57,455 nt of DNA from Thiobacillus denitrificans DSM 12475 (GTDB lineage Bacteria > Pseudomonadota > Gammaproteobacteria > Burkholderiales > Thiobacillaceae): contig NZ_AQWL01000003.1 in NCBI RefSeq assembly GCF_000376425.1, positions 1 to 57,455 of the forward strand, given 5' to 3'. The position numbers and the translations under genes are program-made. Below the pieces are notes generated by a model. It was not told where the DNA came from, ran no database searches, and saw nothing but the letters and a program-made list of their open reading frames with translations. Numbering within the stretch: position 1 is the first letter of the stretch; the number at the start of each line of letters is the position of its first letter. Shown here in pieces: positions 1 through 57,455 of this stretch.

Positions 1-230
1 GATGCTAAAGCACGCGATATTTCTTCGCGTTCAGCTAATGTCAGCGTCAAGCTCGATCGGTGTCGTGGCGCCGGGCTTATCCCGCCGGTCTCAGCCAGTA
101 TGCGTTGTATGGATGAGTGGTTTCGATCAAACAACTGGGCGATCTGTTGAAGGGACTCCCCTTTCCTCCAACGTTCCCACATCAAGGCTTTCTGGCTTTC
201 CGTGTAATAGATCCGAGGTCTTCGTTTCAT
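1..230 (-). CDS. IS30-family transposase, N-terminal fragment (runs off window)
   Basis: The minus-strand frame starts with ATG at 230-228 and stays open to base 1. It begins MKRRPRIYYTESQKALMWER and continues with a helix-turn-helix region (IAQLFDRNHSSIQRIL, about residues 30-45), then TLAEREEISRALA, the segment that in IS30 transposases precedes the second HTH. A ribosome binding site (AAGGAG) sits about 10 bases upstream. The DDE catalytic domain would lie outside the window, so activity cannot be judged. Family assignment rests on the HTH and the LTLxEREEI segment. Confidence 0.8.
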   Translation of the reverse strand, partial: MKRRPRIYYTESQKALMWERWRKGESLQQIAQLFDRNHSSIQRILAETGGISPAPRHRSSLTLTLAEREEISRALA

Positions 231-290
231 CTGCAACACTCCTTCTGCTTACGCAGTCTCTAGTGTGTTGCATCCACCGGTTGAATCCGC
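1..290 (-). mobile_element. IS30-family insertion sequence, one end (partial)
   Basis: The first part of the window reads, on the minus strand, into the 5' end of an IS30-type transposase gene, so this is the upstream end of an insertion sequence whose remainder lies left of the window. The outer end must lie between the transposase start at 230 and the hxsB start at 293; bases around 255-290 probably contain the terminal inverted repeat, but the other end is not visible, so repeat and target duplication cannot be confirmed. The exact boundary of 290 is a guess. Confidence 0.7.
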
Positions 291-292
291 CG

Positions 293-1732
293 ATGCAATA
301 CCGCCCAGTCTTATGGCCATTTCGGTTCCACAGACTAGACACAAATCAGGTAGTGGCCATTAGTGAATCCGGGGACCATGCATTCCTTTCTCAAGAGGAG
401 CTTCAGGCTCTGGTGTATACACCGACCAACCTACCGATAGACCGCTTCGCAGAACTCAAATCAAAGTTTTTCCTCGGGCAAGAAGGGGCGATAGGACTAC
501 CACGCCTGCTTGCATCCCGTATCGCCGCTAAGAAAGAGTCGGTTCTTGGAGGACCATCTCTCCATTTGTTGGTACCAACCCTTCAGTGCGCCCATTCATG
601 CCGCTACTGCCAAGTCAGCCGGTCCTTGGATGACAACGGATTTTCCATGTCCTTCGAACAACTCGATGCGGCATGCGACACCATTTTTCAAAGTCCTTCT
701 CAAACGCTTACCGTTGAACTCCAAGGGGGAGACCCCCTACTCCGCTTTGACTTGGTCAGACACGCTATCAGCCGCGTCGCTGCGCGTAACAAGCTCGAGC
801 GCCGGAACCTGAGGTTTGTCATCGCATCAACTTTGCACCAGTTGGACGAAGAGATGTGTGCTTTTTTTAGGGAGCACCAGGTTTATCTGTCCACCAGCAT
901 TGATGGTCCGGCTGAGTTGCATAACAAGAACAGGCCCTTGCCCTCGCGCGACTCTTACGAAAGGACCATGGCCGGTATCGGCTTGGCGAGGGAATGGCTG
1001 GGACAGGATTCAGTGTCAGCGCTCATGACGACCACCAAGGAGTCATTGCGGGAGCCCGAGGCAATCGTTGATGAGTATGTAAAGCTCGGCTTCAACGAGA
1101 TATTCCTCCGGCCTCTTAGTGCACATGGATTTGCCAAGCGCAACGAACGTGTCCTTGGTTACTCGCTGAATGAGTTTTGTGCGTTCTACGAAAAAGCGTT
1201 TGAGCGGGTCCTCCACTGGAATCGAAACGGGATTCCAATTCGTGAGGTCTCCGCTTGTTTGGCTTTTAACAAGATTCTCAGCCCATTCGATGCCGGGTAC
1301 GTTGACCTCCAGAGCCCGACAGGAGCCGGCCTTGGGGCTCTGGTGTACAACTATGATGGCTATGTTTACCCCAGCGATGAAGCGCGGATGCTTGCCGAAA
1401 CGGGCGACACTTCACTGCGGTTGGGCCGTATAGGCGATTCACTTGGGACCTTGCTCACAGGTCCGGTGGCGAGGAATTTGGTGAGTTCCAGTTTGGTTCG
1501 ATACGTTCCAGGATGCCGCGAATGCGCATTCAACACCTACTGTGGTCCGGACCCCATAAGCACGTACAACCAATTTGGCACAATGGATGCGCCTGTCTAT
1601 CAAACAGAGCATTGCAAGCGTCAGATGTGGATGTTCGACTATTTGTTTCGGCGTCTGCAGGATGCCGATTCGTGGTTTATGGATTTGGCTCATGACTGGG
1701 CCATTCCGCAACCATCGATGGAGCAGCGCTGA
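293..1732 (+). CDS. hxsB: His-Xaa-Ser system radical SAM maturase HxsB
   Basis: Predicted radical SAM peptide-modifying enzyme of the His-Xaa-Ser system. I start it at the ATG at 293 (MQYRPVLWPFRFHRL), because the frame before it is IS DNA and HxsB proteins begin with this LPFRF-like segment. The 4Fe-4S/SAM motif CAHSCRYC (CxxxCxxC) lies near residue 103, followed by the SAM-binding GGDPL. A C-terminal Cys cluster (GCRECAFNTYC) resembles SPASM-type auxiliary cluster ligands. About 479 residues. Its stop overlaps the start of hxsC by one base, so the two are translationally coupled. The IS end lies immediately upstream, so the native promoter and any preceding hxsD are not present here. The modification performed is unknown. 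Confidence 0.88.
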   Translation: MQYRPVLWPFRFHRLDTNQVVAISESGDHAFLSQEELQALVYTPTNLPIDRFAELKSKFFLGQEGAIGLPRLLASRIAAKKESVLGGPSLHLLVPTLQCAHSCRYCQVSRSLDDNGFSMSFEQLDAACDTIFQSPSQTLTVELQGGDPLLRFDLVRHAISRVAARNKLERRNLRFVIASTLHQLDEEMCAFFREHQVYLSTSIDGPAELHNKNRPLPSRDSYERTMAGIGLAREWLGQDSVSALMTTTKESLREPEAIVDEYVKLGFNEIFLRPLSAHGFAKRNERVLGYSLNEFCAFYEKAFERVLHWNRNGIPIREVSACLAFNKILSPFDAGYVDLQSPTGAGLGALVYNYDGYVYPSDEARMLAETGDTSLRLGRIGDSLGTLLTGPVARNLVSSSLVRYVPGCRECAFNTYCGPDPISTYNQFGTMDAPVYQTEHCKRQMWMFDYLFRRLQDADSWFMDLAHDWAIPQPSMEQR

Positions 1733-2904
1733 TGCGTACGGCTCCTGCTGACATCAAAGGATTCGCCTATCGAACCGTGATGAGGGTAACGGAGCTTCCC
1801 ACTGTAGCAAGGGAATGGAGACCCGACCTTAACCTCTTGGTCAGAGTCGCTTCCAGTACTGACATGGAGGCCCTGACCCAGCTTGGTAAAGCTGGGGTCT
1901 CCAATTTGGCCCTCCTTACTGCTGAGCCTAGCCTGTACGAAAAATCTGAATTTCCGAGTGTCCTGGAACTGGTCGAGCCGTTGAATGAAGGGGACGTGGC
2001 GGAAGTGACGCCTGGACGAACCGGCGTCCATGTCCTGTTTCGGGAATCCGATGTTCATCACACCGTGTTCCTGACCAACCGATGCAATAGTCGTTGCCTG
2101 ATGTGCTCTCAGCCCCCAACGCGCCAAGATGATTCCTGGCTTGCTGATGAGGCCATCAGGGTGGCGATGCACATGCGCATTTCCCCTAAGACTGTCGGAT
2201 TCACAGGTGGCGAGCCCCTCATCCTCGGAGGCAAACTCCGCGAGGTAATAGATGCGTTTGCTACGTCCCACCCAGATACAAAGGTAGATTTGCTTACCAA
2301 CGGTCGCCTGCTAGCTGACCCCCTGCTCGCGCATGACCTGCTGAGTGATATGCGGCATCCAATTACCTGGTTGGTGCCGTTGTATGGCCATGCTGATTTC
2401 CTTCATGACTTTGTAGTGCAGGCACCAGGAGCATTCGACCAGACAATTGGTGGACTGCTGACCCTTCATTCCCATGGACAGCGGATACAGCTCCGCATTG
2501 TCTTGGTAGAGCCCGTCCTCCGGTATTTGCCGGAGCTCTGTGAATTCATTTGCCGAAATCTCCCTTTTGTTTCAGAGGTGGCGCTGATGGGATGTGAGCC
2601 TATCGGCTTCGCTCTCGCGAACCGCGACACATGTGAAGTCGATATATTTGAATGGGGCGAGGAATTGGAGGTGTCAGTAAAAAGACTGGTGCGGGGTGGG
2701 TTGTTCCCGGTGCTGATGAATTTGCCACTTTGCACCATCCAGCCTGAGCTCTGGCGCTATGCGCACCAGAGTATTTCGGATTGGAAACGCACATTCGTTG
2801 CGGAGTGCGACTCATGCGTGGTAAAAAACAACTGTTCAGGGCTATTCGCCTGGCATGAAAAAGGCTGGCGTCCAGCCACGATAAAAGCAATAAGGGAGGG
2901 ATGA
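1732..2904 (+). CDS. hxsC: His-Xaa-Ser system radical SAM maturase HxsC
   Basis: Second radical SAM protein of the Hxs pair, 390 residues. The cluster motif CNSRCLMC lies near residue 122, followed by GFTGGEPLIL, the GGE motif that contacts SAM. The C-terminus carries CDSCVVKNNCSG, likely ligands of an auxiliary cluster. It starts on the last base of the hxsB stop codon (TGATG overlap) and is followed after one base by hxsA. In this family HxsB and HxsC occur together and are thought to modify the His-rich exported protein; that role is prediction from gene association, not biochemistry. Confidence 0.88.
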   Translation: MRTAPADIKGFAYRTVMRVTELPTVAREWRPDLNLLVRVASSTDMEALTQLGKAGVSNLALLTAEPSLYEKSEFPSVLELVEPLNEGDVAEVTPGRTGVHVLFRESDVHHTVFLTNRCNSRCLMCSQPPTRQDDSWLADEAIRVAMHMRISPKTVGFTGGEPLILGGKLREVIDAFATSHPDTKVDLLTNGRLLADPLLAHDLLSDMRHPITWLVPLYGHADFLHDFVVQAPGAFDQTIGGLLTLHSHGQRIQLRIVLVEPVLRYLPELCEFICRNLPFVSEVALMGCEPIGFALANRDTCEVDIFEWGEELEVSVKRLVRGGLFPVLMNLPLCTIQPELWRYAHQSISDWKRTFVAECDSCVVKNNCSGLFAWHEKGWRPATIKAIREG

Positions 2905-2905
2905 T

Positions 2906-3490
2906 ATGAAGCATCTCAAGACTCCGCTGGCCTTTCTGGCCGCGTGGCTATCGTTTGTTCCGGGGAAGTCTCTGGGTGTTCCTGCAGATAATTCTGCAAC
3001 AGCCCCTTCCACCGACGGCCTCGACCCGGTCAGTCTGCGGCCCCTAAACAGACCTGGTGACAACATGTTTGCTGCCCATCGCTCCCATTCAAGTCATGGG
3101 TCCCACAGGTCCAGTAGCGGTGGCGGTGGTGTCTACCGGGCACCCTCTACCCCACAGCCTTCCGTCCCTCAGCGGTCCCAGGAGTCATCAAGTTCACTTT
3201 ATGGCTCAGGCTCAAGCCAGCCGACGGACCCCGGGAGGGCATCGGCTGTCTCGCCGATGCCGGCGCAAGCTGCACCAAAGCTCAGCACTGGGGAAAAACG
3301 CAAGCTGCAAATCATGCGAGTGCAGATTGCACTGACGAGTCTCGGCCTTTATCAAGGAACAGTAGATGGCGTTCTAAACGACGGCACTAAGGAGTCGCTA
3401 ACACTGTTCCAGAATCTGAAGGGAATCGAGCCAAACGGTCTTATGTCTACGGAAACCCTGAACGCGCTTGGCGTGCCAGCTGTTCAATGA
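2906..3490 (+). CDS. hxsA: His-Xaa-Ser repeat protein HxsA (exported, likely maturase substrate)
   Basis: A 194-residue exported protein. Residues 1-24 look like a signal peptide. Residues 58-69 hold four perfect His-Xaa-Ser units in tandem (HRS HSS HGS HRS), then a Ser/Gly/Pro-rich linker. The C-terminal third (about 130-190, QIALTSLGLYQGTVDGVLND) resembles a PG_binding_1 peptidoglycan-binding domain, which suggests cell-wall attachment in the periplasm. Start ATG 2906 has a strong upstream GGGAGGG and lies one base after hxsC. The tandem repeats are the expected target of HxsB/HxsC; this is inference from family knowledge and operon order. Confidence 0.85.
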   Translation: MKHLKTPLAFLAAWLSFVPGKSLGVPADNSATAPSTDGLDPVSLRPLNRPGDNMFAAHRSHSSHGSHRSSSGGGGVYRAPSTPQPSVPQRSQESSSSLYGSGSSQPTDPGRASAVSPMPAQAAPKLSTGEKRKLQIMRVQIALTSLGLYQGTVDGVLNDGTKESLTLFQNLKGIEPNGLMSTETLNALGVPAVQ

Positions 3491-3882
3491 GGCCCCGAAC
3501 AATTAGGCGGCTTCGTTTCTGGAGCCAGTTGGTCATAGCATTCAGTCTGCTATTCATTGTCATTGTTGAGTACGGCAGGCCATTTGCAGTGTCCTGGTAT
3601 TACCAGGATGAGTACAGCAAGTTGGCTCTGGAGTGCGACCAGTCGATGCACGATGAAGCGGCCCTTAGAGCAGGTACATCGGGCGCGGCGAAAGACCCTG
3701 CCCTCGAGGTTAGCGGCATGGTTGGACTGGCTGTCTGTCATCAGTATGACGTTCTGCGCAAACGGATGCTTATCAATGGCGTCAGCGAGGAACGCTTGGC
3801 TCTGATTGGGTTGAAGGGGCTTGAAAATGAGCAGATACCAGTCAATCGGATGGTGGACCCGCATCGCATGGATAGATTCTGA
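3487..3882 (+). CDS. His-Xaa-Ser system-associated small membrane protein
   Basis: A 131-residue protein with one N-terminal transmembrane segment (about residues 14-32, FWSQLVIAFSLLFIVIVEYG) and a soluble, presumably periplasmic remainder with two cysteines (LECDQSM and AVCHQYD). It overlaps the hxsA stop by four bases and ends on the first base of the next gene, so it belongs to the same transcript. Position and size match the uncharacterised small protein family annotated with His-Xaa-Ser systems (I believe TIGR03982), but I recognise it mainly by context. No catalytic motif is visible. Confidence 0.65.
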   Translation: MRPRTIRRLRFWSQLVIAFSLLFIVIVEYGRPFAVSWYYQDEYSKLALECDQSMHDEAALRAGTSGAAKDPALEVSGMVGLAVCHQYDVLRKRMLINGVSEERLALIGLKGLENEQIPVNRMVDPHRMDRF

Positions 3883-5252
3883 TGCCCTTCAAACCGATTG
3901 GTTTTATTCTTGCCGCGCTGTTGGCTGCGGCTTCAACAAGTGTTGTCGCGGAGAATTCCCTCGACCCCATTCTGCACAAGGCGATTCAAGCATATCAGGT
4001 TAAGCCCCACCAGCCTTCTGAACGCAGGTTAGGGCCGAAGGAGAAGCTCGGCCAAGCATTATTCTTCGACCCTTTCGTGAGCGGGCCCAAAAAAATTGCC
4101 TGCGCGACGTGCCATGTGCGGAGCAAGGGGGCTGGAGATGGGCTTCCGATGGCGGTTGGGTTAGGCGCTAAGGGGATAAGTACTGAGCGTCTGGCGCATA
4201 GCGGAGCCTTCATCGTCCCAAGAAACGCACTCCCTTTTTTTAATAGGGGTTCTAAGGACTTTCGGGCTTTATTTTGGGACGGGCGTGTTCAGTTAGGACC
4301 TACCGGGCTGATTGAGACACCGCTTGGGAGCAGACAGCCTGCAGGCTTTGACAGCTTGCTGGCGGCTGCCGCTGTGTTCCCTCCGGCGGAGCCCGATGAA
4401 ATGCTCGGGCGTTCATTGAAAAGGGGTACGCAGGATACCTACCATGCCGAGCTCGTCACAATTGACGATGAGGCCAATAACTTACAAGAGCGAACTCTGA
4501 ATGCATTTGGCAATTTGGTTGAGCGCCTGCTTGAAACAAAAAGCCACAATCCCCAACCGGTTGCACTTCAATACCGCAAGTTGTTCGCTGAGGCCTATCC
4601 GCGAACGCCCCTGAATGAGTTTCGTATCAATCATGTGGGCAATGCCCTGGCCGCTTACATTGGCGCAGCCTTTGAGCTGAAGCCAGCCCCCTGGGACCGG
4701 TATGTGGCAGGTGCGACTTCCGCGCTCACTCCGGAGCAGAAGCAAGGTGCCTTCGTATTCTTTGGCAAAGGCAGGTGTGCGGTATGCCACAGCGGTACGC
4801 AGTTCTCAGATTTTCGTTTCCATGGGCTTGCCGTCCCCCAAATGCGGGTTGGCAAACACAACGGGTACATCGACTATGGACGGGCGGCCGCAACCAGTCG
4901 TGGCGAGGACAGGTTTGCTTTCAGAACGCCCCCACTCAGAAACGTCACTGAGACTTTTCCGTGGGGGCACAACGGAATTTTCACCAGCCTCGAATCCGTT
5001 ATTACCCACCACGCGAACCCAGTGCCAATGCTCTATAAGGCGCAACAGCAGGACCCTGAGGAAGGTAGCAATGCGGGGAGGCTCCTTGGTTTTCGTTCCC
5101 CAATCCTTGCCGAGATGGCGCCTTTGTCAAAGGCAGAGATTGAGTTGCTAATGAAATTTCTCAAGGCGCTTTCATCCGAGCCGGTCATGCCAGATAGCGT
5201 GGCATTACCAGCAACGGTCCCCTCAGGTGACAGGTCATTTATCAGGCCATGA
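3882..5252 (+). CDS. MauG-like di-haem cytochrome c (Hxs-associated)
   Basis: A 456-residue secreted di-haem protein of the bacterial cytochrome c peroxidase/MauG superfamily. Signal peptide at about residues 1-23 (cleavage after VVAE or nearby). Haem motifs are CATCH at residues 74-78 and CAVCH at 299-303, one per domain as in the family. MauG itself makes the tryptophan tryptophylquinone cofactor by long-range oxidation of a protein substrate, so a role in an oxidative second step on HxsA is an attractive inference. A peroxidase detoxification role is the alternative. It overlaps the previous gene by one base and the next by four. Confidence 0.85.
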   Translation: MPFKPIGFILAALLAAASTSVVAENSLDPILHKAIQAYQVKPHQPSERRLGPKEKLGQALFFDPFVSGPKKIACATCHVRSKGAGDGLPMAVGLGAKGISTERLAHSGAFIVPRNALPFFNRGSKDFRALFWDGRVQLGPTGLIETPLGSRQPAGFDSLLAAAAVFPPAEPDEMLGRSLKRGTQDTYHAELVTIDDEANNLQERTLNAFGNLVERLLETKSHNPQPVALQYRKLFAEAYPRTPLNEFRINHVGNALAAYIGAAFELKPAPWDRYVAGATSALTPEQKQGAFVFFGKGRCAVCHSGTQFSDFRFHGLAVPQMRVGKHNGYIDYGRAAATSRGEDRFAFRTPPLRNVTETFPWGHNGIFTSLESVITHHANPVPMLYKAQQQDPEEGSNAGRLLGFRSPILAEMAPLSKAEIELLMKFLKALSSEPVMPDSVALPATVPSGDRSFIRP

Positions 5253-5776
5253 AAACCAGACAACTTAAACCCGTCAGCTCAAACAGAACATTTCGATGGA
5301 TGCTCATCGGTGTCGCTCTGGCGTATTCGATTTCCCATGCATTGGCCGGGCAGGTTATCCCCGGGAAGGTCGTGGGCATAACTGACGGCGATACCCTGAC
5401 TCTGCTGGATGAGAACCAGACCCAGCATCGGATTCGCGTATCGGGTATCGATACTCCTGAGAGAGGGCAAGCCTTCGGACATGTTGCCTCTGACAATCTT
5501 GCAAAGTTGGCTTTCGGCCAGCTAGCAACTGCAGATTGCCAGAAACAGGACCGGTATGGCCGCTGGGTCTGCGTAGTAAGGGTGGATGGGGTGGATGTCG
5601 GCCTTGCCCAAGTCAAAGCCGGCTTGGCATGGCACTACAAAAAATACGCCAGTGAACAAACGCCCACAGACCAGGAGCTATATGCAACAGCGGAGCAAGG
5701 TGCTCGGGTTGCCGGCATCGGACTTTGGAAGGATGCGGAACCGACTCCACCGTGGGATTGGCGAAAAAGAAGATAA
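5249..5776 (+). CDS. Secreted thermonuclease-like (SNase) protein
   Basis: A 175-residue staphylococcal-nuclease-fold protein. An N-terminal hydrophobic segment (about residues 15-34) is a signal peptide or anchor. The fold motifs are visible: GKVVGITDGDTLTLL, then IRVSGIDTPERGQAFG with the metal-binding Asp and catalytic Arg/Glu region, and KQDRYGRWVC with the second catalytic Arg. It shares a four-base overlap with the MauG-like gene and so appears to be the last gene of the Hxs transcript, although such nucleases are also common free-standing cargo of mobile elements. Function in the Hxs pathway is not implied by the sequence. Confidence 0.85.
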   Translation: MKTRQLKPVSSNRTFRWMLIGVALAYSISHALAGQVIPGKVVGITDGDTLTLLDENQTQHRIRVSGIDTPERGQAFGHVASDNLAKLAFGQLATADCQKQDRYGRWVCVVRVDGVDVGLAQVKAGLAWHYKKYASEQTPTDQELYATAEQGARVAGIGLWKDAEPTPPWDWRKRR

Positions 5777-5898
5777 AGCTAAACAGAGGCGCCGGCTAGG
5801 ATGCTTTAAGTCGTGGCCTGAAAGTGAAGGACGAGCAATTTGCGGAGCTATAACGACCGGGAACCCGGCACACCGTCAACCACAAAGGAGGAAACACC

Positions 5899-6030
5899 AT
5901 GAAACGCATCACCGCAGCAGTTCTCGCAGCACTTGCTCTGACCACTACCGTTGCTTGGGCTCATTCAGGGGGTACGAATAGCCAAGGCTGTCATTACAAC
6001 CACAAAACCGGCGAATACCATTGCCACTAA
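5899..6030 (+). CDS. YHYH-type small secreted protein (43 aa)
   Basis: Starts at ATG 5899 behind a near-perfect AAAGGAGG and encodes 43 residues: a signal peptide ending VAWA (about residue 21), then HSGGTNSQGCHYNHKTGEYH plus CH. The Cys/His pattern (GCHYNHKTGEYHCH) is the YHYH motif often found fused to or beside secreted nucleases, and may bind a metal. It lies 122 bases after the thermonuclease gene; a small GC hairpin (CCGGGAACCCGG) lies between. Calling it a gene rests on the signal peptide, ribosome binding site and recognisable motif. Confidence 0.8.
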   Translation: MKRITAAVLAALALTTTVAWAHSGGTNSQGCHYNHKTGEYHCH

Positions 6031-6049
6031 TGTAAACGGAGGAAAAAGC

Positions 6050-6313
6050 ATGAAAACCATTTTCATCTTGGCGCTTGCTACCGTCGTATCCACGCCGGCC
6101 ATCGCTGACCAGTACGTAAAAGGCCACACTCGTAGCGACGGTACCTATGTGGCCCCGCACTACCGTAGTTCACCCAATAGCGTGCAGTATGATAACTACA
6201 GCACCAAGGGCAACACCAACCCTTACACTGGGGAGCGCGGTAGCCAGCGAGATACAACTTACGACTACAAGCCTTACAACAGCAATCGTCGTGACAGCAA
6301 TCCCTACGACTGA
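6050..6313 (+). CDS. Small secreted protein with tandem NPYT/NPYD-like motifs
   Basis: An 87-residue protein with a signal peptide (about residues 1-19, ending IADQ). The mature part contains VKGHTRSDGTYVAPHYRS, a segment widely conserved in small proteobacterial hypothetical proteins, and a Tyr/Asn-rich tail with NPYTGERG, DYKPYNSN and a terminal NPYD. ATG 6050 has GGAGGAAAA upstream and follows the YHYH gene by 19 bases, so the two are probably co-transcribed and end at the terminator just downstream. Function is unknown. Confidence 0.78.
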   Translation: MKTIFILALATVVSTPAIADQYVKGHTRSDGTYVAPHYRSSPNSVQYDNYSTKGNTNPYTGERGSQRDTTYDYKPYNSNRRDSNPYD

Positions 6314-6322
6314 CCGTTAATC

Positions 6323-6345
6323 AAACCCGCCTCGGCGGGTTTTTC
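6323..6345 (+). terminator. Rho-independent terminator
   Basis: AAACCCGCC and GGCGGGTTT form a GC-rich stem with a very short loop, followed by a T run. It lies 10 bases after the last small secreted protein gene and should end the plus-strand transcript. Its T-rich and A-rich flanks could also make it work for the convergent minus-strand gene at 6411-6854. Confidence 0.85.
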
Positions 6346-6410
6346 TATTTTGGTGGGCAGTGAATTTTCCTGGGCCTGTTGCCACATCAAGGACGAATCA
6401 CCCCTTGGGC

Positions 6411-6854
6411 CTAATAAAAAATCGGGGGAACCCCGAAACGCTGCCCTAACCCCCATTCGTTCAACGAACCGCAGACCCGTAACAGGTCGAGGTCTTTTTC
6501 CTCGGCCCGTGGCCCGACGATTCGGTACACGGAGTTCCGTGTTTGAACTAGGCCGTGCTCGGTATCGATACTCAAAACATGCGAGGTCATCCACGACTCC
6601 CCGGTTTCGCTTAGCTTCCCAATCAAGCGCGGCGACGACACCTTCCGGCCGCCTTCGGTGACATGCAGCATCAAGATGTCCCACTGAGTCAGACTGTGCC
6701 GAACTGACGCCCCCGAAAGGCTTGTCTGGAGATTTTTCAGTTCCGCTTCCGTCGCCAACGCCAGGCGGAGCTTGTCCCGGTTTTCCCGGACGATGTCGTC
6801 CAGGCTTTCTGGCAGGAGTTGTTTCAGTTGTTCCTCTACGGTGTCCTTCTTCAT
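6411..6854 (-). CDS. Hypothetical protein (147 aa)
   Basis: A minus-strand gene starting at ATG 6854 with an excellent AGGAGG eight bases upstream. The product is soluble: a charged, helical N-terminal half (about residues 1-50, EEQLKQLLPESLDDIVRENR) and a C-terminal half rich in strands (HVLSIDTEHGLVQTRNSVYR). No signal peptide, membrane segment or catalytic motif is seen and I do not recognise the family. It converges on the small secreted protein operon and lies between the Hxs region and the transposition module, so it may be island cargo. Confidence 0.6.
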   Translation of the reverse strand: MKKDTVEEQLKQLLPESLDDIVRENRDKLRLALATEAELKNLQTSLSGASVRHSLTQWDILMLHVTEGGRKVSSPRLIGKLSETGESWMTSHVLSIDTEHGLVQTRNSVYRIVGPRAEEKDLDLLRVCGSLNEWGLGQRFGVPPIFY

Positions 6855-7250
6855 TTTAACGTCCTCCTAACTCAATCACTCAGGGAAGTAGCGTGAACCG
6901 AGGACGCATGAACAATCAAGACCTTAGAACTGAACGTTTGTGTTGTTCCGGGCAAGTTTCTGAGACCGATTGGTATATGAAAATTTGCTCTCAACCTAGC
7001 CTGTCATGCAGCCTGGCTTCTGGCCTGAGGATTTCCCATTTCTCAAATGTGTTTCAGAACGAACCGATTAATTAAATCCTTCAGTCAATCAAATCTGCTT
7101 TAGCCAAACAATTTTCATCCAGCCGTCTTTCTTGGTCTCGATTCAAGGGAAGTTGCGCAAACGGACAGGTCACACATCTTTCCCCTCCCCTCTGCGCCGG
7201 TGAAATGCACCTGTACGGTTGCTATAGTGAAAGCGTATAATATCGTTTAT

Positions 7251-7263
7251 AATCAATAACTTA
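7251..7263 (+). promoter_or_regulatory. Match to IHF consensus
   Basis: AATCAATAACTTA fits WATCAANNNNTTR exactly. Twelve of these bases recur inverted at 17137-17148 near the other side of the module. IHF sites near transposon ends or promoters are common, but a consensus match alone is weak evidence. Confidence 0.35.
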
Positions 7264-7293
7264 ACAGTTTACTTTCGAGTCCGAATCCAATAA

Positions 7294-7325
7294 CATGCCG
7301 CCCTCTTGTAGGAGGGTTTGGCATG
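7294..7325 (+). promoter_or_regulatory. Hairpin in tnsA leader
   Basis: CATGCC pairs with GGCATG and, inside it, CCCTC with GAGGG, with an asymmetric bulge between and a loop of TTGTAG. It lies about 95 bases before the tnsA start. It lacks a following T run, so it is not a standard terminator; it could be an RNA leader structure or a protein-binding palindrome in a transposon end. Confidence 0.4.
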
Positions 7326-7420
7326 GCAAATCAGGGTTCATCGACAACATGGGTTTTCAAGGACGGACCGCGGGGGTGTGAAACAGCACGCTGCGCCGGT
7401 TGTGCAGGGAGGGTCGAATA

Positions 7421-8071
7421 ATGGGCCGCAAACTGCGCAGTCCGACACGGACGATTTCGAATCGAGGCGAGCTGCCTCGATTCATCGGGCAATTCCCCTG
7501 CACCAAGGGCGCCACCTTCCCACTCACGTTCGACTCGCTGAGCGCACTGCTGTGCGGCGTTTACCTGGAATGGCGCTCAGACGTTGTGAGCGTGGCCTTC
7601 GAGCCTCGCGAGTACCGGTTTGAGGAAACCTCAGACCTGCCCGCGCTGACGTGTATTCCAGACTATGAAGCCATCCTGGACACCGGCGAGCTGGAATTGT
7701 TTGAGGCGAAATACGCTGAGGCCGACCTGCGCGATACCGAGCGGACGAAGCTGAAACTAACAGCCGCCCATTGCAAGCAACAGGGAATCCCCTACCACGT
7801 GATTTACCGGGACATCCTGGAAAAGGACGGCTTTATCGACACGTTGATGCTGTTGCGGCCCTACGGACGACTGCAGTTTTCGACGGAAACGGCGACCGAG
7901 GCCGAAAAGCGGCTGTCCCGTTTTGACGAGGCCCCACTCGAAATCTGGCGTGAGCGCGCCAGGCATGAGGGCGTTCCCGCCGGCATGCTTTATCACTTGC
8001 TCTACCACCAGCGCCTGCCCCTGGTGTATCGACCGCTGATTCAAGTGGAGCTCATGCCGTGTCGCGCCTAG
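7421..8071 (+). CDS. tnsA: TnsA-like transposon endonuclease
   Basis: A 216-residue protein of the TnsA endonuclease family, which cuts the 5' ends of Tn7-like elements together with TnsB. The restriction-endonuclease-like core is seen as IPDYEAIL followed by LELFEAKYAEADL, giving the Asp and Glu-x-Lys metal-binding residues (about residues 80-100). The rest carries the helical C-terminal region. The start is ATG 7421 with GGGAGGG upstream. Its stop codon overlaps the next gene by 13 bases if that gene uses GTG 8059. First gene of the transposition operon. Confidence 0.85.
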   Translation: MGRKLRSPTRTISNRGELPRFIGQFPCTKGATFPLTFDSLSALLCGVYLEWRSDVVSVAFEPREYRFEETSDLPALTCIPDYEAILDTGELELFEAKYAEADLRDTERTKLKLTAAHCKQQGIPYHVIYRDILEKDGFIDTLMLLRPYGRLQFSTETATEAEKRLSRFDEAPLEIWRERARHEGVPAGMLYHLLYHQRLPLVYRPLIQVELMPCRA

Positions 8072-8733
8072 TGTGTATGGACCTACGGCCAGGCCGCATC
8101 GTGGCAATTCGGGGTGTTCGCCATCGAATCCATGAGGTTCAATCGAGCGGTCCCATGCTGACCCTCATGCCTGAAGCTGAAGGCGAACCTGCTGTCAAAA
8201 TGTCGCGCACCGAATTTGCGGCGCTGCTGGTACTTGAAGAAGCGGAGATGGTCGACGAACTTGAAGACCCGCATCGCGAGATGACCCGTGAGGTCACCAA
8301 CCTGTCCTTTTCTCCCTTGCTCCGGATTGTCGACTGGCACGCAAAAATATACTTATTGCGTCGAATGATGCGGTGGTCACGCTCAAGTCCCAAATCACCC
8401 AGATTTCGAGCGGCCTATGTCGAGGCTGAGCGTGAACTAAACGAATATCAGCTAGCTTGCGGCCTTGGTCACTGCAAGACATGGTCGCACTGGACTTTTT
8501 ACCACGACATGCAGCGTTGGCGGTCCTCCAAATACGCTATGGCCGCGATTCAGCGTAAGGGCGTGGAATATTGCCCATGGGCGACGCCCGCTCCGCTATA
8601 TGAGGAGGCGCGCAAGCTTGCGCACGAAATCACCCTGAAGCATCCGGGCTGGACGATTGAAAAGGTTCACGAGGAGGCGCTCAAGAAGCTTGAGCCGTCC
8701 TATGCCCGGCCAAAGGAGGCGAATCGTGGCTAG
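8059..8733 (+). CDS. tnsB: TnsB N-terminal half (DNA-binding region) as a separate ORF
   Basis: A 224-residue protein that matches in position and character the part of TnsB before the catalytic core: an N-terminal beta region (PGRIVAIRGVRHRIHEV), then helical DNA-binding segments rich in Arg/Trp (HCKTWSHWTFYHDMQRWRSS). No DDE residues are present. Start chosen as GTG 8059, overlapping tnsA; ATG 8077 is an alternative. It ends at TAG 8733, eight bases inside the next ORF, which begins exactly where the TnsB catalytic domain would. In Tn7 these are one chain, so this is either a natural split or an old frameshift that has acquired a start site. Confidence 0.65.
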   Translation: MSRLVCMDLRPGRIVAIRGVRHRIHEVQSSGPMLTLMPEAEGEPAVKMSRTEFAALLVLEEAEMVDELEDPHREMTREVTNLSFSPLLRIVDWHAKIYLLRRMMRWSRSSPKSPRFRAAYVEAERELNEYQLACGLGHCKTWSHWTFYHDMQRWRSSKYAMAAIQRKGVEYCPWATPAPLYEEARKLAHEITLKHPGWTIEKVHEEALKKLEPSYARPKEANRG

Positions 8734-10060
8734 AAGAGAACCATCCCTGGTTTCCTACGAATTCTTCAGGCGAATCTCCAAACACATAGACAAATTCGAG
8801 CTTCAAAGCCGGATGTTGGGAACGCTCTACGCGACGCAATCGATTCGGGAAATCGGGCGATTGCACACTTATTCACCTGGAGAGCGAGGCGAATACGACT
8901 ACACGAAATACGCGCTCTGGCTATATCCGCATGCAAATTGGAGCGAGCCGATGCTTTATTACACGGGCTTTGGCATTGACCATGAGTCGACCGTCATCAA
9001 GGGCTTTACGTGTACGGTCGACCCTTCCGCACGCGACGCCGTACGCCTCTATCGGAACTGTGCGCTGCCGGCCCCGCTTTGGCTCCCGCAACATCTTCGG
9101 ACGAAAGCGCATCACTGGGATGTGTTTGGCATCGACCGGATTTCCGTCATCGACAACGCAATGGACCTGACTGCCAACTCCGTTGTCCTGATGTATCTCG
9201 TACTCGGAGTGATTCTGCTTCGGATGCCGCCAAGGAGAGGGGACCTTAAAGGTTTGGTGGAACGCACGCAATCCTCAAAGCAATCGGGGTATATCTCTAC
9301 GCTTCCGGGCTACGTTTCGCAGAAGCACATGGGCTCAAAAAAATTTGGTGGGTTCGACCCACGCTACAAGAAGGTGCGAGACAGGGCCAAGGCCAAAGCC
9401 AACCTGACGGTTGCTGACTACGAGGCGAAGCTGCTCGAAACCACTCTGGACTATAACCACGCCAAGCATCCCCAGCTGAGAAAACCACGCATCGAGGTCT
9501 GGCGTGACGGTCAGGAACTCGCCCCCCTCGTCTTGCCGACCGGGAACCTGCAAATCCGCTCCGTCTACGCGCTGACATATGAGACGAGCCTGACCCGTGA
9601 AGGCGTGTAAGTCGAGACACTCAAATTCAACAGCCATGAGTTGCACATGGCGTACAGGACTTACACGGGCATGGTGCACGTCAAGGTGAATCCGGATGAC
9701 GTATCAAGCGTGCTTGTCTTTGTCCCCCAGGTTAATCACCCGATTGAAGCCTTTTTGACCACGTTCGACCTGCGTGAACCCATGACGCTGGAACTATTGA
9801 GGGTCTTATTGGCGCGCCTGGAATCCCGCTACAGAGGCGACAAGGCCTGGAAGGAAGACATTGGGTTCGCGGTCCTGGACGAACTGCAGCGGGTCCAAAC
9901 GGGACCCGTAACACGCACGCCTGGCAAAACCGTACGTTCAGATGCCCAGGCCGCAACCCATGCTGCCGCAGCCGCGCCTGCCCTCCCCACACCCAAGCCC
10001 GCGACAGAAGGCCTCAGCCTGTCAGAACTCCTACGGGGCGGTAAGCCCGATGACAAGTAA
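8726..10060 (+). pseudogene. tnsB: TnsB catalytic half (DDE integrase core) with an in-frame TAA
   Basis: The frame starts at GTG 8726 behind AAAGGAGGC and encodes the TnsB core: YDYTKYALWL (first Asp), GFGIDHESTVIKGF, SVIDNAMDL (second Asp) and KGLVERTQ (Glu), giving a full DDE set in the order of the family. After 294 codons a TAA at 9608-9610 interrupts it, yet the same frame stays open to 10060 and continues with VETLKFNSHELHMAYR and HVKVNPDDV, the typical Mu-type C-terminal beta-barrel. So a single nonsense codon removes about 150 C-terminal residues, including the tail that contacts TnsC. A TTG/ATG restart near 9641-9647 is possible. The last bases overlap tnsC. Either recent inactivation, a sequencing error or translation in two pieces. 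Confidence 0.75.
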
Positions 10061-11000
10061 TTACCTGCTGCCATTTCAGCAACGGTTGCTCGAACAGGTT
10101 GAAACCGCTCTCGACGAGATTGCTGACGGCGGCAACAGCCAGGGCATCCTGCTTATCGGCGCCTCCGGTTCCGGCAAGACTCATGGGCTCGACGTACTGG
10201 CCGAGGGGTATCCGCCTACCCTCGAAAACAACCAGCGGATTACGCCATGCTGCCGTGTGGCGGTGACGGCCCAGGCCGACGCCGTCGCGACTGCCGCATC
10301 CGTTTTGCACCAACTCGGCAAGCCCTTGCAGGTCAGCACCAGGCCTAATTTGAAACTGCTGGAACCCGACATGCACAGGGCACTGCGTGCGCATCAAGTC
10401 CGGATTCTTGTTTTCGAGGAGTTTCACAATGCGTTGCTCGCAAGCACCCCGCAGCTTCGGGGACAAATAGCCCGCTTTCTGAAGAACCTGTGGAATCTGC
10501 ACCCCGAAGGCTCGCCACTGGGCTGGGCGACGCCAGAGCCGGGACGGGGCGACCAGCGTTTGGTGGTGATTGTTTCCGGCACCGACGAATTGCTGAAGGT
10601 GTTCGAAAAAGATGCCGAACTTGGGAGCCGGTTCGGCTGTGTGGTTATGGCAGAACAGGTCGCTTTCTTCCCGCCGGTGGCATTCGAGAACTTCCGGAAC
10701 GTTTACGGCAGCATTGCGGGCAGATTTGGCCTCTCGAAACGCCTTTCGCCAGAGGATGATTCCACGGTGGCTCGCTGCATGCTGGCGAGCGGCCCTCATC
10801 TCCGGAAACTCGAAAAACTGCTACAACGCATGTCCACCTTGGCATCTCGGCTGGACGGGACCAAGACCGACCTCGAGCTGCTGGCGGCGGCGTTTGACGC
10901 GGTTGGCGGCGCAACCGGGCCCTCCATCAATCCGTTCAAGTTGACGGAGGCCGAGGTGACGGCGCAAGTGGCGAAAGCCATTCCTCGCCAACGTAGATGA
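10050..11000 (+). CDS. tnsC: TnsC/TniB-type AAA+ transposition regulator
   Basis: A 316-residue ATPase that links the target selector to the transposase. Walker A GASGSGKT is at residues 37-44, Walker B ILVFEE at about 119-124, and VIVSGTDEL near residue 180 resembles the sensor-1 strand. I chose ATG 10050 (MTSNYLLPFQQ), which overlaps the end of the tnsB frame by 11 bases; the in-frame ATG at 9942 lies inside tnsB and would add an unlikely Pro-rich tail. tniQ starts two bases after the stop. Intact as far as can be seen. Confidence 0.85.
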   Translation: MTSNYLLPFQQRLLEQVETALDEIADGGNSQGILLIGASGSGKTHGLDVLAEGYPPTLENNQRITPCCRVAVTAQADAVATAASVLHQLGKPLQVSTRPNLKLLEPDMHRALRAHQVRILVFEEFHNALLASTPQLRGQIARFLKNLWNLHPEGSPLGWATPEPGRGDQRLVVIVSGTDELLKVFEKDAELGSRFGCVVMAEQVAFFPPVAFENFRNVYGSIAGRFGLSKRLSPEDDSTVARCMLASGPHLRKLEKLLQRMSTLASRLDGTKTDLELLAAAFDAVGGATGPSINPFKLTEAEVTAQVAKAIPRQRR

Positions 11001-11001
11001 A

Positions 11002-12567
11002 ATGAAGATGGAGCCTGACTGGCTGCCGGGGTGCTATCGCAACCTGCCCTGCCTGCCTGGCGAAGCTCTGCCAGGATATCTGCTCCGGCTGGCCGAGGCG
11101 AACGGCTACGAAAGCATTGCCGCCTTGCTACGAGCTGCGGGCATCAATACCCGCGGGCTGAATATGGGCTATTCGTCGAAGCTGCGCACCGATGCGGAGG
11201 CCCTCGCTATCCTCGGGCGGATGGCAGTCGGCGACCCGGGACACCTGAGCGGGCATGCCGCCAAGGTTCTGGATGGGCCGGCGTTTTTCATGCGGGAGTG
11301 CCGGGTCGATAGTGATGCCCTCCTTCACGAGCGTGTCCAGGTCTGCCCCCAGTGCCTGGCCGAGGACGGGTATATCAAGGAGGAGCTTGAGCTTGCCCCG
11401 GTTACGGTGTGCAGCACGCACAAGGTCCTCCTGGTCGACGAATGTCCTGATTGTGGGCGTTCGCTGGATTGGAAACGGTCCAGCCTGATGGCCTGCGGAC
11501 ATTGCGGAGCGGACTTGCGGATGGCGACCCCAACTCCAGTTGGCGCTGACGTCTGCGAGGTTGCAGAGGATTTTGCGGCGCTGGCGCCATTTCGCCTCGT
11601 TACCCACGGCGGCGAGCCAGCAGCCGACATGTGGGACCTGATGTTCCGTATCTTCAAGGCGCTGGCACTGCCCGACGCTTTCTGGGCCTCGACGGAGTGG
11701 CCTCGGCGAGTCGTCCAGTTCATGCCTGTCAAGGAACGGCATGCAGTCGTGGGGTTGCTGGCGAAGGCGCGTCGTGGAGGCAGCTATTTCCTGTCTGACT
11801 TGCAGCCCAAGGCCCGCGCGGCTCTTGCTCCCATGCTTGCGATACCAAGGCCGTACGTATTGGAACAGTGCGCGCTTCTGCTTTTGCAGTCGGAAGCCGG
11901 AATAACCAAGGAATACGCCGAAGCGATGTGTTCGCAGCAGCCCCTGCCACGAGCAGCAAAGGGGGTGGAGATTTTTAGCGGGCGCCCGCCTTCATTACGA
12001 ACGCCAGACGAGGTTGCGGCGTTCCTGGCTTCGGACTGGCAAACAGTTGAAGGACTTATGGCACGCAAGGTGCTGACGAATCCCATTGATAGCGAGCATG
12101 GGTATGACATCGACGAATTGCTGGCTGGTCAGACCTTCCTTCATTTGGGGGTTTTTACGCTGGCGGAAATGACTGCCATTGTGGGCGTCCCCTTGGACTG
12201 GGACGACCTTGTTCACTCCAATTTCCTTCGTCCATGGAATTCCAGAAACCCCTCTGACCTTCGCGTGGCAGTCGGCGAGGTGGTCTCGATTCAGATGGAG
12301 TTGGCGGCGAAATGGGCTGCGAACGGACGGCCGACTAGCGGTGTTCTGCTGCGCGACTTTGCGTTGCGGACCGACCGGCCGTTCCAGGTCGTATCCGAGG
12401 CCGTCGTACTTGCTTTACGTGGGGACCTGAACCCATTTGGCTGGGGACCGCGGTTCGATTGGGGTGGCCTCAAGATTTCCGAGCAAGACGAGAGGCGCTT
12501 GTCAGAGATGTTTCGCACCCAGCTTTCTGGTTCCTCTAAAAATCATTTCGGTCACGCGGGAGTCTAG
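11002..12567 (+). CDS. tniQ: TniQ/TnsD-family target selector
   Basis: A 521-residue TniQ-family protein. The N-terminus (LPCLPGEALPGYLLRLAEANGY) is the typical TniQ opening. Zinc ligands follow at about residues 113-175: CPQC, CSTH, CPDC and CGHC. The long C-terminal part (about 200-521) would be the specific DNA-recognition region, longer than in Cascade-linked TniQ and in the range of TnsD-like proteins, so a site-specific attachment target is likely. No tRNA or glmS is visible in the window, so the target is unknown. It is followed four bases later by a small gene. Confidence 0.83.
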   Translation: MKMEPDWLPGCYRNLPCLPGEALPGYLLRLAEANGYESIAALLRAAGINTRGLNMGYSSKLRTDAEALAILGRMAVGDPGHLSGHAAKVLDGPAFFMRECRVDSDALLHERVQVCPQCLAEDGYIKEELELAPVTVCSTHKVLLVDECPDCGRSLDWKRSSLMACGHCGADLRMATPTPVGADVCEVAEDFAALAPFRLVTHGGEPAADMWDLMFRIFKALALPDAFWASTEWPRRVVQFMPVKERHAVVGLLAKARRGGSYFLSDLQPKARAALAPMLAIPRPYVLEQCALLLLQSEAGITKEYAEAMCSQQPLPRAAKGVEIFSGRPPSLRTPDEVAAFLASDWQTVEGLMARKVLTNPIDSEHGYDIDELLAGQTFLHLGVFTLAEMTAIVGVPLDWDDLVHSNFLRPWNSRNPSDLRVAVGEVVSIQMELAAKWAANGRPTSGVLLRDFALRTDRPFQVVSEAVVLALRGDLNPFGWGPRFDWGGLKISEQDERRLSEMFRTQLSGSSKNHFGHAGV

Positions 12568-12570
12568 GTA

Positions 12571-13005
12571 ATGTCCAAAAACCTCAACGATAGCCAAGAT
12601 GTAGACCAAGAAGCACAACGCATCCTGCGGCTGGCCAAAGCATCGGCAATCAAGGCCCGTCTGGAACTGGTGAGACAAAAAGAGATTCTGCCTGCGCGAG
12701 AGTTCTCAGAGGCGCTGGGAATTTCGCTGGGGGCCCTGAACCGGGAGGTCAAAGCGTATCGGCTATTTGCGATGGAGTTAGCTGGTGAAACCTACTACCC
12801 TGCCTTTTATCTGCACAGGCCTCCCGACCGGATGAAGATTAAAAGGGCGTGCAAAGCCTTGGGGGACCTGGACGGCTGGGAAAAGTGGCGCTTCTTCACG
12901 ACACCCAAGGGGTCTGTTGCCGGAAGGACGCCGATACAGGCACTGGAAGGCGACGAGGCACTACAAGCCGCTATCGCCTCGGCAGTGGGATTTGCTGAGC
13001 GTTGA
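12571..13005 (+). CDS. Small helical protein with Xre/MbcA/ParS-like C-terminus
   Basis: A 144-residue protein starting four bases after tniQ, so probably the last gene of the transposition operon. Residues about 45-65 (ARE FSEALGISLGALNREV) look like a helix-turn-helix. The C-terminal 45 residues (GWEKWRFFTTPKGSVAGRTP, then IQALEGDEALQAAI) resemble the toxin-binding domain of Xre/MbcA/ParS antitoxins. No RES-type toxin lies next to it. It may be an autoregulator of transposition or a solitary antitoxin-like protein. Assignment is by pattern only. Confidence 0.5.
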   Translation: MSKNLNDSQDVDQEAQRILRLAKASAIKARLELVRQKEILPAREFSEALGISLGALNREVKAYRLFAMELAGETYYPAFYLHRPPDRMKIKRACKALGDLDGWEKWRFFTTPKGSVAGRTPIQALEGDEALQAAIASAVGFAER

Positions 13006-13089
13006 CCCGGGCCTCTTGAGCAAATTGCTGTAGCATCTTTAAGTGGGGGAGGTGCTTACCGCTAACCAAAATCTCAATAAGGATGGGTA

Positions 13090-14289
13090 GTGCTTAGTCG
13101 TTCATCTAAATCAAAATCAAATTCTGATAGCTTGGAAGACCTATTAAGGGATAGGCCATCCGACGAGAAGCAAGGAGCAACTGCAACTCAGGGTTTCGTC
13201 TTTCAGCAGTGGTGGGCTGCGCTTTGTGTCGCAGAACTGCTAAGAACCCCAAACGATTTTGCAGTCGGGATGGAGGTTAAGGAGGATGTCGCATTGCTAG
13301 ACTCCTCTAATTCGCCGACAAAGGTTGAATTTTGCCAAGTCAAAAAGAATGAACGGGCCGTTGCGTGGACGCTTAAGGAACTGCATAAGCAGGGGCAAAA
13401 ATTAAAGGTGGGCGGCCATGAGCCCTCAACTCTTGCGAAACTCTACAAGCGGCGACACGAATTTTTAGGACATCCTACCAAGCTCAAGTTCGTTTCCAAT
13501 ACGAGCTTTAAAGTACCCGCTGAAGACGAACGCACAGTTAATAGCCATGTGACTAACCTTGGCGACCTGACGCCTAAGCAGCAAAACGTTATCAAGGAGG
13601 CATTGGCCTCCCAGTTAGGCATCTCGGCGAGCGAGGTAAACCTCGACGAATTTAGCTTGCAGAGGACTAACTTGCCTCTCGGTGAGCAAGAAGTCTTTGT
13701 TGGCGGCATGCTGAGCCAGTTGTATGAGGAAGGTCACATACCATTTCAAGTCGCACAGCCAACAGTTGCTGCCCGAATACTTGCTTCAGAGCTGCAGACC
13801 AGGGCATCCCGCACGAACTACGCACGGACATATGACGAGCTCAAGGAGCGTCTCTTTACTCGTTCCGATGCGTTACGCACCCTTACTCTGACCTCCCAAG
13901 CAAAGCCGACTCTTAACGTCCTATTCGATGAGGCGATTGAACGCCTGAATATTGAACAATACGACTTCATGAGCATCAAGCGCATGAAGGCTGAAAGAAT
14001 TAATGTTCTTGCGGACGCAGTTGACCGCTCCAACATGCTTTTTCGTAATCTTGCTGCTGCACTTGTGAATGCGCGTGAGTCGACCCTTAACGCTGCCTCC
14101 CAAGGGACTACGTTGGGCGCGTTAATGGAAACCCTCGTCTCCAACGCGAAGCAAATTACTCCCTCTGAATTTGTTGGTAGAAGTCCTGATTACGTGAATT
14201 CGCTCGCACTACTGGTACTGAATGATGGAATCGACATCGACGTATGCACTCCTGAGGCTGGTAAGAAATCTGAGGAAGAACAACAATGA
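13090..14289 (+). CDS. Cap4/DUF4297-type dsDNA nuclease-domain protein
   Basis: A 399-residue protein. The N-terminal domain (about residues 25-200) has the marks of the Cap4-type endonuclease family: GATATQGFVFQQWWAALCVA, then GMEVKEDVALL and VEFCQVKKNE, which supply the Glu, Asp and Gln-x-Lys residues of a PD-(D/E)xK active site. The C-terminal 200 residues are helical and would sense or bind a partner. Start GTG 13090 with AAGGAT upstream. Its stop overlaps the start of the SMC-like gene by four bases, so the two are coupled. Cap4 domains are effectors in CBASS, Lamassu and related ABC-three-component defence systems; here no cyclase is present. Confidence 0.72.
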   Translation: MLSRSSKSKSNSDSLEDLLRDRPSDEKQGATATQGFVFQQWWAALCVAELLRTPNDFAVGMEVKEDVALLDSSNSPTKVEFCQVKKNERAVAWTLKELHKQGQKLKVGGHEPSTLAKLYKRRHEFLGHPTKLKFVSNTSFKVPAEDERTVNSHVTNLGDLTPKQQNVIKEALASQLGISASEVNLDEFSLQRTNLPLGEQEVFVGGMLSQLYEEGHIPFQVAQPTVAARILASELQTRASRTNYARTYDELKERLFTRSDALRTLTLTSQAKPTLNVLFDEAIERLNIEQYDFMSIKRMKAERINVLADAVDRSNMLFRNLAAALVNARESTLNAASQGTTLGALMETLVSNAKQITPSEFVGRSPDYVNSLALLVLNDGIDIDVCTPEAGKKSEEEQQ

Positions 14290-16028
14290 ACCGGCGCGTG
14301 ACCTTCAAGACGCTTTGGCTCGTATCCGAAAGGGACAGGAAAGCAAGGCGGCAGATATTCAACCCAAACAAAACCCTCTTGCTAGGGGAAAACGGGACGG
14401 GGAAGTCTAGAGTCACCAAGAATCTATTCTGGGTATTTGGCTGCGCTCCCGAGAAACATACCATCGCCAGCTGGGACCCGGATACCGTGGCCGCTCTGGA
14501 ATTCGCATACAGGGGTGATGACTACCACTACCTTGTTTTGCGACAAGGAAAACGGCTCGGCCTGTTCTCGATGGATGGCGGCCTGTTATTTGCAGCTGAC
14601 CATATGTCGGCGTGGGAAGCCTATATTGCGACATTTTTCGGGTATCACCTGAAGTTGCAGCGCCCAAACTCAACTCGATTCAGCCAAGCAGGACTCGACT
14701 ATCTAACGCTGCCCTTTTACCTTGACCAGGACGGCAGTTGGGGAGCCAGTTGGGACACATACACAACTTTGGGGCAGTTCAAGAATTGGAAGCCTGCGGC
14801 TTTCGAGGCGTTCATTGGCTTGCGCCCAAACGCATACTTTGCAGCGAAACAGCTCAGGGACGAAGCCCATGCAAAGCTGAACGAGAAGCGGAAGGAGCTT
14901 GAGGCCCAACGACTGGCATTCCATCGAGTACAAGAGGTCTTACCAAGTAACGTCCCCACGCTTGATTTGGATGCGTTTAAAGCGGAACTGGCCCAACTCG
15001 GGCATGAAGCCATAAAGGCTCAGCAACAACAAGCTGCTCTGCGTGGAAAACTTGTTGCTTTGGTCAACTTGCGAGAAAGAGTTCAGACTGAACTCCAGCT
15101 TGCACAGTCTGCACATCGTGAGCTTATGGCTGACCTTACATATCTTTCGGACTTGCCTACCAAATCCCTCGAGTGCCCCACTTGTGGCACTGTCCATGAG
15201 AACTCTTTTCACGCGCGATTGCAGCTTGCCCAAGACTTCGAGTCCATGTCAGCCTTGGTCGCTGAGCTAAGCGAGAAGCTCACAAACGCTCGCGAGGAAG
15301 AAGCAATAGTTCGGGGCGACCTCCAAGAGATGGAGAAAACGCTAGTTAAAGTAGATGACCGAATGCATGAGAAAAAAGCGGAGCTACGCCTTGAGGACGT
15401 TCTGGCGGCTCATAGCAAAAAAACTCTCAGCTCGGTTTTCCAACATGTAACTAGCGATTTGAGCTTGGCAGTTAGTGAACTTGAGGAAGAGGAAGAGTCA
15501 CATAACTCCAAACTCAAGTCGTACGATGACAAAAATAGGTTGAAGGAGGTTGGAAAATACTTCGCAGACCAAGTACGCAGCCTTTCAAATCTTTTGAATG
15601 TTCCAAGTGACGAGCAATTATCAAAGCCTAAGCCGGGGGGGCGAGCTCAAACTGGGGGTAGTTCAGCCCCCAGGTCCATGTTGGCTGTGCATCTAGCCCT
15701 TCTGCGGACAAACGTGGAGCATGGTGACTCTCCATTATTCCCATTCGTGGTCGACACTCCGCAGCAATCCGGTCAAGACGATAAAAACCTCCGCTCCATG
15801 ATTGAAGTTCTTGGACGTTCTGCAGGAGATAACCACCAAGTAATTCTTGCTGTTGAGAAACTACCCGACATGGTCGACGCCTCTGGTTTTGAAATCGTGA
15901 AGCTCGAAACCAAAAAAGGAGCGCTGTGTTCAGCAGACTTTGATAGTGCTGTCCATTTTTTACATGAGCCCTTGAAGCGTTTGAAGGACCGCATTGAAGA
16001 GCAACTCGCGCGACCGAGCGAGGCATGA
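14286..16028 (+). CDS. SMC/Rad50-like ATPase with zinc-hook CxxC
   Basis: A 580-residue ABC-type ATPase. Walker A GENGTGKS is at residues 34-41, a coiled-coil region spans about 190-430 and is broken by CPTCG (Cys297, Cys300), a Rad50-like zinc hook. The second ATPase lobe has SSAPRSMLAVHLALL in the signature area and FPFVVDTPQQ (Asp490) as Walker B, with the usual DE replaced by DT. Short coils for an SMC protein, as in defence-associated ABC ATPases. It overlaps the Cap4-like gene by four bases, the arrangement of an effector plus sensor pair. It would be expected to detect phage or plasmid DNA structures; this is inference from Lamassu-like systems. Confidence 0.75.
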   Translation: MNRRVTFKTLWLVSERDRKARRQIFNPNKTLLLGENGTGKSRVTKNLFWVFGCAPEKHTIASWDPDTVAALEFAYRGDDYHYLVLRQGKRLGLFSMDGGLLFAADHMSAWEAYIATFFGYHLKLQRPNSTRFSQAGLDYLTLPFYLDQDGSWGASWDTYTTLGQFKNWKPAAFEAFIGLRPNAYFAAKQLRDEAHAKLNEKRKELEAQRLAFHRVQEVLPSNVPTLDLDAFKAELAQLGHEAIKAQQQQAALRGKLVALVNLRERVQTELQLAQSAHRELMADLTYLSDLPTKSLECPTCGTVHENSFHARLQLAQDFESMSALVAELSEKLTNAREEEAIVRGDLQEMEKTLVKVDDRMHEKKAELRLEDVLAAHSKKTLSSVFQHVTSDLSLAVSELEEEEESHNSKLKSYDDKNRLKEVGKYFADQVRSLSNLLNVPSDEQLSKPKPGGRAQTGGSSAPRSMLAVHLALLRTNVEHGDSPLFPFVVDTPQQSGQDDKNLRSMIEVLGRSAGDNHQVILAVEKLPDMVDASGFEIVKLETKKGALCSADFDSAVHFLHEPLKRLKDRIEEQLARPSEA

Positions 16029-16071
16029 TTGTTTGGTTTGGGCTCACGAGCAGAACCTGCAAACTCACCTA

Positions 16072-16911
16072 ATGGACGACCAAACCCGCTCCCACCTAGA
16101 GTCCATTAAGGCAGAAGTGCTTCGCCGAGTTGGCCGAAACCTTCTGCTTTTTCAGCAGATAGAAGGGTTGTTGAAGTTCCTTCTGGCGAACCACACAGGT
16201 GATGGCACCGTAGAGAATTACCAAACCAGGCATAACAAGCGAGCGGAGTCGGTCAACAAGCAGATGCTTGGCAATCTGGTGGACAAATACGGGTCCGATG
16301 TATTGCAGGACGCAGGTGTGGAGACGCTGGATGAAGAAAATCCAGCTGTACCCTGGATGTCTTTTACGTTCCGGGTCTCTGGTAGCGCCGAATTTGTGGA
16401 GACCGTGCGCAGCGACCTTAAGCTCATGACTGAAGAGCGCAACGAACTGGTACATCACTTCCTCCCACGTTGGCAGCCTGAATCCCCCGAGAAGCTAGGG
16501 GAGGCCCTGCTCTACCTGGACGCTCAGCGAGAGAAGGTGTTGCCAATGCATAAGCATCTGCGTAACACCGTCGATGGCATGCAAGCAGCAAGGAAATTGC
16601 TGCATGACTTCATTTCGAGCGAGGAATACCAGCGGCAGGACGAACTGATGTGGTTACAAGCCAGTCCTCTAGTCGAATTGCTTCGTGAAGTGACCAGCCA
16701 AATTCATCGGACGGACGGATGGACCTACCTAGCGCACGCCGGAAAGCTGGCAAACAAGAATTTGCCGGATGATATTCGGAACCTCAAAGAGCGTTACGGC
16801 TTCAACACCCTCAAGAAACTGCTCATCGCCTGCGAAACCTTTGATGTATACGATGAGCCCCTGGCCAACGGTACATTTCGGACGCTGTACCGGATTCGTC
16901 GTGTCGACTAG
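16072..16911 (+). CDS. HEPN-motif plus LOTUS (OST-HTH) domain protein
   Basis: A 279-residue protein, start taken at ATG 16072 (MDDQTRSHLESIK), 43 bases after the SMC-like gene; upstream in-frame starts overlap that gene. The helical N-terminal part contains ERNELVHHF with Arg123 to His128, a good HEPN RNxxxH motif. The last 70 residues (DGWTYLAHAGKLA, RYGFNTLKKLLIACETFDV, TLYRIRR) form a LOTUS/OST-HTH domain, an RNA-binding winged helix. The combination suggests RNA binding, possibly RNA cleavage. It could be the third part of the nuclease/SMC cassette or an independent cargo gene. Confidence 0.65.
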   Translation: MDDQTRSHLESIKAEVLRRVGRNLLLFQQIEGLLKFLLANHTGDGTVENYQTRHNKRAESVNKQMLGNLVDKYGSDVLQDAGVETLDEENPAVPWMSFTFRVSGSAEFVETVRSDLKLMTEERNELVHHFLPRWQPESPEKLGEALLYLDAQREKVLPMHKHLRNTVDGMQAARKLLHDFISSEEYQRQDELMWLQASPLVELLREVTSQIHRTDGWTYLAHAGKLANKNLPDDIRNLKERYGFNTLKKLLIACETFDVYDEPLANGTFRTLYRIRRVD

Positions 16912-17543
16912 CCAGTTCTAAGCTCTGGTAGTGCCACCCCTGAATCGATAAACAAGCTCGGGGCTCGCTACATAGGCAGAAGAGCGGACACAAATCATAG
17001 GGGTTTCTGACAGCGTTACTAGAATTTCTGGTGGCGTTCCTCATGATTCACTCAAGAGTTCCCCTTACTGGCTTGATAACAAAGGTCTTCCGGGGGAAAC
17101 CCGCCTTGATTTGCTCATCCAGTCCACTTGGCATCCAAGTTATTGATTTTATTGGCGTGGCGTTACTAAAATTTCGTTGTCCCGACACTTGCTGCTGTTG
17201 GGGCAGCAGATATTTGCAGCACTCGAGCAGCGTGTTTCACGCATAACGCGTAACCTGGCCCGAAAGTCTCCCGGTCTCCAGTCGACGGTCACTGACTTAA
17301 TACCTTAGCCGTCGTGAGCGCCAGGCAGCGCTGCGGGCGTGTCCGGAATTCCATTGTCCCGACAACTACTTCCACCTCCTACCTCTTACAGGGCCCCATG
17401 TATCTCGCGTTGCGAAGTTCGTCGCGCACGCGCGGCGGCTGGTGCTCGACTTCGGCCGCCAAAGAAATTTGGCGTCGCAGGAATACGGATTCAGATATGA
17501 GCTAAAAACGAAGTGTCCTTGAACCATCACGACGGAGCCACAC
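16912..17543. other. Gene-free stretch between island and p-cresol cluster
   Basis: Short ORFs here have no ribosome binding sites or protein-like composition. The stretch carries three related degenerate repeats (17013-17028, 17160-17187, 17338-17365), an inverted copy of the IHF-like sequence near 7251 (17137-17148), and then a switch from AT-richer to GC-rich DNA at about 17370-17400. The 50 bases before 17544 hold the leader and weak ribosome binding site (GACGGAG) of the aryl-alcohol dehydrogenase gene. No tRNA is seen. Confidence 0.6.
17013..17365 (-). repeat. Candidate distal transposon end with TnsB-type repeats
   Basis: GCGTTACTAGAATTTC (17013) and GCGTTACTAAAATTTC (17160) agree in 15 of 16 bases. 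The second runs on into AATTTCGTTGTCCCGACA (17170-17187), which agrees in 16 of 18 bases with AATTCCATTGTCCCGACA (17348-17365). Read on the minus strand the outermost copy begins TGTCGGGACAATGG, and TGT is the usual terminal triplet of Tn7-like elements; spacing of about 150-180 bases between copies fits a Tn7-type end. No matching end was found before tnsA, so this remains a candidate. Confidence 0.45.
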
Positions 17544-18632
17544 ATGAAAATTCAAGCAGCGGTCACACATGCCCAGGGCCAGCCTTTTTCCATCGAAGAA
17601 GTGTCCCTGTCGGGCCCCAAGTCGAACGAGGTGCTGGTCAGGATCGTCGCCACGGGGGTCTGTCATACCGATGCGGTGGGGCGCGACCTGGGCGTGTCGC
17701 CCTACCCCATTGTGCTGGGCCATGAGGGGGCCGGCGTCATCGAGCAGGTCGGTGAGAACGTCACCCGCCTGGTGCCCGGCGACCACGTGGTGATGTCCTT
17801 TGCGCACTGCGGCCAATGCGAAAACTGCCTCACCGGGCATCCGACCGTATGCTCGACTTTCAACGAGCTGAATTTCGGCGGGCGCATGGACGATCACACC
17901 TGCCGCCTGCACCAGGGTGATGCCGATGTGCACACTTTCTTCGGCCAATCCTCCTTTGGCACCTACGCCATCGCCCACGAGCGCAATGCGGTCAAGGTCG
18001 ACAAGGCGGTGGATCTGGCGCTGCTCGGACCGCTGGGGTGCGGTATCCAGACCGGCGCCGGCACGGTGCTCAACCGCCTCAAGCCCGCGTTCGGCACGTC
18101 CATCGCCGTGTACGGCTGTGGCGCCGTGGGGCTCAGCGCGATCATGGCGGCGAAAATCGCCGGCTGCCCGCAGATCTTTGCCGTGGATGTACATGACAAC
18201 CGTCTGGAGCTGGCCCGCGAGCTGGGGGCGACGCATGCGCTGAATGGCAGGAATGTCGACGTGGTCAAGGAGATCAAGGCCGCCGCCAACGGCGGTGCGC
18301 ACTATGCCGTGGAGACCACGGGGGTGCCGCCGGTCGTGCGTCAGTGCCTGAATGCGCTGCGCCCGTTGGGGCAGGCGGCGATCGTCGGGGTGACCCCGGA
18401 AATGATCATCGATGTGCATAACGACCTGATGGCCGAAGGCAAGAGCATGATCGGCGTGATCGAGGGCGATTCGGTGCCGCGGGTATTCATTCCCCAGTTG
18501 ATCGAGTTCTACAAGGCGGGCCGATTCCCCTTCGACCGGCTGATCAAGTTCTACGATTTCAGCGAGATCAACCAGGCCTTCGAAGACTCGAAGTCCGGAG
18601 CGACCGTCAAGCCGGTTCTCAAGCTGGCCTGA
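17544..18632 (+). CDS. NAD-dependent aryl-alcohol dehydrogenase (zinc type)
   Basis: A 362-residue medium-chain zinc alcohol dehydrogenase, most like benzyl/aryl-alcohol dehydrogenases of the XylB type. Catalytic zinc ligands Cys40 and His41 (GVCHTD) and GHEGAG at about 59-64; structural zinc cysteines in CGQCENC and TVC; nucleotide-binding GCGAVGLSA near residue 195. Beside p-cresol dehydrogenase genes it would oxidise 4-hydroxybenzyl alcohol to 4-hydroxybenzaldehyde, or act in reverse. It is the first chromosomal gene after the candidate transposon end, so its native promoter may have been disturbed. 169 bases separate it from the next gene. Confidence 0.85.
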   Translation: MKIQAAVTHAQGQPFSIEEVSLSGPKSNEVLVRIVATGVCHTDAVGRDLGVSPYPIVLGHEGAGVIEQVGENVTRLVPGDHVVMSFAHCGQCENCLTGHPTVCSTFNELNFGGRMDDHTCRLHQGDADVHTFFGQSSFGTYAIAHERNAVKVDKAVDLALLGPLGCGIQTGAGTVLNRLKPAFGTSIAVYGCGAVGLSAIMAAKIAGCPQIFAVDVHDNRLELARELGATHALNGRNVDVVKEIKAAANGGAHYAVETTGVPPVVRQCLNALRPLGQAAIVGVTPEMIIDVHNDLMAEGKSMIGVIEGDSVPRVFIPQLIEFYKAGRFPFDRLIKFYDFSEINQAFEDSKSGATVKPVLKLA

Positions 18633-18801
18633 ACGCCCGCGTGCGCACTGCACGGGGCGGATCCGGAACAACTGGCATTGCTCGCGGGGCCGGCTATGCT
18701 CAAATTCAAGACGCAGGACCGGATGGATTCTTCGTCATGCCTTGTGCAAGGGACGCGGGTCCGGTCATATGCTGGTTTGAATACATAGCGAGAGGACATC
18801 C

Positions 18802-20274
18802 ATGAGCAGCCTGCCCGCCTATCAGAATCTCACGTTGCTGCCGATCGCCGGTCAATGGCGCGAAGGCACCTCGGGCCGCACCCTGGATGTTGCCGACCCC
18901 TTCACCGGAGACACATTGCTGAGCCTGCCGATGGCCGGCCGCGAGGATCTGGACGAGGCCTACCGCGGCGCGCGCGACGCCCAGCCCGAATGGGCGGCCA
19001 TGGGCCCGACCGCGCGTGGCGATGTCATGCGCCGGGCGGTGGCTCTTTTCGATGCACGCAAGGATGAAATCACCGGCTGGCTGGTCCGCGAGGCGGGCAG
19101 CACCCGGATCAAGGCGGAAATCGAATGGGGTTCGGCGCGGGCCATCACGCAGGAGGCGGCGAGCCTGCCGGGGCGGATGCACGGCCGCATTCTGCCTACC
19201 GACGTGCCGGGCAAGGAAAGCTTCGTCTATCGCCAGCCGCTGGGCGTGGTCGGGGTGATCAGTCCGTGGAATTTTCCGCTGCACCTCAGCGCGCGTTCGG
19301 TCGCCCCGGCGCTGGCGCTGGGCAATGCCGTGGTCGTCAAGCCGGCCAGCGACACCCCGGTGAGCGGCGGCCTGCTGCTGGCGCGTCTGTTCGAAGAAGC
19401 GGGCTTGCCGGCCGGCGTGCTCAGCGTGGTGGTCGGCGCCGGTTCCGACATCGGCGATGCCTTCGTCGAACACCCCATTCCGTCCTTCGTCTCGTTTACC
19501 GGCTCCACCGCGGTCGGCCGCAACATCGGCCGCATTGCCAGCGGTGGCGAGCATCTCAAACACGTTGCCCTGGAGCTGGGCGGCAACAGCCCGTTCGTGG
19601 TGCTGGCCGATGCCGACGTCGAGGCGGCCGTCGATGCGGCGGTGGTCGGCAAGTTCCTGCACCAGGGCCAGATCTGCATGGCGATCAACCGCATCATCGT
19701 GGAGGCCCCGCTGGTGGAGGCGTTCACCCAGCGCTTCGTCGAGCGGGTCAGGGTCTTGCCCTGCGGCGATCCGGGCAAACCGGAAACGGTCATCGGGCCG
19801 GTGATCAACGACCAACAGCTGGCCGGCCTGAAGGACAGGATCGCCAGGGCCAGGCAAGAAGGCGCGCGCGTGCTGCTGGGCGGCGAGCCGCAAGGCAATG
19901 TCATGCCGCCGCATGTGTTCGGCGATGTCACCGCGGAGATGGGGATCGCCAGGGAGGAGATTTTCGGTCCGCTGGTGAGCATTCAATCGGCCCGCGATGC
20001 CGAGCATGCGCTGGAGCTGGCCAACCGCAGCGAGTACGGATTGTCCAGTGCGGTCTTTACGCGGGATCTCTCCCGTGGCGTGCAATTTGCCCAGCGCCTT
20101 CGCGCAGGCATGACTCACGTCAACGATATGCCGGTGAATGACGAGGCGAACGCGCCTTTCGGCGGCGAGAAGAATTCGGGCATAGGCCGCTTCAATGGCG
20201 ACTGGGCGATCGAGGAATTCACCACTGATCATTGGATCACGGTGCAGAGTGTGCCGCGCGGCTATCCGTTCTGA
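18802..20274 (+). CDS. Aromatic aldehyde dehydrogenase (4-hydroxybenzaldehyde dehydrogenase candidate)
   Basis: A 490-residue NAD(P)-dependent aldehyde dehydrogenase. SPWNFPLHL (residues about 154-162) is the cofactor-binding motif, FTGSTAVG the NAD-binding turn, ELGGNSP holds the general-base Glu and GQICM the catalytic Cys. ATG 18802 has AGAGGA upstream. The protein most resembles benzaldehyde, vanillin and 4-hydroxybenzaldehyde dehydrogenases; with the neighbouring pchCXF genes the likely product is 4-hydroxybenzoate. Substrate is inferred from context, not visible in the sequence. Confidence 0.83.
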
Positions 20275-20370
20275 GCCGGGGGCCGGCCATTACGGCTGAA
20301 TGAACGAGGCGATCGTTGAAAAGCATTACCCGTCGCCTTGCCATTGCAGATCGATGTAAAGGAGCATGCC

Positions 20371-20706
20371 ATGTTGTTTTTCTTGCGTAGTGCGATCGCG
20401 AAGCGGATGTTCGCTGCGGGCCTGGCTCTGCCGCTGGCCTGGCTGGGCGCCGCCGCTCAGGCCGAAAGCCAGTGGGGGAGCGGCCAGAACCTGTACAACA
20501 AGCTGTGTGGTTATTGTCACAAGGCCGAGGTCGGCGTCGGTCCGGTGCTGGAAGGCCGCGGCCTGCCGGAGGTCTACGTCAAGGCCATCGTGCGCAACGG
20601 CTTCAATGCCATGCCGGCCTTCCCCGCCTCCTACGTCGATGATGAATCCATCGCCCTGCTGGTCAAGTACCTGTCGACCCTGCCAGCGCCGGCCGCTCAG
20701 CCTTGA
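20371..20706 (+). CDS. pchC: 4-cresol dehydrogenase cytochrome c subunit
   Basis: A 111-residue periplasmic monohaem cytochrome: signal peptide about residues 1-31 (ending AAQAE), haem motif CGYCH at about residues 46-50, and a distal Met in FNAMPAF. The start is ATG 20371 behind AAAGGAG; an upstream in-frame ATG at 20338 lacks this site. It accepts electrons from the flavoprotein PchF during hydroxylation of p-cresol by water and passes them to the respiratory chain. It is followed 10 bases later by pchX and then pchF, the standard order for this enzyme. Confidence 0.88.
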   Translation: MLFFLRSAIAKRMFAAGLALPLAWLGAAAQAESQWGSGQNLYNKLCGYCHKAEVGVGPVLEGRGLPEVYVKAIVRNGFNAMPAFPASYVDDESIALLVKYLSTLPAPAAQP

Positions 20707-20716
20707 GGAGCTTGTC

Positions 20717-21397
20717 ATGAGCGTCGATCGTCGTTTCGTTCTCAAAAGCATGGTTCTTGGCGGTGCCGCCGGCGTGGTGCTGAGCCGGTCGGTGCCGGTG
20801 CTGGCGGGAGTACCCCCTTCGCACAGCGGTATCCGCCCGGCACTGGCGCTGGTCGGCAGCGGCGCGGCTGAAGCGGCCTTTCTGCAGGGTGCCAGGGCTG
20901 CTGCCGGTACAGAGCTGCCGGTGCAGCAGATGGACCGGGGTCTGGACTGCATGCTGGATTTCGAGCACCAGTTGCGCGCCGGTCGGCCGATGCAGGTCAT
21001 CGGTCTGCTGGACGATGCCGCGGCGACGCTGGTGCTGGATCTGGCACGCAGCGCCGGCGCCCGCGTCCACTGGCTGGGACAGCACACTGCCGAGGCCGGT
21101 TCGACCCGCCATCGTCTGCTGAATGCCGATCTCGCCGAAGGGTGTGCCCGCCAGCTCAGCCGCCATCTGCATGCCTGCGGTGCCGGTTTCACTCTGAACG
21201 AGGAACGCCAGGGCAGCGTGGCTCCGGCCAGACAGCTGGCGGGACCCGCTCGCAGCGGCGCGGGTTCTGTGCAGTGGGCAGCCGGTATCGGTTCTCTGCT
21301 CGCCACGCTGGGTACGCGCCCGACCATGATGCCGCGGGTTTCCGTACAGGGCACGCTGCTCAGCGGCAGTTTCGTTTCCTTTTCGATCGAGGTCTGA
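20717..21397 (+). CDS. pchX: PchX-like exported protein of the p-cresol dehydrogenase operon
   Basis: A 226-residue protein with a twin-arginine-like leader (MSVDRRFVLKSMVLGGAAG), suggesting Tat export. The remainder is Ala/Gly/Leu-rich with no known catalytic motif. Position between pchC and pchF matches pchX, a gene of unknown function found in p-cresol methylhydroxylase operons of Pseudomonas and denitrifiers. A Tat leader here would fit a role in co-export or folding of the periplasmic FAD enzyme, which itself has no evident signal; that is inference. It lies 14 bases before pchF. Confidence 0.75.
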   Translation: MSVDRRFVLKSMVLGGAAGVVLSRSVPVLAGVPPSHSGIRPALALVGSGAAEAAFLQGARAAAGTELPVQQMDRGLDCMLDFEHQLRAGRPMQVIGLLDDAAATLVLDLARSAGARVHWLGQHTAEAGSTRHRLLNADLAEGCARQLSRHLHACGAGFTLNEERQGSVAPARQLAGPARSGAGSVQWAAGIGSLLATLGTRPTMMPRVSVQGTLLSGSFVSFSIEV

Positions 21398-21410
21398 GGG
21401 AGTCTGATCC

Positions 21411-23015
21411 ATGTCTGAACAGATGAGCGGCGTACTGCCCAGAGGCGTGACGCAGAAAAAATTCAACGCGGCAGTGGAAAAATTTCGCGCCCTGCTGGGA
21501 GAAGGGAACGTACTGCTCAAGGCCGAGCAGCTGATTCCCTACAACAAAATCATGATGTCGGTGGAGAATGCCGCCCATGCGCCCTCGGCGGTGCTGACCG
21601 CCACCACGGTCGAGCAGGTGCAGGGCATCGTGAAAATCTGCAATCAGTACCGGATTCCGATCTGGACTATTTCCACCGGGCGCAATTTCGGTTACGGCAC
21701 GGCGGCCCCGGTACAGCGCGGTCAGGTCATCCTCGACCTGAAGAAGATGAACAGGATCATCAAGATCGATCCGGAAATGTGCTACGCGCTGGTCGAGCCT
21801 GGGGTGACTTTCCAGCAGCTGTACGACTACATCGAGGAAAACAAGCTGCCACTGATGCTGTCCTTCTCCGCTCCTTCGGCTATTGCCGGCCCGCTGGGCA
21901 ACACCATGGACCGTGGCGTGGGCTATACCCCCTACGGCGAGCACTTCATGATGCAGTGCGGCATGGAGGTGGTGCTGGCCAACGGCGACGTCTATCGCAC
22001 CGGCATGGGCGGCGTCAAAGGCAGCAACACCTGGCAGATCTTCAAGTGGGGCTATGGTCCGACGCTGGACGGGATGTTCACCCAGGCCAACTATGGCATC
22101 ACCACCAAGATGGGCTTCTGGCTGATGCCCAGACCGCCGGTGTTCAAGCCGTTCGAAGTCATCTTCGAGAACGAGGCGGATATCGTCGAGATCGTCGACA
22201 TCCTGCGCCCGCTGCGCATGGCCCAGATTATTCCCAACTCGGTGGTGATCGCCAATATCCTGTGGGAAGCGGGCAGTGCGCATCTGCGGCGCCGGGACTA
22301 TACCACCGAGCCGGGCCATACCCCCGACCCCATCCTGGAAAAAATGCAGAAGGATAGCGGCATGGGGGCCTGGAACCTGTACGCCGCGCTCTACGGCACG
22401 CAGGAACAGGTGGATGTGAACTGGAAGATCATCACCGATGCATTCAGGAAGCACGGCAAGGGCCGCATCGTCACCCAGGAAGAGGCCGGCCATAAGCAGC
22501 CCTTCAAGTACCGTGCCGAGCTGATGTCCGGCGTGCCCAATCTGCAGGAGTTCGGCTTGTACAACTGGCGTGGAGGCGGCGGCTCCATGTGGTTCGCGCC
22601 GGTCAGCGAGGCGCGCGGCAGCGAGTGCGAGAAGCAGGCGCTGCTGGCCAAGCGCATCCTGCACAAGTACGGCCTGGACTATGTGGCCGAGTTTATCGTC
22701 GCCCCACGGGACATGCACCACGTGATCGATGTCCTCTATGACCGCACCAGCGAGGAGGAAACCAAGCGCGCCGACGCCTGCTTCAACGAGCTGCTGGACG
22801 AGTTCGAGAAGGAAGGCTACGCCGTATACCGCGTCAATACCCGCTTCCAGGAGCGGGTCGCACGCAGCTACGGCCCGGTCAAGCGGGACGTGGAACACGC
22901 CATCAAGCGTGCCCTGGATCCGAACAACATTCTCGCCCCCGGCCGTTCCGGCATCGATCTGGATACCTACAGGACGAGGCGGAGTGCCAAAAGCACAGCG
23001 AGCGACGAATCGTGA
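21411..23015 (+). CDS. pchF: 4-cresol dehydrogenase (hydroxylating) flavoprotein subunit
   Basis: A 534-residue FAD protein of the vanillyl-alcohol oxidase/PCMH family. The FAD-binding domain is seen as PSAVLTATTVEQVQGIVKIC and STGRNFGYGTAAPV (about residues 90-105); GPLGNTMDRGVGYTPYGEH (about 165-185) is highly characteristic of PchF and vanillyl-alcohol oxidase. RSYGPVKRDVEHAIKRALDP near the C-terminus is the usual end of the cap/FAD domain. It catalyses p-cresol to 4-hydroxybenzyl alcohol and aldehyde with PchC as electron acceptor. Length is normal. Last gene of the pchCXF unit. Confidence 0.92.
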   Translation: MSEQMSGVLPRGVTQKKFNAAVEKFRALLGEGNVLLKAEQLIPYNKIMMSVENAAHAPSAVLTATTVEQVQGIVKICNQYRIPIWTISTGRNFGYGTAAPVQRGQVILDLKKMNRIIKIDPEMCYALVEPGVTFQQLYDYIEENKLPLMLSFSAPSAIAGPLGNTMDRGVGYTPYGEHFMMQCGMEVVLANGDVYRTGMGGVKGSNTWQIFKWGYGPTLDGMFTQANYGITTKMGFWLMPRPPVFKPFEVIFENEADIVEIVDILRPLRMAQIIPNSVVIANILWEAGSAHLRRRDYTTEPGHTPDPILEKMQKDSGMGAWNLYAALYGTQEQVDVNWKIITDAFRKHGKGRIVTQEEAGHKQPFKYRAELMSGVPNLQEFGLYNWRGGGGSMWFAPVSEARGSECEKQALLAKRILHKYGLDYVAEFIVAPRDMHHVIDVLYDRTSEEETKRADACFNELLDEFEKEGYAVYRVNTRFQERVARSYGPVKRDVEHAIKRALDPNNILAPGRSGIDLDTYRTRRSAKSTASDES

Positions 23016-23047
23016 GGATGCTATGTTGAATGGGGAGGTATCCCGAC

Positions 23048-23782
23048 ATGAAAAATGGAAGTCCCATCCTCAAAACGGTATGGGCGGCGCTGGAACGCGA
23101 ACCGCATATCAACCTGCATCGCTGGCCTGTCCAGCTCGACTTGACCGGTGACAACGCCCTGGTAGTGGAAGGCGACGTGGAAAGCGTGGCCGCGAAGAAA
23201 CGGGCGCTGGAAATCGCGGGGACGACGCCCGGTGTGCGCGGCGTGGTGGACCGGCTGCACGTGGCGCCCTCCGAGCATAAGGGCGACGGTGAGATTCTGG
23301 ATGGCTTCAAAACCTTATTGCTTGATGTGCGCGAGTTGAAGAACTGTACGCTGCGCGTGATGAAAAAGGGACAGACCCTCACTTTGCAGGAAGCCGGTGG
23401 CGAAGACGCCAGCGGCGATATCCTGGTCTCGGTGAAGGACGGGGTGGTGACGCTGGATGGGTGGGTCATCAGCCTTTCACACAAACGGCTGGCTGGGGTG
23501 CTGGCATGGTGGGTACCAGGCTGTCGCGACGTGGTGAATGGACTGGAAGTGTTGCCGCCGGAACTGGACAACGACGACGAGGTCAGCGATGCCCTGTCGC
23601 TGGTGCTGGAAATGGATCCGATGATTCCCCATCCCGAGCAGATACGTATCCACAGTCACAACTACGCCGTCACCCTGGAGGGATTGGTGGAGACCCAGTC
23701 GGAAAAAGACCGGGCCGAGCAGGATGCCTGGTGCCTGTTCGCGGTGGACAAGGTGATCAACCGCCTCGCGGTGGGCGGGTAG
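23048..23782 (+). CDS. BON-domain protein
   Basis: A 244-residue soluble protein with at least two, probably three BON-like segments: VEGDVESVAAKKRALEIA and PGVRGVVDRL (about residues 38-70), VSVKDGVVTLDGWV (about 128-141), and IHSHNYAVTLEGLVETQSEK (about 200-220) ending in DKVINRLAV. The start ATG 23048 has GGGGAGG upstream. No signal peptide is evident, unusual since many BON proteins are periplasmic. It follows pchF by 32 bases and may be read from the same transcript, but has no obvious link to cresol metabolism. Confidence 0.72.
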   Translation: MKNGSPILKTVWAALEREPHINLHRWPVQLDLTGDNALVVEGDVESVAAKKRALEIAGTTPGVRGVVDRLHVAPSEHKGDGEILDGFKTLLLDVRELKNCTLRVMKKGQTLTLQEAGGEDASGDILVSVKDGVVTLDGWVISLSHKRLAGVLAWWVPGCRDVVNGLEVLPPELDNDDEVSDALSLVLEMDPMIPHPEQIRIHSHNYAVTLEGLVETQSEKDRAEQDAWCLFAVDKVINRLAVGG

Positions 23783-23862
23783 GCGACGCCAAACGGGATG
23801 AGCAGCGGACGGCGGAAGGGCCGCCCGCCTCTCCTTCAGCGCAGACCGGACCGGCCGTGCGC

Positions 23863-24267
23863 CTACATCACCGCAATGATGTTCCCGCAGGAAACGTAGA
23901 CCTGGACCTCGGTCGCGCTCTTGTGAATATTGATCGCCGTCCTGTCTTTCAGGATAGTTTCGATCGATACGGGGACGATGGTGACGGATCTTCCGTTTTT
24001 CACGGCTTCCAGCGGCCATTTCGGCGCCTTGTCCAGCTTGTCGCAGCTTCCCATATGGATATGGGCGGGCTGTGCGACGCCTGCGGGCGCATTGGAAAGT
24101 TCTATGACAAGCTTGGTGGTGTTGCCTTGCGGAAGCAGGGTTGCCGTGCCGGTTTGACCCGAATTGTTTTGCGCCTCGAGCCTGACTGTGACGGCATCGT
24201 CGAGGGCCAGGGCGGTACTGGAAAACAGGCCGCCAAGCATCAGTATCACGATCGTTTTACGCATCAT
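23863..24267 (-). CDS. Small secreted CHRD-like protein
   Basis: A 134-residue protein with a clear signal peptide (about residues 1-22, ending ALAL). The mature domain (VTVRLEAQNNSGQTGTATLL, then AHIHMGSCDKL and VYVSCGNIIAVM) resembles small beta-sandwich CHRD-like or copper-type secreted proteins; the HIH and two cysteines could hold a metal or a disulfide. It is alone on the minus strand between two plus-strand genes. Function unknown; the gene call rests on the signal peptide and good codon structure. Confidence 0.68.
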   Translation of the reverse strand: MMRKTIVILMLGGLFSSTALALDDAVTVRLEAQNNSGQTGTATLLPQGNTTKLVIELSNAPAGVAQPAHIHMGSCDKLDKAPKWPLEAVKNGRSVTIVPVSIETILKDRTAINIHKSATEVQVYVSCGNIIAVM

Positions 24268-24436
24268 TTACCCCTTGAAAGCCCGTGGGGATGGGTTTAT
24301 AGCACCCCATAATCAAAAGGCAAGGGGCGCGGACAGCCGGAATTTTCTTGATGCCGGAATAAGTCCAGCATGGCGGCGGATGGGTTGCCGCAGCGCTTGT
24401 CTATGATTGATGGATCGGACAAAGGGATGAGGACGC

Positions 24437-26485
24437 ATGCCGCGCGATCTGCCTATCGGCAATGGCACCCTGCTCGCCAGTTTCGATCTGGACTACCAGA
24501 TACGTGACTTCTATTACCCCCGTGTCGGCAAGGAAAACCATGCGCTGGGCTATCCCTGGCGCTTCGGCGTGTGGCTGGACGGGGCGTTCTCCTGGCTCGA
24601 CCGTGACACCTGGACGCTGCAACGGGCTTACGTGCCGGATACCCTGGTCACCGCGGTGACCGCGACGCATCCCCGCCTGCCGCTGCGGCTCCACTTCAAC
24701 GATGCGGTCGACTACGAGAAGAACATCCTGCTACGGCAGGTACGGGTGCAGAACCTGTCCGGAAACCTGCTGGAACCGCGCCTGTTTTTCCATGCCGACA
24801 TCAACGCCCTGGAAAACGAGATCGGCGACACGGTGTTCTTCGATCCCCGCAACGCCTGCCTGGTGCATTACAAGGGCCCCCGCTATTTCATGATGAGTTG
24901 CGCCACCGAGACAGCCCTGGGCGTGAGCGCCTTTGCCACCGGCAACAAGCGCCACCGGGGTCTGGAAGGCACTTGGCGTGATGCCGAGGACGGCGAGCTG
25001 GGCGGTAACCCGATCGCACAGGGGGCGGTGGATTCGGTAATCGGGATTCCGCTGTCGATCGCCCCCGGCCAGGAAGCGGTCTGCCATTACTGGATGGCCG
25101 TGGGCGAAAGCTACCGCGCGGTGGAGGAATTGCACCACTTCGTCACCCGCACCGCCCCCGAGCGGCTGATCGCGCGCAACATCGACTACTGGCGCCACTG
25201 GATCAGCGCGGGCACACGCGCCTTCCCCGGCCTGCCCGACCTGCTGGTCGAGCGCTACCGGCGCAGCCTGCTCATCCTGCGTACCCAGATCGACCGCGGC
25301 GGCGCGGTGCTGGCGGCCAACGATACCGACATCCGCCAGTTCAACCAGGACACCTACAGCTACATGTGGCCGCGCGATGGCGCCATCGTCGCCCAGGCAT
25401 TGGACCGCGCGGGCTACGGCAGCCTGAGTCGGCAATTCCTGGAATTCTGCACCGAGAAAGCAGCCGGCTACAGTTATTCGGCCAGCATCCTGGCCGAAAC
25501 CGGTTTCCTGATGCACAAGTACAACCCCGACGGCTCGGTCGGCAGTTCCTGGCAGCCCTGGCTTGAGGACGAGGAAATGGTATTCCCCATCCAGGAGGAC
25601 GAGACCGCCCTGGTGATCTGGGCGATCTGGCACCACTACGCGGTGCACCGCGACATCGAGGCGATCCGTCCCCTCTACAGTCCTTTCGTCGAGCAGGCGG
25701 CCGATTTTCTGCTGAGTTTTCGCGACGACAAGACCGGCCTGCCGCTGCCCGGTTACGACCTGTGGGAGGAACGGCGCGGCGTGTTCACCTACACCGCCGC
25801 CACCGTCATCGCCGGCCTGCGCGCGGCGGCGGAACTGGCGACCCTGTTCCAGGACGAGGCGCGGGCCGCTGTCTGCCTGAGCGGCGCACAGGACATGAAA
25901 ACAGCCATCGACCAGTATCTCTATTGCCCGCGCGACGGCCGCTACGCGCGCGGCATCATGGTCAAGGACGGCGTGCAGCGCCGGGATTCAACAGTAGATT
26001 CCAGTCTGCTGGGGCTGGTGATCTTCGGTGGCTACGACCCGCTCGACCCGCGCATGGTGAGCACCGCCCAAGCGGTGGAGCAGCGCCTGTGGGTGCAGGC
26101 GGGCAGCGGCGGCCTGGCCCGCTACGAAAACGACGGCTACCAGCGTGCGCTGGTGCGCGAAGGCGTGCCGGGCAACCCCTGGAGCGTGTGCACCCTGTGG
26201 CTCGCCCAGTACCGTATCGCGGCGGCGCGCAGCCGAAAGGAACTGCAGCGGGCCGTGCCGCTGCTGGTCTGGGCAGCCGAGCAGACCCTGCCTTCCGGGG
26301 TGATGCCGGAGCAGGTACATCCGCTGACGGGCGAGTTTCTGTCGGTTTCCCCCCTGACCTGGAGCCACGGCACCCTGGTGGCGGCGATGCTGGACTACGC
26401 TGAGAAGCAGGCGGCGCTGGGCGGCCCGGAAAAAGGCATGCAATCCGGGCGCCATGCCGCGATGTCCGCGACGGACAGGAGATGA
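24437..26485 (+). CDS. Glycoside hydrolase family 15 (glucoamylase-like) protein
   Basis: A 682-residue cytoplasmic-looking protein. The N-terminal beta-sandwich (about residues 1-250) opens with PIGNGTLLASFDLDYQIRDF, typical of bacterial GH15 enzymes. The (alpha/alpha)6 barrel (about 270-650) has YSYMWPRDGAIVAQALDRAG, SWQPWLEDEEMVFPIQEDET, GYDLWEERRG with a catalytic Glu, and GVMPEQVHP with the second Glu. Such enzymes release glucose from starch, dextrins or trehalose; the exact substrate cannot be read. The kinase gene follows after only four bases, which suggests co-transcription. Confidence 0.85.
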   Translation: MPRDLPIGNGTLLASFDLDYQIRDFYYPRVGKENHALGYPWRFGVWLDGAFSWLDRDTWTLQRAYVPDTLVTAVTATHPRLPLRLHFNDAVDYEKNILLRQVRVQNLSGNLLEPRLFFHADINALENEIGDTVFFDPRNACLVHYKGPRYFMMSCATETALGVSAFATGNKRHRGLEGTWRDAEDGELGGNPIAQGAVDSVIGIPLSIAPGQEAVCHYWMAVGESYRAVEELHHFVTRTAPERLIARNIDYWRHWISAGTRAFPGLPDLLVERYRRSLLILRTQIDRGGAVLAANDTDIRQFNQDTYSYMWPRDGAIVAQALDRAGYGSLSRQFLEFCTEKAAGYSYSASILAETGFLMHKYNPDGSVGSSWQPWLEDEEMVFPIQEDETALVIWAIWHHYAVHRDIEAIRPLYSPFVEQAADFLLSFRDDKTGLPLPGYDLWEERRGVFTYTAATVIAGLRAAAELATLFQDEARAAVCLSGAQDMKTAIDQYLYCPRDGRYARGIMVKDGVQRRDSTVDSSLLGLVIFGGYDPLDPRMVSTAQAVEQRLWVQAGSGGLARYENDGYQRALVREGVPGNPWSVCTLWLAQYRIAAARSRKELQRAVPLLVWAAEQTLPSGVMPEQVHPLTGEFLSVSPLTWSHGTLVAAMLDYAEKQAALGGPEKGMQSGRHAAMSATDRR

Positions 26486-26489
26486 GCGC

Positions 26490-27758
26490 ATGGATGAGAA
26501 GCCCGCTTACGGGAATGTAATTCCGCCGGTTTTCGACGATGCCGCGCGCACCCGCCAGTTGAGTTTTCTGCTGTTCGACGCAGGCGATGCCGCCTTGCTG
26601 CACGATCTGGTGGACCTGTTCCAGCCGCGGCTGACCGAGATCAGCGAAGCGTTCTACCAGCATCTGTTGAACTACGCGGAAACCCGCGCGGTGTTCAAGG
26701 ACGAGGGCATAATCAGCCGCCTCAAGGAGTCGCAAAAAGCCTATCTGCTGCAGGCGGTCGAAGGCCCCTACGACGCCGCCTATTTCGACCGCCGCTGGCG
26801 CATCGGCTTCATCCACAACGCCATCCATCTGGAACCGCACTGGTTCATCGGCGCCTTCCAACTGTACCACCGCATCCTCTATCCGATGATCCTCGAGCGC
26901 TATCGCGACGACGCGCGGGCCGTGGTGGACCATATCCTCGCCCTCGACAAGATCATGAACCTGGACATGCAGCTGGGCATCCTGAGCTACATGGTGCATT
27001 ACACGAACACCATGGAGAGGCTGCAGGCGCTCAACCTCCAGATCGAGGCGGCCAGCACCGCCAAAAGCCAGTTCCTGGCCAACATGTCGCACGAATTCCG
27101 CACCCCGCTCAATGCCATCATCGGCTTCACCGAGGTGTTGCAGGACCAGATCCCGGGGCCACTCAATACCGAACAGGCGGAATACCTGGGGGACGTCAAC
27201 AACGCCGGCCAGCTGCTGCTGCGCCTGATCAACGACGTGCTCGATCTCGCCAAGGTGGAAGCAGGACGGCTTGAACTCTTCTACGAAAGCTTTCCGATTG
27301 CCCAGACCGTGCGCGAGGCCGTCACCGCCCTGCGCGGCGCGGCCGAGAAGAAGGGCCTCGCCATCCGGTTGAATCTGCCGCCCGATCTCGGATTGATCAG
27401 CGCCGACCAGATCCGCTTCAAACAGATCCTGTTCAATTTGCTGTCGAACGCGGTGAAATTCACCGATCACGGCGGAGTGACCGTCACCGCCGCCATCGAG
27501 GACGGCGAGTTGCATCTTGCCATCGCCGACACCGGCATCGGTATCCGGCCGGAAGACATGGAGCAGATTTTTGTCGAATTCAGCCAGGTGGACGCCTCGC
27601 ACGCCCGCCGTCACGAAGGCACCGGGTTGGGACTCGCGCTCTCCAAACGTCTGGTGGAGGCGCATGGTGGGCGCATCTGGCTGGAAAGCGAGTTCGGAAC
27701 GGGCAGCGTGTTCCACGTCCGGCTTCCCCTTCAACCGCCGAACGACCCGGGAAGCTGA
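26490..27758 (+). CDS. Globin-coupled sensor histidine kinase
   Basis: A 422-residue kinase with an N-terminal protoglobin-type sensor (about residues 10-170); WRIGFIHNAIHLEPHWFIGAF contains the likely haem-binding proximal His. No membrane segment. The dimerisation/phosphoacceptor box is FLANMSHEFRTPLNAI (His near residue 203), followed by NAVKFT (N box), DTGIGI (G1) and GTGLGLALS (G2). It should report O2, NO or redox state through haem. ATG 26490 has AGGAG upstream; an in-frame earlier ATG lies inside the GH15 gene. The next gene begins one base after the stop, forming a kinase and response-regulator operon. Confidence 0.86.
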   Translation: MDEKPAYGNVIPPVFDDAARTRQLSFLLFDAGDAALLHDLVDLFQPRLTEISEAFYQHLLNYAETRAVFKDEGIISRLKESQKAYLLQAVEGPYDAAYFDRRWRIGFIHNAIHLEPHWFIGAFQLYHRILYPMILERYRDDARAVVDHILALDKIMNLDMQLGILSYMVHYTNTMERLQALNLQIEAASTAKSQFLANMSHEFRTPLNAIIGFTEVLQDQIPGPLNTEQAEYLGDVNNAGQLLLRLINDVLDLAKVEAGRLELFYESFPIAQTVREAVTALRGAAEKKGLAIRLNLPPDLGLISADQIRFKQILFNLLSNAVKFTDHGGVTVTAAIEDGELHLAIADTGIGIRPEDMEQIFVEFSQVDASHARRHEGTGLGLALSKRLVEAHGGRIWLESEFGTGSVFHVRLPLQPPNDPGS

Positions 27759-27759
27759 C

Positions 27760-28566
27760 ATGGACACGGGCAGCGTGACTGACCGCAGGCCATGCCCGGA
27801 CCCGGCCAACACCATCCTGGTGGTGGAAGACAACCCCCAGGCCGCCAAACTGCTGTCGCTCAGTCTCACCCGCGCCGGCTACGAGGTGCTGATCGCAGCC
27901 AACGGCATCACGGCCCTGGAACTGGCCGGCCGCTGCCATCCGAAGGCAATCACCCTGGACATCCTGCTGCCTGACCGCGACGGCTGGGAGGTGCTGGCCG
28001 AGCTGAAGGCCTCGCCCTGCACCCGGGACATCCCGGTGGTGATCGTGTCCGTGCTGGACCAGCCGACACTGGGGTTACGGCTAGGCGCCTCGGGCTACCT
28101 GGTCAAGCCGGTGGATCGCCATGCCCTGCTCCATGCCCTGAAGCGCTGTGTTTCGCGCGGCAATGAAGACCGGGCGTGCCACAAGGTGATGGTGGTGCAC
28201 ACCGATCCCGATGAACTGCATCTGCTGGCGATGATCGTCGCCCAGGAAAACTACGAAGTGATCCAGGCCCTCGGCCCCGAGGAAGCGGCCCTGCTCGCGG
28301 CACGGATTCATCCCGATCTGGTGGTGACCGACCTCCTGGCGGGCGAGATGGATTATTTCGCCCTGCTGGAATGGCTGAAGGCAGCGCCCGAAACCACCCA
28401 CATTCCCGTCCTCGCCTTGAGCTGGCTCGGTTCGCAGAAACAGACGCGCGCGGAAGACCATATCGAATTCGTCCTGGTCCAGGAGGGCGAAATGATCGAG
28501 GAACGGCTGCTGGCGGCGATTTCCCTGCTGTTCGAGCAAAAAAAGCCGGCCGGCGGAGAAAGCTGA
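27760..28566 (+). CDS. Response regulator with two receiver domains, no output domain
   Basis: A 268-residue protein. REC1 (about residues 19-135) is complete: LVVEDN acidic pair, LDILLPDRDG with the phosphoacceptor Asp, and YLVKPVD with the conserved Lys. REC2 (about 145-262) has VVTDLLAGEMD but lacks a clear conserved Lys (EFVLVQEGE), so it is probably degenerate. No DNA-binding or enzymatic domain follows, so it likely passes phosphate on or binds partners. Begins one base after the kinase gene. Confidence 0.82.
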   Translation: MDTGSVTDRRPCPDPANTILVVEDNPQAAKLLSLSLTRAGYEVLIAANGITALELAGRCHPKAITLDILLPDRDGWEVLAELKASPCTRDIPVVIVSVLDQPTLGLRLGASGYLVKPVDRHALLHALKRCVSRGNEDRACHKVMVVHTDPDELHLLAMIVAQENYEVIQALGPEEAALLAARIHPDLVVTDLLAGEMDYFALLEWLKAAPETTHIPVLALSWLGSQKQTRAEDHIEFVLVQEGEMIEERLLAAISLLFEQKKPAGGES

Positions 28567-28573
28567 GCACGCG

Positions 28574-28972
28574 ATGCAGGAACAGGCCAAACACATTCTG
28601 CTGGTCGAGGACGACGACACCAACCGCAAGCTGGTGCGCATCGTCCTCGGTGGCGGGCGCTATCGCATCAGCGAGGCGGTGAGCGTGGAACAGGCCCTGG
28701 CCCTGCTCGCGCAGGAAAAGCCCGACCTGCTGCTGCTCGACATTCGCCTCGGCGACGGCAGCGGCCTCGATGTGATCCGCCACGTCCGCGCGGACCCGGC
28801 GTTTGACCCGGTTCCGGCCCTGGCCATCACGGCCCAGGCCATGAAGGGCGACGAGAGCCGTTTCCTGGCCGCCGGCTTCGACGGTTACCTCAGCAAGCCC
28901 ATCGACACCCGGCGGCTGCCGGAGGTGGTGGAGCGCTTCATCCGTGAAGGCAGAAAGGCCGGCCATGCCTGA
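28574..28972 (+). CDS. Single-domain response regulator (CheY-like)
   Basis: A 132-residue stand-alone receiver: LLVEDDDTNRKLVR, LLLLDIRLGDGSGLD (phosphoacceptor Asp near residue 56), LAITAQAM and YLSKPID (Lys). It resembles DivK/CheY-type shuttle receivers. It starts eight bases after the two-receiver gene and overlaps the start of the next gene by eight bases, so it is part of a coupled phosphorelay operon. Confidence 0.85.
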   Translation: MQEQAKHILLVEDDDTNRKLVRIVLGGGRYRISEAVSVEQALALLAQEKPDLLLLDIRLGDGSGLDVIRHVRADPAFDPVPALAITAQAMKGDESRFLAAGFDGYLSKPIDTRRLPEVVERFIREGRKAGHA

Positions 28973-29660
28973 GGAAGGTTTGCCTGGCGCCGCCGGAGCA
29001 ACGATCCTGGTGGTCGATGACGCCCCGCCCAACGTCAAGCTGCTGCGCCTGATCCTCAAGGATGCCGGCTACCGGGTGCTGGAAGCCGGCAGCGGCCCCG
29101 AGGCCCTGGGCATCCTGCGGCGGGAGAAGCCGGACGCCATGGTGCTCGACGTGCGCATGCCCGGCATGACGGGCTACGAGGTGTGCCAGGCCGTGCGGCG
29201 CGATCCTGAATTTTCCACCCTGCCGGTCATCATGGTCACCGCCCTGTCGCTGCCGGAAGAGCGCATCCGCGGCATCGAGGCCGGCGCCACCGATTTCATC
29301 AGCAAGCCGTTCAACCGCAAGGAACTGCTGGCCCGCCTGCAGGCCAGCCTGGATCTGGCGCAAAGCGCGCGCGGCGGCATCCTGCCGCAGCTACCCGGCG
29401 CTGTGGTGATCGTCGACCCGGCATGGAAAATCCTCGGCCTCTCGCCCCTGGCCAGTGCGCTGCTGGGCCTGCCCTCGCCGGTCGGCCAGTTCGATTTGAG
29501 CGCGCTGTTCGGGCCCGATGCGCACGCTGCTGCACGTGCAGGCGGAGATTTCCGTTTCCAGGCACCGGCCGGCGGCAGCATGCTCGATGCCCGGCAATGC
29601 ACCGCAACCGATCTTCAGGGAAATCCGGTCATTCGCGTCGTCACCCTGCATGCGGCCTGA
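28965..29660 (+). CDS. Receiver protein with C-terminal PAS-like region
   Basis: A 231-residue protein. Receiver domain at about residues 9-125 (ILVVDDAPPNVKLLRLILK, MVLDVRMPGMTGYEV, FISKPFNRKELLARL). The C-terminal 100 residues (GAVVIVDPAWKILGLSPLAS, ALLGLPSP, then DLQGNPVIRVVTLH) look like a PAS fold without an enzymatic output. ATG 28965 overlaps the previous gene; an earlier in-frame ATG at 28944 lies deeper in it. Last gene of the five-gene GH15/kinase/receiver run; transcription probably ends in the 116 bases before dsrA. Confidence 0.78.
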   Translation: MPEEGLPGAAGATILVVDDAPPNVKLLRLILKDAGYRVLEAGSGPEALGILRREKPDAMVLDVRMPGMTGYEVCQAVRRDPEFSTLPVIMVTALSLPEERIRGIEAGATDFISKPFNRKELLARLQASLDLAQSARGGILPQLPGAVVIVDPAWKILGLSPLASALLGLPSPVGQFDLSALFGPDAHAAARAGGDFRFQAPAGGSMLDARQCTATDLQGNPVIRVVTLHAA

Positions 29661-29692
29661 CCCCCTGCACACCTTTTGGGGGAGCCGTACCC

Positions 29693-29730
29693 TACCCATT
29701 TGGCGTAATCCCGAGAAAATTACTCAAGTA
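29693..29730 (+). promoter_or_regulatory. Candidate NarL/FixJ-type operator sites upstream of dsrA
   Basis: TACCCAT-T-TGGCGTA (29693-29707) is an imperfect inverted pair of NarL-like heptamers but with one spacer base rather than two. TACTCAAGTA (29721-29730) has TACT/AGTA palindromic arms, a type of site bound by LuxR-family response regulators. They lie 47-84 bases before the dsrA start. Regulation by the NarL-type protein encoded at the end of the window is speculation. Confidence 0.3.
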
Positions 29731-29776
29731 TTGCCTAGACTGATTTGTGTCTTTCATTTTCTTGAAAGGAACTGCC

Positions 29777-31084
29777 ATGTCTACGCGCACAATCCGCGAC
29801 ACCCCTCTGCTCGACCAGCTCGAAAGTGGCCCGTGGCCCAGTTTCGTGACCGGCCTCAAGCGTCTGGCCAGGGATAACGACATGATGGCTGACATGCTGG
29901 CCCAGCTCGAAACCTCCTACGAAACCCGCAAGGGCTACTGGAAAGGCGGCACCATCGGCGTATTCGGCTACGGCGGCGGCATCATTCCGCGATTTACCGA
30001 GCTGAAGGATGAAAGCGGCAAGCCCCTGTTCCCCGAAGCGGCCGAATTCCATACCCTGCGCGTGCAGCCGCCGGCTGGCATGCATTACACCTCCGACCTG
30101 CTGCGCAAGCTGTGCGATGTCTGGGTCGGCAGCGGCGGCTCCGGTCTGATCGCCTTTCATGGCCAGTCCGGCGACATCATGTTCCAGGGCATCAGCAGCG
30201 CGAACGTGCAGAAGGCATTCGACGGCCTCAACGAGATCGGCTTCGATCTCGGTGGCGCCGGCCCCGCGCTGCGCACCTCGATATCCTGTGTCGGCTCGGC
30301 GCGCTGCGAAATGTCCTGCTACGACGAAGCGCGTGCGCTGCGTACCGTCATCAACAACAACCTGGACGATATGCACCGCCCGTCCCTGCCCTACAAGTTC
30401 AAGTTCAAGTTCTCGGGCTGCCCGAACGACTGCGTCAACGCCATCCAGCGTTCCGACATGGCCACCATCGGCACCTGGCGCGACAACATCCGCGTCAACG
30501 AAGCGCAGGTGCAGGATTACTACAAGGTGCACGGCATGCACGACCTCTACAATGACGTGGTCGGCCGCTGCCCGACCAAGGCCATCACCGTGGTGCCGGA
30601 CGACCAGGTCCGTGCTGATGCGCACACCTCGGTGGCGCATCTGGGCGACGGCAACACGCTGTGCATCGACAACAAGAACTGCGTGCGCTGCATGCACTGC
30701 CTCAATGTCATCCCCGGCGGCCTCTTGCCCGGCAGGGACAAGGGCGTGACCATCCTGGTGGGCGGCAAGGGCGTGCTGAAGATCGGCGCCACCATGGGCA
30801 GCGTGATCATCCCGTTCATGAAACTGGAAACCGACGAGGACTTCGACAAGCTGAACGAACTGGCGCGCAATATTCTCGAATTCTTTGCGGAAAACGCGCT
30901 GGACCACGAGCGTACCGGCGAAATGATCGAGCGTATCGGGCTGGCCAACTTCCTCGAAGGCATGAACATCCCGGTCGACCCGAACATGATCAGTTCGCCG
31001 CGTTCCAGCCCCTACTTCCGCGGCGACGACTGGGACGAACAAGTCGCCAAGTGGGCGGAGTACAAACAGCAGAAGGCGGCCTAG
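29777..31084 (+). CDS. dsrA: Dissimilatory sulfite reductase alpha subunit (reverse-type DsrA), without dsrB
   Basis: A 435-residue DsrA; start ATG 29777 with GAAAGGA upstream. It opens with TPLLDQLESGPWPSFVTGLK, typical for DsrA. Sirohaem/4Fe-4S ligands are in SCVGSARCEMSC and FSGCPNDC; the inserted ferredoxin domain has CVRCMHC and GRCPTKAI. In sulfur oxidisers DsrAB oxidises persulfide sulfur to sulfite. All key cysteines are present and length is normal, but dsrB, which always partners it in the enzyme, is absent: 23 bases downstream the convergent putA gene ends. It could be an extra copy of dsrA, with dsrAB elsewhere. Confidence 0.9.
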   Translation: MSTRTIRDTPLLDQLESGPWPSFVTGLKRLARDNDMMADMLAQLETSYETRKGYWKGGTIGVFGYGGGIIPRFTELKDESGKPLFPEAAEFHTLRVQPPAGMHYTSDLLRKLCDVWVGSGGSGLIAFHGQSGDIMFQGISSANVQKAFDGLNEIGFDLGGAGPALRTSISCVGSARCEMSCYDEARALRTVINNNLDDMHRPSLPYKFKFKFSGCPNDCVNAIQRSDMATIGTWRDNIRVNEAQVQDYYKVHGMHDLYNDVVGRCPTKAITVVPDDQVRADAHTSVAHLGDGNTLCIDNKNCVRCMHCLNVIPGGLLPGRDKGVTILVGGKGVLKIGATMGSVIIPFMKLETDEDFDKLNELARNILEFFAENALDHERTGEMIERIGLANFLEGMNIPVDPNMISSPRSSPYFRGDDWDEQVAKWAEYKQQKAA

Positions 31085-31107
31085 ATTCCGGAACCGCTGC
31101 GCAGGCC

Positions 31108-34020
31108 CTAGTAGGCTATGCCGGGCACATAGCCATGGCGCAGACGGTTGCTGCTCACCACGCGCGACCACACGAACTGCCGCAGATAGTCCTCGCCACC
31201 GGCCTGCACGCCGGTGCCCGAGAGCGCGACCCCGCCGAATGGCTGGATGCCGACACGCGCTCCGGTGATCGCGCGATTGAGGTAGAGGTTGCCGACGCCG
31301 AATCGCTGCTGCGCCGCATCCAGATGCTGCGGCAGCCGCGAAAACACACCGCCGGTCAGCGCATAGTCGCTGTCTCCGGCCCACGCCAGCGCGCTTGCGA
31401 AGTCGGGCGCGTGCAACACCGCCAGGATCGGCGCGAAGATTTCCTCGCGCGCCAGCCGGTGATCGGGCCGGATGCCGGCGAACACCGCTGGCGCGAAATA
31501 GTGCCCGCCGGCCAGGGGCTTACCCTGGTAGACCTGTTTGCCTTCGCTGCGGCCGAGGTCGAGGTAGTGCTGTGCCTTTTCCAGCGCCTGCTGGCTGATC
31601 AAGGGGCCGAAACGGAATTGCGGATCGGCCGGCGGCCCCAGCGGCCAGCTCGCCAGCGCAGCCGTCAGCCGCGCCAGGAAGCGTTCGTGCACGCCGCCCA
31701 CGGTGATCAGGCGCGAGGCAGCGGAACACTTCTGTCCCTGGTAGTCGAACGCGGACGCCAGGCTGTGTCCCACCGCCTCGTCGAGATCGGCATCCTCGTC
31801 GACGACGATGGCGTTCTTGCCGCCCATTTCACACACCACGCGCTTGACCCGCTTCTGCTCAGGGCTGCGCCGGTGCGCCTGTTCGAGGAGCGCCAGTCCC
31901 GCCGCGCGCGATCCGGTAAAGGCGATCACGGCGATGTCGGGATGGCGGGCCAGCTGCGCGCCGAGACTGTCGCCTTCCCCCGGCAGTAGTTGCGCCACCG
32001 CCGGCGGGAACCCGGCTTGCAGCAGGATCTCGTGCAGCTTGCAGGCATTGATTTGTGCCAGCGTGGCGGGTTTCATGATGACCGGATTGCCACACACCAG
32101 CGCCGCCGCGCTCATGCCGGACAGGATGGCGAGCGGGAAATTCCACGGTGAGATGACGACCGCAGGCCCCAGCGCCTCGTAGCGCGTGGCGTTGCGCTCG
32201 CCGGGAAAGTCACGCGTAGTGCGCCAGCCCAGCAGCCGCTCCGCGACATCGGCGTAATAGTTCCAGTAGTCGATGGCCTCGGCCACGTCGGCGTCAGCCT
32301 CGCGCCACGCCTTGCCGACTTCCTGCACCTGCCACGCCGCCAGTTCGAAGCGGCGGCGGGCCATGATCTGCGCTGCAGCGCGACACAGGCGGGCGCGCTC
32401 GCCTACCGCCACCTCGCGCCAGCCAGGAAAGGCGATGACGGCCTGACGAACGGCCTGCTGTATATGCTCGGGATCGGCCTGCTCGACGCGGCCGAGGCGG
32501 TGCGTGGGAGCGGCCGGGTTGAAGCTGTCGCGCCAGCGCGTCGCCGTCGCGGACTGCAGCGAAGGATGCAGCGGGTAGTCGCGCCCTGCCTCTGCCGTGA
32601 CCTGCGTCAGTGCCGCGTGCAAGGCCTGGCGCGGCGCGGCCTGGCTGAAATCGGCCAGCGGCGTGTTGCAGAATCCCGCCGCTGGCGCCGGGGGCGCCGA
32701 CGTGGGTGCAAGCGGCGCGACCAGCAGGCGCTCGGGCGACGCATCCTCGAGGTAGGCCTGGCGCAACACCGAGGTCGACGCGGTGTTTTCCAGCAGGCGG
32801 CGGATGAGGTAGGCGATGCCGCCGATGAGATCGCCTACCGGCAGATAGATGCGCAGGCGTGCCCCCTCCCCGATCACGGCTGCGGCGAGCGGGTCGGCCA
32901 TGCCGTAGAGCATCTGCACTTCCCAGCTGCCGGGCGTGCGATCCCGCGCGCGCGCCAGCGCCAGCGTGTATGCCAGGGAACGCAGGTTGTGGCTGGCGAT
33001 CATCGGGTAGACCCGCTCGCCTGCCTCGAACAGCGTCGTGGCGAGGCGCTCAAAGCTGGCGTCGGTGGCGGCCTTGTCGGTGTATACCGGGCAGGGCCAG
33101 AAGCGCTGCGCCGCCAGCGCCACTTCGCTGTCCCAGTAGGCACCCTTGACCAGGCGCACCCGCAGCGGGCGCCCGGGCGTCCAGGGCAGGCCCAGCAATG
33201 CTCGCAGATCGGCCTCGGCGTCCGGGCGGTAGGCCTGCAGCGCGACGCCGGGCGCAATGCCGGGCTGCTCCGCCAGATGCTGAAACACCGCCAGCACCAG
33301 CGGCCGGCTGTCATGGTTTTCCATGTCGAGGGTGAGGCTGACGCCGGCCTGCGCCGCCGCTGCGCGTATCGGCGCCAGGCGGGCGAGCACGCGTTCAACG
33401 CTGCCCGCCAGGTCGATCGGGTCGAAGCGCGGTGTGATTGCGGAAAGCTTCACCGAAAGGTCGGCCTGCTGCGTCGTCCCTGCCTCGATCCAGCCGACCA
33501 GCTTCAAGATGCGCGCGGTATAGGCGTCGGCTTCGGCGTCGGACAGCACCGCTTCGCCGAGCGCGTCGAGGCTCACCGCTGCGGGCAGGCGGGCGATTTT
33601 TCCCAGGGTCGACGCCAGCGCCGCGGCGTCCTCCTCGACCATGAACAGCCTCGCCATGCGCGCCACCGTCAGCTTCACCAGCGGCGCCGTCCAGGTGTGT
33701 TCCGCGAGCCTGAGTGCCCGCCCGAACGTGCCGCCCATTTCAAAGCCACCCAGATACGCCTGGAAATGGGCGGCGATCATCCGGGAGTCGCTCAGTTGCG
33801 GCAGGACATCGATGAACTGGAACAGCGCGTCACGCAGCCGGTCGTCGGCGGTGGCACGCTTCAGCATGCCGCGGTACCCAGCCAAAAATCCAGGCGGATG
33901 CGCCCGTGCCCGCTGGTAAAGGGCGTGGCCGATTGCTTCGATCGAAGGATCCGGGGACGGGATAGGCATGGCCTCTTCAATATAGGTGGCTGGATCGCTG
34001 CAGGCTTGCTTCGAGGCCAT
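31108..34020 (-). CDS. putA: Bifunctional proline dehydrogenase / glutamate semialdehyde dehydrogenase
   Basis: A 970-residue PutA. The proline dehydrogenase (FAD, beta/alpha barrel) fills about residues 80-430 (VSLTLDMENHDSRPLVLAVF, VRLVKGAYWDSEVA, YPMIASHNLRS). The aldehyde dehydrogenase covers about 500-950: [27 protein letters not shown] (Glu) and GQKCSAAS (catalytic Cys). It lacks the N-terminal ribbon-helix-helix of enteric PutA, so it is the non-regulatory type. It turns proline into glutamate and feeds the quinone pool. Start is uncertain: ATG 34020 has no clear binding site; ATG 33969 (MPIPSPDPSIEA) is an alternative. Confidence 0.9.
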   Translation of the reverse strand: MASKQACSDPATYIEEAMPIPSPDPSIEAIGHALYQRARAHPPGFLAGYRGMLKRATADDRLRDALFQFIDVLPQLSDSRMIAAHFQAYLGGFEMGGTFGRALRLAEHTWTAPLVKLTVARMARLFMVEEDAAALASTLGKIARLPAAVSLDALGEAVLSDAEADAYTARILKLVGWIEAGTTQQADLSVKLSAITPRFDPIDLAGSVERVLARLAPIRAAAAQAGVSLTLDMENHDSRPLVLAVFQHLAEQPGIAPGVALQAYRPDAEADLRALLGLPWTPGRPLRVRLVKGAYWDSEVALAAQRFWPCPVYTDKAATDASFERLATTLFEAGERVYPMIASHNLRSLAYTLALARARDRTPGSWEVQMLYGMADPLAAAVIGEGARLRIYLPVGDLIGGIAYLIRRLLENTASTSVLRQAYLEDASPERLLVAPLAPTSAPPAPAAGFCNTPLADFSQAAPRQALHAALTQVTAEAGRDYPLHPSLQSATATRWRDSFNPAAPTHRLGRVEQADPEHIQQAVRQAVIAFPGWREVAVGERARLCRAAAQIMARRRFELAAWQVQEVGKAWREADADVAEAIDYWNYYADVAERLLGWRTTRDFPGERNATRYEALGPAVVISPWNFPLAILSGMSAAALVCGNPVIMKPATLAQINACKLHEILLQAGFPPAVAQLLPGEGDSLGAQLARHPDIAVIAFTGSRAAGLALLEQAHRRSPEQKRVKRVVCEMGGKNAIVVDEDADLDEAVGHSLASAFDYQGQKCSAASRLITVGGVHERFLARLTAALASWPLGPPADPQFRFGPLISQQALEKAQHYLDLGRSEGKQVYQGKPLAGGHYFAPAVFAGIRPDHRLAREEIFAPILAVLHAPDFASALAWAGDSDYALTGGVFSRLPQHLDAAQQRFGVGNLYLNRAITGARVGIQPFGGVALSGTGVQAGGEDYLRQFVWSRVVSSNRLRHGYVPGIAY

Positions 34021-34085
34021 GCTGGTCTAAACAACAGAGAGCCTGCTTCATGTTTCCATGGCCGCTCCTCGGCAAAGGAGGCTTC

Positions 34086-35885
34086 ATGATTTCTGCCCCA
34101 ACGCTGATTTATTCGCTGACCGGCGCCGGCCTGCTGAGCGGCGGCCTCTACCTGGCGCAACCTCGCGAACCCGCGCCGGACTACGACCCGCTGCTGCAGA
34201 CGCAGGGCCAGGCCTGTGTGTCCGGTGACAAGAGCAAACGCTTGATGGGCTATTACCTGAAGCTCGCCGCCGCCAGGACCGAGGTGCGCCCGTTCCCGAC
34301 CGACGTGTCTGCCGGCGCGGAAACCCCTTTCACGCCGCCGCTGTGGGACAACCTCGGCCAGTTGCACTTCGCGGTCAGCACCGGGCATCCCCTTGCCCAG
34401 CGCTATTTCGACCAGGGCCTGAGGCTCGCCTACGCGTTCAACCATGCCGAGGCAGCACGGGCATTCCGCCAGGCGCAAAGCCTGGACCCGGGCTGTGCCC
34501 TGTGCCACTGGGGCGAGGCACTGGTGCTGGGGCCGAACATCAATGCGCCGATGGATCAGGCGGCCAACGCCGCCGCGCTGGCCGCCATCGGGCGGGCGCA
34601 GGCACAGGCGGCCACGGCCAGCCCGCGTGAACAGGAGCTCATCGCGGCCCTTGCCCAGCGCTATTCCAGTGACCCCAAGGCCGAGCGCGCGGCCCTCGAC
34701 GCGGCCTACGCCAAGGCCATGGGCCAGATGGCGGCGCGCTATTCGCGCGATGCCGACATTGCGCTCTTCCACGCCGAGGCACTGATGAATCTGTCGCCGT
34801 GGGATTACTGGGAAGCGGCAGGCGCGCGTCCCAAGGGGCGCACGGCCGAGATCCTCACGCTGCTGGAGAAAGTGCTACAGCGCCAGCCTGATCATCCAGG
34901 CGCCATCCATTACTACATCCACATGGTGGAGGCCTCGGCCAATCCGGGGCGTGCGCTGCCCTACGCCGACAGGCTCGGCAGCCTGATGCCGGGCGCGGGT
35001 CACCTGGTGCACATGCCGTTCCACATCTACTACCGCGTCGGCCAATACAAGGACGCCATCGAAGCGAACCGGCGTGCGGTGGCGGCGGACGAGGCCTACC
35101 TCGCCGCGGCCAGTCCCGGGGGGATCTACCCGCTCGCCTACTATCCACACAACATCCATTCCCTGATGACCTCGGCACAGATGGCAGGCGACGGTCCGGT
35201 CGCCATTGCCGCTGCGGAAAAGCTTGCAGGGGTGGTCAGTCGGGATGCCGGACGCAGCATCGCGTGGGTACAGCCGATCCTGGTGGCACCCTACTTCGCC
35301 CACGCCCAATTCAGTGCGCCCGAGGCCATGCTCGCCCTGGCCGACCCGGGCGACGAACTGCCCTACGCCAAGGCCATGTGGCACTACGTGCGCGGCGTCG
35401 CCCATGCCCGCCGCGGCGAGCCCGCCGCGGCGCAGGCCGAAGTGGGTGCCATGCGGCGGCTGGTGCAAGGCAGCGATTTTTCAGACCTGGTGGGCGGCGG
35501 CGTGCCCGCACCGGAGGTGATCGAACTGGCGCAGCACATCGTGCTGGGGCGCATTGCCCAGTCAGGCGGAAACTGGCAGCAGGCACGTATCGAGTTCGAG
35601 CAGGCGGTGGCGCTGGAGGACCGGCTCGCGTATGCGGAACCGCCCTACTGGTATTATCCGGTACGTCAGTCGCTGGGAGCCGTGCTGTTGGCCGCCGGCA
35701 GACTGGACGAGGCTGAGGCGACATTTCGCCAGAGCCTGCTGCGCGCACCCAACAACGGCTGGGCCCTGCACGGACTGGCTGCAACCTATCAGCGCCAGGG
35801 CAAGCAGCGCGCCGCCGCGACGGTGCGCAAGCAGTTCAGCCAGGCCTGGGTCGGCGCGGCAGTGCCGGACCTCGCCAGGCTGTAG
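34086..35885 (+). CDS. Membrane-anchored TPR-repeat protein
   Basis: A 599-residue protein, start ATG 34086 with AAAGGAGG upstream. An N-terminal hydrophobic stretch (about residues 3-22) is a signal or anchor, then many helical TPR-like repeats, for example NHAEAARAFRQAQSLDPGC and, near the end, RLDEAEATFRQSLLRAPNNG. DPGCALCHWGEALVLGPNIN is the conserved block of a bacterial TPR family of unknown function. CALCH fits a haem c motif formally but probably is just this block. It diverges from putA with 65 bases between. Confidence 0.72.
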   Translation: MISAPTLIYSLTGAGLLSGGLYLAQPREPAPDYDPLLQTQGQACVSGDKSKRLMGYYLKLAAARTEVRPFPTDVSAGAETPFTPPLWDNLGQLHFAVSTGHPLAQRYFDQGLRLAYAFNHAEAARAFRQAQSLDPGCALCHWGEALVLGPNINAPMDQAANAAALAAIGRAQAQAATASPREQELIAALAQRYSSDPKAERAALDAAYAKAMGQMAARYSRDADIALFHAEALMNLSPWDYWEAAGARPKGRTAEILTLLEKVLQRQPDHPGAIHYYIHMVEASANPGRALPYADRLGSLMPGAGHLVHMPFHIYYRVGQYKDAIEANRRAVAADEAYLAAASPGGIYPLAYYPHNIHSLMTSAQMAGDGPVAIAAAEKLAGVVSRDAGRSIAWVQPILVAPYFAHAQFSAPEAMLALADPGDELPYAKAMWHYVRGVAHARRGEPAAAQAEVGAMRRLVQGSDFSDLVGGGVPAPEVIELAQHIVLGRIAQSGGNWQQARIEFEQAVALEDRLAYAEPPYWYYPVRQSLGAVLLAAGRLDEAEATFRQSLLRAPNNGWALHGLAATYQRQGKQRAAATVRKQFSQAWVGAAVPDLARL

Positions 35886-35953
35886 TCCCGCCCTGCGACG
35901 AAAGCAGTGGGCGCAATTTTCAACCTGGGATCAATACGATAAAGGAGACCATA

Positions 35954-36298
35954 GTGAAGCAACAACATTTCCTGGCCACACTCGCGCTCGGGCTCTTTCT
36001 GCTTGTTCCCGCGACCAGCTTCGGGCAGGGCAAGGCGCTGATCATTTCCCCGACGGACGGCGCCACCCTGGACCCGCTGGACGAGATCCGGCTGTCCTAT
36101 GAAGTGAATCCCGGACCGCGCGGCGATCACGCCCATCTCTACATCGACGACAAGGAAGTGGCGATATTGCGCAAGCGCAAGGGCGATTATTTGCTGGAAA
36201 CCCTGTCGTCCGGCAAGCGCAGCCTCTGCGTCAAGGTGGTGAACAAGGCCCACGTGCCTATCGGCATCGGACAGTGCATCCAGGTCACGGTGAAGTAA
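35954..36298 (+). CDS. Small exported protein of unknown function
   Basis: A 114-residue protein with a GTG start at 35954 (AAAGGAG upstream) and a signal peptide (about residues 1-24, ending SFGQG). The mature part, ALIISPTDGATLDPLDEIRL and GPRGDHAHLYIDDKEVAILR, looks like a beta-sandwich (FN3/Ig-like) domain with a HAH motif. It is followed after three bases by a small membrane protein gene; both may form a pair in the periplasm and inner membrane. No function can be assigned. Confidence 0.7.
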   Translation: MKQQHFLATLALGLFLLVPATSFGQGKALIISPTDGATLDPLDEIRLSYEVNPGPRGDHAHLYIDDKEVAILRKRKGDYLLETLSSGKRSLCVKVVNKAHVPIGIGQCIQVTVK

Positions 36299-36301
36299 GC
36301 G

Positions 36302-36712
36302 GTGGGAGCGGAAAACCTTGCCTATGCCCTGACCCAGGTGGTGCATAACTTCGGCGCCGCCGCCGTGTTCGGCGGCGCGGTATTCGCGCTATGGCCCGCT
36401 TCCCGCCTGGGAGCCGGGCGCCAGTTTGCCTGGCTGATCCTGCTTGCCTGGGGCGCGCAAATCGCCAGCGGCGTATTGTTCGGCGTCACCAGCTTCTACT
36501 ACTACGGAGAGATGCCGGATTTAAGTAGCATTGCCATGACCGCCCTCGTCGTCAAGGTAGCGGCGGCGATAACGGGTTTCCTGCTGGCCGCCGCCTATCT
36601 CGCTCGAGGCAAGGAATGGGGCAACGCGGGCGTGAAGCGTACCTTCCAGGGTCTGGCCGCGCTGGCCATTCTGGCCCTCACGGCGGCGGCCTTCCTGCGC
36701 TGGTTTTCGTAG
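36302..36712 (+). CDS. Small four-helix membrane protein
   Basis: A 136-residue integral membrane protein with about four transmembrane helices (residues about 8-30, 40-62, 74-98 and 112-132). His15 in VVHNFGAAAVFGG near the first helix could bind haem or a metal, but no family is recognised with certainty. The start is GTG 36302, three bases after the exported protein's stop, so the two are likely translated from one message. Confidence 0.65.
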   Translation: MGAENLAYALTQVVHNFGAAAVFGGAVFALWPASRLGAGRQFAWLILLAWGAQIASGVLFGVTSFYYYGEMPDLSSIAMTALVVKVAAAITGFLLAAAYLARGKEWGNAGVKRTFQGLAALAILALTAAAFLRWFS

Positions 36713-36772
36713 AAAAAACAGGCAGGGGCCGTGCTGGACGGTCTCCTGCAGAGCCGGCCATCGCGATCGCTG

Positions 36773-37792
36773 TCAGTCGTTTTCCATCTCTGTCGTATAA
36801 CTGCCCTGCATGGCCAGGCTGTTCAGCCGGGCTCGTTTGAGCAGGGCCTGCTGGGCTGCCTGGACATTCCCGCTCTTGCCGCCCCAGGCCTGCAGCGCAG
36901 GCTGCTGCAGGGCGCGGCCGTAGGAGAGACTCAGCCGCCAGGGCGACGCCCCCCCGCTCCGGTTCAAGGCATCCAGATTGGCCGTGGCTTCTTCCGGGCC
37001 CTGGCCGCCGGAAAGAAAATGAATACTGGGCACTGCTGCAGGAACGGTCCGGCGCAAAACCTTGAGCGTGGCAGCGGCGACGATTTCCGCGCCGGCCTTG
37101 GGCTGCGCCTTTCCGGGCACCACCATGCTGGGCTTCAGCAGCATGTGCTCGAGCACGACGCGATGGCGATGCAGGGCATGGAACACGGTATGCAGAACGG
37201 CCTCGGTGACATCCGCGCAGCGCTCCAGGCTGTGATCGCCGTCCATGAGGACTTCGGGTTCGACGATCGGGATGAAGCCTTCGCTCTGGCACACCGCTGC
37301 ATAGCGCGCCAGCATTTCTGCATTCGCCGCCATGCCGGTCACGCTGGGGAGGTGCTTGCCGATGGTGTAAACCTCGCGCCATTTGGCAAAGCGGGCGCCC
37401 TGTTCGCGGTAACCCGCCAGGCGTTCCGCCAGACCGTCCAGTCCCTGAGTGATTTCATCGCCCGGACTCAGCGCCAGCGGTATTTTCCCTTTGTCCACCT
37501 TGATGCCGGGGACAATCTTCTGTTCCCAGGCGGCCGCCGGCAGCAGCCTGCCGTCATCGGTTTTCTGGCTCAGGGTCTCTTCGAACAGGATGACCCCGCT
37601 GATGTAGGCGCCCAGCCCCGGCGCGCTTAACAGCAGGGAGCGATAGGCACGCCGGTTTTCTTCGGTGGATTCGACTCCGATGGCCTGAAAGCGTTTTGCG
37701 ATGGTCGGCGCGCTCTCGTCGGCCGCCAGGATGCCGCGTCCTGACTGAACCAGATTGTCGATCGTCGCCTGCAAGGCGGATTCATGTGACAT
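36773..37792 (-). CDS. Class I fructose-bisphosphate aldolase
   Basis: A 339-residue class I (Schiff-base) aldolase of the eukaryotic-like type. LVQSGRGILAADESAPTIAK is the family's N-terminal signature, VVLEHMLLKPSMVVPG contains the Schiff-base Lys, and IHFLSGGQGPEEA the phosphate-binding segment. It splits or forms fructose 1,6-bisphosphate in glycolysis, gluconeogenesis or the Calvin cycle. It is a single gene on the minus strand, convergent with the small membrane protein gene; the Suf operon starts divergently 176 bases away. Confidence 0.9.
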   Translation of the reverse strand: MSHESALQATIDNLVQSGRGILAADESAPTIAKRFQAIGVESTEENRRAYRSLLLSAPGLGAYISGVILFEETLSQKTDDGRLLPAAAWEQKIVPGIKVDKGKIPLALSPGDEITQGLDGLAERLAGYREQGARFAKWREVYTIGKHLPSVTGMAANAEMLARYAAVCQSEGFIPIVEPEVLMDGDHSLERCADVTEAVLHTVFHALHRHRVVLEHMLLKPSMVVPGKAQPKAGAEIVAAATLKVLRRTVPAAVPSIHFLSGGQGPEEATANLDALNRSGGASPWRLSLSYGRALQQPALQAWGGKSGNVQAAQQALLKRARLNSLAMQGSYTTEMEND

Positions 37793-37896
37793 CTGCCATC
37801 TCCTTCACCCTGGGTTCATAGCCTGCCTGCCCGCGTTTTCGCGGCGGCACTGGATTTAGTGTTGTAGCACGCCTTGATGTGCTTGCCATTGCGGGC

Positions 37897-37951
37897 TTGA
37901 TTCATTCAGCGGCTGAACTATACAGAACCAATGCAGTCCTATTTAGGCATT
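37897..37951 (+). promoter_or_regulatory. Promoter and candidate operator of the suf operon
   Basis: TTGATT (37897-37902), a 16-base spacer and TATACA (37919-37924) form a good sigma-70 promoter. Just downstream AATGC (37930-37934) and GCATT (37947-37951) are inverted arms spaced by 12 bases, a plausible operator for the Rrf2-family regulator encoded by the first gene, which would give autorepression. Confidence 0.5.
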
Positions 37952-37968
37952 CTGGAGCGCATACCCCT

Positions 37969-38411
37969 ATGTTACGGATCGCCAAACTCACCGACTATGC
38001 CACCGTACTGATGGTGCGGCTGGCGCGCGAGCCGGGGCGCTACTTCAGTGCAGCGCAGCTGGCCGTCGAACTGGGCGTACCCCAGCCCACGGTGGCCAAG
38101 CTTTTGAAGCGCCTGCTGCGCGCGCATCTGCTTGCCAGCACGCGTGGCGTGGGCGGCGGCTACAGCCTGGCTCTGGCGCCGCATGCGATTTCGGTGGCCG
38201 ACGTAGTGGGCGCGATCGAAGGCCCGCTTGCCCTGACCGAGTGCGCGCGCGGCAAGGGCAATTGCTCGCTGGAACGAGGGTGCGCGACGCGCGCCAACTG
38301 GCAGCTGATCAATCACGCGCTGCGGGTGGCGCTGCAAGCCGTCAGCCTGGCCGACATGGCCAGGCCGCAATTGCAGCCGGTTTACGTGCAAGCCTTGCAG
38401 GAGAAAATGCC

Positions 38412-38415
<4 letters not shown>
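37969..38415 (+). CDS. Rrf2-family regulator of the SUF operon
   Basis: A 148-residue Rrf2/IscR-type transcription regulator. Winged helix at about residues 5-60 ([44 protein letters not shown]). Three conserved cysteines follow in [16 protein letters not shown] (about residues 86-101), the usual Fe-S cluster ligands. So it should sense Fe-S status and repress suf genes when clusters are plentiful. It overlaps sufB by four bases. ATG 37969 is preferred over the upstream in-frame ATG 37879 because the family starts with [11 protein letters not shown]. Confidence 0.88.
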
Positions 38416-39896
<1,481 letters not shown>

Positions 39897-39913
39897 GGAA
39901 CAAGGAGAACGTC

Positions 39914-40678
39914 ATGCTGGAAATTCGTAATTTGCACGTATCCATCGGCGACAAGCCCATCCTCGCCGGCATCAACCTCACGGTGCGCGCAGGCGAAGTG
40001 CACGCCATCATGGGCCCCAACGGTTCCGGCAAGAGCACGCTCGCCCAGGTGCTGGCCGGACGCGAGGGCTACACCGTGACTGCGGACAGCGTGCGCTACC
40101 TGGAGCAGGATCTGCTGGCGATGGCAGCGGAACAGCGCGCCCGCGCCGGGGTGTTCCTCGCCTTCCAGTATCCGCTGGAGATCCCCGGGGTGGCCAACGT
40201 GCAATTGCTGCGCACCGCGCTCAACAGCGTGCGGCTGCAGCGCGGCGAGCCCGAGCTCGACGCGATGGATTTTCTCGACACGGTGAAAAGCAAGCTGGCC
40301 CTGCTCGGCATGGACGAAAGCTTTCTTTATCGCGCGGTCAACGAGGGCTTCTCGGGCGGCGAGAAAAAACGCAACGAAATCCTGCAGATGGCGGTGCTCG
40401 AACCGCGCCTGGCGATCCTGGACGAGACCGATTCCGGACTCGATATCGATGCCCTCAAGACCGTGGCAAGCGGAGTGAATGCATTGAAAAGCCCGCAACG
40501 CGCAATCATCCTGGTCACCCACTACCAGCGCCTGCTGAACTACATCGTGCCCGATCACGTGCACGTGCTGGCGGGCGGACGCATCGTGCGTTCCGGCGAC
40601 GCCAGCCTGGCGCTGGAACTGGAAAACCGCGGCTATGGCTGGGTGATTCCCGAAGCGCAGGAGGAGGCGCGGCCATGA
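39914..40678 (+). CDS. sufC: Fe-S cluster assembly ATPase SufC
   Basis: A 254-residue ABC ATPase: Walker A GPNGSGKS (about residues 35-42), signature FSGGEKKRNE, Walker B LAILDETDSGLD and the switch His in VTHYQRLL. It powers the SufBCD scaffold. Its start has AAGGAG eight bases upstream. The stop overlaps the sufD start (ATGA). Confidence 0.94.
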   Translation: MLEIRNLHVSIGDKPILAGINLTVRAGEVHAIMGPNGSGKSTLAQVLAGREGYTVTADSVRYLEQDLLAMAAEQRARAGVFLAFQYPLEIPGVANVQLLRTALNSVRLQRGEPELDAMDFLDTVKSKLALLGMDESFLYRAVNEGFSGGEKKRNEILQMAVLEPRLAILDETDSGLDIDALKTVASGVNALKSPQRAIILVTHYQRLLNYIVPDHVHVLAGGRIVRSGDASLALELENRGYGWVIPEAQEEARP

Positions 40679-41940
40679 ATACGCAGACTGCCAACCGTTA
40701 CCGGAACGCGTTCGACTCCATCGCCGCCCCGGCCACCCACCTCGCTTCGCGCCGCCAGGCACTGGAGCGCTTTCTCGCGAACGGGCTGCCGACCCCGCGC
40801 GAAGAGGACTGGAAATACACCTCGCTCACTGCCCTGGAACAGGCCGAATGGCATGTGCCGGGACCGGCCCCGGAAACCGCCGTGACCGAGGATTATCCGG
40901 GAACCCTGTTGCGATTCGGCAATGGCCGCCTGGTCGATGCCGATCCGCACGCGGTCCAGGCGCACAGCCTTGCCGCGCATGCCGACGCTGCGCCAGCGGC
41001 CCGATACCTGGGCCAGCTTGCCGGCAGGATATCGAGCGGCACGGCGCTGGCCCAGATCAACAGCGCGCTGTGGCAGGACGGGCTGTTCCTGCATGTCCCC
41101 GCCCGCCGCACGCTGCCGCCGCTGTTCGTGGCATACAGTGCCAGCGAGGCCGACGTCATGCTGCACGTGCGCAACCTCGTGGTGCTGGAAGCCGGCGCCG
41201 AGGCAGTACTGGTGGAGCATTACCGGGGCAGCCCCGGCCTTCCCTACTGGAACAACCCGGTCAGCGAGATCGTGCTGGGCGAAGGGGCGCGGCTGGTCCA
41301 CCTGAAGCTGACCGAGGAAAGCGCGACCGCCACCCACACCGGCCTGGCCGTGGTGCAGCAGGCGCGCGACAGCCGCTACCATGCCTTGTCGATCAGCCTC
41401 GGCGGCCGCCTGGCGCGCCACGACACCTGGGTGAGCCTGGATGAACCCGGCGCCGAATGCCAGCTCGACGGTCTCTTCATCGCCGATGCACGGCGCCACA
41501 TCGACCAGCATCTGCATGTCGAACACGCCGCGCCGCACACCGCCAGCCGCCAGACCTGGCGCGGCATCGCCGCCGGGCGCGGGCGCGGCATCTTCGATGC
41601 GCGCGTGGTGGTGCAGCCGGGGGCGCAAAAGACCGACGCGCAGCAATCCAGCCGCAATCTGCTGCTCTCGCCGCACGCCGAAATCGACGTCAAGCCGCAA
41701 CTGGAAATCTATGCCGACGACGTCAAGTGCGCACATGGCGCGACCGTGGGCCAGCTCGACGAGGCGCAGCTGTTCTTTCTGCGCAGCCGCGGCATCGCCG
41801 CCGATGCGGCGCGCGCATTGCTGCTGCGCGGCTTCGTCGCGGAAGCGCTGACGCTTGCGGAGCGCAGCGGCCTCGCCGGCTGGCTGGAGCCGCATCTGGC
41901 AGCCGCGCTGCCGCTACCGGAAAAGGAGGACACAGCATGA
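40675..41940 (+). CDS. sufD: Fe-S cluster assembly protein SufD
   Basis: A 421-residue SufD, the SufB paralogue. PREEDWKYTSLTALE at the N-terminus and the C-terminal block VKCAHGATVGQLDEAQLFFL are diagnostic; the latter holds the conserved His implicated in cluster assembly. It overlaps sufC and sufU by four bases each, so sufC, sufD and sufU are tightly coupled. Confidence 0.92.
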   Translation: MNTQTANRYRNAFDSIAAPATHLASRRQALERFLANGLPTPREEDWKYTSLTALEQAEWHVPGPAPETAVTEDYPGTLLRFGNGRLVDADPHAVQAHSLAAHADAAPAARYLGQLAGRISSGTALAQINSALWQDGLFLHVPARRTLPPLFVAYSASEADVMLHVRNLVVLEAGAEAVLVEHYRGSPGLPYWNNPVSEIVLGEGARLVHLKLTEESATATHTGLAVVQQARDSRYHALSISLGGRLARHDTWVSLDEPGAECQLDGLFIADARRHIDQHLHVEHAAPHTASRQTWRGIAAGRGRGIFDARVVVQPGAQKTDAQQSSRNLLLSPHAEIDVKPQLEIYADDVKCAHGATVGQLDEAQLFFLRSRGIAADAARALLLRGFVAEALTLAERSGLAGWLEPHLAAALPLPEKEDTA

Positions 41941-42431
41941 TGGCCGATCAGCGCAGCCTCTACGAAGAGGTCATTCTGGAACACAATCGCCATCCGCGGC
42001 ACTACCCCAGGAATCCGCGCGGCAGCACGCACCATGCGCACGGTTTCAACCCCTTGTGCAACGACGAGGTCCAGGTGCATCTGAAAGTGGCTGACGGCAC
42101 GATCCAGGACATCGGTTTCGAGGGCGCCGGCTGCGCCATCTGCATGGCCTCCGCCTCGTTGATGGCCGAGGCGGTCATGGGCAAGCCGCTGGAAGAAGCC
42201 CAAACCCTGTTCCAGCGGGTGCATCGCATGCTGGCGGAAAATGGCCCGACGGAAGGCGTGGGGAAGCTGCGCGTGCTGGAAGGCGTGCATGCGTTTCCAA
42301 TGCGCGTGAAATGCGCGACGCTGCCCTGGCATACCCTGCAGGCTGCGCTCGAACAAAGGACGGAAACGGTATGCACCGAAGGTCCCTCCCCGTTCTGTCC
42401 GCAACCCTCGTTGCCCGCGCCGCAGCCATGA
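41937..42431 (+). CDS. sufU: SufU/IscU-type scaffold or sulfur-transfer protein
   Basis: A 164-residue SufU-like protein. It begins LYEEVILEHNRHPRHY, and has the three conserved cysteines in NPLCND, GAGCAICMASAS and RVKCATLPWHTL. In SUF operons SufU is a zinc-dependent sulfur acceptor for the desulfurase SufS. Here it follows sufD directly with no sufS in between, which is unusual. The C-terminal Pro-rich tail (about 20 residues) is extra. It overlaps the next gene by four bases. Confidence 0.88.
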   Translation: MMADQRSLYEEVILEHNRHPRHYPRNPRGSTHHAHGFNPLCNDEVQVHLKVADGTIQDIGFEGAGCAICMASASLMAEAVMGKPLEEAQTLFQRVHRMLAENGPTEGVGKLRVLEGVHAFPMRVKCATLPWHTLQAALEQRTETVCTEGPSPFCPQPSLPAPQP

Positions 42432-42772
42432 ACGCCCCGGCGCACCTGACCGAGGAGGGCCGCGACCCGACCGCGCTGCGTGAACGGGTTGTTGCCGCCC
42501 TGCGCACGATTTACGATCCCGAGCTGCCGGTCAATATCTACGACCTGGGCCTGATCTATGCGCTCGACTTCGGCCCCGACGGCCGCGTCGACATCCGCAT
42601 GACGCTCACTGCCCCGGGCTGCCCGGTGGCGCAGAGCTTTCCCGCGCAGGTCGAAAAAAGCGTCAGGACGGTAGCGGGGGTGAGCGATGCCCATGTCGAA
42701 ATCGTCTGGGAACCGCCGTGGGAGCCAGGCCGCATGACCGAGGCTGCGCGCTTGCAGCTGGGGCTGGTTTGA
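42428..42772 (+). CDS. SufT-like (DUF59/MIP18) Fe-S assembly factor
   Basis: A 114-residue DUF59 protein: LRTIYDPELPVNIYDLGLIY is the family signature, then RMTLTAPGCPVAQSF with the conserved Cys. Such proteins (SufT, PaaD-like, MIP18) help deliver Fe-S clusters. Start ATG 42428 overlaps the sufU stop; earlier in-frame ATGs lie within sufU. Its stop overlaps the start of the Rieske gene by one base. Confidence 0.86.
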   Translation: MNAPAHLTEEGRDPTALRERVVAALRTIYDPELPVNIYDLGLIYALDFGPDGRVDIRMTLTAPGCPVAQSFPAQVEKSVRTVAGVSDAHVEIVWEPPWEPGRMTEAARLQLGLV

Positions 42773-43092
42773 TGGCCGACTGGGTAAAAGTGGCGCGCAT
42801 CGAAGCATTGCCACCAGGCAGCCGCCGCGTCGTCGATGTCGACGGGGTGGCTGTGGCGGTGTTCAACCTCGCTGGGGATTATTGCGCGATCGAGGACACC
42901 TGCACCCACGACGGCGGTGAACTCGCCAGCGGCGAAATCCGCGGCGACGAAATCGTCTGTCCGCGCCATGGCGCCCGCTTCAACCTGCGCACCGGCGCGG
43001 TCGCCGCCCCGCCGGCCTATTGCCCAGTGACCATTTTCCCGGTCAGGATAGTGGCGGGCTGGGTGGAAGTTCGCGACAACCGCTGGGACTGA
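42772..43092 (+). CDS. Rieske-type 2Fe-2S ferredoxin
   Basis: A 106-residue single-domain Rieske protein; ligands are in CTHDGGEL (Cys-x-His) and CPRHGARF (Cys-x2-His). It resembles the ferredoxin components of ring dioxygenases and small NirD-like proteins and is often the last gene of actinobacterial and proteobacterial suf operons. It may provide electrons for cluster assembly. Starts inside the preceding stop codon. Confidence 0.87.
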   Translation: MADWVKVARIEALPPGSRRVVDVDGVAVAVFNLAGDYCAIEDTCTHDGGELASGEIRGDEIVCPRHGARFNLRTGAVAAPPAYCPVTIFPVRIVAGWVEVRDNRWD

Positions 43093-43129
43093 ACTTCGCG
43101 GCTCGCCGGACCTGTCCGCCCCCCTGCCC

Positions 43130-43363
43130 TTACAGGCCGACGACCTGGGCGTGCAGGCCCTGTTCCTGGATGCTGTGGAGCAGACTGGACGCCCGGGTGG
43201 ACTCCGAATCGTAGACCACCATGATCATGTGGGATTTATCAGGGTTGTGCCCCACCGAGATCACGCCGGCATCGCGGCGGATTCCCTCTTCGAGACGGTG
43301 CAAGGTGTCCTCGTCGAGAACTTCGTCGATGTGCACAAGCACTTCATTGAGTCTGGCGTTCAT
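43130..43363 (-). CDS. Small HMA-fold-like protein without metal cysteines
   Basis: A 77-residue protein (one residue longer if the adjacent ATG at 43366 is used). AAGGAGG lies five bases before ATG 43363 and only two before 43366, so I prefer 43363. The beta-alpha-beta-beta-alpha-beta pattern (NEVLVHIDEVLDEDTLHRLE, HMIMVVYDSES, LLHSIQEQGLHAQVVGL) resembles heavy-metal-associated domains but the CxxC is missing. Single gene, convergent with the suf operon. Function unknown. Confidence 0.68.
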   Translation of the reverse strand: MNARLNEVLVHIDEVLDEDTLHRLEEGIRRDAGVISVGHNPDKSHMIMVVYDSESTRASSLLHSIQEQGLHAQVVGL

Positions 43364-43530
43364 CATGACCTCCTTGACGCGCCTGGCATGACAGGTGCCA
43401 ATAGTTTGTACGCGCGCCTTGCTCCTCTCATTCTAGTCAACCGCGCAGGAAGGAGGCGAGCGGCCTGCCGCATCGCGCCTGGTGCCGCGGGAATGGGTGG
43501 GCCTTTTCAATTTTGCGCCTTCGAGCAGCG

Positions 43531-43599
43531 CTTGCGAGCTTCAAGTAGAAAGTCGCAAAGATGGCGCAACCCCATCTTTTTACTTGTAACTTGCAACTT
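43531..43599. terminator. Terminator hairpin flanked by tandem ACTTGNA heptads
   Basis: AAAGATGG (43557-43564) pairs with CCATCTTT (43572-43579) over a seven-base loop, with T runs on the plus-strand side. Outside it, AGCTTCAAGTA-like sequence on the left partly pairs with TACTTGTAACTTGCAACTTG on the right, which holds three to four tandem heptads (ACTTGTA, ACTTGCA, ACTTGTA, GCTTGCG). It lies just after hupE in minus-strand direction and probably ends the hydrogenase transcript. Confidence 0.55.
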
Positions 43600-43627
43600 G
43601 TAGCTTGCGTCTATCCCGGGCGCCAGA

Positions 43628-44203
43628 TCATAGGGTGAAGAACAGCGCCAGGCCGGCGGTTGCGATGCCCGCTCCCGCCACCCGCACCGCGCGACGGCCG
43701 GCCAGGCTGCCGGCGATCCCCACGCCGTGGAGGAAAATCGTGGCCAGCACGAAGCCCAGGGCATACAGTGCAGGCGCCGCCGCCTGTGGCATTTCCAGCC
43801 CGTGGGCGTAGCCGTGGAACAGCGCGAAAATGGCGGCGGCCGCCATGCCGGCCGGCACCGTCCACTGGCGCCGCGTGGCGATCAGCAGACCCAGTGCCAG
43901 CACCGACAGGGCGATGGCGGTTTCGGCCTGCGGCAGTTCTCCGCCCATCCAGGCCAGCGCGCCGCCCAGCCCCATCGCAGCGACGAAGGCCGCCGGCACC
44001 GCCCACCGCGCCCGCCCACCCTGCTGCACCGCCCACAGACCGACCGCAATCATGGCGAGCAGGTGATCCGGCCCCAGCAAGGGGTGGGTCAGCCCACTGG
44101 TGAATCCGGCGAGCGCCTGGCTCCCGGTATGCGCGGACGCTGTGCCCGCAAACAGGCAAAGGGCAGCCAGTACGATCGGGCGTGCAGGTTTCATCGGCTT
44201 CAT
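43628..44203 (-). CDS. hupE: HupE/UreJ-family membrane protein
   Basis: A 191-residue membrane protein, start ATG 44203 (MKPMKPARPIVLAALCLF). A cleavable signal is followed by HTGSQALAGFTSGLTHPLLG PDH, the HupE signature with the conserved His in HPLLGPDHLLAM, and about six transmembrane helices. HALFHGYAHGLE-type His pairs suggest metal binding. HupE proteins are thought to take up nickel or cobalt. It follows the hydrogenase large subunit after 26 bases, so it is likely co-transcribed and supplies nickel for the NiFe site. Confidence 0.88.
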   Translation of the reverse strand: MKPMKPARPIVLAALCLFAGTASAHTGSQALAGFTSGLTHPLLGPDHLLAMIAVGLWAVQQGGRARWAVPAAFVAAMGLGGALAWMGGELPQAETAIALSVLALGLLIATRRQWTVPAGMAAAAIFALFHGYAHGLEMPQAAAPALYALGFVLATIFLHGVGIAGSLAGRRAVRVAGAGIATAGLALFFTL

Positions 44204-44229
44204 TGCGTGTTCTCCATTTTCAATCGGCA

Positions 44230-45996
44230 TTACTTGATTTTTACCTGCACCAGTTCCTCGCCATCCGGGTCGGTCACGTGCACGGCGCAGGCGATGCAGG
44301 GGTCGAAGGAATGGATGGTACGCAGAATCTCGATCGGCTGTTTCGGGTCGTGCATGACGTGGTTGTCCTGCAGCGCCGCCTCGTAGGCGCCCGGCTGGCC
44401 TTGCGCGTCGCGCGGGCCGGCGTTCCAGGTGCTTGGCACCACCGCCTGGTAGTTGCTGATCCTGGCGTCGTCGACGACGATCCAGTGCGAGAGCCCGCCG
44501 CGCGGGGCTTCCATCAGGCCGACGCCCTGCATGTGCTTCGGCCAGGTCACCGGCTCCCAGTATTGCTCGTTGAAGGTGCGCACGTCGCCGGCCTTAATGT
44601 TGGCCATCAGCCGGTCGAACCAGCCCTGCATGGCGTCGGCCAGGATCTTCGATTCCAGCGTGCGCGCAGCGGTGCGGCCGAGGGTGGAGAACAGCGCCTC
44701 GACCGGCACGTCGAGCGTCTTCAGCGTCAAGCCGACCAGCTCCTTCGCCTGGGCGTTGCCGCTGGCATACAGCATCAGCACGCGGGCGAGCGGGCCGACT
44801 TCCATGGATTTACCCTGCCAGCGCGGCGACTTCATCCAGGAATATTTCTGCTCGACATCGAGGTGTGCGTAGGGCGGCTTCGGCCCGGTGTAGCTGAGTT
44901 CCGTCTCGCCCTTGAACGGGTGCAGGCCCTGTTTGTCGCCCTGGCTGTACTTGTACCAGGAGTGGCTGACGAATTCCTGGATTTCGTTGTCCGCATCCAG
45001 ATCGATCGGGTGAATTTTGCTGAGGTCGCGGTTGAGGATGACGCCGCGCGGTATGAGATAGGAATCCGGATTCCAGAAGTTTTCCGATGGCAGATCGCCG
45101 AACGACAGGAAATTGCCCAGGCCTTCGCCGCGCCCTGCCCAGTCCTTGTAGAAACCGGCAATCGCTAGCGTGTCCGGCAGATAGACTTGGTCGACGAAGT
45201 CGCGCATCTGCCGGATGACGTTCTGCACCGTTTGCAGGCCGACCATGTTGAGCGCGGTGGCGCCCTGGCCGCCGCCGTTGCCGGTGTGCACGGAAATGGC
45301 CGAGGGCACGCCGCCGACGACGAGGTTGGGGTGCGGGTTCTTGCCGCCGAAAATGGCGTGCAGCTTGACCGCGTCGCGCTGCCAGGCGAGCGCATCGAGG
45401 TAGTGCGCCACCGCCATCAGGTTGGCTTCCGGCGGCAGCTTGTAGGCGGGATGGCCCCAGTAGGCGTTGGCGAAAATGCCGAGCTGGCCCTGCTCGACGA
45501 AGGTCTTCACCTTCTTCTGCACGTCGGCGAAGTAGCCGGGCGACGACCGGGGATAGCTGGACAGGCTCTGCGCCAGCGCGGAAGTGGCCTTGGGGTCGGC
45601 CTTCAGCGCCGACACCACGTCGACCCAGTCGAGCGCGTGCAGGTGATAGAAGTGCATCACGTGGTCGTGCACGTGTTGCGCCGCGATCATCAGGTTGCGG
45701 ATCAGTTCGGCATTCTGCGGAATGCTGTAGCCGGGGATGGCGCGGTGCAGCGCGTCTTCCACCGAACGCACCGAGGCGATGCCGTGCACCAGGGTGCAGA
45801 CGCCGCAAATCCTTTGTGCAAACGCCCAGGCGTCGCGCGGGTCGCGCCCGCGCAGGATGATCTCGATCCCGCGCACCATGGTGCCGGCGGAATACGCATG
45901 GGTGATCCTGCCGCCGGCGTCGGTTTCGGCTTCGATGCGCAGATGGCCCTCGATGCGGGTGATGGGATCGACGACGACGCGTTGCGCGGTGCTCAT
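44230..45996 (-). CDS. hydL: NiFe hydrogenase large subunit (Isp-type, group 1e-like)
   Basis: A 588-residue large subunit. The N-terminal nickel ligands are in RICGVC (Cys64, Cys67), the C-terminal pair in DPCIACAVH (Cys567, Cys570). The 15 residues after His573 form the peptide removed by the maturation protease. It is part of a membrane-bound periplasmic uptake hydrogenase. Isp1 and Isp2 genes lie between the small and large subunit genes, as in Thiocapsa HynSL and Aquifex. Three bases separate it from isp2. Also called hynL or hupL in other species. Confidence 0.93.
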   Translation of the reverse strand: MSTAQRVVVDPITRIEGHLRIEAETDAGGRITHAYSAGTMVRGIEIILRGRDPRDAWAFAQRICGVCTLVHGIASVRSVEDALHRAIPGYSIPQNAELIRNLMIAAQHVHDHVMHFYHLHALDWVDVVSALKADPKATSALAQSLSSYPRSSPGYFADVQKKVKTFVEQGQLGIFANAYWGHPAYKLPPEANLMAVAHYLDALAWQRDAVKLHAIFGGKNPHPNLVVGGVPSAISVHTGNGGGQGATALNMVGLQTVQNVIRQMRDFVDQVYLPDTLAIAGFYKDWAGRGEGLGNFLSFGDLPSENFWNPDSYLIPRGVILNRDLSKIHPIDLDADNEIQEFVSHSWYKYSQGDKQGLHPFKGETELSYTGPKPPYAHLDVEQKYSWMKSPRWQGKSMEVGPLARVLMLYASGNAQAKELVGLTLKTLDVPVEALFSTLGRTAARTLESKILADAMQGWFDRLMANIKAGDVRTFNEQYWEPVTWPKHMQGVGLMEAPRGGLSHWIVVDDARISNYQAVVPSTWNAGPRDAQGQPGAYEAALQDNHVMHDPKQPIEILRTIHSFDPCIACAVHVTDPDGEELVQVKIK

Positions 45997-45999
45997 GGG

Positions 46000-47277
46000 T
46001 CAGGCTCCTTCCGGTTTGTTCCGCTCCGGGATGTGTTCGGCGATCAATTCGGTCAGGCCGATGACCGGGATGTCCATCCGGTAATGCTCCAGGCTTTCTT
46101 CCAGCACGATGCGGCAGTTGGCGCAGGCGGTGACCACCCGGTCCGGCTTGACCGCGTCGAACTGGGTTTTCTTCTTCTTGAACGCTTCCAGCCGCAATGC
46201 CTCGCCTTCCTCGATGGCCGAGGCGCCGCCGCCGCCGCCGCAGCACCAGTTCATGTAGCCGGCATCGGGCATCTCGACGAAGTTCTGCGCCACGCTACGC
46301 ATCAGCGTGCGCGGCTGCCGGATCACCCCGCCGCGGCGCACCAGCTGGCAGGGATCGTGGAAAGTCAGCTTGTCGGTCTCGAAGCCTTCGGTCCTGAGCC
46401 ACCCCTGCCGCTGGAACTCGTCCAGCACCTCGACGATGTGCTGGACTTCGAAGCTGAACGGCCGCCCGATCAGATTGGCGCCCTCCCAGCGCAGCGCGGT
46501 GTAGGCATGGCCGCATTCGGGGCTGATCACGGTCTTGACCTTGAATTTTTCCGCGCCTTCGACGATGCGCGAGACGATCACTCTCGCCAGGTCCGAGTTG
46601 CCGATCTGGATGCCGGCGTTGGTCGCCTCGAACGCGGTCGAACACAGCGTCCAGGTCTTGCCGGCCTGCTGCATGATCCTCGCGACGGCGCCGAGATATT
46701 CGGGGAAGTTGATGATTTCCATCGACGACAGCACCACCATGTACTCGGCGTCTTCAACATCCAGCGGAATCGGGATGCCATAGTCCGCTTCGACGTGTTT
46801 CATCTGCGCCAGCACTGCGGGCAGCTTGACCCCCATCGGGCTGCCGATGGTGACGGTGCGGTTGACCGCACTCTTGATGCCTTCAGGCGCATGGCCGGAG
46901 GCCGCCATGCCCTCGCGGAACTTGCGCACCATGTAGACGATGTCGTTGCCGACCGGGCAGACGGCAGAACAGCGGCCGCACAGCGTGCAGCTGTTGTAGA
47001 CCAGCTCCTGCCATTGATCGAGTTCATCGTCGGTGACGGCTTTGGAAAGTCCTACTATTTTCTTTAGCCGCCCCAGCAGGGTGTATTCCTGTTCGTAGAT
47101 GCGGCGCAGCGGCTCCAGCTTGTGGATCGGGGTGTATTTGGGGTCGCCGGTCTCGGTGTAGAACAGGCAGGCCTCGGCGCACAGGCCGCAGTGCACGCAA
47201 CTGTTGAAATAGCTGGCGATGGGCGCGTCGATGACCGCCTTGAGGACACGGATGCCCTTTTCCAGCGAGGCGCTCAT
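46000..47277 (-). CDS. isp2: Isp2, HdrD/DsrK-like Fe-S electron transfer subunit
   Basis: A 425-residue cytoplasmic-type Fe-S protein. N-terminal 4Fe-4S motifs CVHCGLCAEAC (about residue 27) and CTLCGRCSAVC (about 97); two CCG-like domains follow, with CPECGHAY-type SPECGHAY, NWCCGGGGGASA and TACANCRIVL. The CCG cysteines bind a non-cubane cluster in HdrB/DsrK relatives. It should pass electrons between Isp1 and a redox partner. It overlaps isp1 by four bases. Confidence 0.9.
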   Translation of the reverse strand: MSASLEKGIRVLKAVIDAPIASYFNSCVHCGLCAEACLFYTETGDPKYTPIHKLEPLRRIYEQEYTLLGRLKKIVGLSKAVTDDELDQWQELVYNSCTLCGRCSAVCPVGNDIVYMVRKFREGMAASGHAPEGIKSAVNRTVTIGSPMGVKLPAVLAQMKHVEADYGIPIPLDVEDAEYMVVLSSMEIINFPEYLGAVARIMQQAGKTWTLCSTAFEATNAGIQIGNSDLARVIVSRIVEGAEKFKVKTVISPECGHAYTALRWEGANLIGRPFSFEVQHIVEVLDEFQRQGWLRTEGFETDKLTFHDPCQLVRRGGVIRQPRTLMRSVAQNFVEMPDAGYMNWCCGGGGGASAIEEGEALRLEAFKKKKTQFDAVKPDRVVTACANCRIVLEESLEHYRMDIPVIGLTELIAEHIPERNKPEGA

Positions 47278-47933
47278 ACCGGCACTCCTCTGTGTCCGTT
47301 GACTTTACCGTTGTACCAGCGCGAGCCGAACAGTGTGAAGGCATGGAACAGCTTGGTGAAAGGCAGCACGATGAGCAGGATTTCCACGGAGAGGATGTGC
47401 AGCGCCAGCATCGCAGTGTAGGGCAGCAGCAGATGCTGCACCGCCATCCAGCCGGTCAGCACCGGCAGGAAGGTCGCCGCCCAGGTGAACCAGTCCTCGA
47501 AGGTGGAAAGAAAGCGCTTGGCCGGCTTGTTGATGCGGTCGGCCAGCATCACCGTCATCGCCGCCATCGTCACCACCGCCGCCAGATCGACGAACTGCGA
47601 GGGCAGCGCCGGCCATGACAGTCCGGTGAGGTTCCTGATCAGCAGGATGTGCGGTGCGAACCCGAACACGACGATGGCCAGCCCGATGTGGAAGATGTAG
47701 CCGCCGAGGTAGCTCACCGGCGAGCACTTCAGCATGCCGGGCGGCGGCAGCGAACGGCGGAACACGGTATGCAGGCCGGACGCGCCCGGCGTGCGGCGCG
47801 GCGCGGACAGATCTTTGCTGCGCCCCAGCGAGTAGATTTCGAACAGCCTCCACAGCACCCCGAGCAGGAAGATACCCACTGCGATATCGAGTCCGGGGCC
47901 GCGTACCCAGGTCAGAAATTGCAGATCGGTCAT
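47274..47933 (-). CDS. isp1: Isp1, membrane cytochrome b subunit
   Basis: A 219-residue membrane protein with about five helices, similar to NarI/DsrM. Several His residues lie in or near helices (GGYIFHIGLAIVVFGFAPHIL, VQHLLLPYTAMLALHIL), the likely haem b ligands. I start at ATG 47933 (MTDLQFLTWVRG), two bases before the small-subunit stop; an upstream in-frame start lies in that gene. It anchors the hydrogenase and carries electrons to the quinone pool or to Isp2. Confidence 0.9.
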   Translation of the reverse strand: MTDLQFLTWVRGPGLDIAVGIFLLGVLWRLFEIYSLGRSKDLSAPRRTPGASGLHTVFRRSLPPPGMLKCSPVSYLGGYIFHIGLAIVVFGFAPHILLIRNLTGLSWPALPSQFVDLAAVVTMAAMTVMLADRINKPAKRFLSTFEDWFTWAATFLPVLTGWMAVQHLLLPYTAMLALHILSVEILLIVLPFTKLFHAFTLFGSRWYNGKVNGHRGVPV

Positions 47934-47934
47934 C

Positions 47935-49014
47935 TCATTTCTCCAGATCGGCCAGGGTGGTGGTTTCATGCGCCGATTTGGCCGCACCTTGCTTGGCGCG
48001 GTTGGCGAAACCGATTCCCACCCCCACTGCCGCACCGGCCACCGCAGCGGCACCGGCGATCCCGAGCGGGTCGGCCGGCAGCGACAGTGCCTTGTAGAAT
48101 CCGCCGGCGTCCCAGAAATCGGGTTCGGAGCAGCCGAGACAGCCGTGACCGGATTCCACCGGCCACGAGGTGCCGCCGTTCCACTTCGCCGTGGCGCAGG
48201 CGTTGTGGGTCACCGGCCCCTTGCAGCCGAGTTCGAACAGGCACCAGCCATTGCGCGCGCCCTCGTCGTCGAAGGTCTTGGCGAATTTGCCCTGGTCGTA
48301 GAAAGGCCGGCGGTAGCAGCGGTCGTGGATGGTTTCGCCGAAGAAGGCCTTGGGGCGGCCCTTGGCGTCGAGCTCGGGCAGGCTGCCGAAGGTGAGGTAA
48401 TGCGCCAGCACGCCGGTCATCACCACCGGGATCGGCGGGCAGCCGGGGATGTTGACGATAGGCTTGTCCTTGACGATGTCGGACACCGACACCGCGCCGG
48501 TCGGATTCGGGTTGGCCCTGGGGATGCCGCCGAAGGCGGCGCAGGAGCCCACGGCGACGACCGCGGCGGCACCCTGCGCCGCCTCCTTCAGCATCTCCAC
48601 ATTGGAGCGGCCGCCGATGCAGGAATAGGCGCCGTCGCGCCCCAGCGGAATCGAGCCGTCGACGATCAGCAGATATTTGCCCGCGTTGTCCTGCATCGCG
48701 TTGAGCCGGGCGGCCTCGGCCTGGTGGCCGGCGGCGGCCATCAGGGTTTCCTGATAGTCGAGCGAGATCATGTCGAAGATCATGCCTTCGATGGTCGGCG
48801 AGTGCGAACGCGTGATCGACTCGGTGCAGCCGGTGCATTCCTGGAATGGCAGCCAGATCACCGACGGCCGTCGCGCCGCCGCCATCGCCTCGGCCATGGC
48901 GCGCCCGGCCACGGGCGGCAGCGCCATCATCGAAGCCAGGGTGGCGCAATACTTGAGGAAGCTGCGGCGGCTGACGCCCTGCCGCGCGAATGCATCGACC
49001 AGCGAACCCTGCAT
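47935..49014 (-). CDS. hydS: NiFe hydrogenase small subunit with Tat signal
   Basis: A 359-residue small subunit. The twin-arginine signal SRRSFLKYC lies near residue 16; start ATG 49014 has GGGGGA upstream and gives a normal signal length. Fe-S ligands are in ECTGC (proximal cluster), VGSCAAFGG, PGCPP, HDRCYRR, and further cysteines in CLFELGCKGP, HNAC and GCLGCSE. A C-terminal hydrophobic stretch (about residues 318-340) anchors it in the membrane. It transfers electrons out of the NiFe site. First gene of the structural operon. Confidence 0.93.
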   Translation of the reverse strand: MQGSLVDAFARQGVSRRSFLKYCATLASMMALPPVAGRAMAEAMAAARRPSVIWLPFQECTGCTESITRSHSPTIEGMIFDMISLDYQETLMAAAGHQAEAARLNAMQDNAGKYLLIVDGSIPLGRDGAYSCIGGRSNVEMLKEAAQGAAAVVAVGSCAAFGGIPRANPNPTGAVSVSDIVKDKPIVNIPGCPPIPVVMTGVLAHYLTFGSLPELDAKGRPKAFFGETIHDRCYRRPFYDQGKFAKTFDDEGARNGWCLFELGCKGPVTHNACATAKWNGGTSWPVESGHGCLGCSEPDFWDAGGFYKALSLPADPLGIAGAAAVAGAAVGVGIGFANRAKQGAAKSAHETTTLADLEK

Positions 49015-49084
49015 GATGTTTGTCCCCCGATTCGGGCCATTAGATACCACAACGGCCTTGAAACGCGACAGCGTTCAACTCACC

Positions 49085-49501
49085 TTAGAGATCGGCGATC
49101 ATTAACTCAAGATATTCCTGGCCGATGGCCACATCCTGGGGAGCGGCCTTCACCAGTTCGGGAACGAAGGCCACCTCGATGAATTGCGCGGTGACCGCAC
49201 CCTGTTCGTTGTGATGCGTCACCCACCAGATGCCGGGACAGGCGGTCTCGTTCAGCGTGGATACGCCGCCGGCCTGCAGGATGACGCTGATTTCGCCGGA
49301 ACCGAGCTTTTCCTGCAGCCAGTCGAGGTCGGCCGGCGTCAGCGGAAGCGCAGAAAGATCGATGGCGGAGGACTCGCCGGTTTCCAGCAGACGCCGTACC
49401 CCTGCGGCCAGTTCGCGCAGCAAGGGCGGCGCATTACCGGTCAGGGCGGATTCGCCCGGCGGCGGATTGACGACGTGGATGGGAATGGGATCAAGCGACA
49501 T
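49085..49501 (-). CDS. hupH: HupH/HyaF-type hydrogenase expression protein
   Basis: A 138-residue protein matching the C-terminal HupH domain: DLSALPLTPADLDWLQEKLG, TACPGIWWVTHHNEQG and FIEVAFVPELVKAAPQDV. HupH takes part in small-subunit assembly or quality control. Shorter than full HupH/HyaF, which has an extra N-terminal domain. It overlaps the protease gene by 11 bases and lies 70 bases before hydS. Confidence 0.82.
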   Translation of the reverse strand: MSLDPIPIHVVNPPPGESALTGNAPPLLRELAAGVRRLLETGESSAIDLSALPLTPADLDWLQEKLGSGEISVILQAGGVSTLNETACPGIWWVTHHNEQGAVTAQFIEVAFVPELVKAAPQDVAIGQEYLELMIADL

Positions 49502-49964
49502 GCTGCCATTCCCGGATCAGCTCGCGGATGGCCGCGCACGCGGGTGGAATGGCGGCGGCGACGGCAGGCGTGGGTTGCTCGCCCCAGTCGATGACCGCGG
49601 GCTGGATCGCCAGCATTGCCCGCTTGTCCGGCCAGTGCCCCGCCAGCATCGCGATGGCGCGCAGGTCGGTCAGCCCGACTTCGTGCACCGAAACCTTGCG
49701 ATTGCCCATCAGGAATGCGTCCATCTCCTCTCCTTTCAGCAATACCCAGCCACCCGGACTGGCCTTGATGTTGGCGGCATCGACGACGATCAGCGCATCG
49801 GTTTCCTCGATCGGCCCTGCCAGGGTGAACGAAAGGGTGCCGCCGTCGAGCAGGGTCACCTCCGGCAGGTGCGCCAGCTCGGGTTCGAGTGCCTGCAGTA
49901 CATGCACCCCAACGCCCTCGTCGGTGAGCAGGGTATTGCCGATGCCGAGAACAAGCGTTTTCAT
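49491..49964 (-). CDS. hupD: Hydrogenase maturation protease (HupD/HyaD type)
   Basis: A 157-residue endopeptidase. Start TLVLGIGNTLLTDEGVGVHV carries the family's N-terminal motif with nickel-sensing Glu (DEGVG), and ALIVVDAANI and KVSVHEVGLTDL carry the Asp and His of the metal site. It trims the 15-residue C-terminal extension of HydL after nickel insertion. First gene of the minus-strand hydrogenase operon, divergent from hypC. Confidence 0.9.
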   Translation of the reverse strand: MKTLVLGIGNTLLTDEGVGVHVLQALEPELAHLPEVTLLDGGTLSFTLAGPIEETDALIVVDAANIKASPGGWVLLKGEEMDAFLMGNRKVSVHEVGLTDLRAIAMLAGHWPDKRAMLAIQPAVIDWGEQPTPAVAAAIPPACAAIRELIREWQHVA

Positions 49965-50115
49965 GGAATCAATCTAACAGCAGTTTTGCCAATAACAACC
50001 GGAGATTTCGCTCAAATGCCCGATTGTTCATCATTGTTTCTTGATATTCATATCCAGGTGCAGGGTGGGCCAATCGCTCTTATACTGGCCTGAGTGTGGT
50101 TTCGGATTGTCGCCC
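49965..50115. promoter_or_regulatory. Divergent promoter region between hupD and hypC
   Basis: This AT-richer stretch must hold the promoters of both hydrogenase operons. TTATACT (about 50080-50086) is a possible -10 for hypC, but its -35 is weak. I looked for sigma-54 elements (GG-N10-GC) on both strands and found only pairs with wrong spacing, so the promoter type is unresolved. Confidence 0.4.
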
Positions 50116-50346
50116 ATGTGCCTTGCCATTCCCATGCAGATCGAATCGATCGAAGGCTTTACCGCCCGCTGCCAGGCCAAGGGCGTGTGGCGTGACGTCA
50201 GCCTGTTCATGATGCAGGATGAACCGCCCGCAATCGGCGACTTCGTCATGGTGCACGTCGGTTACGCGATCCAGAAAATCACCGAAGCCGACGCGCGCAC
50301 CACCTGGGAACTGCTCGACCAGATCCTGGAGGAAAGCCGTGCATGA
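50116..50346 (+). CDS. hypC: Hydrogenase maturation factor HypC
   Basis: A 76-residue HypC, start ATG 50116. MCLAIPMQIESIEG is diagnostic; Cys2 binds the Fe(CN)2CO intermediate during transfer to the large subunit. GDFVMVHVGYAIQKI is the second conserved block. First gene of hypCABDFE. It overlaps hypA by eight bases. Confidence 0.95.
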   Translation: MCLAIPMQIESIEGFTARCQAKGVWRDVSLFMMQDEPPAIGDFVMVHVGYAIQKITEADARTTWELLDQILEESRA

Positions 50347-50701
50347 ACTGGCGGTCGCGCAGGCGCTGGTCGAACAGGTAGAAGCCGTGATCCATCAAAA
50401 TCACGCCCAGCGCGCAACCCTGATCCGCGTACGCATCGGCCCGCTCGCCGGCGTGGTGCCCGACCTGCTGGCCACTGCGTTTCCACTTGCCGCCGCCGGT
50501 AGCCGCATGGAACATGCCAAACTCGAATTCGCCCACGCGCCGATCCGGGTGTGCTGCCAGACCTGCGGCCTGGATACCGAAGCCGCGATGAACCGCCTGC
50601 TCTGCGGCGCCTGCGGCGACTGGCACACCCGGATCATTTCCGGCGATGAATTGCTGCTGGAAAGCGTCGAACTCGAAACCGCTCCATCCCTGACCCCGTA
50701 A
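50339..50701 (+). CDS. hypA: Nickel insertion protein HypA
   Basis: A 120-residue HypA with a GTG start (50339) giving MHELAVAQALVEQV; His2 is a nickel ligand. The zinc site is CQTCG and CGACG (about residues 73-95). It delivers nickel to the large subunit with HypB. The start lies in the end of hypC, so the two are translationally coupled. Confidence 0.93.
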   Translation: MHELAVAQALVEQVEAVIHQNHAQRATLIRVRIGPLAGVVPDLLATAFPLAAAGSRMEHAKLEFAHAPIRVCCQTCGLDTEAAMNRLLCGACGDWHTRIISGDELLLESVELETAPSLTP

Positions 50702-50707
50702 AAAATC

Positions 50708-51514
50708 ATGTGTGATACCTGCGGCTGCAATCTCACCCCCGGCAACAAGCACCTCGCCTTCAAACCCGTCGCCAAGGGCGCGACTGCAGTCTCCGTGCTG
50801 AAGGGCCTGCTGGCGAAGAACGACGACCAGGCCGCGCACAACCGCGAACACTTCGACCGCCGCGGCATCCTCGCGATCAACCTGATGTCGTCGCCCGGCT
50901 CCGGCAAGACCGCGCTGCTGGAAGCCACGCTCGTCGCACTGAAGGACGAATTCACCTGCGCCGTGATCGAGGGCGATCTGGAAACCGAAAACGACGCCCT
51001 TCGCATCCGCGCCGTCGGGGTTACGGCACACCAGATCGTCACCGGCACCGCCTGCCACCTCGACGCCCATCTGGTGCACGATGCGCTGCATCAGATGAAT
51101 CTCGACGGCGTCGAGCTCCTGTTCATCGAGAACGTCGGCAACCTGGTCTGCCCGGCGAGCTTCGACCTCGGCCAGCACCTCAACGTCACCCTGCTCTCGG
51201 TCACCGAGGGCGACGACAAGCCGGCCAAATATCCGGTGATGTTCCGCGCGGCGGATGCCATGCTCTTGACCAAAACCGATCTGCTGGCGGTGCTTGACGA
51301 CTTCGACCCCGACAAGGCCGAGACGCACCTGCGTAATCTCGCCAACCCGGCACCGGTACTGCGGCTCTCCGCCCGCAAGAACCTGGGCATGAATGCCTGG
51401 CTTGCCTGGCTGCGCGAGCAGCTCGCCGCACAGCGCGCCCGGGTGGCCATCGGCCAGTCGCGCCGCCCCGCCATCCAGAGCGACGGCGAGAAACTCCACA
51501 GCGCTAGCGCATGA
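50708..51514 (+). CDS. hypB: Nickel-binding GTPase HypB
   Basis: A 268-residue HypB. The N-terminal CDTCGC is the high-affinity metal motif; no long His-rich stretch follows, so nickel storage is unlikely. GTPase motifs are SSPGSGKT (P loop), EGDLETENDA and TKTDLL (base recognition), and GTACHLDAHLVHDAL contains metal-site Cys and His. Lies six bases after hypA and 16 before hypD. Confidence 0.93.
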   Translation: MCDTCGCNLTPGNKHLAFKPVAKGATAVSVLKGLLAKNDDQAAHNREHFDRRGILAINLMSSPGSGKTALLEATLVALKDEFTCAVIEGDLETENDALRIRAVGVTAHQIVTGTACHLDAHLVHDALHQMNLDGVELLFIENVGNLVCPASFDLGQHLNVTLLSVTEGDDKPAKYPVMFRAADAMLLTKTDLLAVLDDFDPDKAETHLRNLANPAPVLRLSARKNLGMNAWLAWLREQLAAQRARVAIGQSRRPAIQSDGEKLHSASA

Positions 51515-51530
51515 TGAGTGACGCCACCGC

Positions 51531-52646
51531 ATGAAACACGACGCCCGCGCCTGGCTGGAGAAAATCCACGCCCTCGACTTCGACCGCACGGTCAAGATCA
51601 TGAACGTGTGCGGCGGCCATGAACGCTCGATCACCCACGCCGGCCTGCGCGGCGTCTTGCCGAAATGGGTGGAACTGGTGCCCGGCCCCGGCTGTCCGGT
51701 GTGCGTGTGCCCGGAGGAGGATGTCTATCAGGCGATGCAGCTGGCGCTGCAGGACAAATGCATCCTGGTCGCCTACGGCGACATGTTGCGGGTGCCGGTG
51801 AACGTGAAGAAGGGCGAGATACGCACCCTGGCCGAGGCGCAGGCCGCCGGCGCCGACGTGCGGCCGATCGCCAGCCCGCTCGATGCGCGCAGGATCGCGC
51901 TGGATAATCCCGATCGCCCGGTGGTGTTCTTCGCCGCCGGCTTCGAGACCACCACCGCGCCGACCGCGGCAATGTTGGCCGAGGGCATTCCGGACAATCT
52001 GTCCATCCTGCTATCCGGGCGACTAACCTGGCCGGCGGTGGCGATGCTGCTCGGTAGTTTTGAACCCAGCCCGGGCAGCCCCGGTTTCGATGCCCTTGTT
52101 GCACCGGGACATGTGTCCACCGTGATGGGCCCGGAGGAATGGAACTTCGTCGTCGACCGCCACGAGATTCCCGCCGCGGTTGCCGGCTTCGCGCCGGAGT
52201 CGCTGCTGGCGTCGTTCTATTCGGTGCTGCGCCAACTGAAAAGCGGCGAGCGCTTTCTCGACAACTGCTACCGCGAAGTCGCGCATCCCGGCGGCAATGC
52301 CACTGCGCGCCGCATGCTTGCCGCCACGATGGACGTCGTCGATGCCAACTGGCGCGGCATCGGCATCATCCCCGACTCCGGCTATGCGTTGAAGCCTGCC
52401 TATGCGCAACACGACGCCCGCCTGCTGTTCCCCGACCACACCGACCCCGATCGCCGGCGCGCCGGTGAAATGCCCCCCGGTTGCGACTGCGCCAAGGTGG
52501 TGCTGGGCAAGATCTATCCCAACCAGTGCCGTATCTATGGCAAGGCCTGCACCCCGCGCAATCCAGTCGGCCCCTGCATGGTGTCGGACGAAGGCGCCTG
52601 CCGCATCTGGTGGGCGGGCGGCGTGCGCGTCACTGCCGATGCCTGA
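51531..52646 (+). CDS. hypD: Hydrogenase maturation protein HypD
   Basis: A 371-residue HypD. Conserved CGGHE (KIMNVCGGHERSITHAG), PGPGCPVCVCPE, FFAAGFETTTAPTAA and FAPESLLAS blocks are all present, as are the C-terminal 4Fe-4S cysteines in GCDCAKVVLG and ACTPRNPVGPCMVSDEGAC. It forms the scaffold with HypC on which the Fe(CN)2CO unit is made. It overlaps hypF by eight bases. Confidence 0.94.
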   Translation: MKHDARAWLEKIHALDFDRTVKIMNVCGGHERSITHAGLRGVLPKWVELVPGPGCPVCVCPEEDVYQAMQLALQDKCILVAYGDMLRVPVNVKKGEIRTLAEAQAAGADVRPIASPLDARRIALDNPDRPVVFFAAGFETTTAPTAAMLAEGIPDNLSILLSGRLTWPAVAMLLGSFEPSPGSPGFDALVAPGHVSTVMGPEEWNFVVDRHEIPAAVAGFAPESLLASFYSVLRQLKSGERFLDNCYREVAHPGGNATARRMLAATMDVVDANWRGIGIIPDSGYALKPAYAQHDARLLFPDHTDPDRRRAGEMPPGCDCAKVVLGKIYPNQCRIYGKACTPRNPVGPCMVSDEGACRIWWAGGVRVTADA

Positions 52647-54864
52647 ACGCGTCGCGCAGTTCATCACCATCGGCGGCCGGGTTCAGGGCGTGGGTTTCCG
52701 GCCCTTCGTCTATCGCCTGGCGCATGAACACGGCATCACCGGCTGGGTGCGCAACGCCGACGGCGCGGTGGAAATCCATGCCGAGGGCGAACCCGCGCAG
52801 TTGCAGTGTTTCAGCGCAGCGCTTGTCAGCGAAGCCCCCCCCTTGTCCGCCCCCGACCCACTTACTATCGCCGCCTGCGCATCGGGACACGCTGCGGCGT
52901 TTGCCATCCTCGACAGCGCGGCATCGAATCGGGCCGACATCCATTTACCGCCGGACGGTTTTGTCTGCGCCGACTGCCTGGCCGAACTGCACGACCCGGC
53001 CAACCGCCGCCATCGCTATCCCTTCATCAACTGCACCCAGTGCGGGCCGCGTTATACCCTGATCACCGCCCTGCCCTATGACCGCCCCAACACGGCCATG
53101 CGTGGTTTCGCGCTGTGCCCGGACTGTCGACGCGAATACGAAAACCCGCTCGACCGCCGCTTTCACGCCGAGCCGATCGCCTGCCCGGTGTGCGGGCCGC
53201 ATCTGCAGTTTGTCGCTGGCGAAGAAACCCTCGACGGCGACGAAGCGGCGCTGGCGACCGCTGTCGCCGCCCTGCGCGCGGGAAAGATCGTTGCGGTGAA
53301 AGGCGTCGGCGGCTACCACCTGCTGTGCGACGCCAGCAACGACGCAGCCGTCGCCACGCTGCGCGCCCGCAAGCCGCGCCCGGCCAAGCCGCTGGCGGTG
53401 ATGGTGCGCGACCTCGCCGCCTTGCGCGCGGAGGTACACAGCACACCGAAACTGGAAGCTTTCCTGGGCACGCCCGAACGCCCCATCGTGCTGCTGCGAA
53501 AGCGTGCCGATTCCAGTTTGTCCGAACACATCGCCCCCGGCCTCGCGGAAATCGGCTGCCTCTTGCCCTACTCGCCGTTGCACGATCTGCTGCTGCACGA
53601 TTTCGGCGGGCCGCTGGTGGCGACCTCGGGCAACCTCTCCGGCGAGCCGGTGCTGACCGAAAACCGCGAGGCGCAAACCCGGCTCGCCCATCTTGCCGAC
53701 GCCTTCCTGCACCACGACCGTCCCATCGTGCGCCCAGCCGACGATCCGGTGTATCGCGTCATCGCCGGTCAACCGCGGCCGCTGCGCCTGGGGCGTGGCA
53801 CGGCGCCGCTGGAACTGGAACTCCCCGTAGCGCTGCCCGAACCGGTGCTGGCGCTCGGCAGCCACATGAAGAACACGCTCTGCCTTGCCTGGGGCACGCG
53901 CGCCGTCGTCTCGCCGCATATCGGCGAACTCGATACCCCGCGCAGCCTCGACACCCTGGCGCAGGTGGCGGATGACCTGCAGCGCTTGTATCGGGTGCAG
54001 GCCACACAACTGATCGTCGACCGTCATCCCGGTTATGGCTATCGCCGCTTTGTGCGCGACAGCGGGTTGCCGCTGGCTGAAATCTGGCACCACCACGCCC
54101 ACGCCTCGGCGCTGGCCTGGGAGTTTCCCGACGTCGATGAATGGATCGTGTTCGCCTGGGACGGCGTCGGCCTCGGCGAAGACCAGACCCTGTGGGGCGG
54201 CGAGGCCTTCACCGGCACGCCGGGGCGCTGGCAGCGCACCGCCTCGTTCCGCCCCTTCCGCCTTCCCGGCGGCGACAAGGCCGGGCGCGAGCCATGGCGC
54301 GCTGCTGCTGCGCTGCTATGGGAAACGGGCCAGGTTGCGCCGTTCGCACCTGAAGCGCTGTATCAAGCGTGGACAGCGCGGCTGAACAGCCCGGCCAGTT
54401 CGTCGGTCGGGCGGATGTTCGATGCCTCGGCGGCCCTGAGCGGCGTGTGCAGCCACGCCAGCTTCGAAGGCGAAGGCCCGATGCAGTTGGAAGCCATTGC
54501 CGATATTGCCGCGGGCGACGCCGTTGCATTGCCGCTCGAACGCGACCCGGACGGAATCTGGCGCAGTGACTGGGCGCCGCTGCTGCCGATGCTCACCGAC
54601 ATCACCCGCCCGCCGGCCGTGCGCGCGGCCAGCTTCCATCTCAGTCTGGCGCAGGCGCTGGTCGAACAGGCCCGACAGCTGCGCGCGCAAACCGGCGTCG
54701 AGTCGGTCGGCCTTGCCGGCGGCGTGTTCCAGAATCGCCTGCTCGCCGAGGCCGCCATCGACCGCCTGCAGGCCACAGGCTTTGCCGTGCACCTGCCGCA
54801 ACGTGTGCCGGTCAACGACGCCGGGCTAAGCTTCGGCCAGGTCATCGAATTCCTCTACGCATAA
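52639..54864 (+). CDS. hypF: Carbamoyltransferase HypF
   Basis: A 741-residue HypF, start ATG 52639 (MPERVAQFITIGGRVQGVGF). Domain order: acylphosphatase (about 1-90, GVGFRPFVYRLA), two zinc fingers (CADC/CTQC and CPDC/CPVC, about 105-190), YrdC-like (about 200-385, GVGGYHLLCDASND) and Kae1-like (about 400-741, HHHAHASALAWE, VGLAGGVFQN). It makes the carbamoyl group used for cyanide ligands and loads it on HypE. Normal length. hypE follows six bases later. Confidence 0.93.
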   Translation: MPERVAQFITIGGRVQGVGFRPFVYRLAHEHGITGWVRNADGAVEIHAEGEPAQLQCFSAALVSEAPPLSAPDPLTIAACASGHAAAFAILDSAASNRADIHLPPDGFVCADCLAELHDPANRRHRYPFINCTQCGPRYTLITALPYDRPNTAMRGFALCPDCRREYENPLDRRFHAEPIACPVCGPHLQFVAGEETLDGDEAALATAVAALRAGKIVAVKGVGGYHLLCDASNDAAVATLRARKPRPAKPLAVMVRDLAALRAEVHSTPKLEAFLGTPERPIVLLRKRADSSLSEHIAPGLAEIGCLLPYSPLHDLLLHDFGGPLVATSGNLSGEPVLTENREAQTRLAHLADAFLHHDRPIVRPADDPVYRVIAGQPRPLRLGRGTAPLELELPVALPEPVLALGSHMKNTLCLAWGTRAVVSPHIGELDTPRSLDTLAQVADDLQRLYRVQATQLIVDRHPGYGYRRFVRDSGLPLAEIWHHHAHASALAWEFPDVDEWIVFAWDGVGLGEDQTLWGGEAFTGTPGRWQRTASFRPFRLPGGDKAGREPWRAAAALLWETGQVAPFAPEALYQAWTARLNSPASSSVGRMFDASAALSGVCSHASFEGEGPMQLEAIADIAAGDAVALPLERDPDGIWRSDWAPLLPMLTDITRPPAVRAASFHLSLAQALVEQARQLRAQTGVESVGLAGGVFQNRLLAEAAIDRLQATGFAVHLPQRVPVNDAGLSFGQVIEFLYA

Positions 54865-54870
54865 AAAACC

Positions 54871-55875
54871 ATGGACGACACCCGCATCCTCCTCGCGCAC
54901 GGCAACGGCGGCCGCCTGATGCGCGAGCTCATCGCCGACATCTTCGCCCGGCATCTCGCCAATCCGTTGCTCGATACCGATGCCGACGCGGTGACACTGC
55001 CGCCGCTCGACGGCGAGGTCATGCTGACCACCGACGGCTTTACCGTGCAGCCGCTGGAATTCCCCGGCGGCAACCTCGGCTCGCTGGCGGTGCACGGCGT
55101 GGTCAACGATCTCGCGGTGGCCGGCGCCGATCCGCGCTATCTCACCCTGTCGGCGCTGATCGAGGAAGGGCTGGAAGTCGACGTACTGGATCGGCTGATT
55201 GCCAGCTTCGCGGCAGCGGCACGGGAAAGCGGCGTGGCAGTGGTGGCGGGCGACACCAAGGTGGTGCGCCGCGGCGAAGGCGGCGGCCTGTATCTGTCGG
55301 TCGCCGGCATTGGCGTCAGGCGCGCCCGGGCGCCGCTCGACATCACGCGCATCGCGCCGGGCGACGCGGTGCTGGTATCGGGTCCGGTGGGCGACCACGG
55401 CATCGCGGTGATGCTGGCGCGCGAACAGTTCGGCCTGTCGGGCGAGCTGCGCTCCGACTCGGCCTCGGTGCTACCGCTGACGCAGGCGGTGCGCGACCTG
55501 CCGGGGCTGCGCTTCATGCGCGATCCCACGCGCGGCGGCCTGGCCACTGTGGCTCACGAGATCGCGCGTGCCTGCGGCCACAGCGTGATACTCGAACAGC
55601 GCGCGGTGCCGCTGCGCCCGCAAGTGGTGTCAGTGTGCGAGATGCTGGGCTACGATCCGTATTACCTCGCCTGCGAGGGACGCATCGTCGCGGTGGCCGA
55701 TACGGTAGCGACGGATAAAATCCTCGCGCGCTGGCAGGCGCTGCCCGAAGGGGCCGGGGCCCGCATCATCGGCCGCATCGAAACCGGCGACAGCAGGGTC
55801 ATCCTGGACACCGACCTGGGCGGCCGCCGCATCCTCGACGAACTGGAAGACGACCCGCTGCCACGGATCTGCTGA
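54871..55875 (+). CDS. hypE: Hydrogenase maturation protein HypE
   Basis: A 334-residue HypE of the PurM/SelD fold: LLAHGNGGRLMREL, TTDGFTVQPLEFPGGNLGSL, VAGDTKVV and RDPTRGGLATVAHEIA. It ends PRIC, the C-terminal Cys that carries the thiocarbamate and thiocyanate. It makes the cyanide ligands with HypF. Last gene of the hyp operon; 113 bases separate it from the convergent narL-like gene. Confidence 0.95.
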   Translation: MDDTRILLAHGNGGRLMRELIADIFARHLANPLLDTDADAVTLPPLDGEVMLTTDGFTVQPLEFPGGNLGSLAVHGVVNDLAVAGADPRYLTLSALIEEGLEVDVLDRLIASFAAAARESGVAVVAGDTKVVRRGEGGGLYLSVAGIGVRRARAPLDITRIAPGDAVLVSGPVGDHGIAVMLAREQFGLSGELRSDSASVLPLTQAVRDLPGLRFMRDPTRGGLATVAHEIARACGHSVILEQRAVPLRPQVVSVCEMLGYDPYYLACEGRIVAVADTVATDKILARWQALPEGAGARIIGRIETGDSRVILDTDLGGRRILDELEDDPLPRIC

Positions 55876-55988
55876 ATCGATCGGGGGAAATGCCGCCGCT
55901 TTCGCGCAGCGCCGTCCGCTCCGGCCCCATGATGGCGGCCGCGGTCAGCGGTCCGGATTGCCCCCGGCTGCCGCCGGCAATCAGTCGG

Positions 55989-56648
55989 TCAGGGTTTGAC
56001 CTGCCGCCGGCAGCGGTCGGCCCAGACGGCGGCTTCCACCCGTGAGCGCAAATTGAGCTTTTTAAGCAGATGCTTGATGTGCACTTTCACGGTGCCCTCG
56101 GCAATTCCCATGTCCTTGGCAATCAGCTTGTTGCTCTTGCCGTCGACCAGGTGTTCGAGAATGCGGTTTTCCTGCTCGGTCAGCCCGGCTTCGGCCAGAC
56201 TGGCGGGACGGCTCTTTTCGCGCAGTGAAGCCACCAGCAGCTGGGTGAGGCGTGCGCTGATGGTGATCTTGCCGCGTGCGGCTTCGCCCAGTTGCTGCAT
56301 CAGATCTTCCGGTTCCATATCCTTCAGCAGATAGCCGTCCGCGCCGGCCTGCAGCGCGGCGATCAGGTCTTCCGCCTGATCCGAAACGGTCAGCATGATG
56401 ACGCGCGAATCGAGCCCGTCGTCCTTGATCGCTTTCAGCACTTCGACGCCGTTCATGCCCTTCATGTTGAGATCCAGCAGGATCATGTCGGGTTGCAGGG
56501 CCCGGGCGAGCGCAACGCCCTCTGTTCCGCTGGGAGCTTCGCCCACGAAACGGAATTCGGGCACCGCCTGAATCAACTGAATCACGCCCTTGCGAAACAG
56601 CGGGTGGTCGTCGACGACCAGGATGGTCTGGGGGGCGGCAGAATTCAT
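55989..56648 (-). CDS. narL: NarL-family response regulator
   Basis: A 219-residue NarL/FixJ-type regulator. Receiver about residues 8-120 (LVVDDHPLFRKGVIQLI, MILLDLNMKGMNGVEV with phosphoacceptor Asp, GYLLKDMEPEDL with Lys). LuxR-type helix-turn-helix about 150-210 (LTEQENRILEHLVDGKSNKL, GTVKVHIKHLLKKLNL). Strong similarity to NarL, the nitrate/nitrite regulator. The kinase gene lies directly upstream with six bases between. Confidence 0.86.
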   Translation of the reverse strand: MNSAAPQTILVVDDHPLFRKGVIQLIQAVPEFRFVGEAPSGTEGVALARALQPDMILLDLNMKGMNGVEVLKAIKDDGLDSRVIMLTVSDQAEDLIAALQAGADGYLLKDMEPEDLMQQLGEAARGKITISARLTQLLVASLREKSRPASLAEAGLTEQENRILEHLVDGKSNKLIAKDMGIAEGTVKVHIKHLLKKLNLRSRVEAAVWADRCRRQVKP

Positions 56649-56654
56649 GAATAC

Positions 56655-57455
56655 CTAGGCCTGGGCAGGGTGGATCGGTAGCGGGATTTTACGCCGGTTG
56701 CCCGGCATGAAATGCAGGCTGACGCGGGTGCCGAACACAGGCAGTTTCTCGACCGTCAGCTGGCCTCCCAGATTTTTTGCCCGCTCTTCCATGATCGTCA
56801 TGCCGTAATGATGCGCTCCCGCTGCCTGACGGACGCCAATGCCATCGTCGGTAATGGTGGCCAGAACCGATCCATCGGCAGCGCACGCCACCTTGACGTG
56901 CGCCTGCCGGGCCTGGGCATGGTTGAGCACGTTGGACAGGGCTTCGCGCACAATTTGCAGGGCATGAATTTCTTCGTTCGGAGTGAGCATGCAGTTTGCC
57001 AGATGGACTTCCAGCGTGATCGGAATGTCGCCGCGGCTGGAGAATTCGGCCACCGTGGTCTGCAGGGCGGCGGCCAATCCCGCGCCATCGATACGCAAAC
57101 GGAAGGTCGTGAGCAGCTCGCGCAGTTGGCGATAGGCACTGTTCAAACCTTCGCGCAGTTCTTCAAGCACATCCCTGGCTTCGTCGCCGCGTTGCGGATT
57201 GTCCACCAGCGGCTTCAGGCGGCTGACCTGGATTTTCATATAAGCCAGCGATTGCGCAAGCGAATCGTGCAGTTCGCGGGCCAGTGCGGCGCGTTCTTCC
57301 AGCAGTGACAGCCGGCGGCTCTGTTCGATGCGCCGCGCGGTGCCGATGGCAATGCCGATATGACGCGACAGCGCCTCCAGCAACTGGATCTGCCATTGCG
57401 CCAGTTCCTTGCCCGGTGGCATTTCCAGTTGCAGCACGCCATAGCGATGCTCGGT
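56655..57455 (-). CDS. narX: NarX-type sensor histidine kinase, C-terminal part (runs off window)
   Basis: The frame is open through base 57455, so the N-terminus lies outside. The visible 266 residues include a GAF-like end, then the HisKA_3 box RAALARELHDSLAQSLAYMK with the phosphoacceptor His, a dimerisation helix, and the HATPase with LQIVREALSNVLNHAQA (N box), ITDDGIG (G1) and HHYGMTIMEERA (G2), as in NarX/NarQ. The partner is the downstream narL-like gene. Sensor domain and membrane helices cannot be seen. Confidence 0.85.
   Translation of the reverse strand, partial: TEHRYGVLQLEMPPGKELAQWQIQLLEALSRHIGIAIGTARRIEQSRRLSLLEERAALARELHDSLAQSLAYMKIQVSRLKPLVDNPQRGDEARDVLEELREGLNSAYRQLRELLTTFRLRIDGAGLAAALQTTVAEFSSRGDIPITLEVHLANCMLTPNEEIHALQIVREALSNVLNHAQARQAHVKVACAADGSVLATITDDGIGVRQAAGAHHYGMTIMEERAKNLGGQLTVEKLPVFGTRVSLHFMPGNRRKIPLPIHPAQA

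Follow-up and report, generated by a model that had tools for sequence, protein, structure and literature searches.

The window analysed here, the whole stretch of 57,455 nucleotides, very probably carries a two-gene Lamassu system (LmuA and LmuB, without LmuC), itself probably the cargo of a Tn7-like element; behind it lies an apparently unrelated and independently mobile gene, whose HEPN-LOTUS product is predicted to cut RNA. A preliminary description of the locus had taken these three genes for a combination not yet recognised; this view could not be upheld, as PADLOC assigns the nuclease-ATPase pair to Lamassu and the HEPN-LOTUS gene proved unlinked to it in 103 + 12 loci. With this locus, the two-gene Lamassu systems gain a further divergent example, whose setting is probably Tn7-like. 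Its features are listed in Table 1.

Table 1. Genes and motifs of the Lamassu pair, the HEPN-LOTUS gene and the Tn7-like element (positions in the window)
Feature	Position	Strand	Description
TnsA-like gene	7400..8071	+	Pfam Tn7_TnsA-like_N 0.0046, under cut-off; 65% identity to G392 sister element
TnsB-like transposase	8059..9610	+	ORFs 8059-8733 and 8657-9610, which overlap; assignment from position and a DDE pattern seen by eye
TniB/TnsC-type ATPase	9942..11000	+	Pfam TniB 1.6e-16
TniQ	11002..12567	+	Pfam TniQ 5.2e-13
lmuA	13090..14289	+	Cap4/DUF4297 dsDNA nuclease (predicted), 399 aa, GTG start
lmuB	14286..16028	+	short SMC/Rad50-like ATPase, 580 aa
Walker A of LmuB, GENGTGKS	14385..14408	+	residues 34-41; N36, G39, K40, S41 unchanged in 8/8
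Zinc hook of LmuB, CPTCG	15174..15188	+	residues 297-301, from sequence
Walker B region of LmuB, VVDTPQQ (D-x-P-x-Q)	15747..15767	+	V488, D490, P492, Q494 unchanged in 8/8
HEPN-LOTUS protein gene	16072..16911	+	279 aa, ATG start preferred
E31-x3-K35 of HEPN domain	16162..16176	+	unchanged in 40/40 members
HEPN active-site motif R123-N124-x3-H128 (Rx4H, RNELVHH)	16438..16455	+	R123, N124, H128 unchanged in 40/40
OST-HTH/LOTUS winged-helix domain	16639..16908	+	residues about 190-279
Candidate element end	17012..17364	+	repeats at 17012, 17159-17187 and 17336-17364; last two end TTGTCCCGACA

The product of lmuA matched the Pfam profile Cap4_nuclease at 1.5e-26 and the PADLOC model LmuA PDLC03849 at 5.1e-62 over nearly its full length, and its residues D66, Q83 and K85, which we take to play the roles of a PD-(D/E)xK-type site, are unchanged in 8/8 aligned sequences. 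For lmuB, the PADLOC model LmuB PDLC00249 matched at 2.7e-130 (residues 4-566) and the LmuB of PDB entry 9ux7 at 1.8e-8. The two genes share the 4 nt ATGA, as previously described, the ATPase gene beginning at 14286 and the LmuA-type gene ending at 14289. In the alignment of the window LmuB with 7 relatives (8 sequences), the CPxCG motif of the zinc hook, a feature typical of many but not all Lamassu members and present in the window copy, was found in L103, L105, L108, L109 and L112 and was absent from L110 and L111. The Walker B region contains an Asp without adjoining Glu, and a conserved Gln lies 2 residues past the Pro. A Cap4/DUF4297 effector beside a zinc-hook SMC protein had been pointed out as the logic of Lamassu, and the PADLOC matches to LmuA and LmuB together with the CPTCG motif bear this out. 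The defence-profile search placed these two of the three proteins in Lamassu and left the HEPN-LOTUS protein without a PADLOC match at E<=1. As judged from sequence, lmuA-lmuB is an ordinary two-gene Lamassu without LmuC, predicted to act against phages.

The lack of a typical middle component had been remarked upon earlier as a sign of an unrecognised system. None was found here either: lmuA and lmuB overlap and leave no gene between them, and neither the 144-aa ORF upstream nor the HEPN-LOTUS gene matched PADLOC at E<=1, in a library that may be without an LmuC model. The inference drawn from this absence finds no support, since such pairs are known and a LmuC-less pair is not unusual: the PADLOC paper gives LmuC in about 10.2% of Lamassu systems (PMC8565338), and a review of the wider superfamily describes three components as usual for Lamassu and LmuC as missing from some systems (PMC10586767). 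An LmuB match was obtained in 29 plasmid records, 19 of them from Klebsiella; among the 8 opened, LmuB is immediately preceded by a DUF4297/dsDNA-nuclease gene in 7, and the eighth record (L107) starts at that point. Genome G396 also has a two-gene LmuA-LmuB pair, with the next ORF downstream listed on the opposite strand, and the 4-nt overlap of the two genes recurs in L110 and L111.

The window pair agrees with Lamassu systems without LmuC (type I, as opposed to PADLOC type II) that use a Cap4/DUF4297 effector in (i) gene order, (ii) Walker A, zinc hook and a Walker B lacking the usual Glu, (iii) near-full-length profile matches, and (iv) the 4-nt overlap, seen in some relatives. It departs from them in that its LmuB is only 33% identical to the nearest relatives found, in the extra gene downstream and in the Tn7-like setting. 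The type II or DdmABC systems have the LmuA and LmuB components in common with the window but also possess LmuC, which was not found in it. By extension from the Lamassu family, an LmuB dimer joined via the zinc hook would recognise phage or plasmid DNA by its abnormal ends or hairpins, ATP-bound LmuB would release or activate the Cap4 nuclease LmuA, and DNA cutting by LmuA would stop the infection through harm to the cell. For the HEPN-LOTUS protein, an action separate from Lamassu is probable, its LOTUS domain presumably binding RNA that the HEPN domain would cut.

The placement of the cassette inside a Tn7-like element, already suggested by the preliminary description, is likely. TniB and TniQ are clear upstream, TnsA is weak, and the TnsB-like ORFs gave no TnsB-type Pfam match. 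The window, whose first base is base 1 of the contig, showed no left end for the element. Homologues of the TnsB-like ORFs exist in the G392 element at 52% and 63%, and the TnsA/TnsB/TniB/TniQ gene set is the same there. At the candidate end, the 17-base repeat gave 2 matches, a number reached by 0/100 shuffles, and its core TTGTCCCGACA by itself stays within chance (17/100 shuffles reach 2 matches). Contig C25, from the same genome, has a similar end in inverted orientation; CTTGC lies beside it, ACTAC follows 17364, and the two differ. Overall, the two-gene Lamassu is probable cargo of the Tn7-like element.

The predicted product of the third gene is a HEPN RNase that also has a LOTUS domain. 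None of the three ORFs is interrupted, and each lies at the coordinates first given for it, except that the HEPN-LOTUS start probably lies at the ATG at 16072, 43 nt past the lmuB stop, and not at the first start in the ORF list (TTG 15994), which yields a 305-aa ORF running into lmuB that is probably too long; the ATG is preferred because DNA homology to the nearest relative, L025, begins at 16070. E31-x3-K35 fits the Ex3[KR] motif, which the HEPN description gives together with Rx4-6H with a polar residue after R (PMC3710099). In the AlphaFold2 model (pLDDT 92), the Rx4H motif closes the predicted helix 106-129. The Pfam profile HEPN_RiboL-PSP matched 7/40 family members (best 0.0011), and in fold comparison HEPN toxins matched no better than other helical bundles. 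The LOTUS domain is weak in the window copy (Pfam E=0.02, under cut-off) and clear among relatives, 33/40 members matching at E<=0.1 (best 9e-11; L069 1.7e-9). The HEPN RNxxxH motif and LOTUS domain formerly ascribed to this protein are both recovered, the former as RNELVHH. RNx3H and Ex3K, found in 40/40 members, are common to this family and the HEPN RNases of the Rx4-6H superfamily, from which the protein differs by fusion to a LOTUS domain. Similarly to bacterial NYN/DUF88-OST-HTH proteins, it joins a predicted RNase to a C-terminal OST-HTH domain, but its nuclease is HEPN, whereas a DUF88 nuclease is carried by almost all bacterial OST-HTH proteins, according to PMC2848206.

Profile searches of the DNA fetched around each of 103 loci matching the HEPN-LOTUS gene (75 of them with at least 4 kb upstream) revealed LmuA or LmuB in none, and the HEPN-LOTUS gene was found in 0/12 LmuB loci (10 distinct places); the idea that the third gene is a partner of the pair thus finds no echo in neighbourhoods elsewhere. 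For genome relatives of the HEPN-LOTUS gene, 79 loci of 209 were kept and inspected. The copy of L025, a Thiobacillus MAG, shows 86% DNA identity within the gene, against 27.5% over the 120 nt that precede it, the homology being confined to the gene and ending at its edges. Within the own genome and 40 relatives, LmuB occurs in 2 and a HEPN-LOTUS match in 3 (2 of which are partial, C-terminal matches), and both together only in the own genome. On the evidence of these comparisons, the HEPN-LOTUS gene apparently moves independently of Lamassu, and the three genes are probably not a unit forming a single new system, because the HEPN-LOTUS gene stands beside Lamassu in no relative examined. As this case shows, that genes are neighbours in mobile cargo is no evidence of a shared system. 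The gene lies on the same strand as lmuB, and no promoter-like site was seen between the two; this silence carries little weight because the scan gave fewer sites for the region (1) than for its shuffles (3.0). A common transcript of lmuB and the HEPN-LOTUS gene is possible. A recent local partnership with Lamassu may have arisen in the present lineage, which is conceivable because the nearest LmuB relatives found are so distant; that the two work together here we consider unlikely.

A genuine three-component system, in which the HEPN-LOTUS protein replaces LmuC or serves as a second effector cutting RNA upon sensing of foreign DNA by LmuB, would suit the shared strand, the 43 nt gap and the occurrence of distant HEPN-LOTUS relatives in another DNA-targeting operon; yet the zero co-occurrence, the homology that stops at the gene's edges, the lack of a PADLOC model match and the prior existence of LmuC-less Lamassu leave it with a rather low probability. 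Lower still, by a little, is that of a decaying, functionless remnant, a reading consistent with the missing left end and with the related G392 element, in whose fetched 36 kb LmuA is cut down to 276 aa and LmuB is absent, but at odds with three intact window ORFs that keep their motifs. A CBASS-like or ABC-three-component system resembling Lamassu only is highly improbable: CBASS systems also use the Cap4 domain, as the review states (PMC10586767), but the nearly full-length matches of the LmuA and LmuB profiles already largely refute it, and the scan of six ORFs of the window (9942-16908) identified neither a cyclase nor an LmuC-type gene. Ten upstream ORFs searched by Pfam likewise contained no cyclase match, in agreement with the reported absence of a CBASS cyclase. 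This last alternative is mostly a matter of naming, since the review counts ABC-3C inside the Lamassu superfamily (PMC10586767).

Apart from the question of Lamassu, distant HEPN-LOTUS members were located in type I restriction operons in 16/103 loci, with hsdS on one side and hsdR on the other. PrrC, which adjoins a type I enzyme, offers an analogy for a guard-type RNase. Because of this position, the HEPN-LOTUS protein could be suspected of being a portable RNase add-on, recruited by differing DNA-targeting defence operons (type I restriction-modification and, in the present lineage, Lamassu), which would cut host or phage RNA in a PrrC-like manner when the DNA-targeting defence is either blocked or set off; we regard this as a doubtful, tentative proposal. 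The family, whose window member falls outside the PADLOC matches, is by its repeated embedding in type I operons a lead for a guard-type RNase and more useful in this respect than the Lamassu pair. The hsdS-HEPN-hsdR arrangement was observed in several genera of Proteobacteria.

The locus is an ordinary Lamassu of two genes with a divergent sequence, and beside it lies an apparently independent gene. Both genes of the pair are intact and overlap, and the Cap4-type nuclease and zinc-hook ATPase of the preliminary description were borne out by the profile matches in the table and the motifs given below. D66, Q83 and K85 of LmuA, which we take to be its PD-(D/E)xK site, are invariant in all eight aligned sequences. 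Searching the PADLOC profiles placed the pair in Lamassu, with LmuA as the top of sixteen matches at E<=1 for the nuclease ORF, but the third, HEPN-LOTUS gene was not so placed. The solved LmuB chain 9ux7 was matched weakly by the ATPase ORF (1.8e-8), which has a Walker A motif, a CPTCG zinc hook and, as its Walker B region, VVDTPQQ. When this copy was aligned with seven relatives, the Asp, the Pro and the second Gln in Walker B proved invariant; the zinc hook was absent from two of the seven (plasmid loci L110 and L111). According to an excerpt of a review (PMC10586767), Gln instead of Glu is general in this region of LmuB.

Features of the window, and loci grouped by the neighbour of their HEPN-LOTUS gene
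Feature	Position or loci	Strand	Remarks
TnsB-like transposase	8059-9610		two overlapping ORFs
LmuA-type ORF	13090-14289	+	intact; Pfam Cap4_nuclease 1.5e-26; PADLOC LmuA 5.1e-62
LmuB ORF	14286-16028	+	intact; PADLOC LmuB 2.7e-130 over residues 4-566
Third-gene ORF	15994-16911	+	intact; longest form, TTG 15994 start
HsdR-linked loci	L048, L050, L051, L053, L058, L060, L061, L062
HsdR-linked loci, continued	L065, L068, L069, L070, L071, L084, L088, L091
M78-linked loci	L014, L015, L016, L017, L018, L075, L081, L083, L086, L087, L095, L101
AcaB-linked loci	L010, L064, L080, L085, L090, L092, L093, L094, L096, L097, L098, L100

The missing middle component, LmuC, had been taken as a sign of an unrecognised system. 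An excerpt of the PADLOC paper (PMC8565338) puts the share of Lamassu systems that have LmuC, named type II, at about 10.2% (371 systems), and for the wider superfamily the excerpted review (PMC10586767) describes three components as usual, with LmuC lacking in some. Since Lamassu without LmuC, often or sometimes, is known on both accounts as excerpted, its absence does not mark the pair out, and this argument falls away: two genes suffice for Lamassu. The pair differs in this respect from type II, to which LmuC belongs. By analogy with the family, LmuB would sense DNA structure and LmuA would then be activated, so that DNA would be cut and the infected cell lost.

Relatives of the pair have the same organisation. 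A plasmid search gave LmuB matches on 29 records, 19 of them from Klebsiella; among the eight inspected, a DUF4297 or dsDNA-nuclease gene lies directly upstream of LmuB in seven, and the record of the eighth (L107) begins at that point. The 4-nt gene overlap recurs in L110 and L111, the match in L106 extends across two annotated genes, and L108 and L112 carry a further gene closely downstream of LmuB; the third-gene profile matched in no LmuB locus, these last two included. A genome of the same order (G396) also has the two-gene pair, its next downstream ORF being on the opposite strand. LmuB is rarely met in nearby genomes: it was found in 2/41 (our genome and 40 relatives) and in 2/369 of the class, the second a weak partial match, with at most three candidates per genome scored among the matches listed.

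That the third gene is a component of one system with the pair was not sustained. Its relatives numbered 209 in a scan of species genomes (the best 79 of the 209 loci were retained), nine in IMG/VR and 11 plasmid records, five of which were inspected; in the class, 7/369 genomes matched (our own included), four of them in the LOTUS part only. The alignments of LmuA, LmuB and the third gene were turned into profiles, which were run on all loci retrieved up to then. LmuA or LmuB was detected in none of the 103 loci matching the third gene (the window's own not counted); 75 of these include 4 kb or more of upstream sequence, a few are one place twice, and in some the match is confined to the LOTUS part. 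Conversely, the third-gene profile detected nothing in the 12 LmuB loci, representing 10 distinct places. Among our genome and its 40 relatives, three match the third gene, two of them partially (G373, with a stop inside, and G399), and only our own combines it with LmuB. On these sequence comparisons the gene appears independent of the neighbouring Lamassu, its product being predicted to bind and cut RNA without it.

The closest copy among the best 79 of 209, in a Thiobacillus MAG (L025; 88% protein identity), aligns with the window's DNA from 16070 to 16898 only, that is, over the gene itself, with 86% identity inside the gene and 27.5% over the 120 nt upstream, which favours the ATG at 16072 over the TTG as start. 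In this MAG an HD-domain gene, dGTPase type by eye, follows after 8 nt; in another MAG contig (L028:544-1668) a PIN-domain gene overlaps the end of a HEPN-LOTUS gene that shows 62% identity over the portion present.

Among the 103 loci, which are a ranked sample and no census and whose counts are not to be read as frequencies, 16 have an HsdR gene no more than about 300 nt after the HEPN-LOTUS relative and in the same orientation, a peptidase M78 (ImmA/IrrE-type) gene lies directly upstream in 12, and an AcaB-type gene lies directly downstream in 12. The HsdR-linked loci are type I restriction operons spread over several genera of Proteobacteria: HsdS directly precedes the HEPN-LOTUS gene in 15/16 (in L088 it is 470 nt off), HsdM precedes HsdS in 15/16, and a YgjP-like metallopeptidase gene follows in 15/16; the gene families were confirmed for L069. 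A seventeenth locus, L074, has HsdR and HsdS pieces of just 44 and 46 residues. The restriction-linked members are distant, sharing 26-31% identity with the window's protein, and the presence of the family inside type I restriction operons is a lead worth keeping. The AcaB-linked loci look like integrative-element modules; several M78-linked loci have recombinase-type genes close by. Of the close relatives (L023-L046), only L026 and L029 figure in the 25 largest neighbour clusters, where they stand beside recombinase-type genes; common neighbours occur in near-relative pairs, e.g. L037 with L046 and L026 with L027.

The Tn7-like element proposed to enclose the genes stands in part: matches to TniB and TniQ are clear and a candidate for one end is formed by the repeats at 17012, 17159 and 17336, but TnsA is weak, neither TnsB-like ORF is matched by any TnsB-type Pfam model, and the other end was not found in the window, whose base 1 is the first base of the contig. 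The short core TTGTCCCGACA alone is not above chance. A single-contig genome of the same genus (G392) has a sister Tn7-like element with homologues of the TnsA-like, both TnsB-like, TniB and TniQ proteins at 50-65% identity; because the homologues of both TnsB-like parts keep their order there, the split may represent a working two-part transposase rather than decay. The cargo of that element includes a shortened LmuA-type ORF of 276 aa (L137:6234-7064), and neither LmuB nor the third gene was found within the 36 kb retrieved around it. This ORF adjoins genes that by eye look like toxin-antitoxin genes of AbiE type. A second TGTCGGGACA-type end lies on another contig of our genome (C25:5980-6008; L127), by eye beside conjugation-type genes, and therefore a related element is, or formerly was, elsewhere in the same genome. 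At the start of the window's contig, positions 2-5776 hold in one run two radical SAM genes, a peptidoglycan-binding-domain gene, a MauG-like di-haem peroxidase gene and a staphylococcal-nuclease-like gene.
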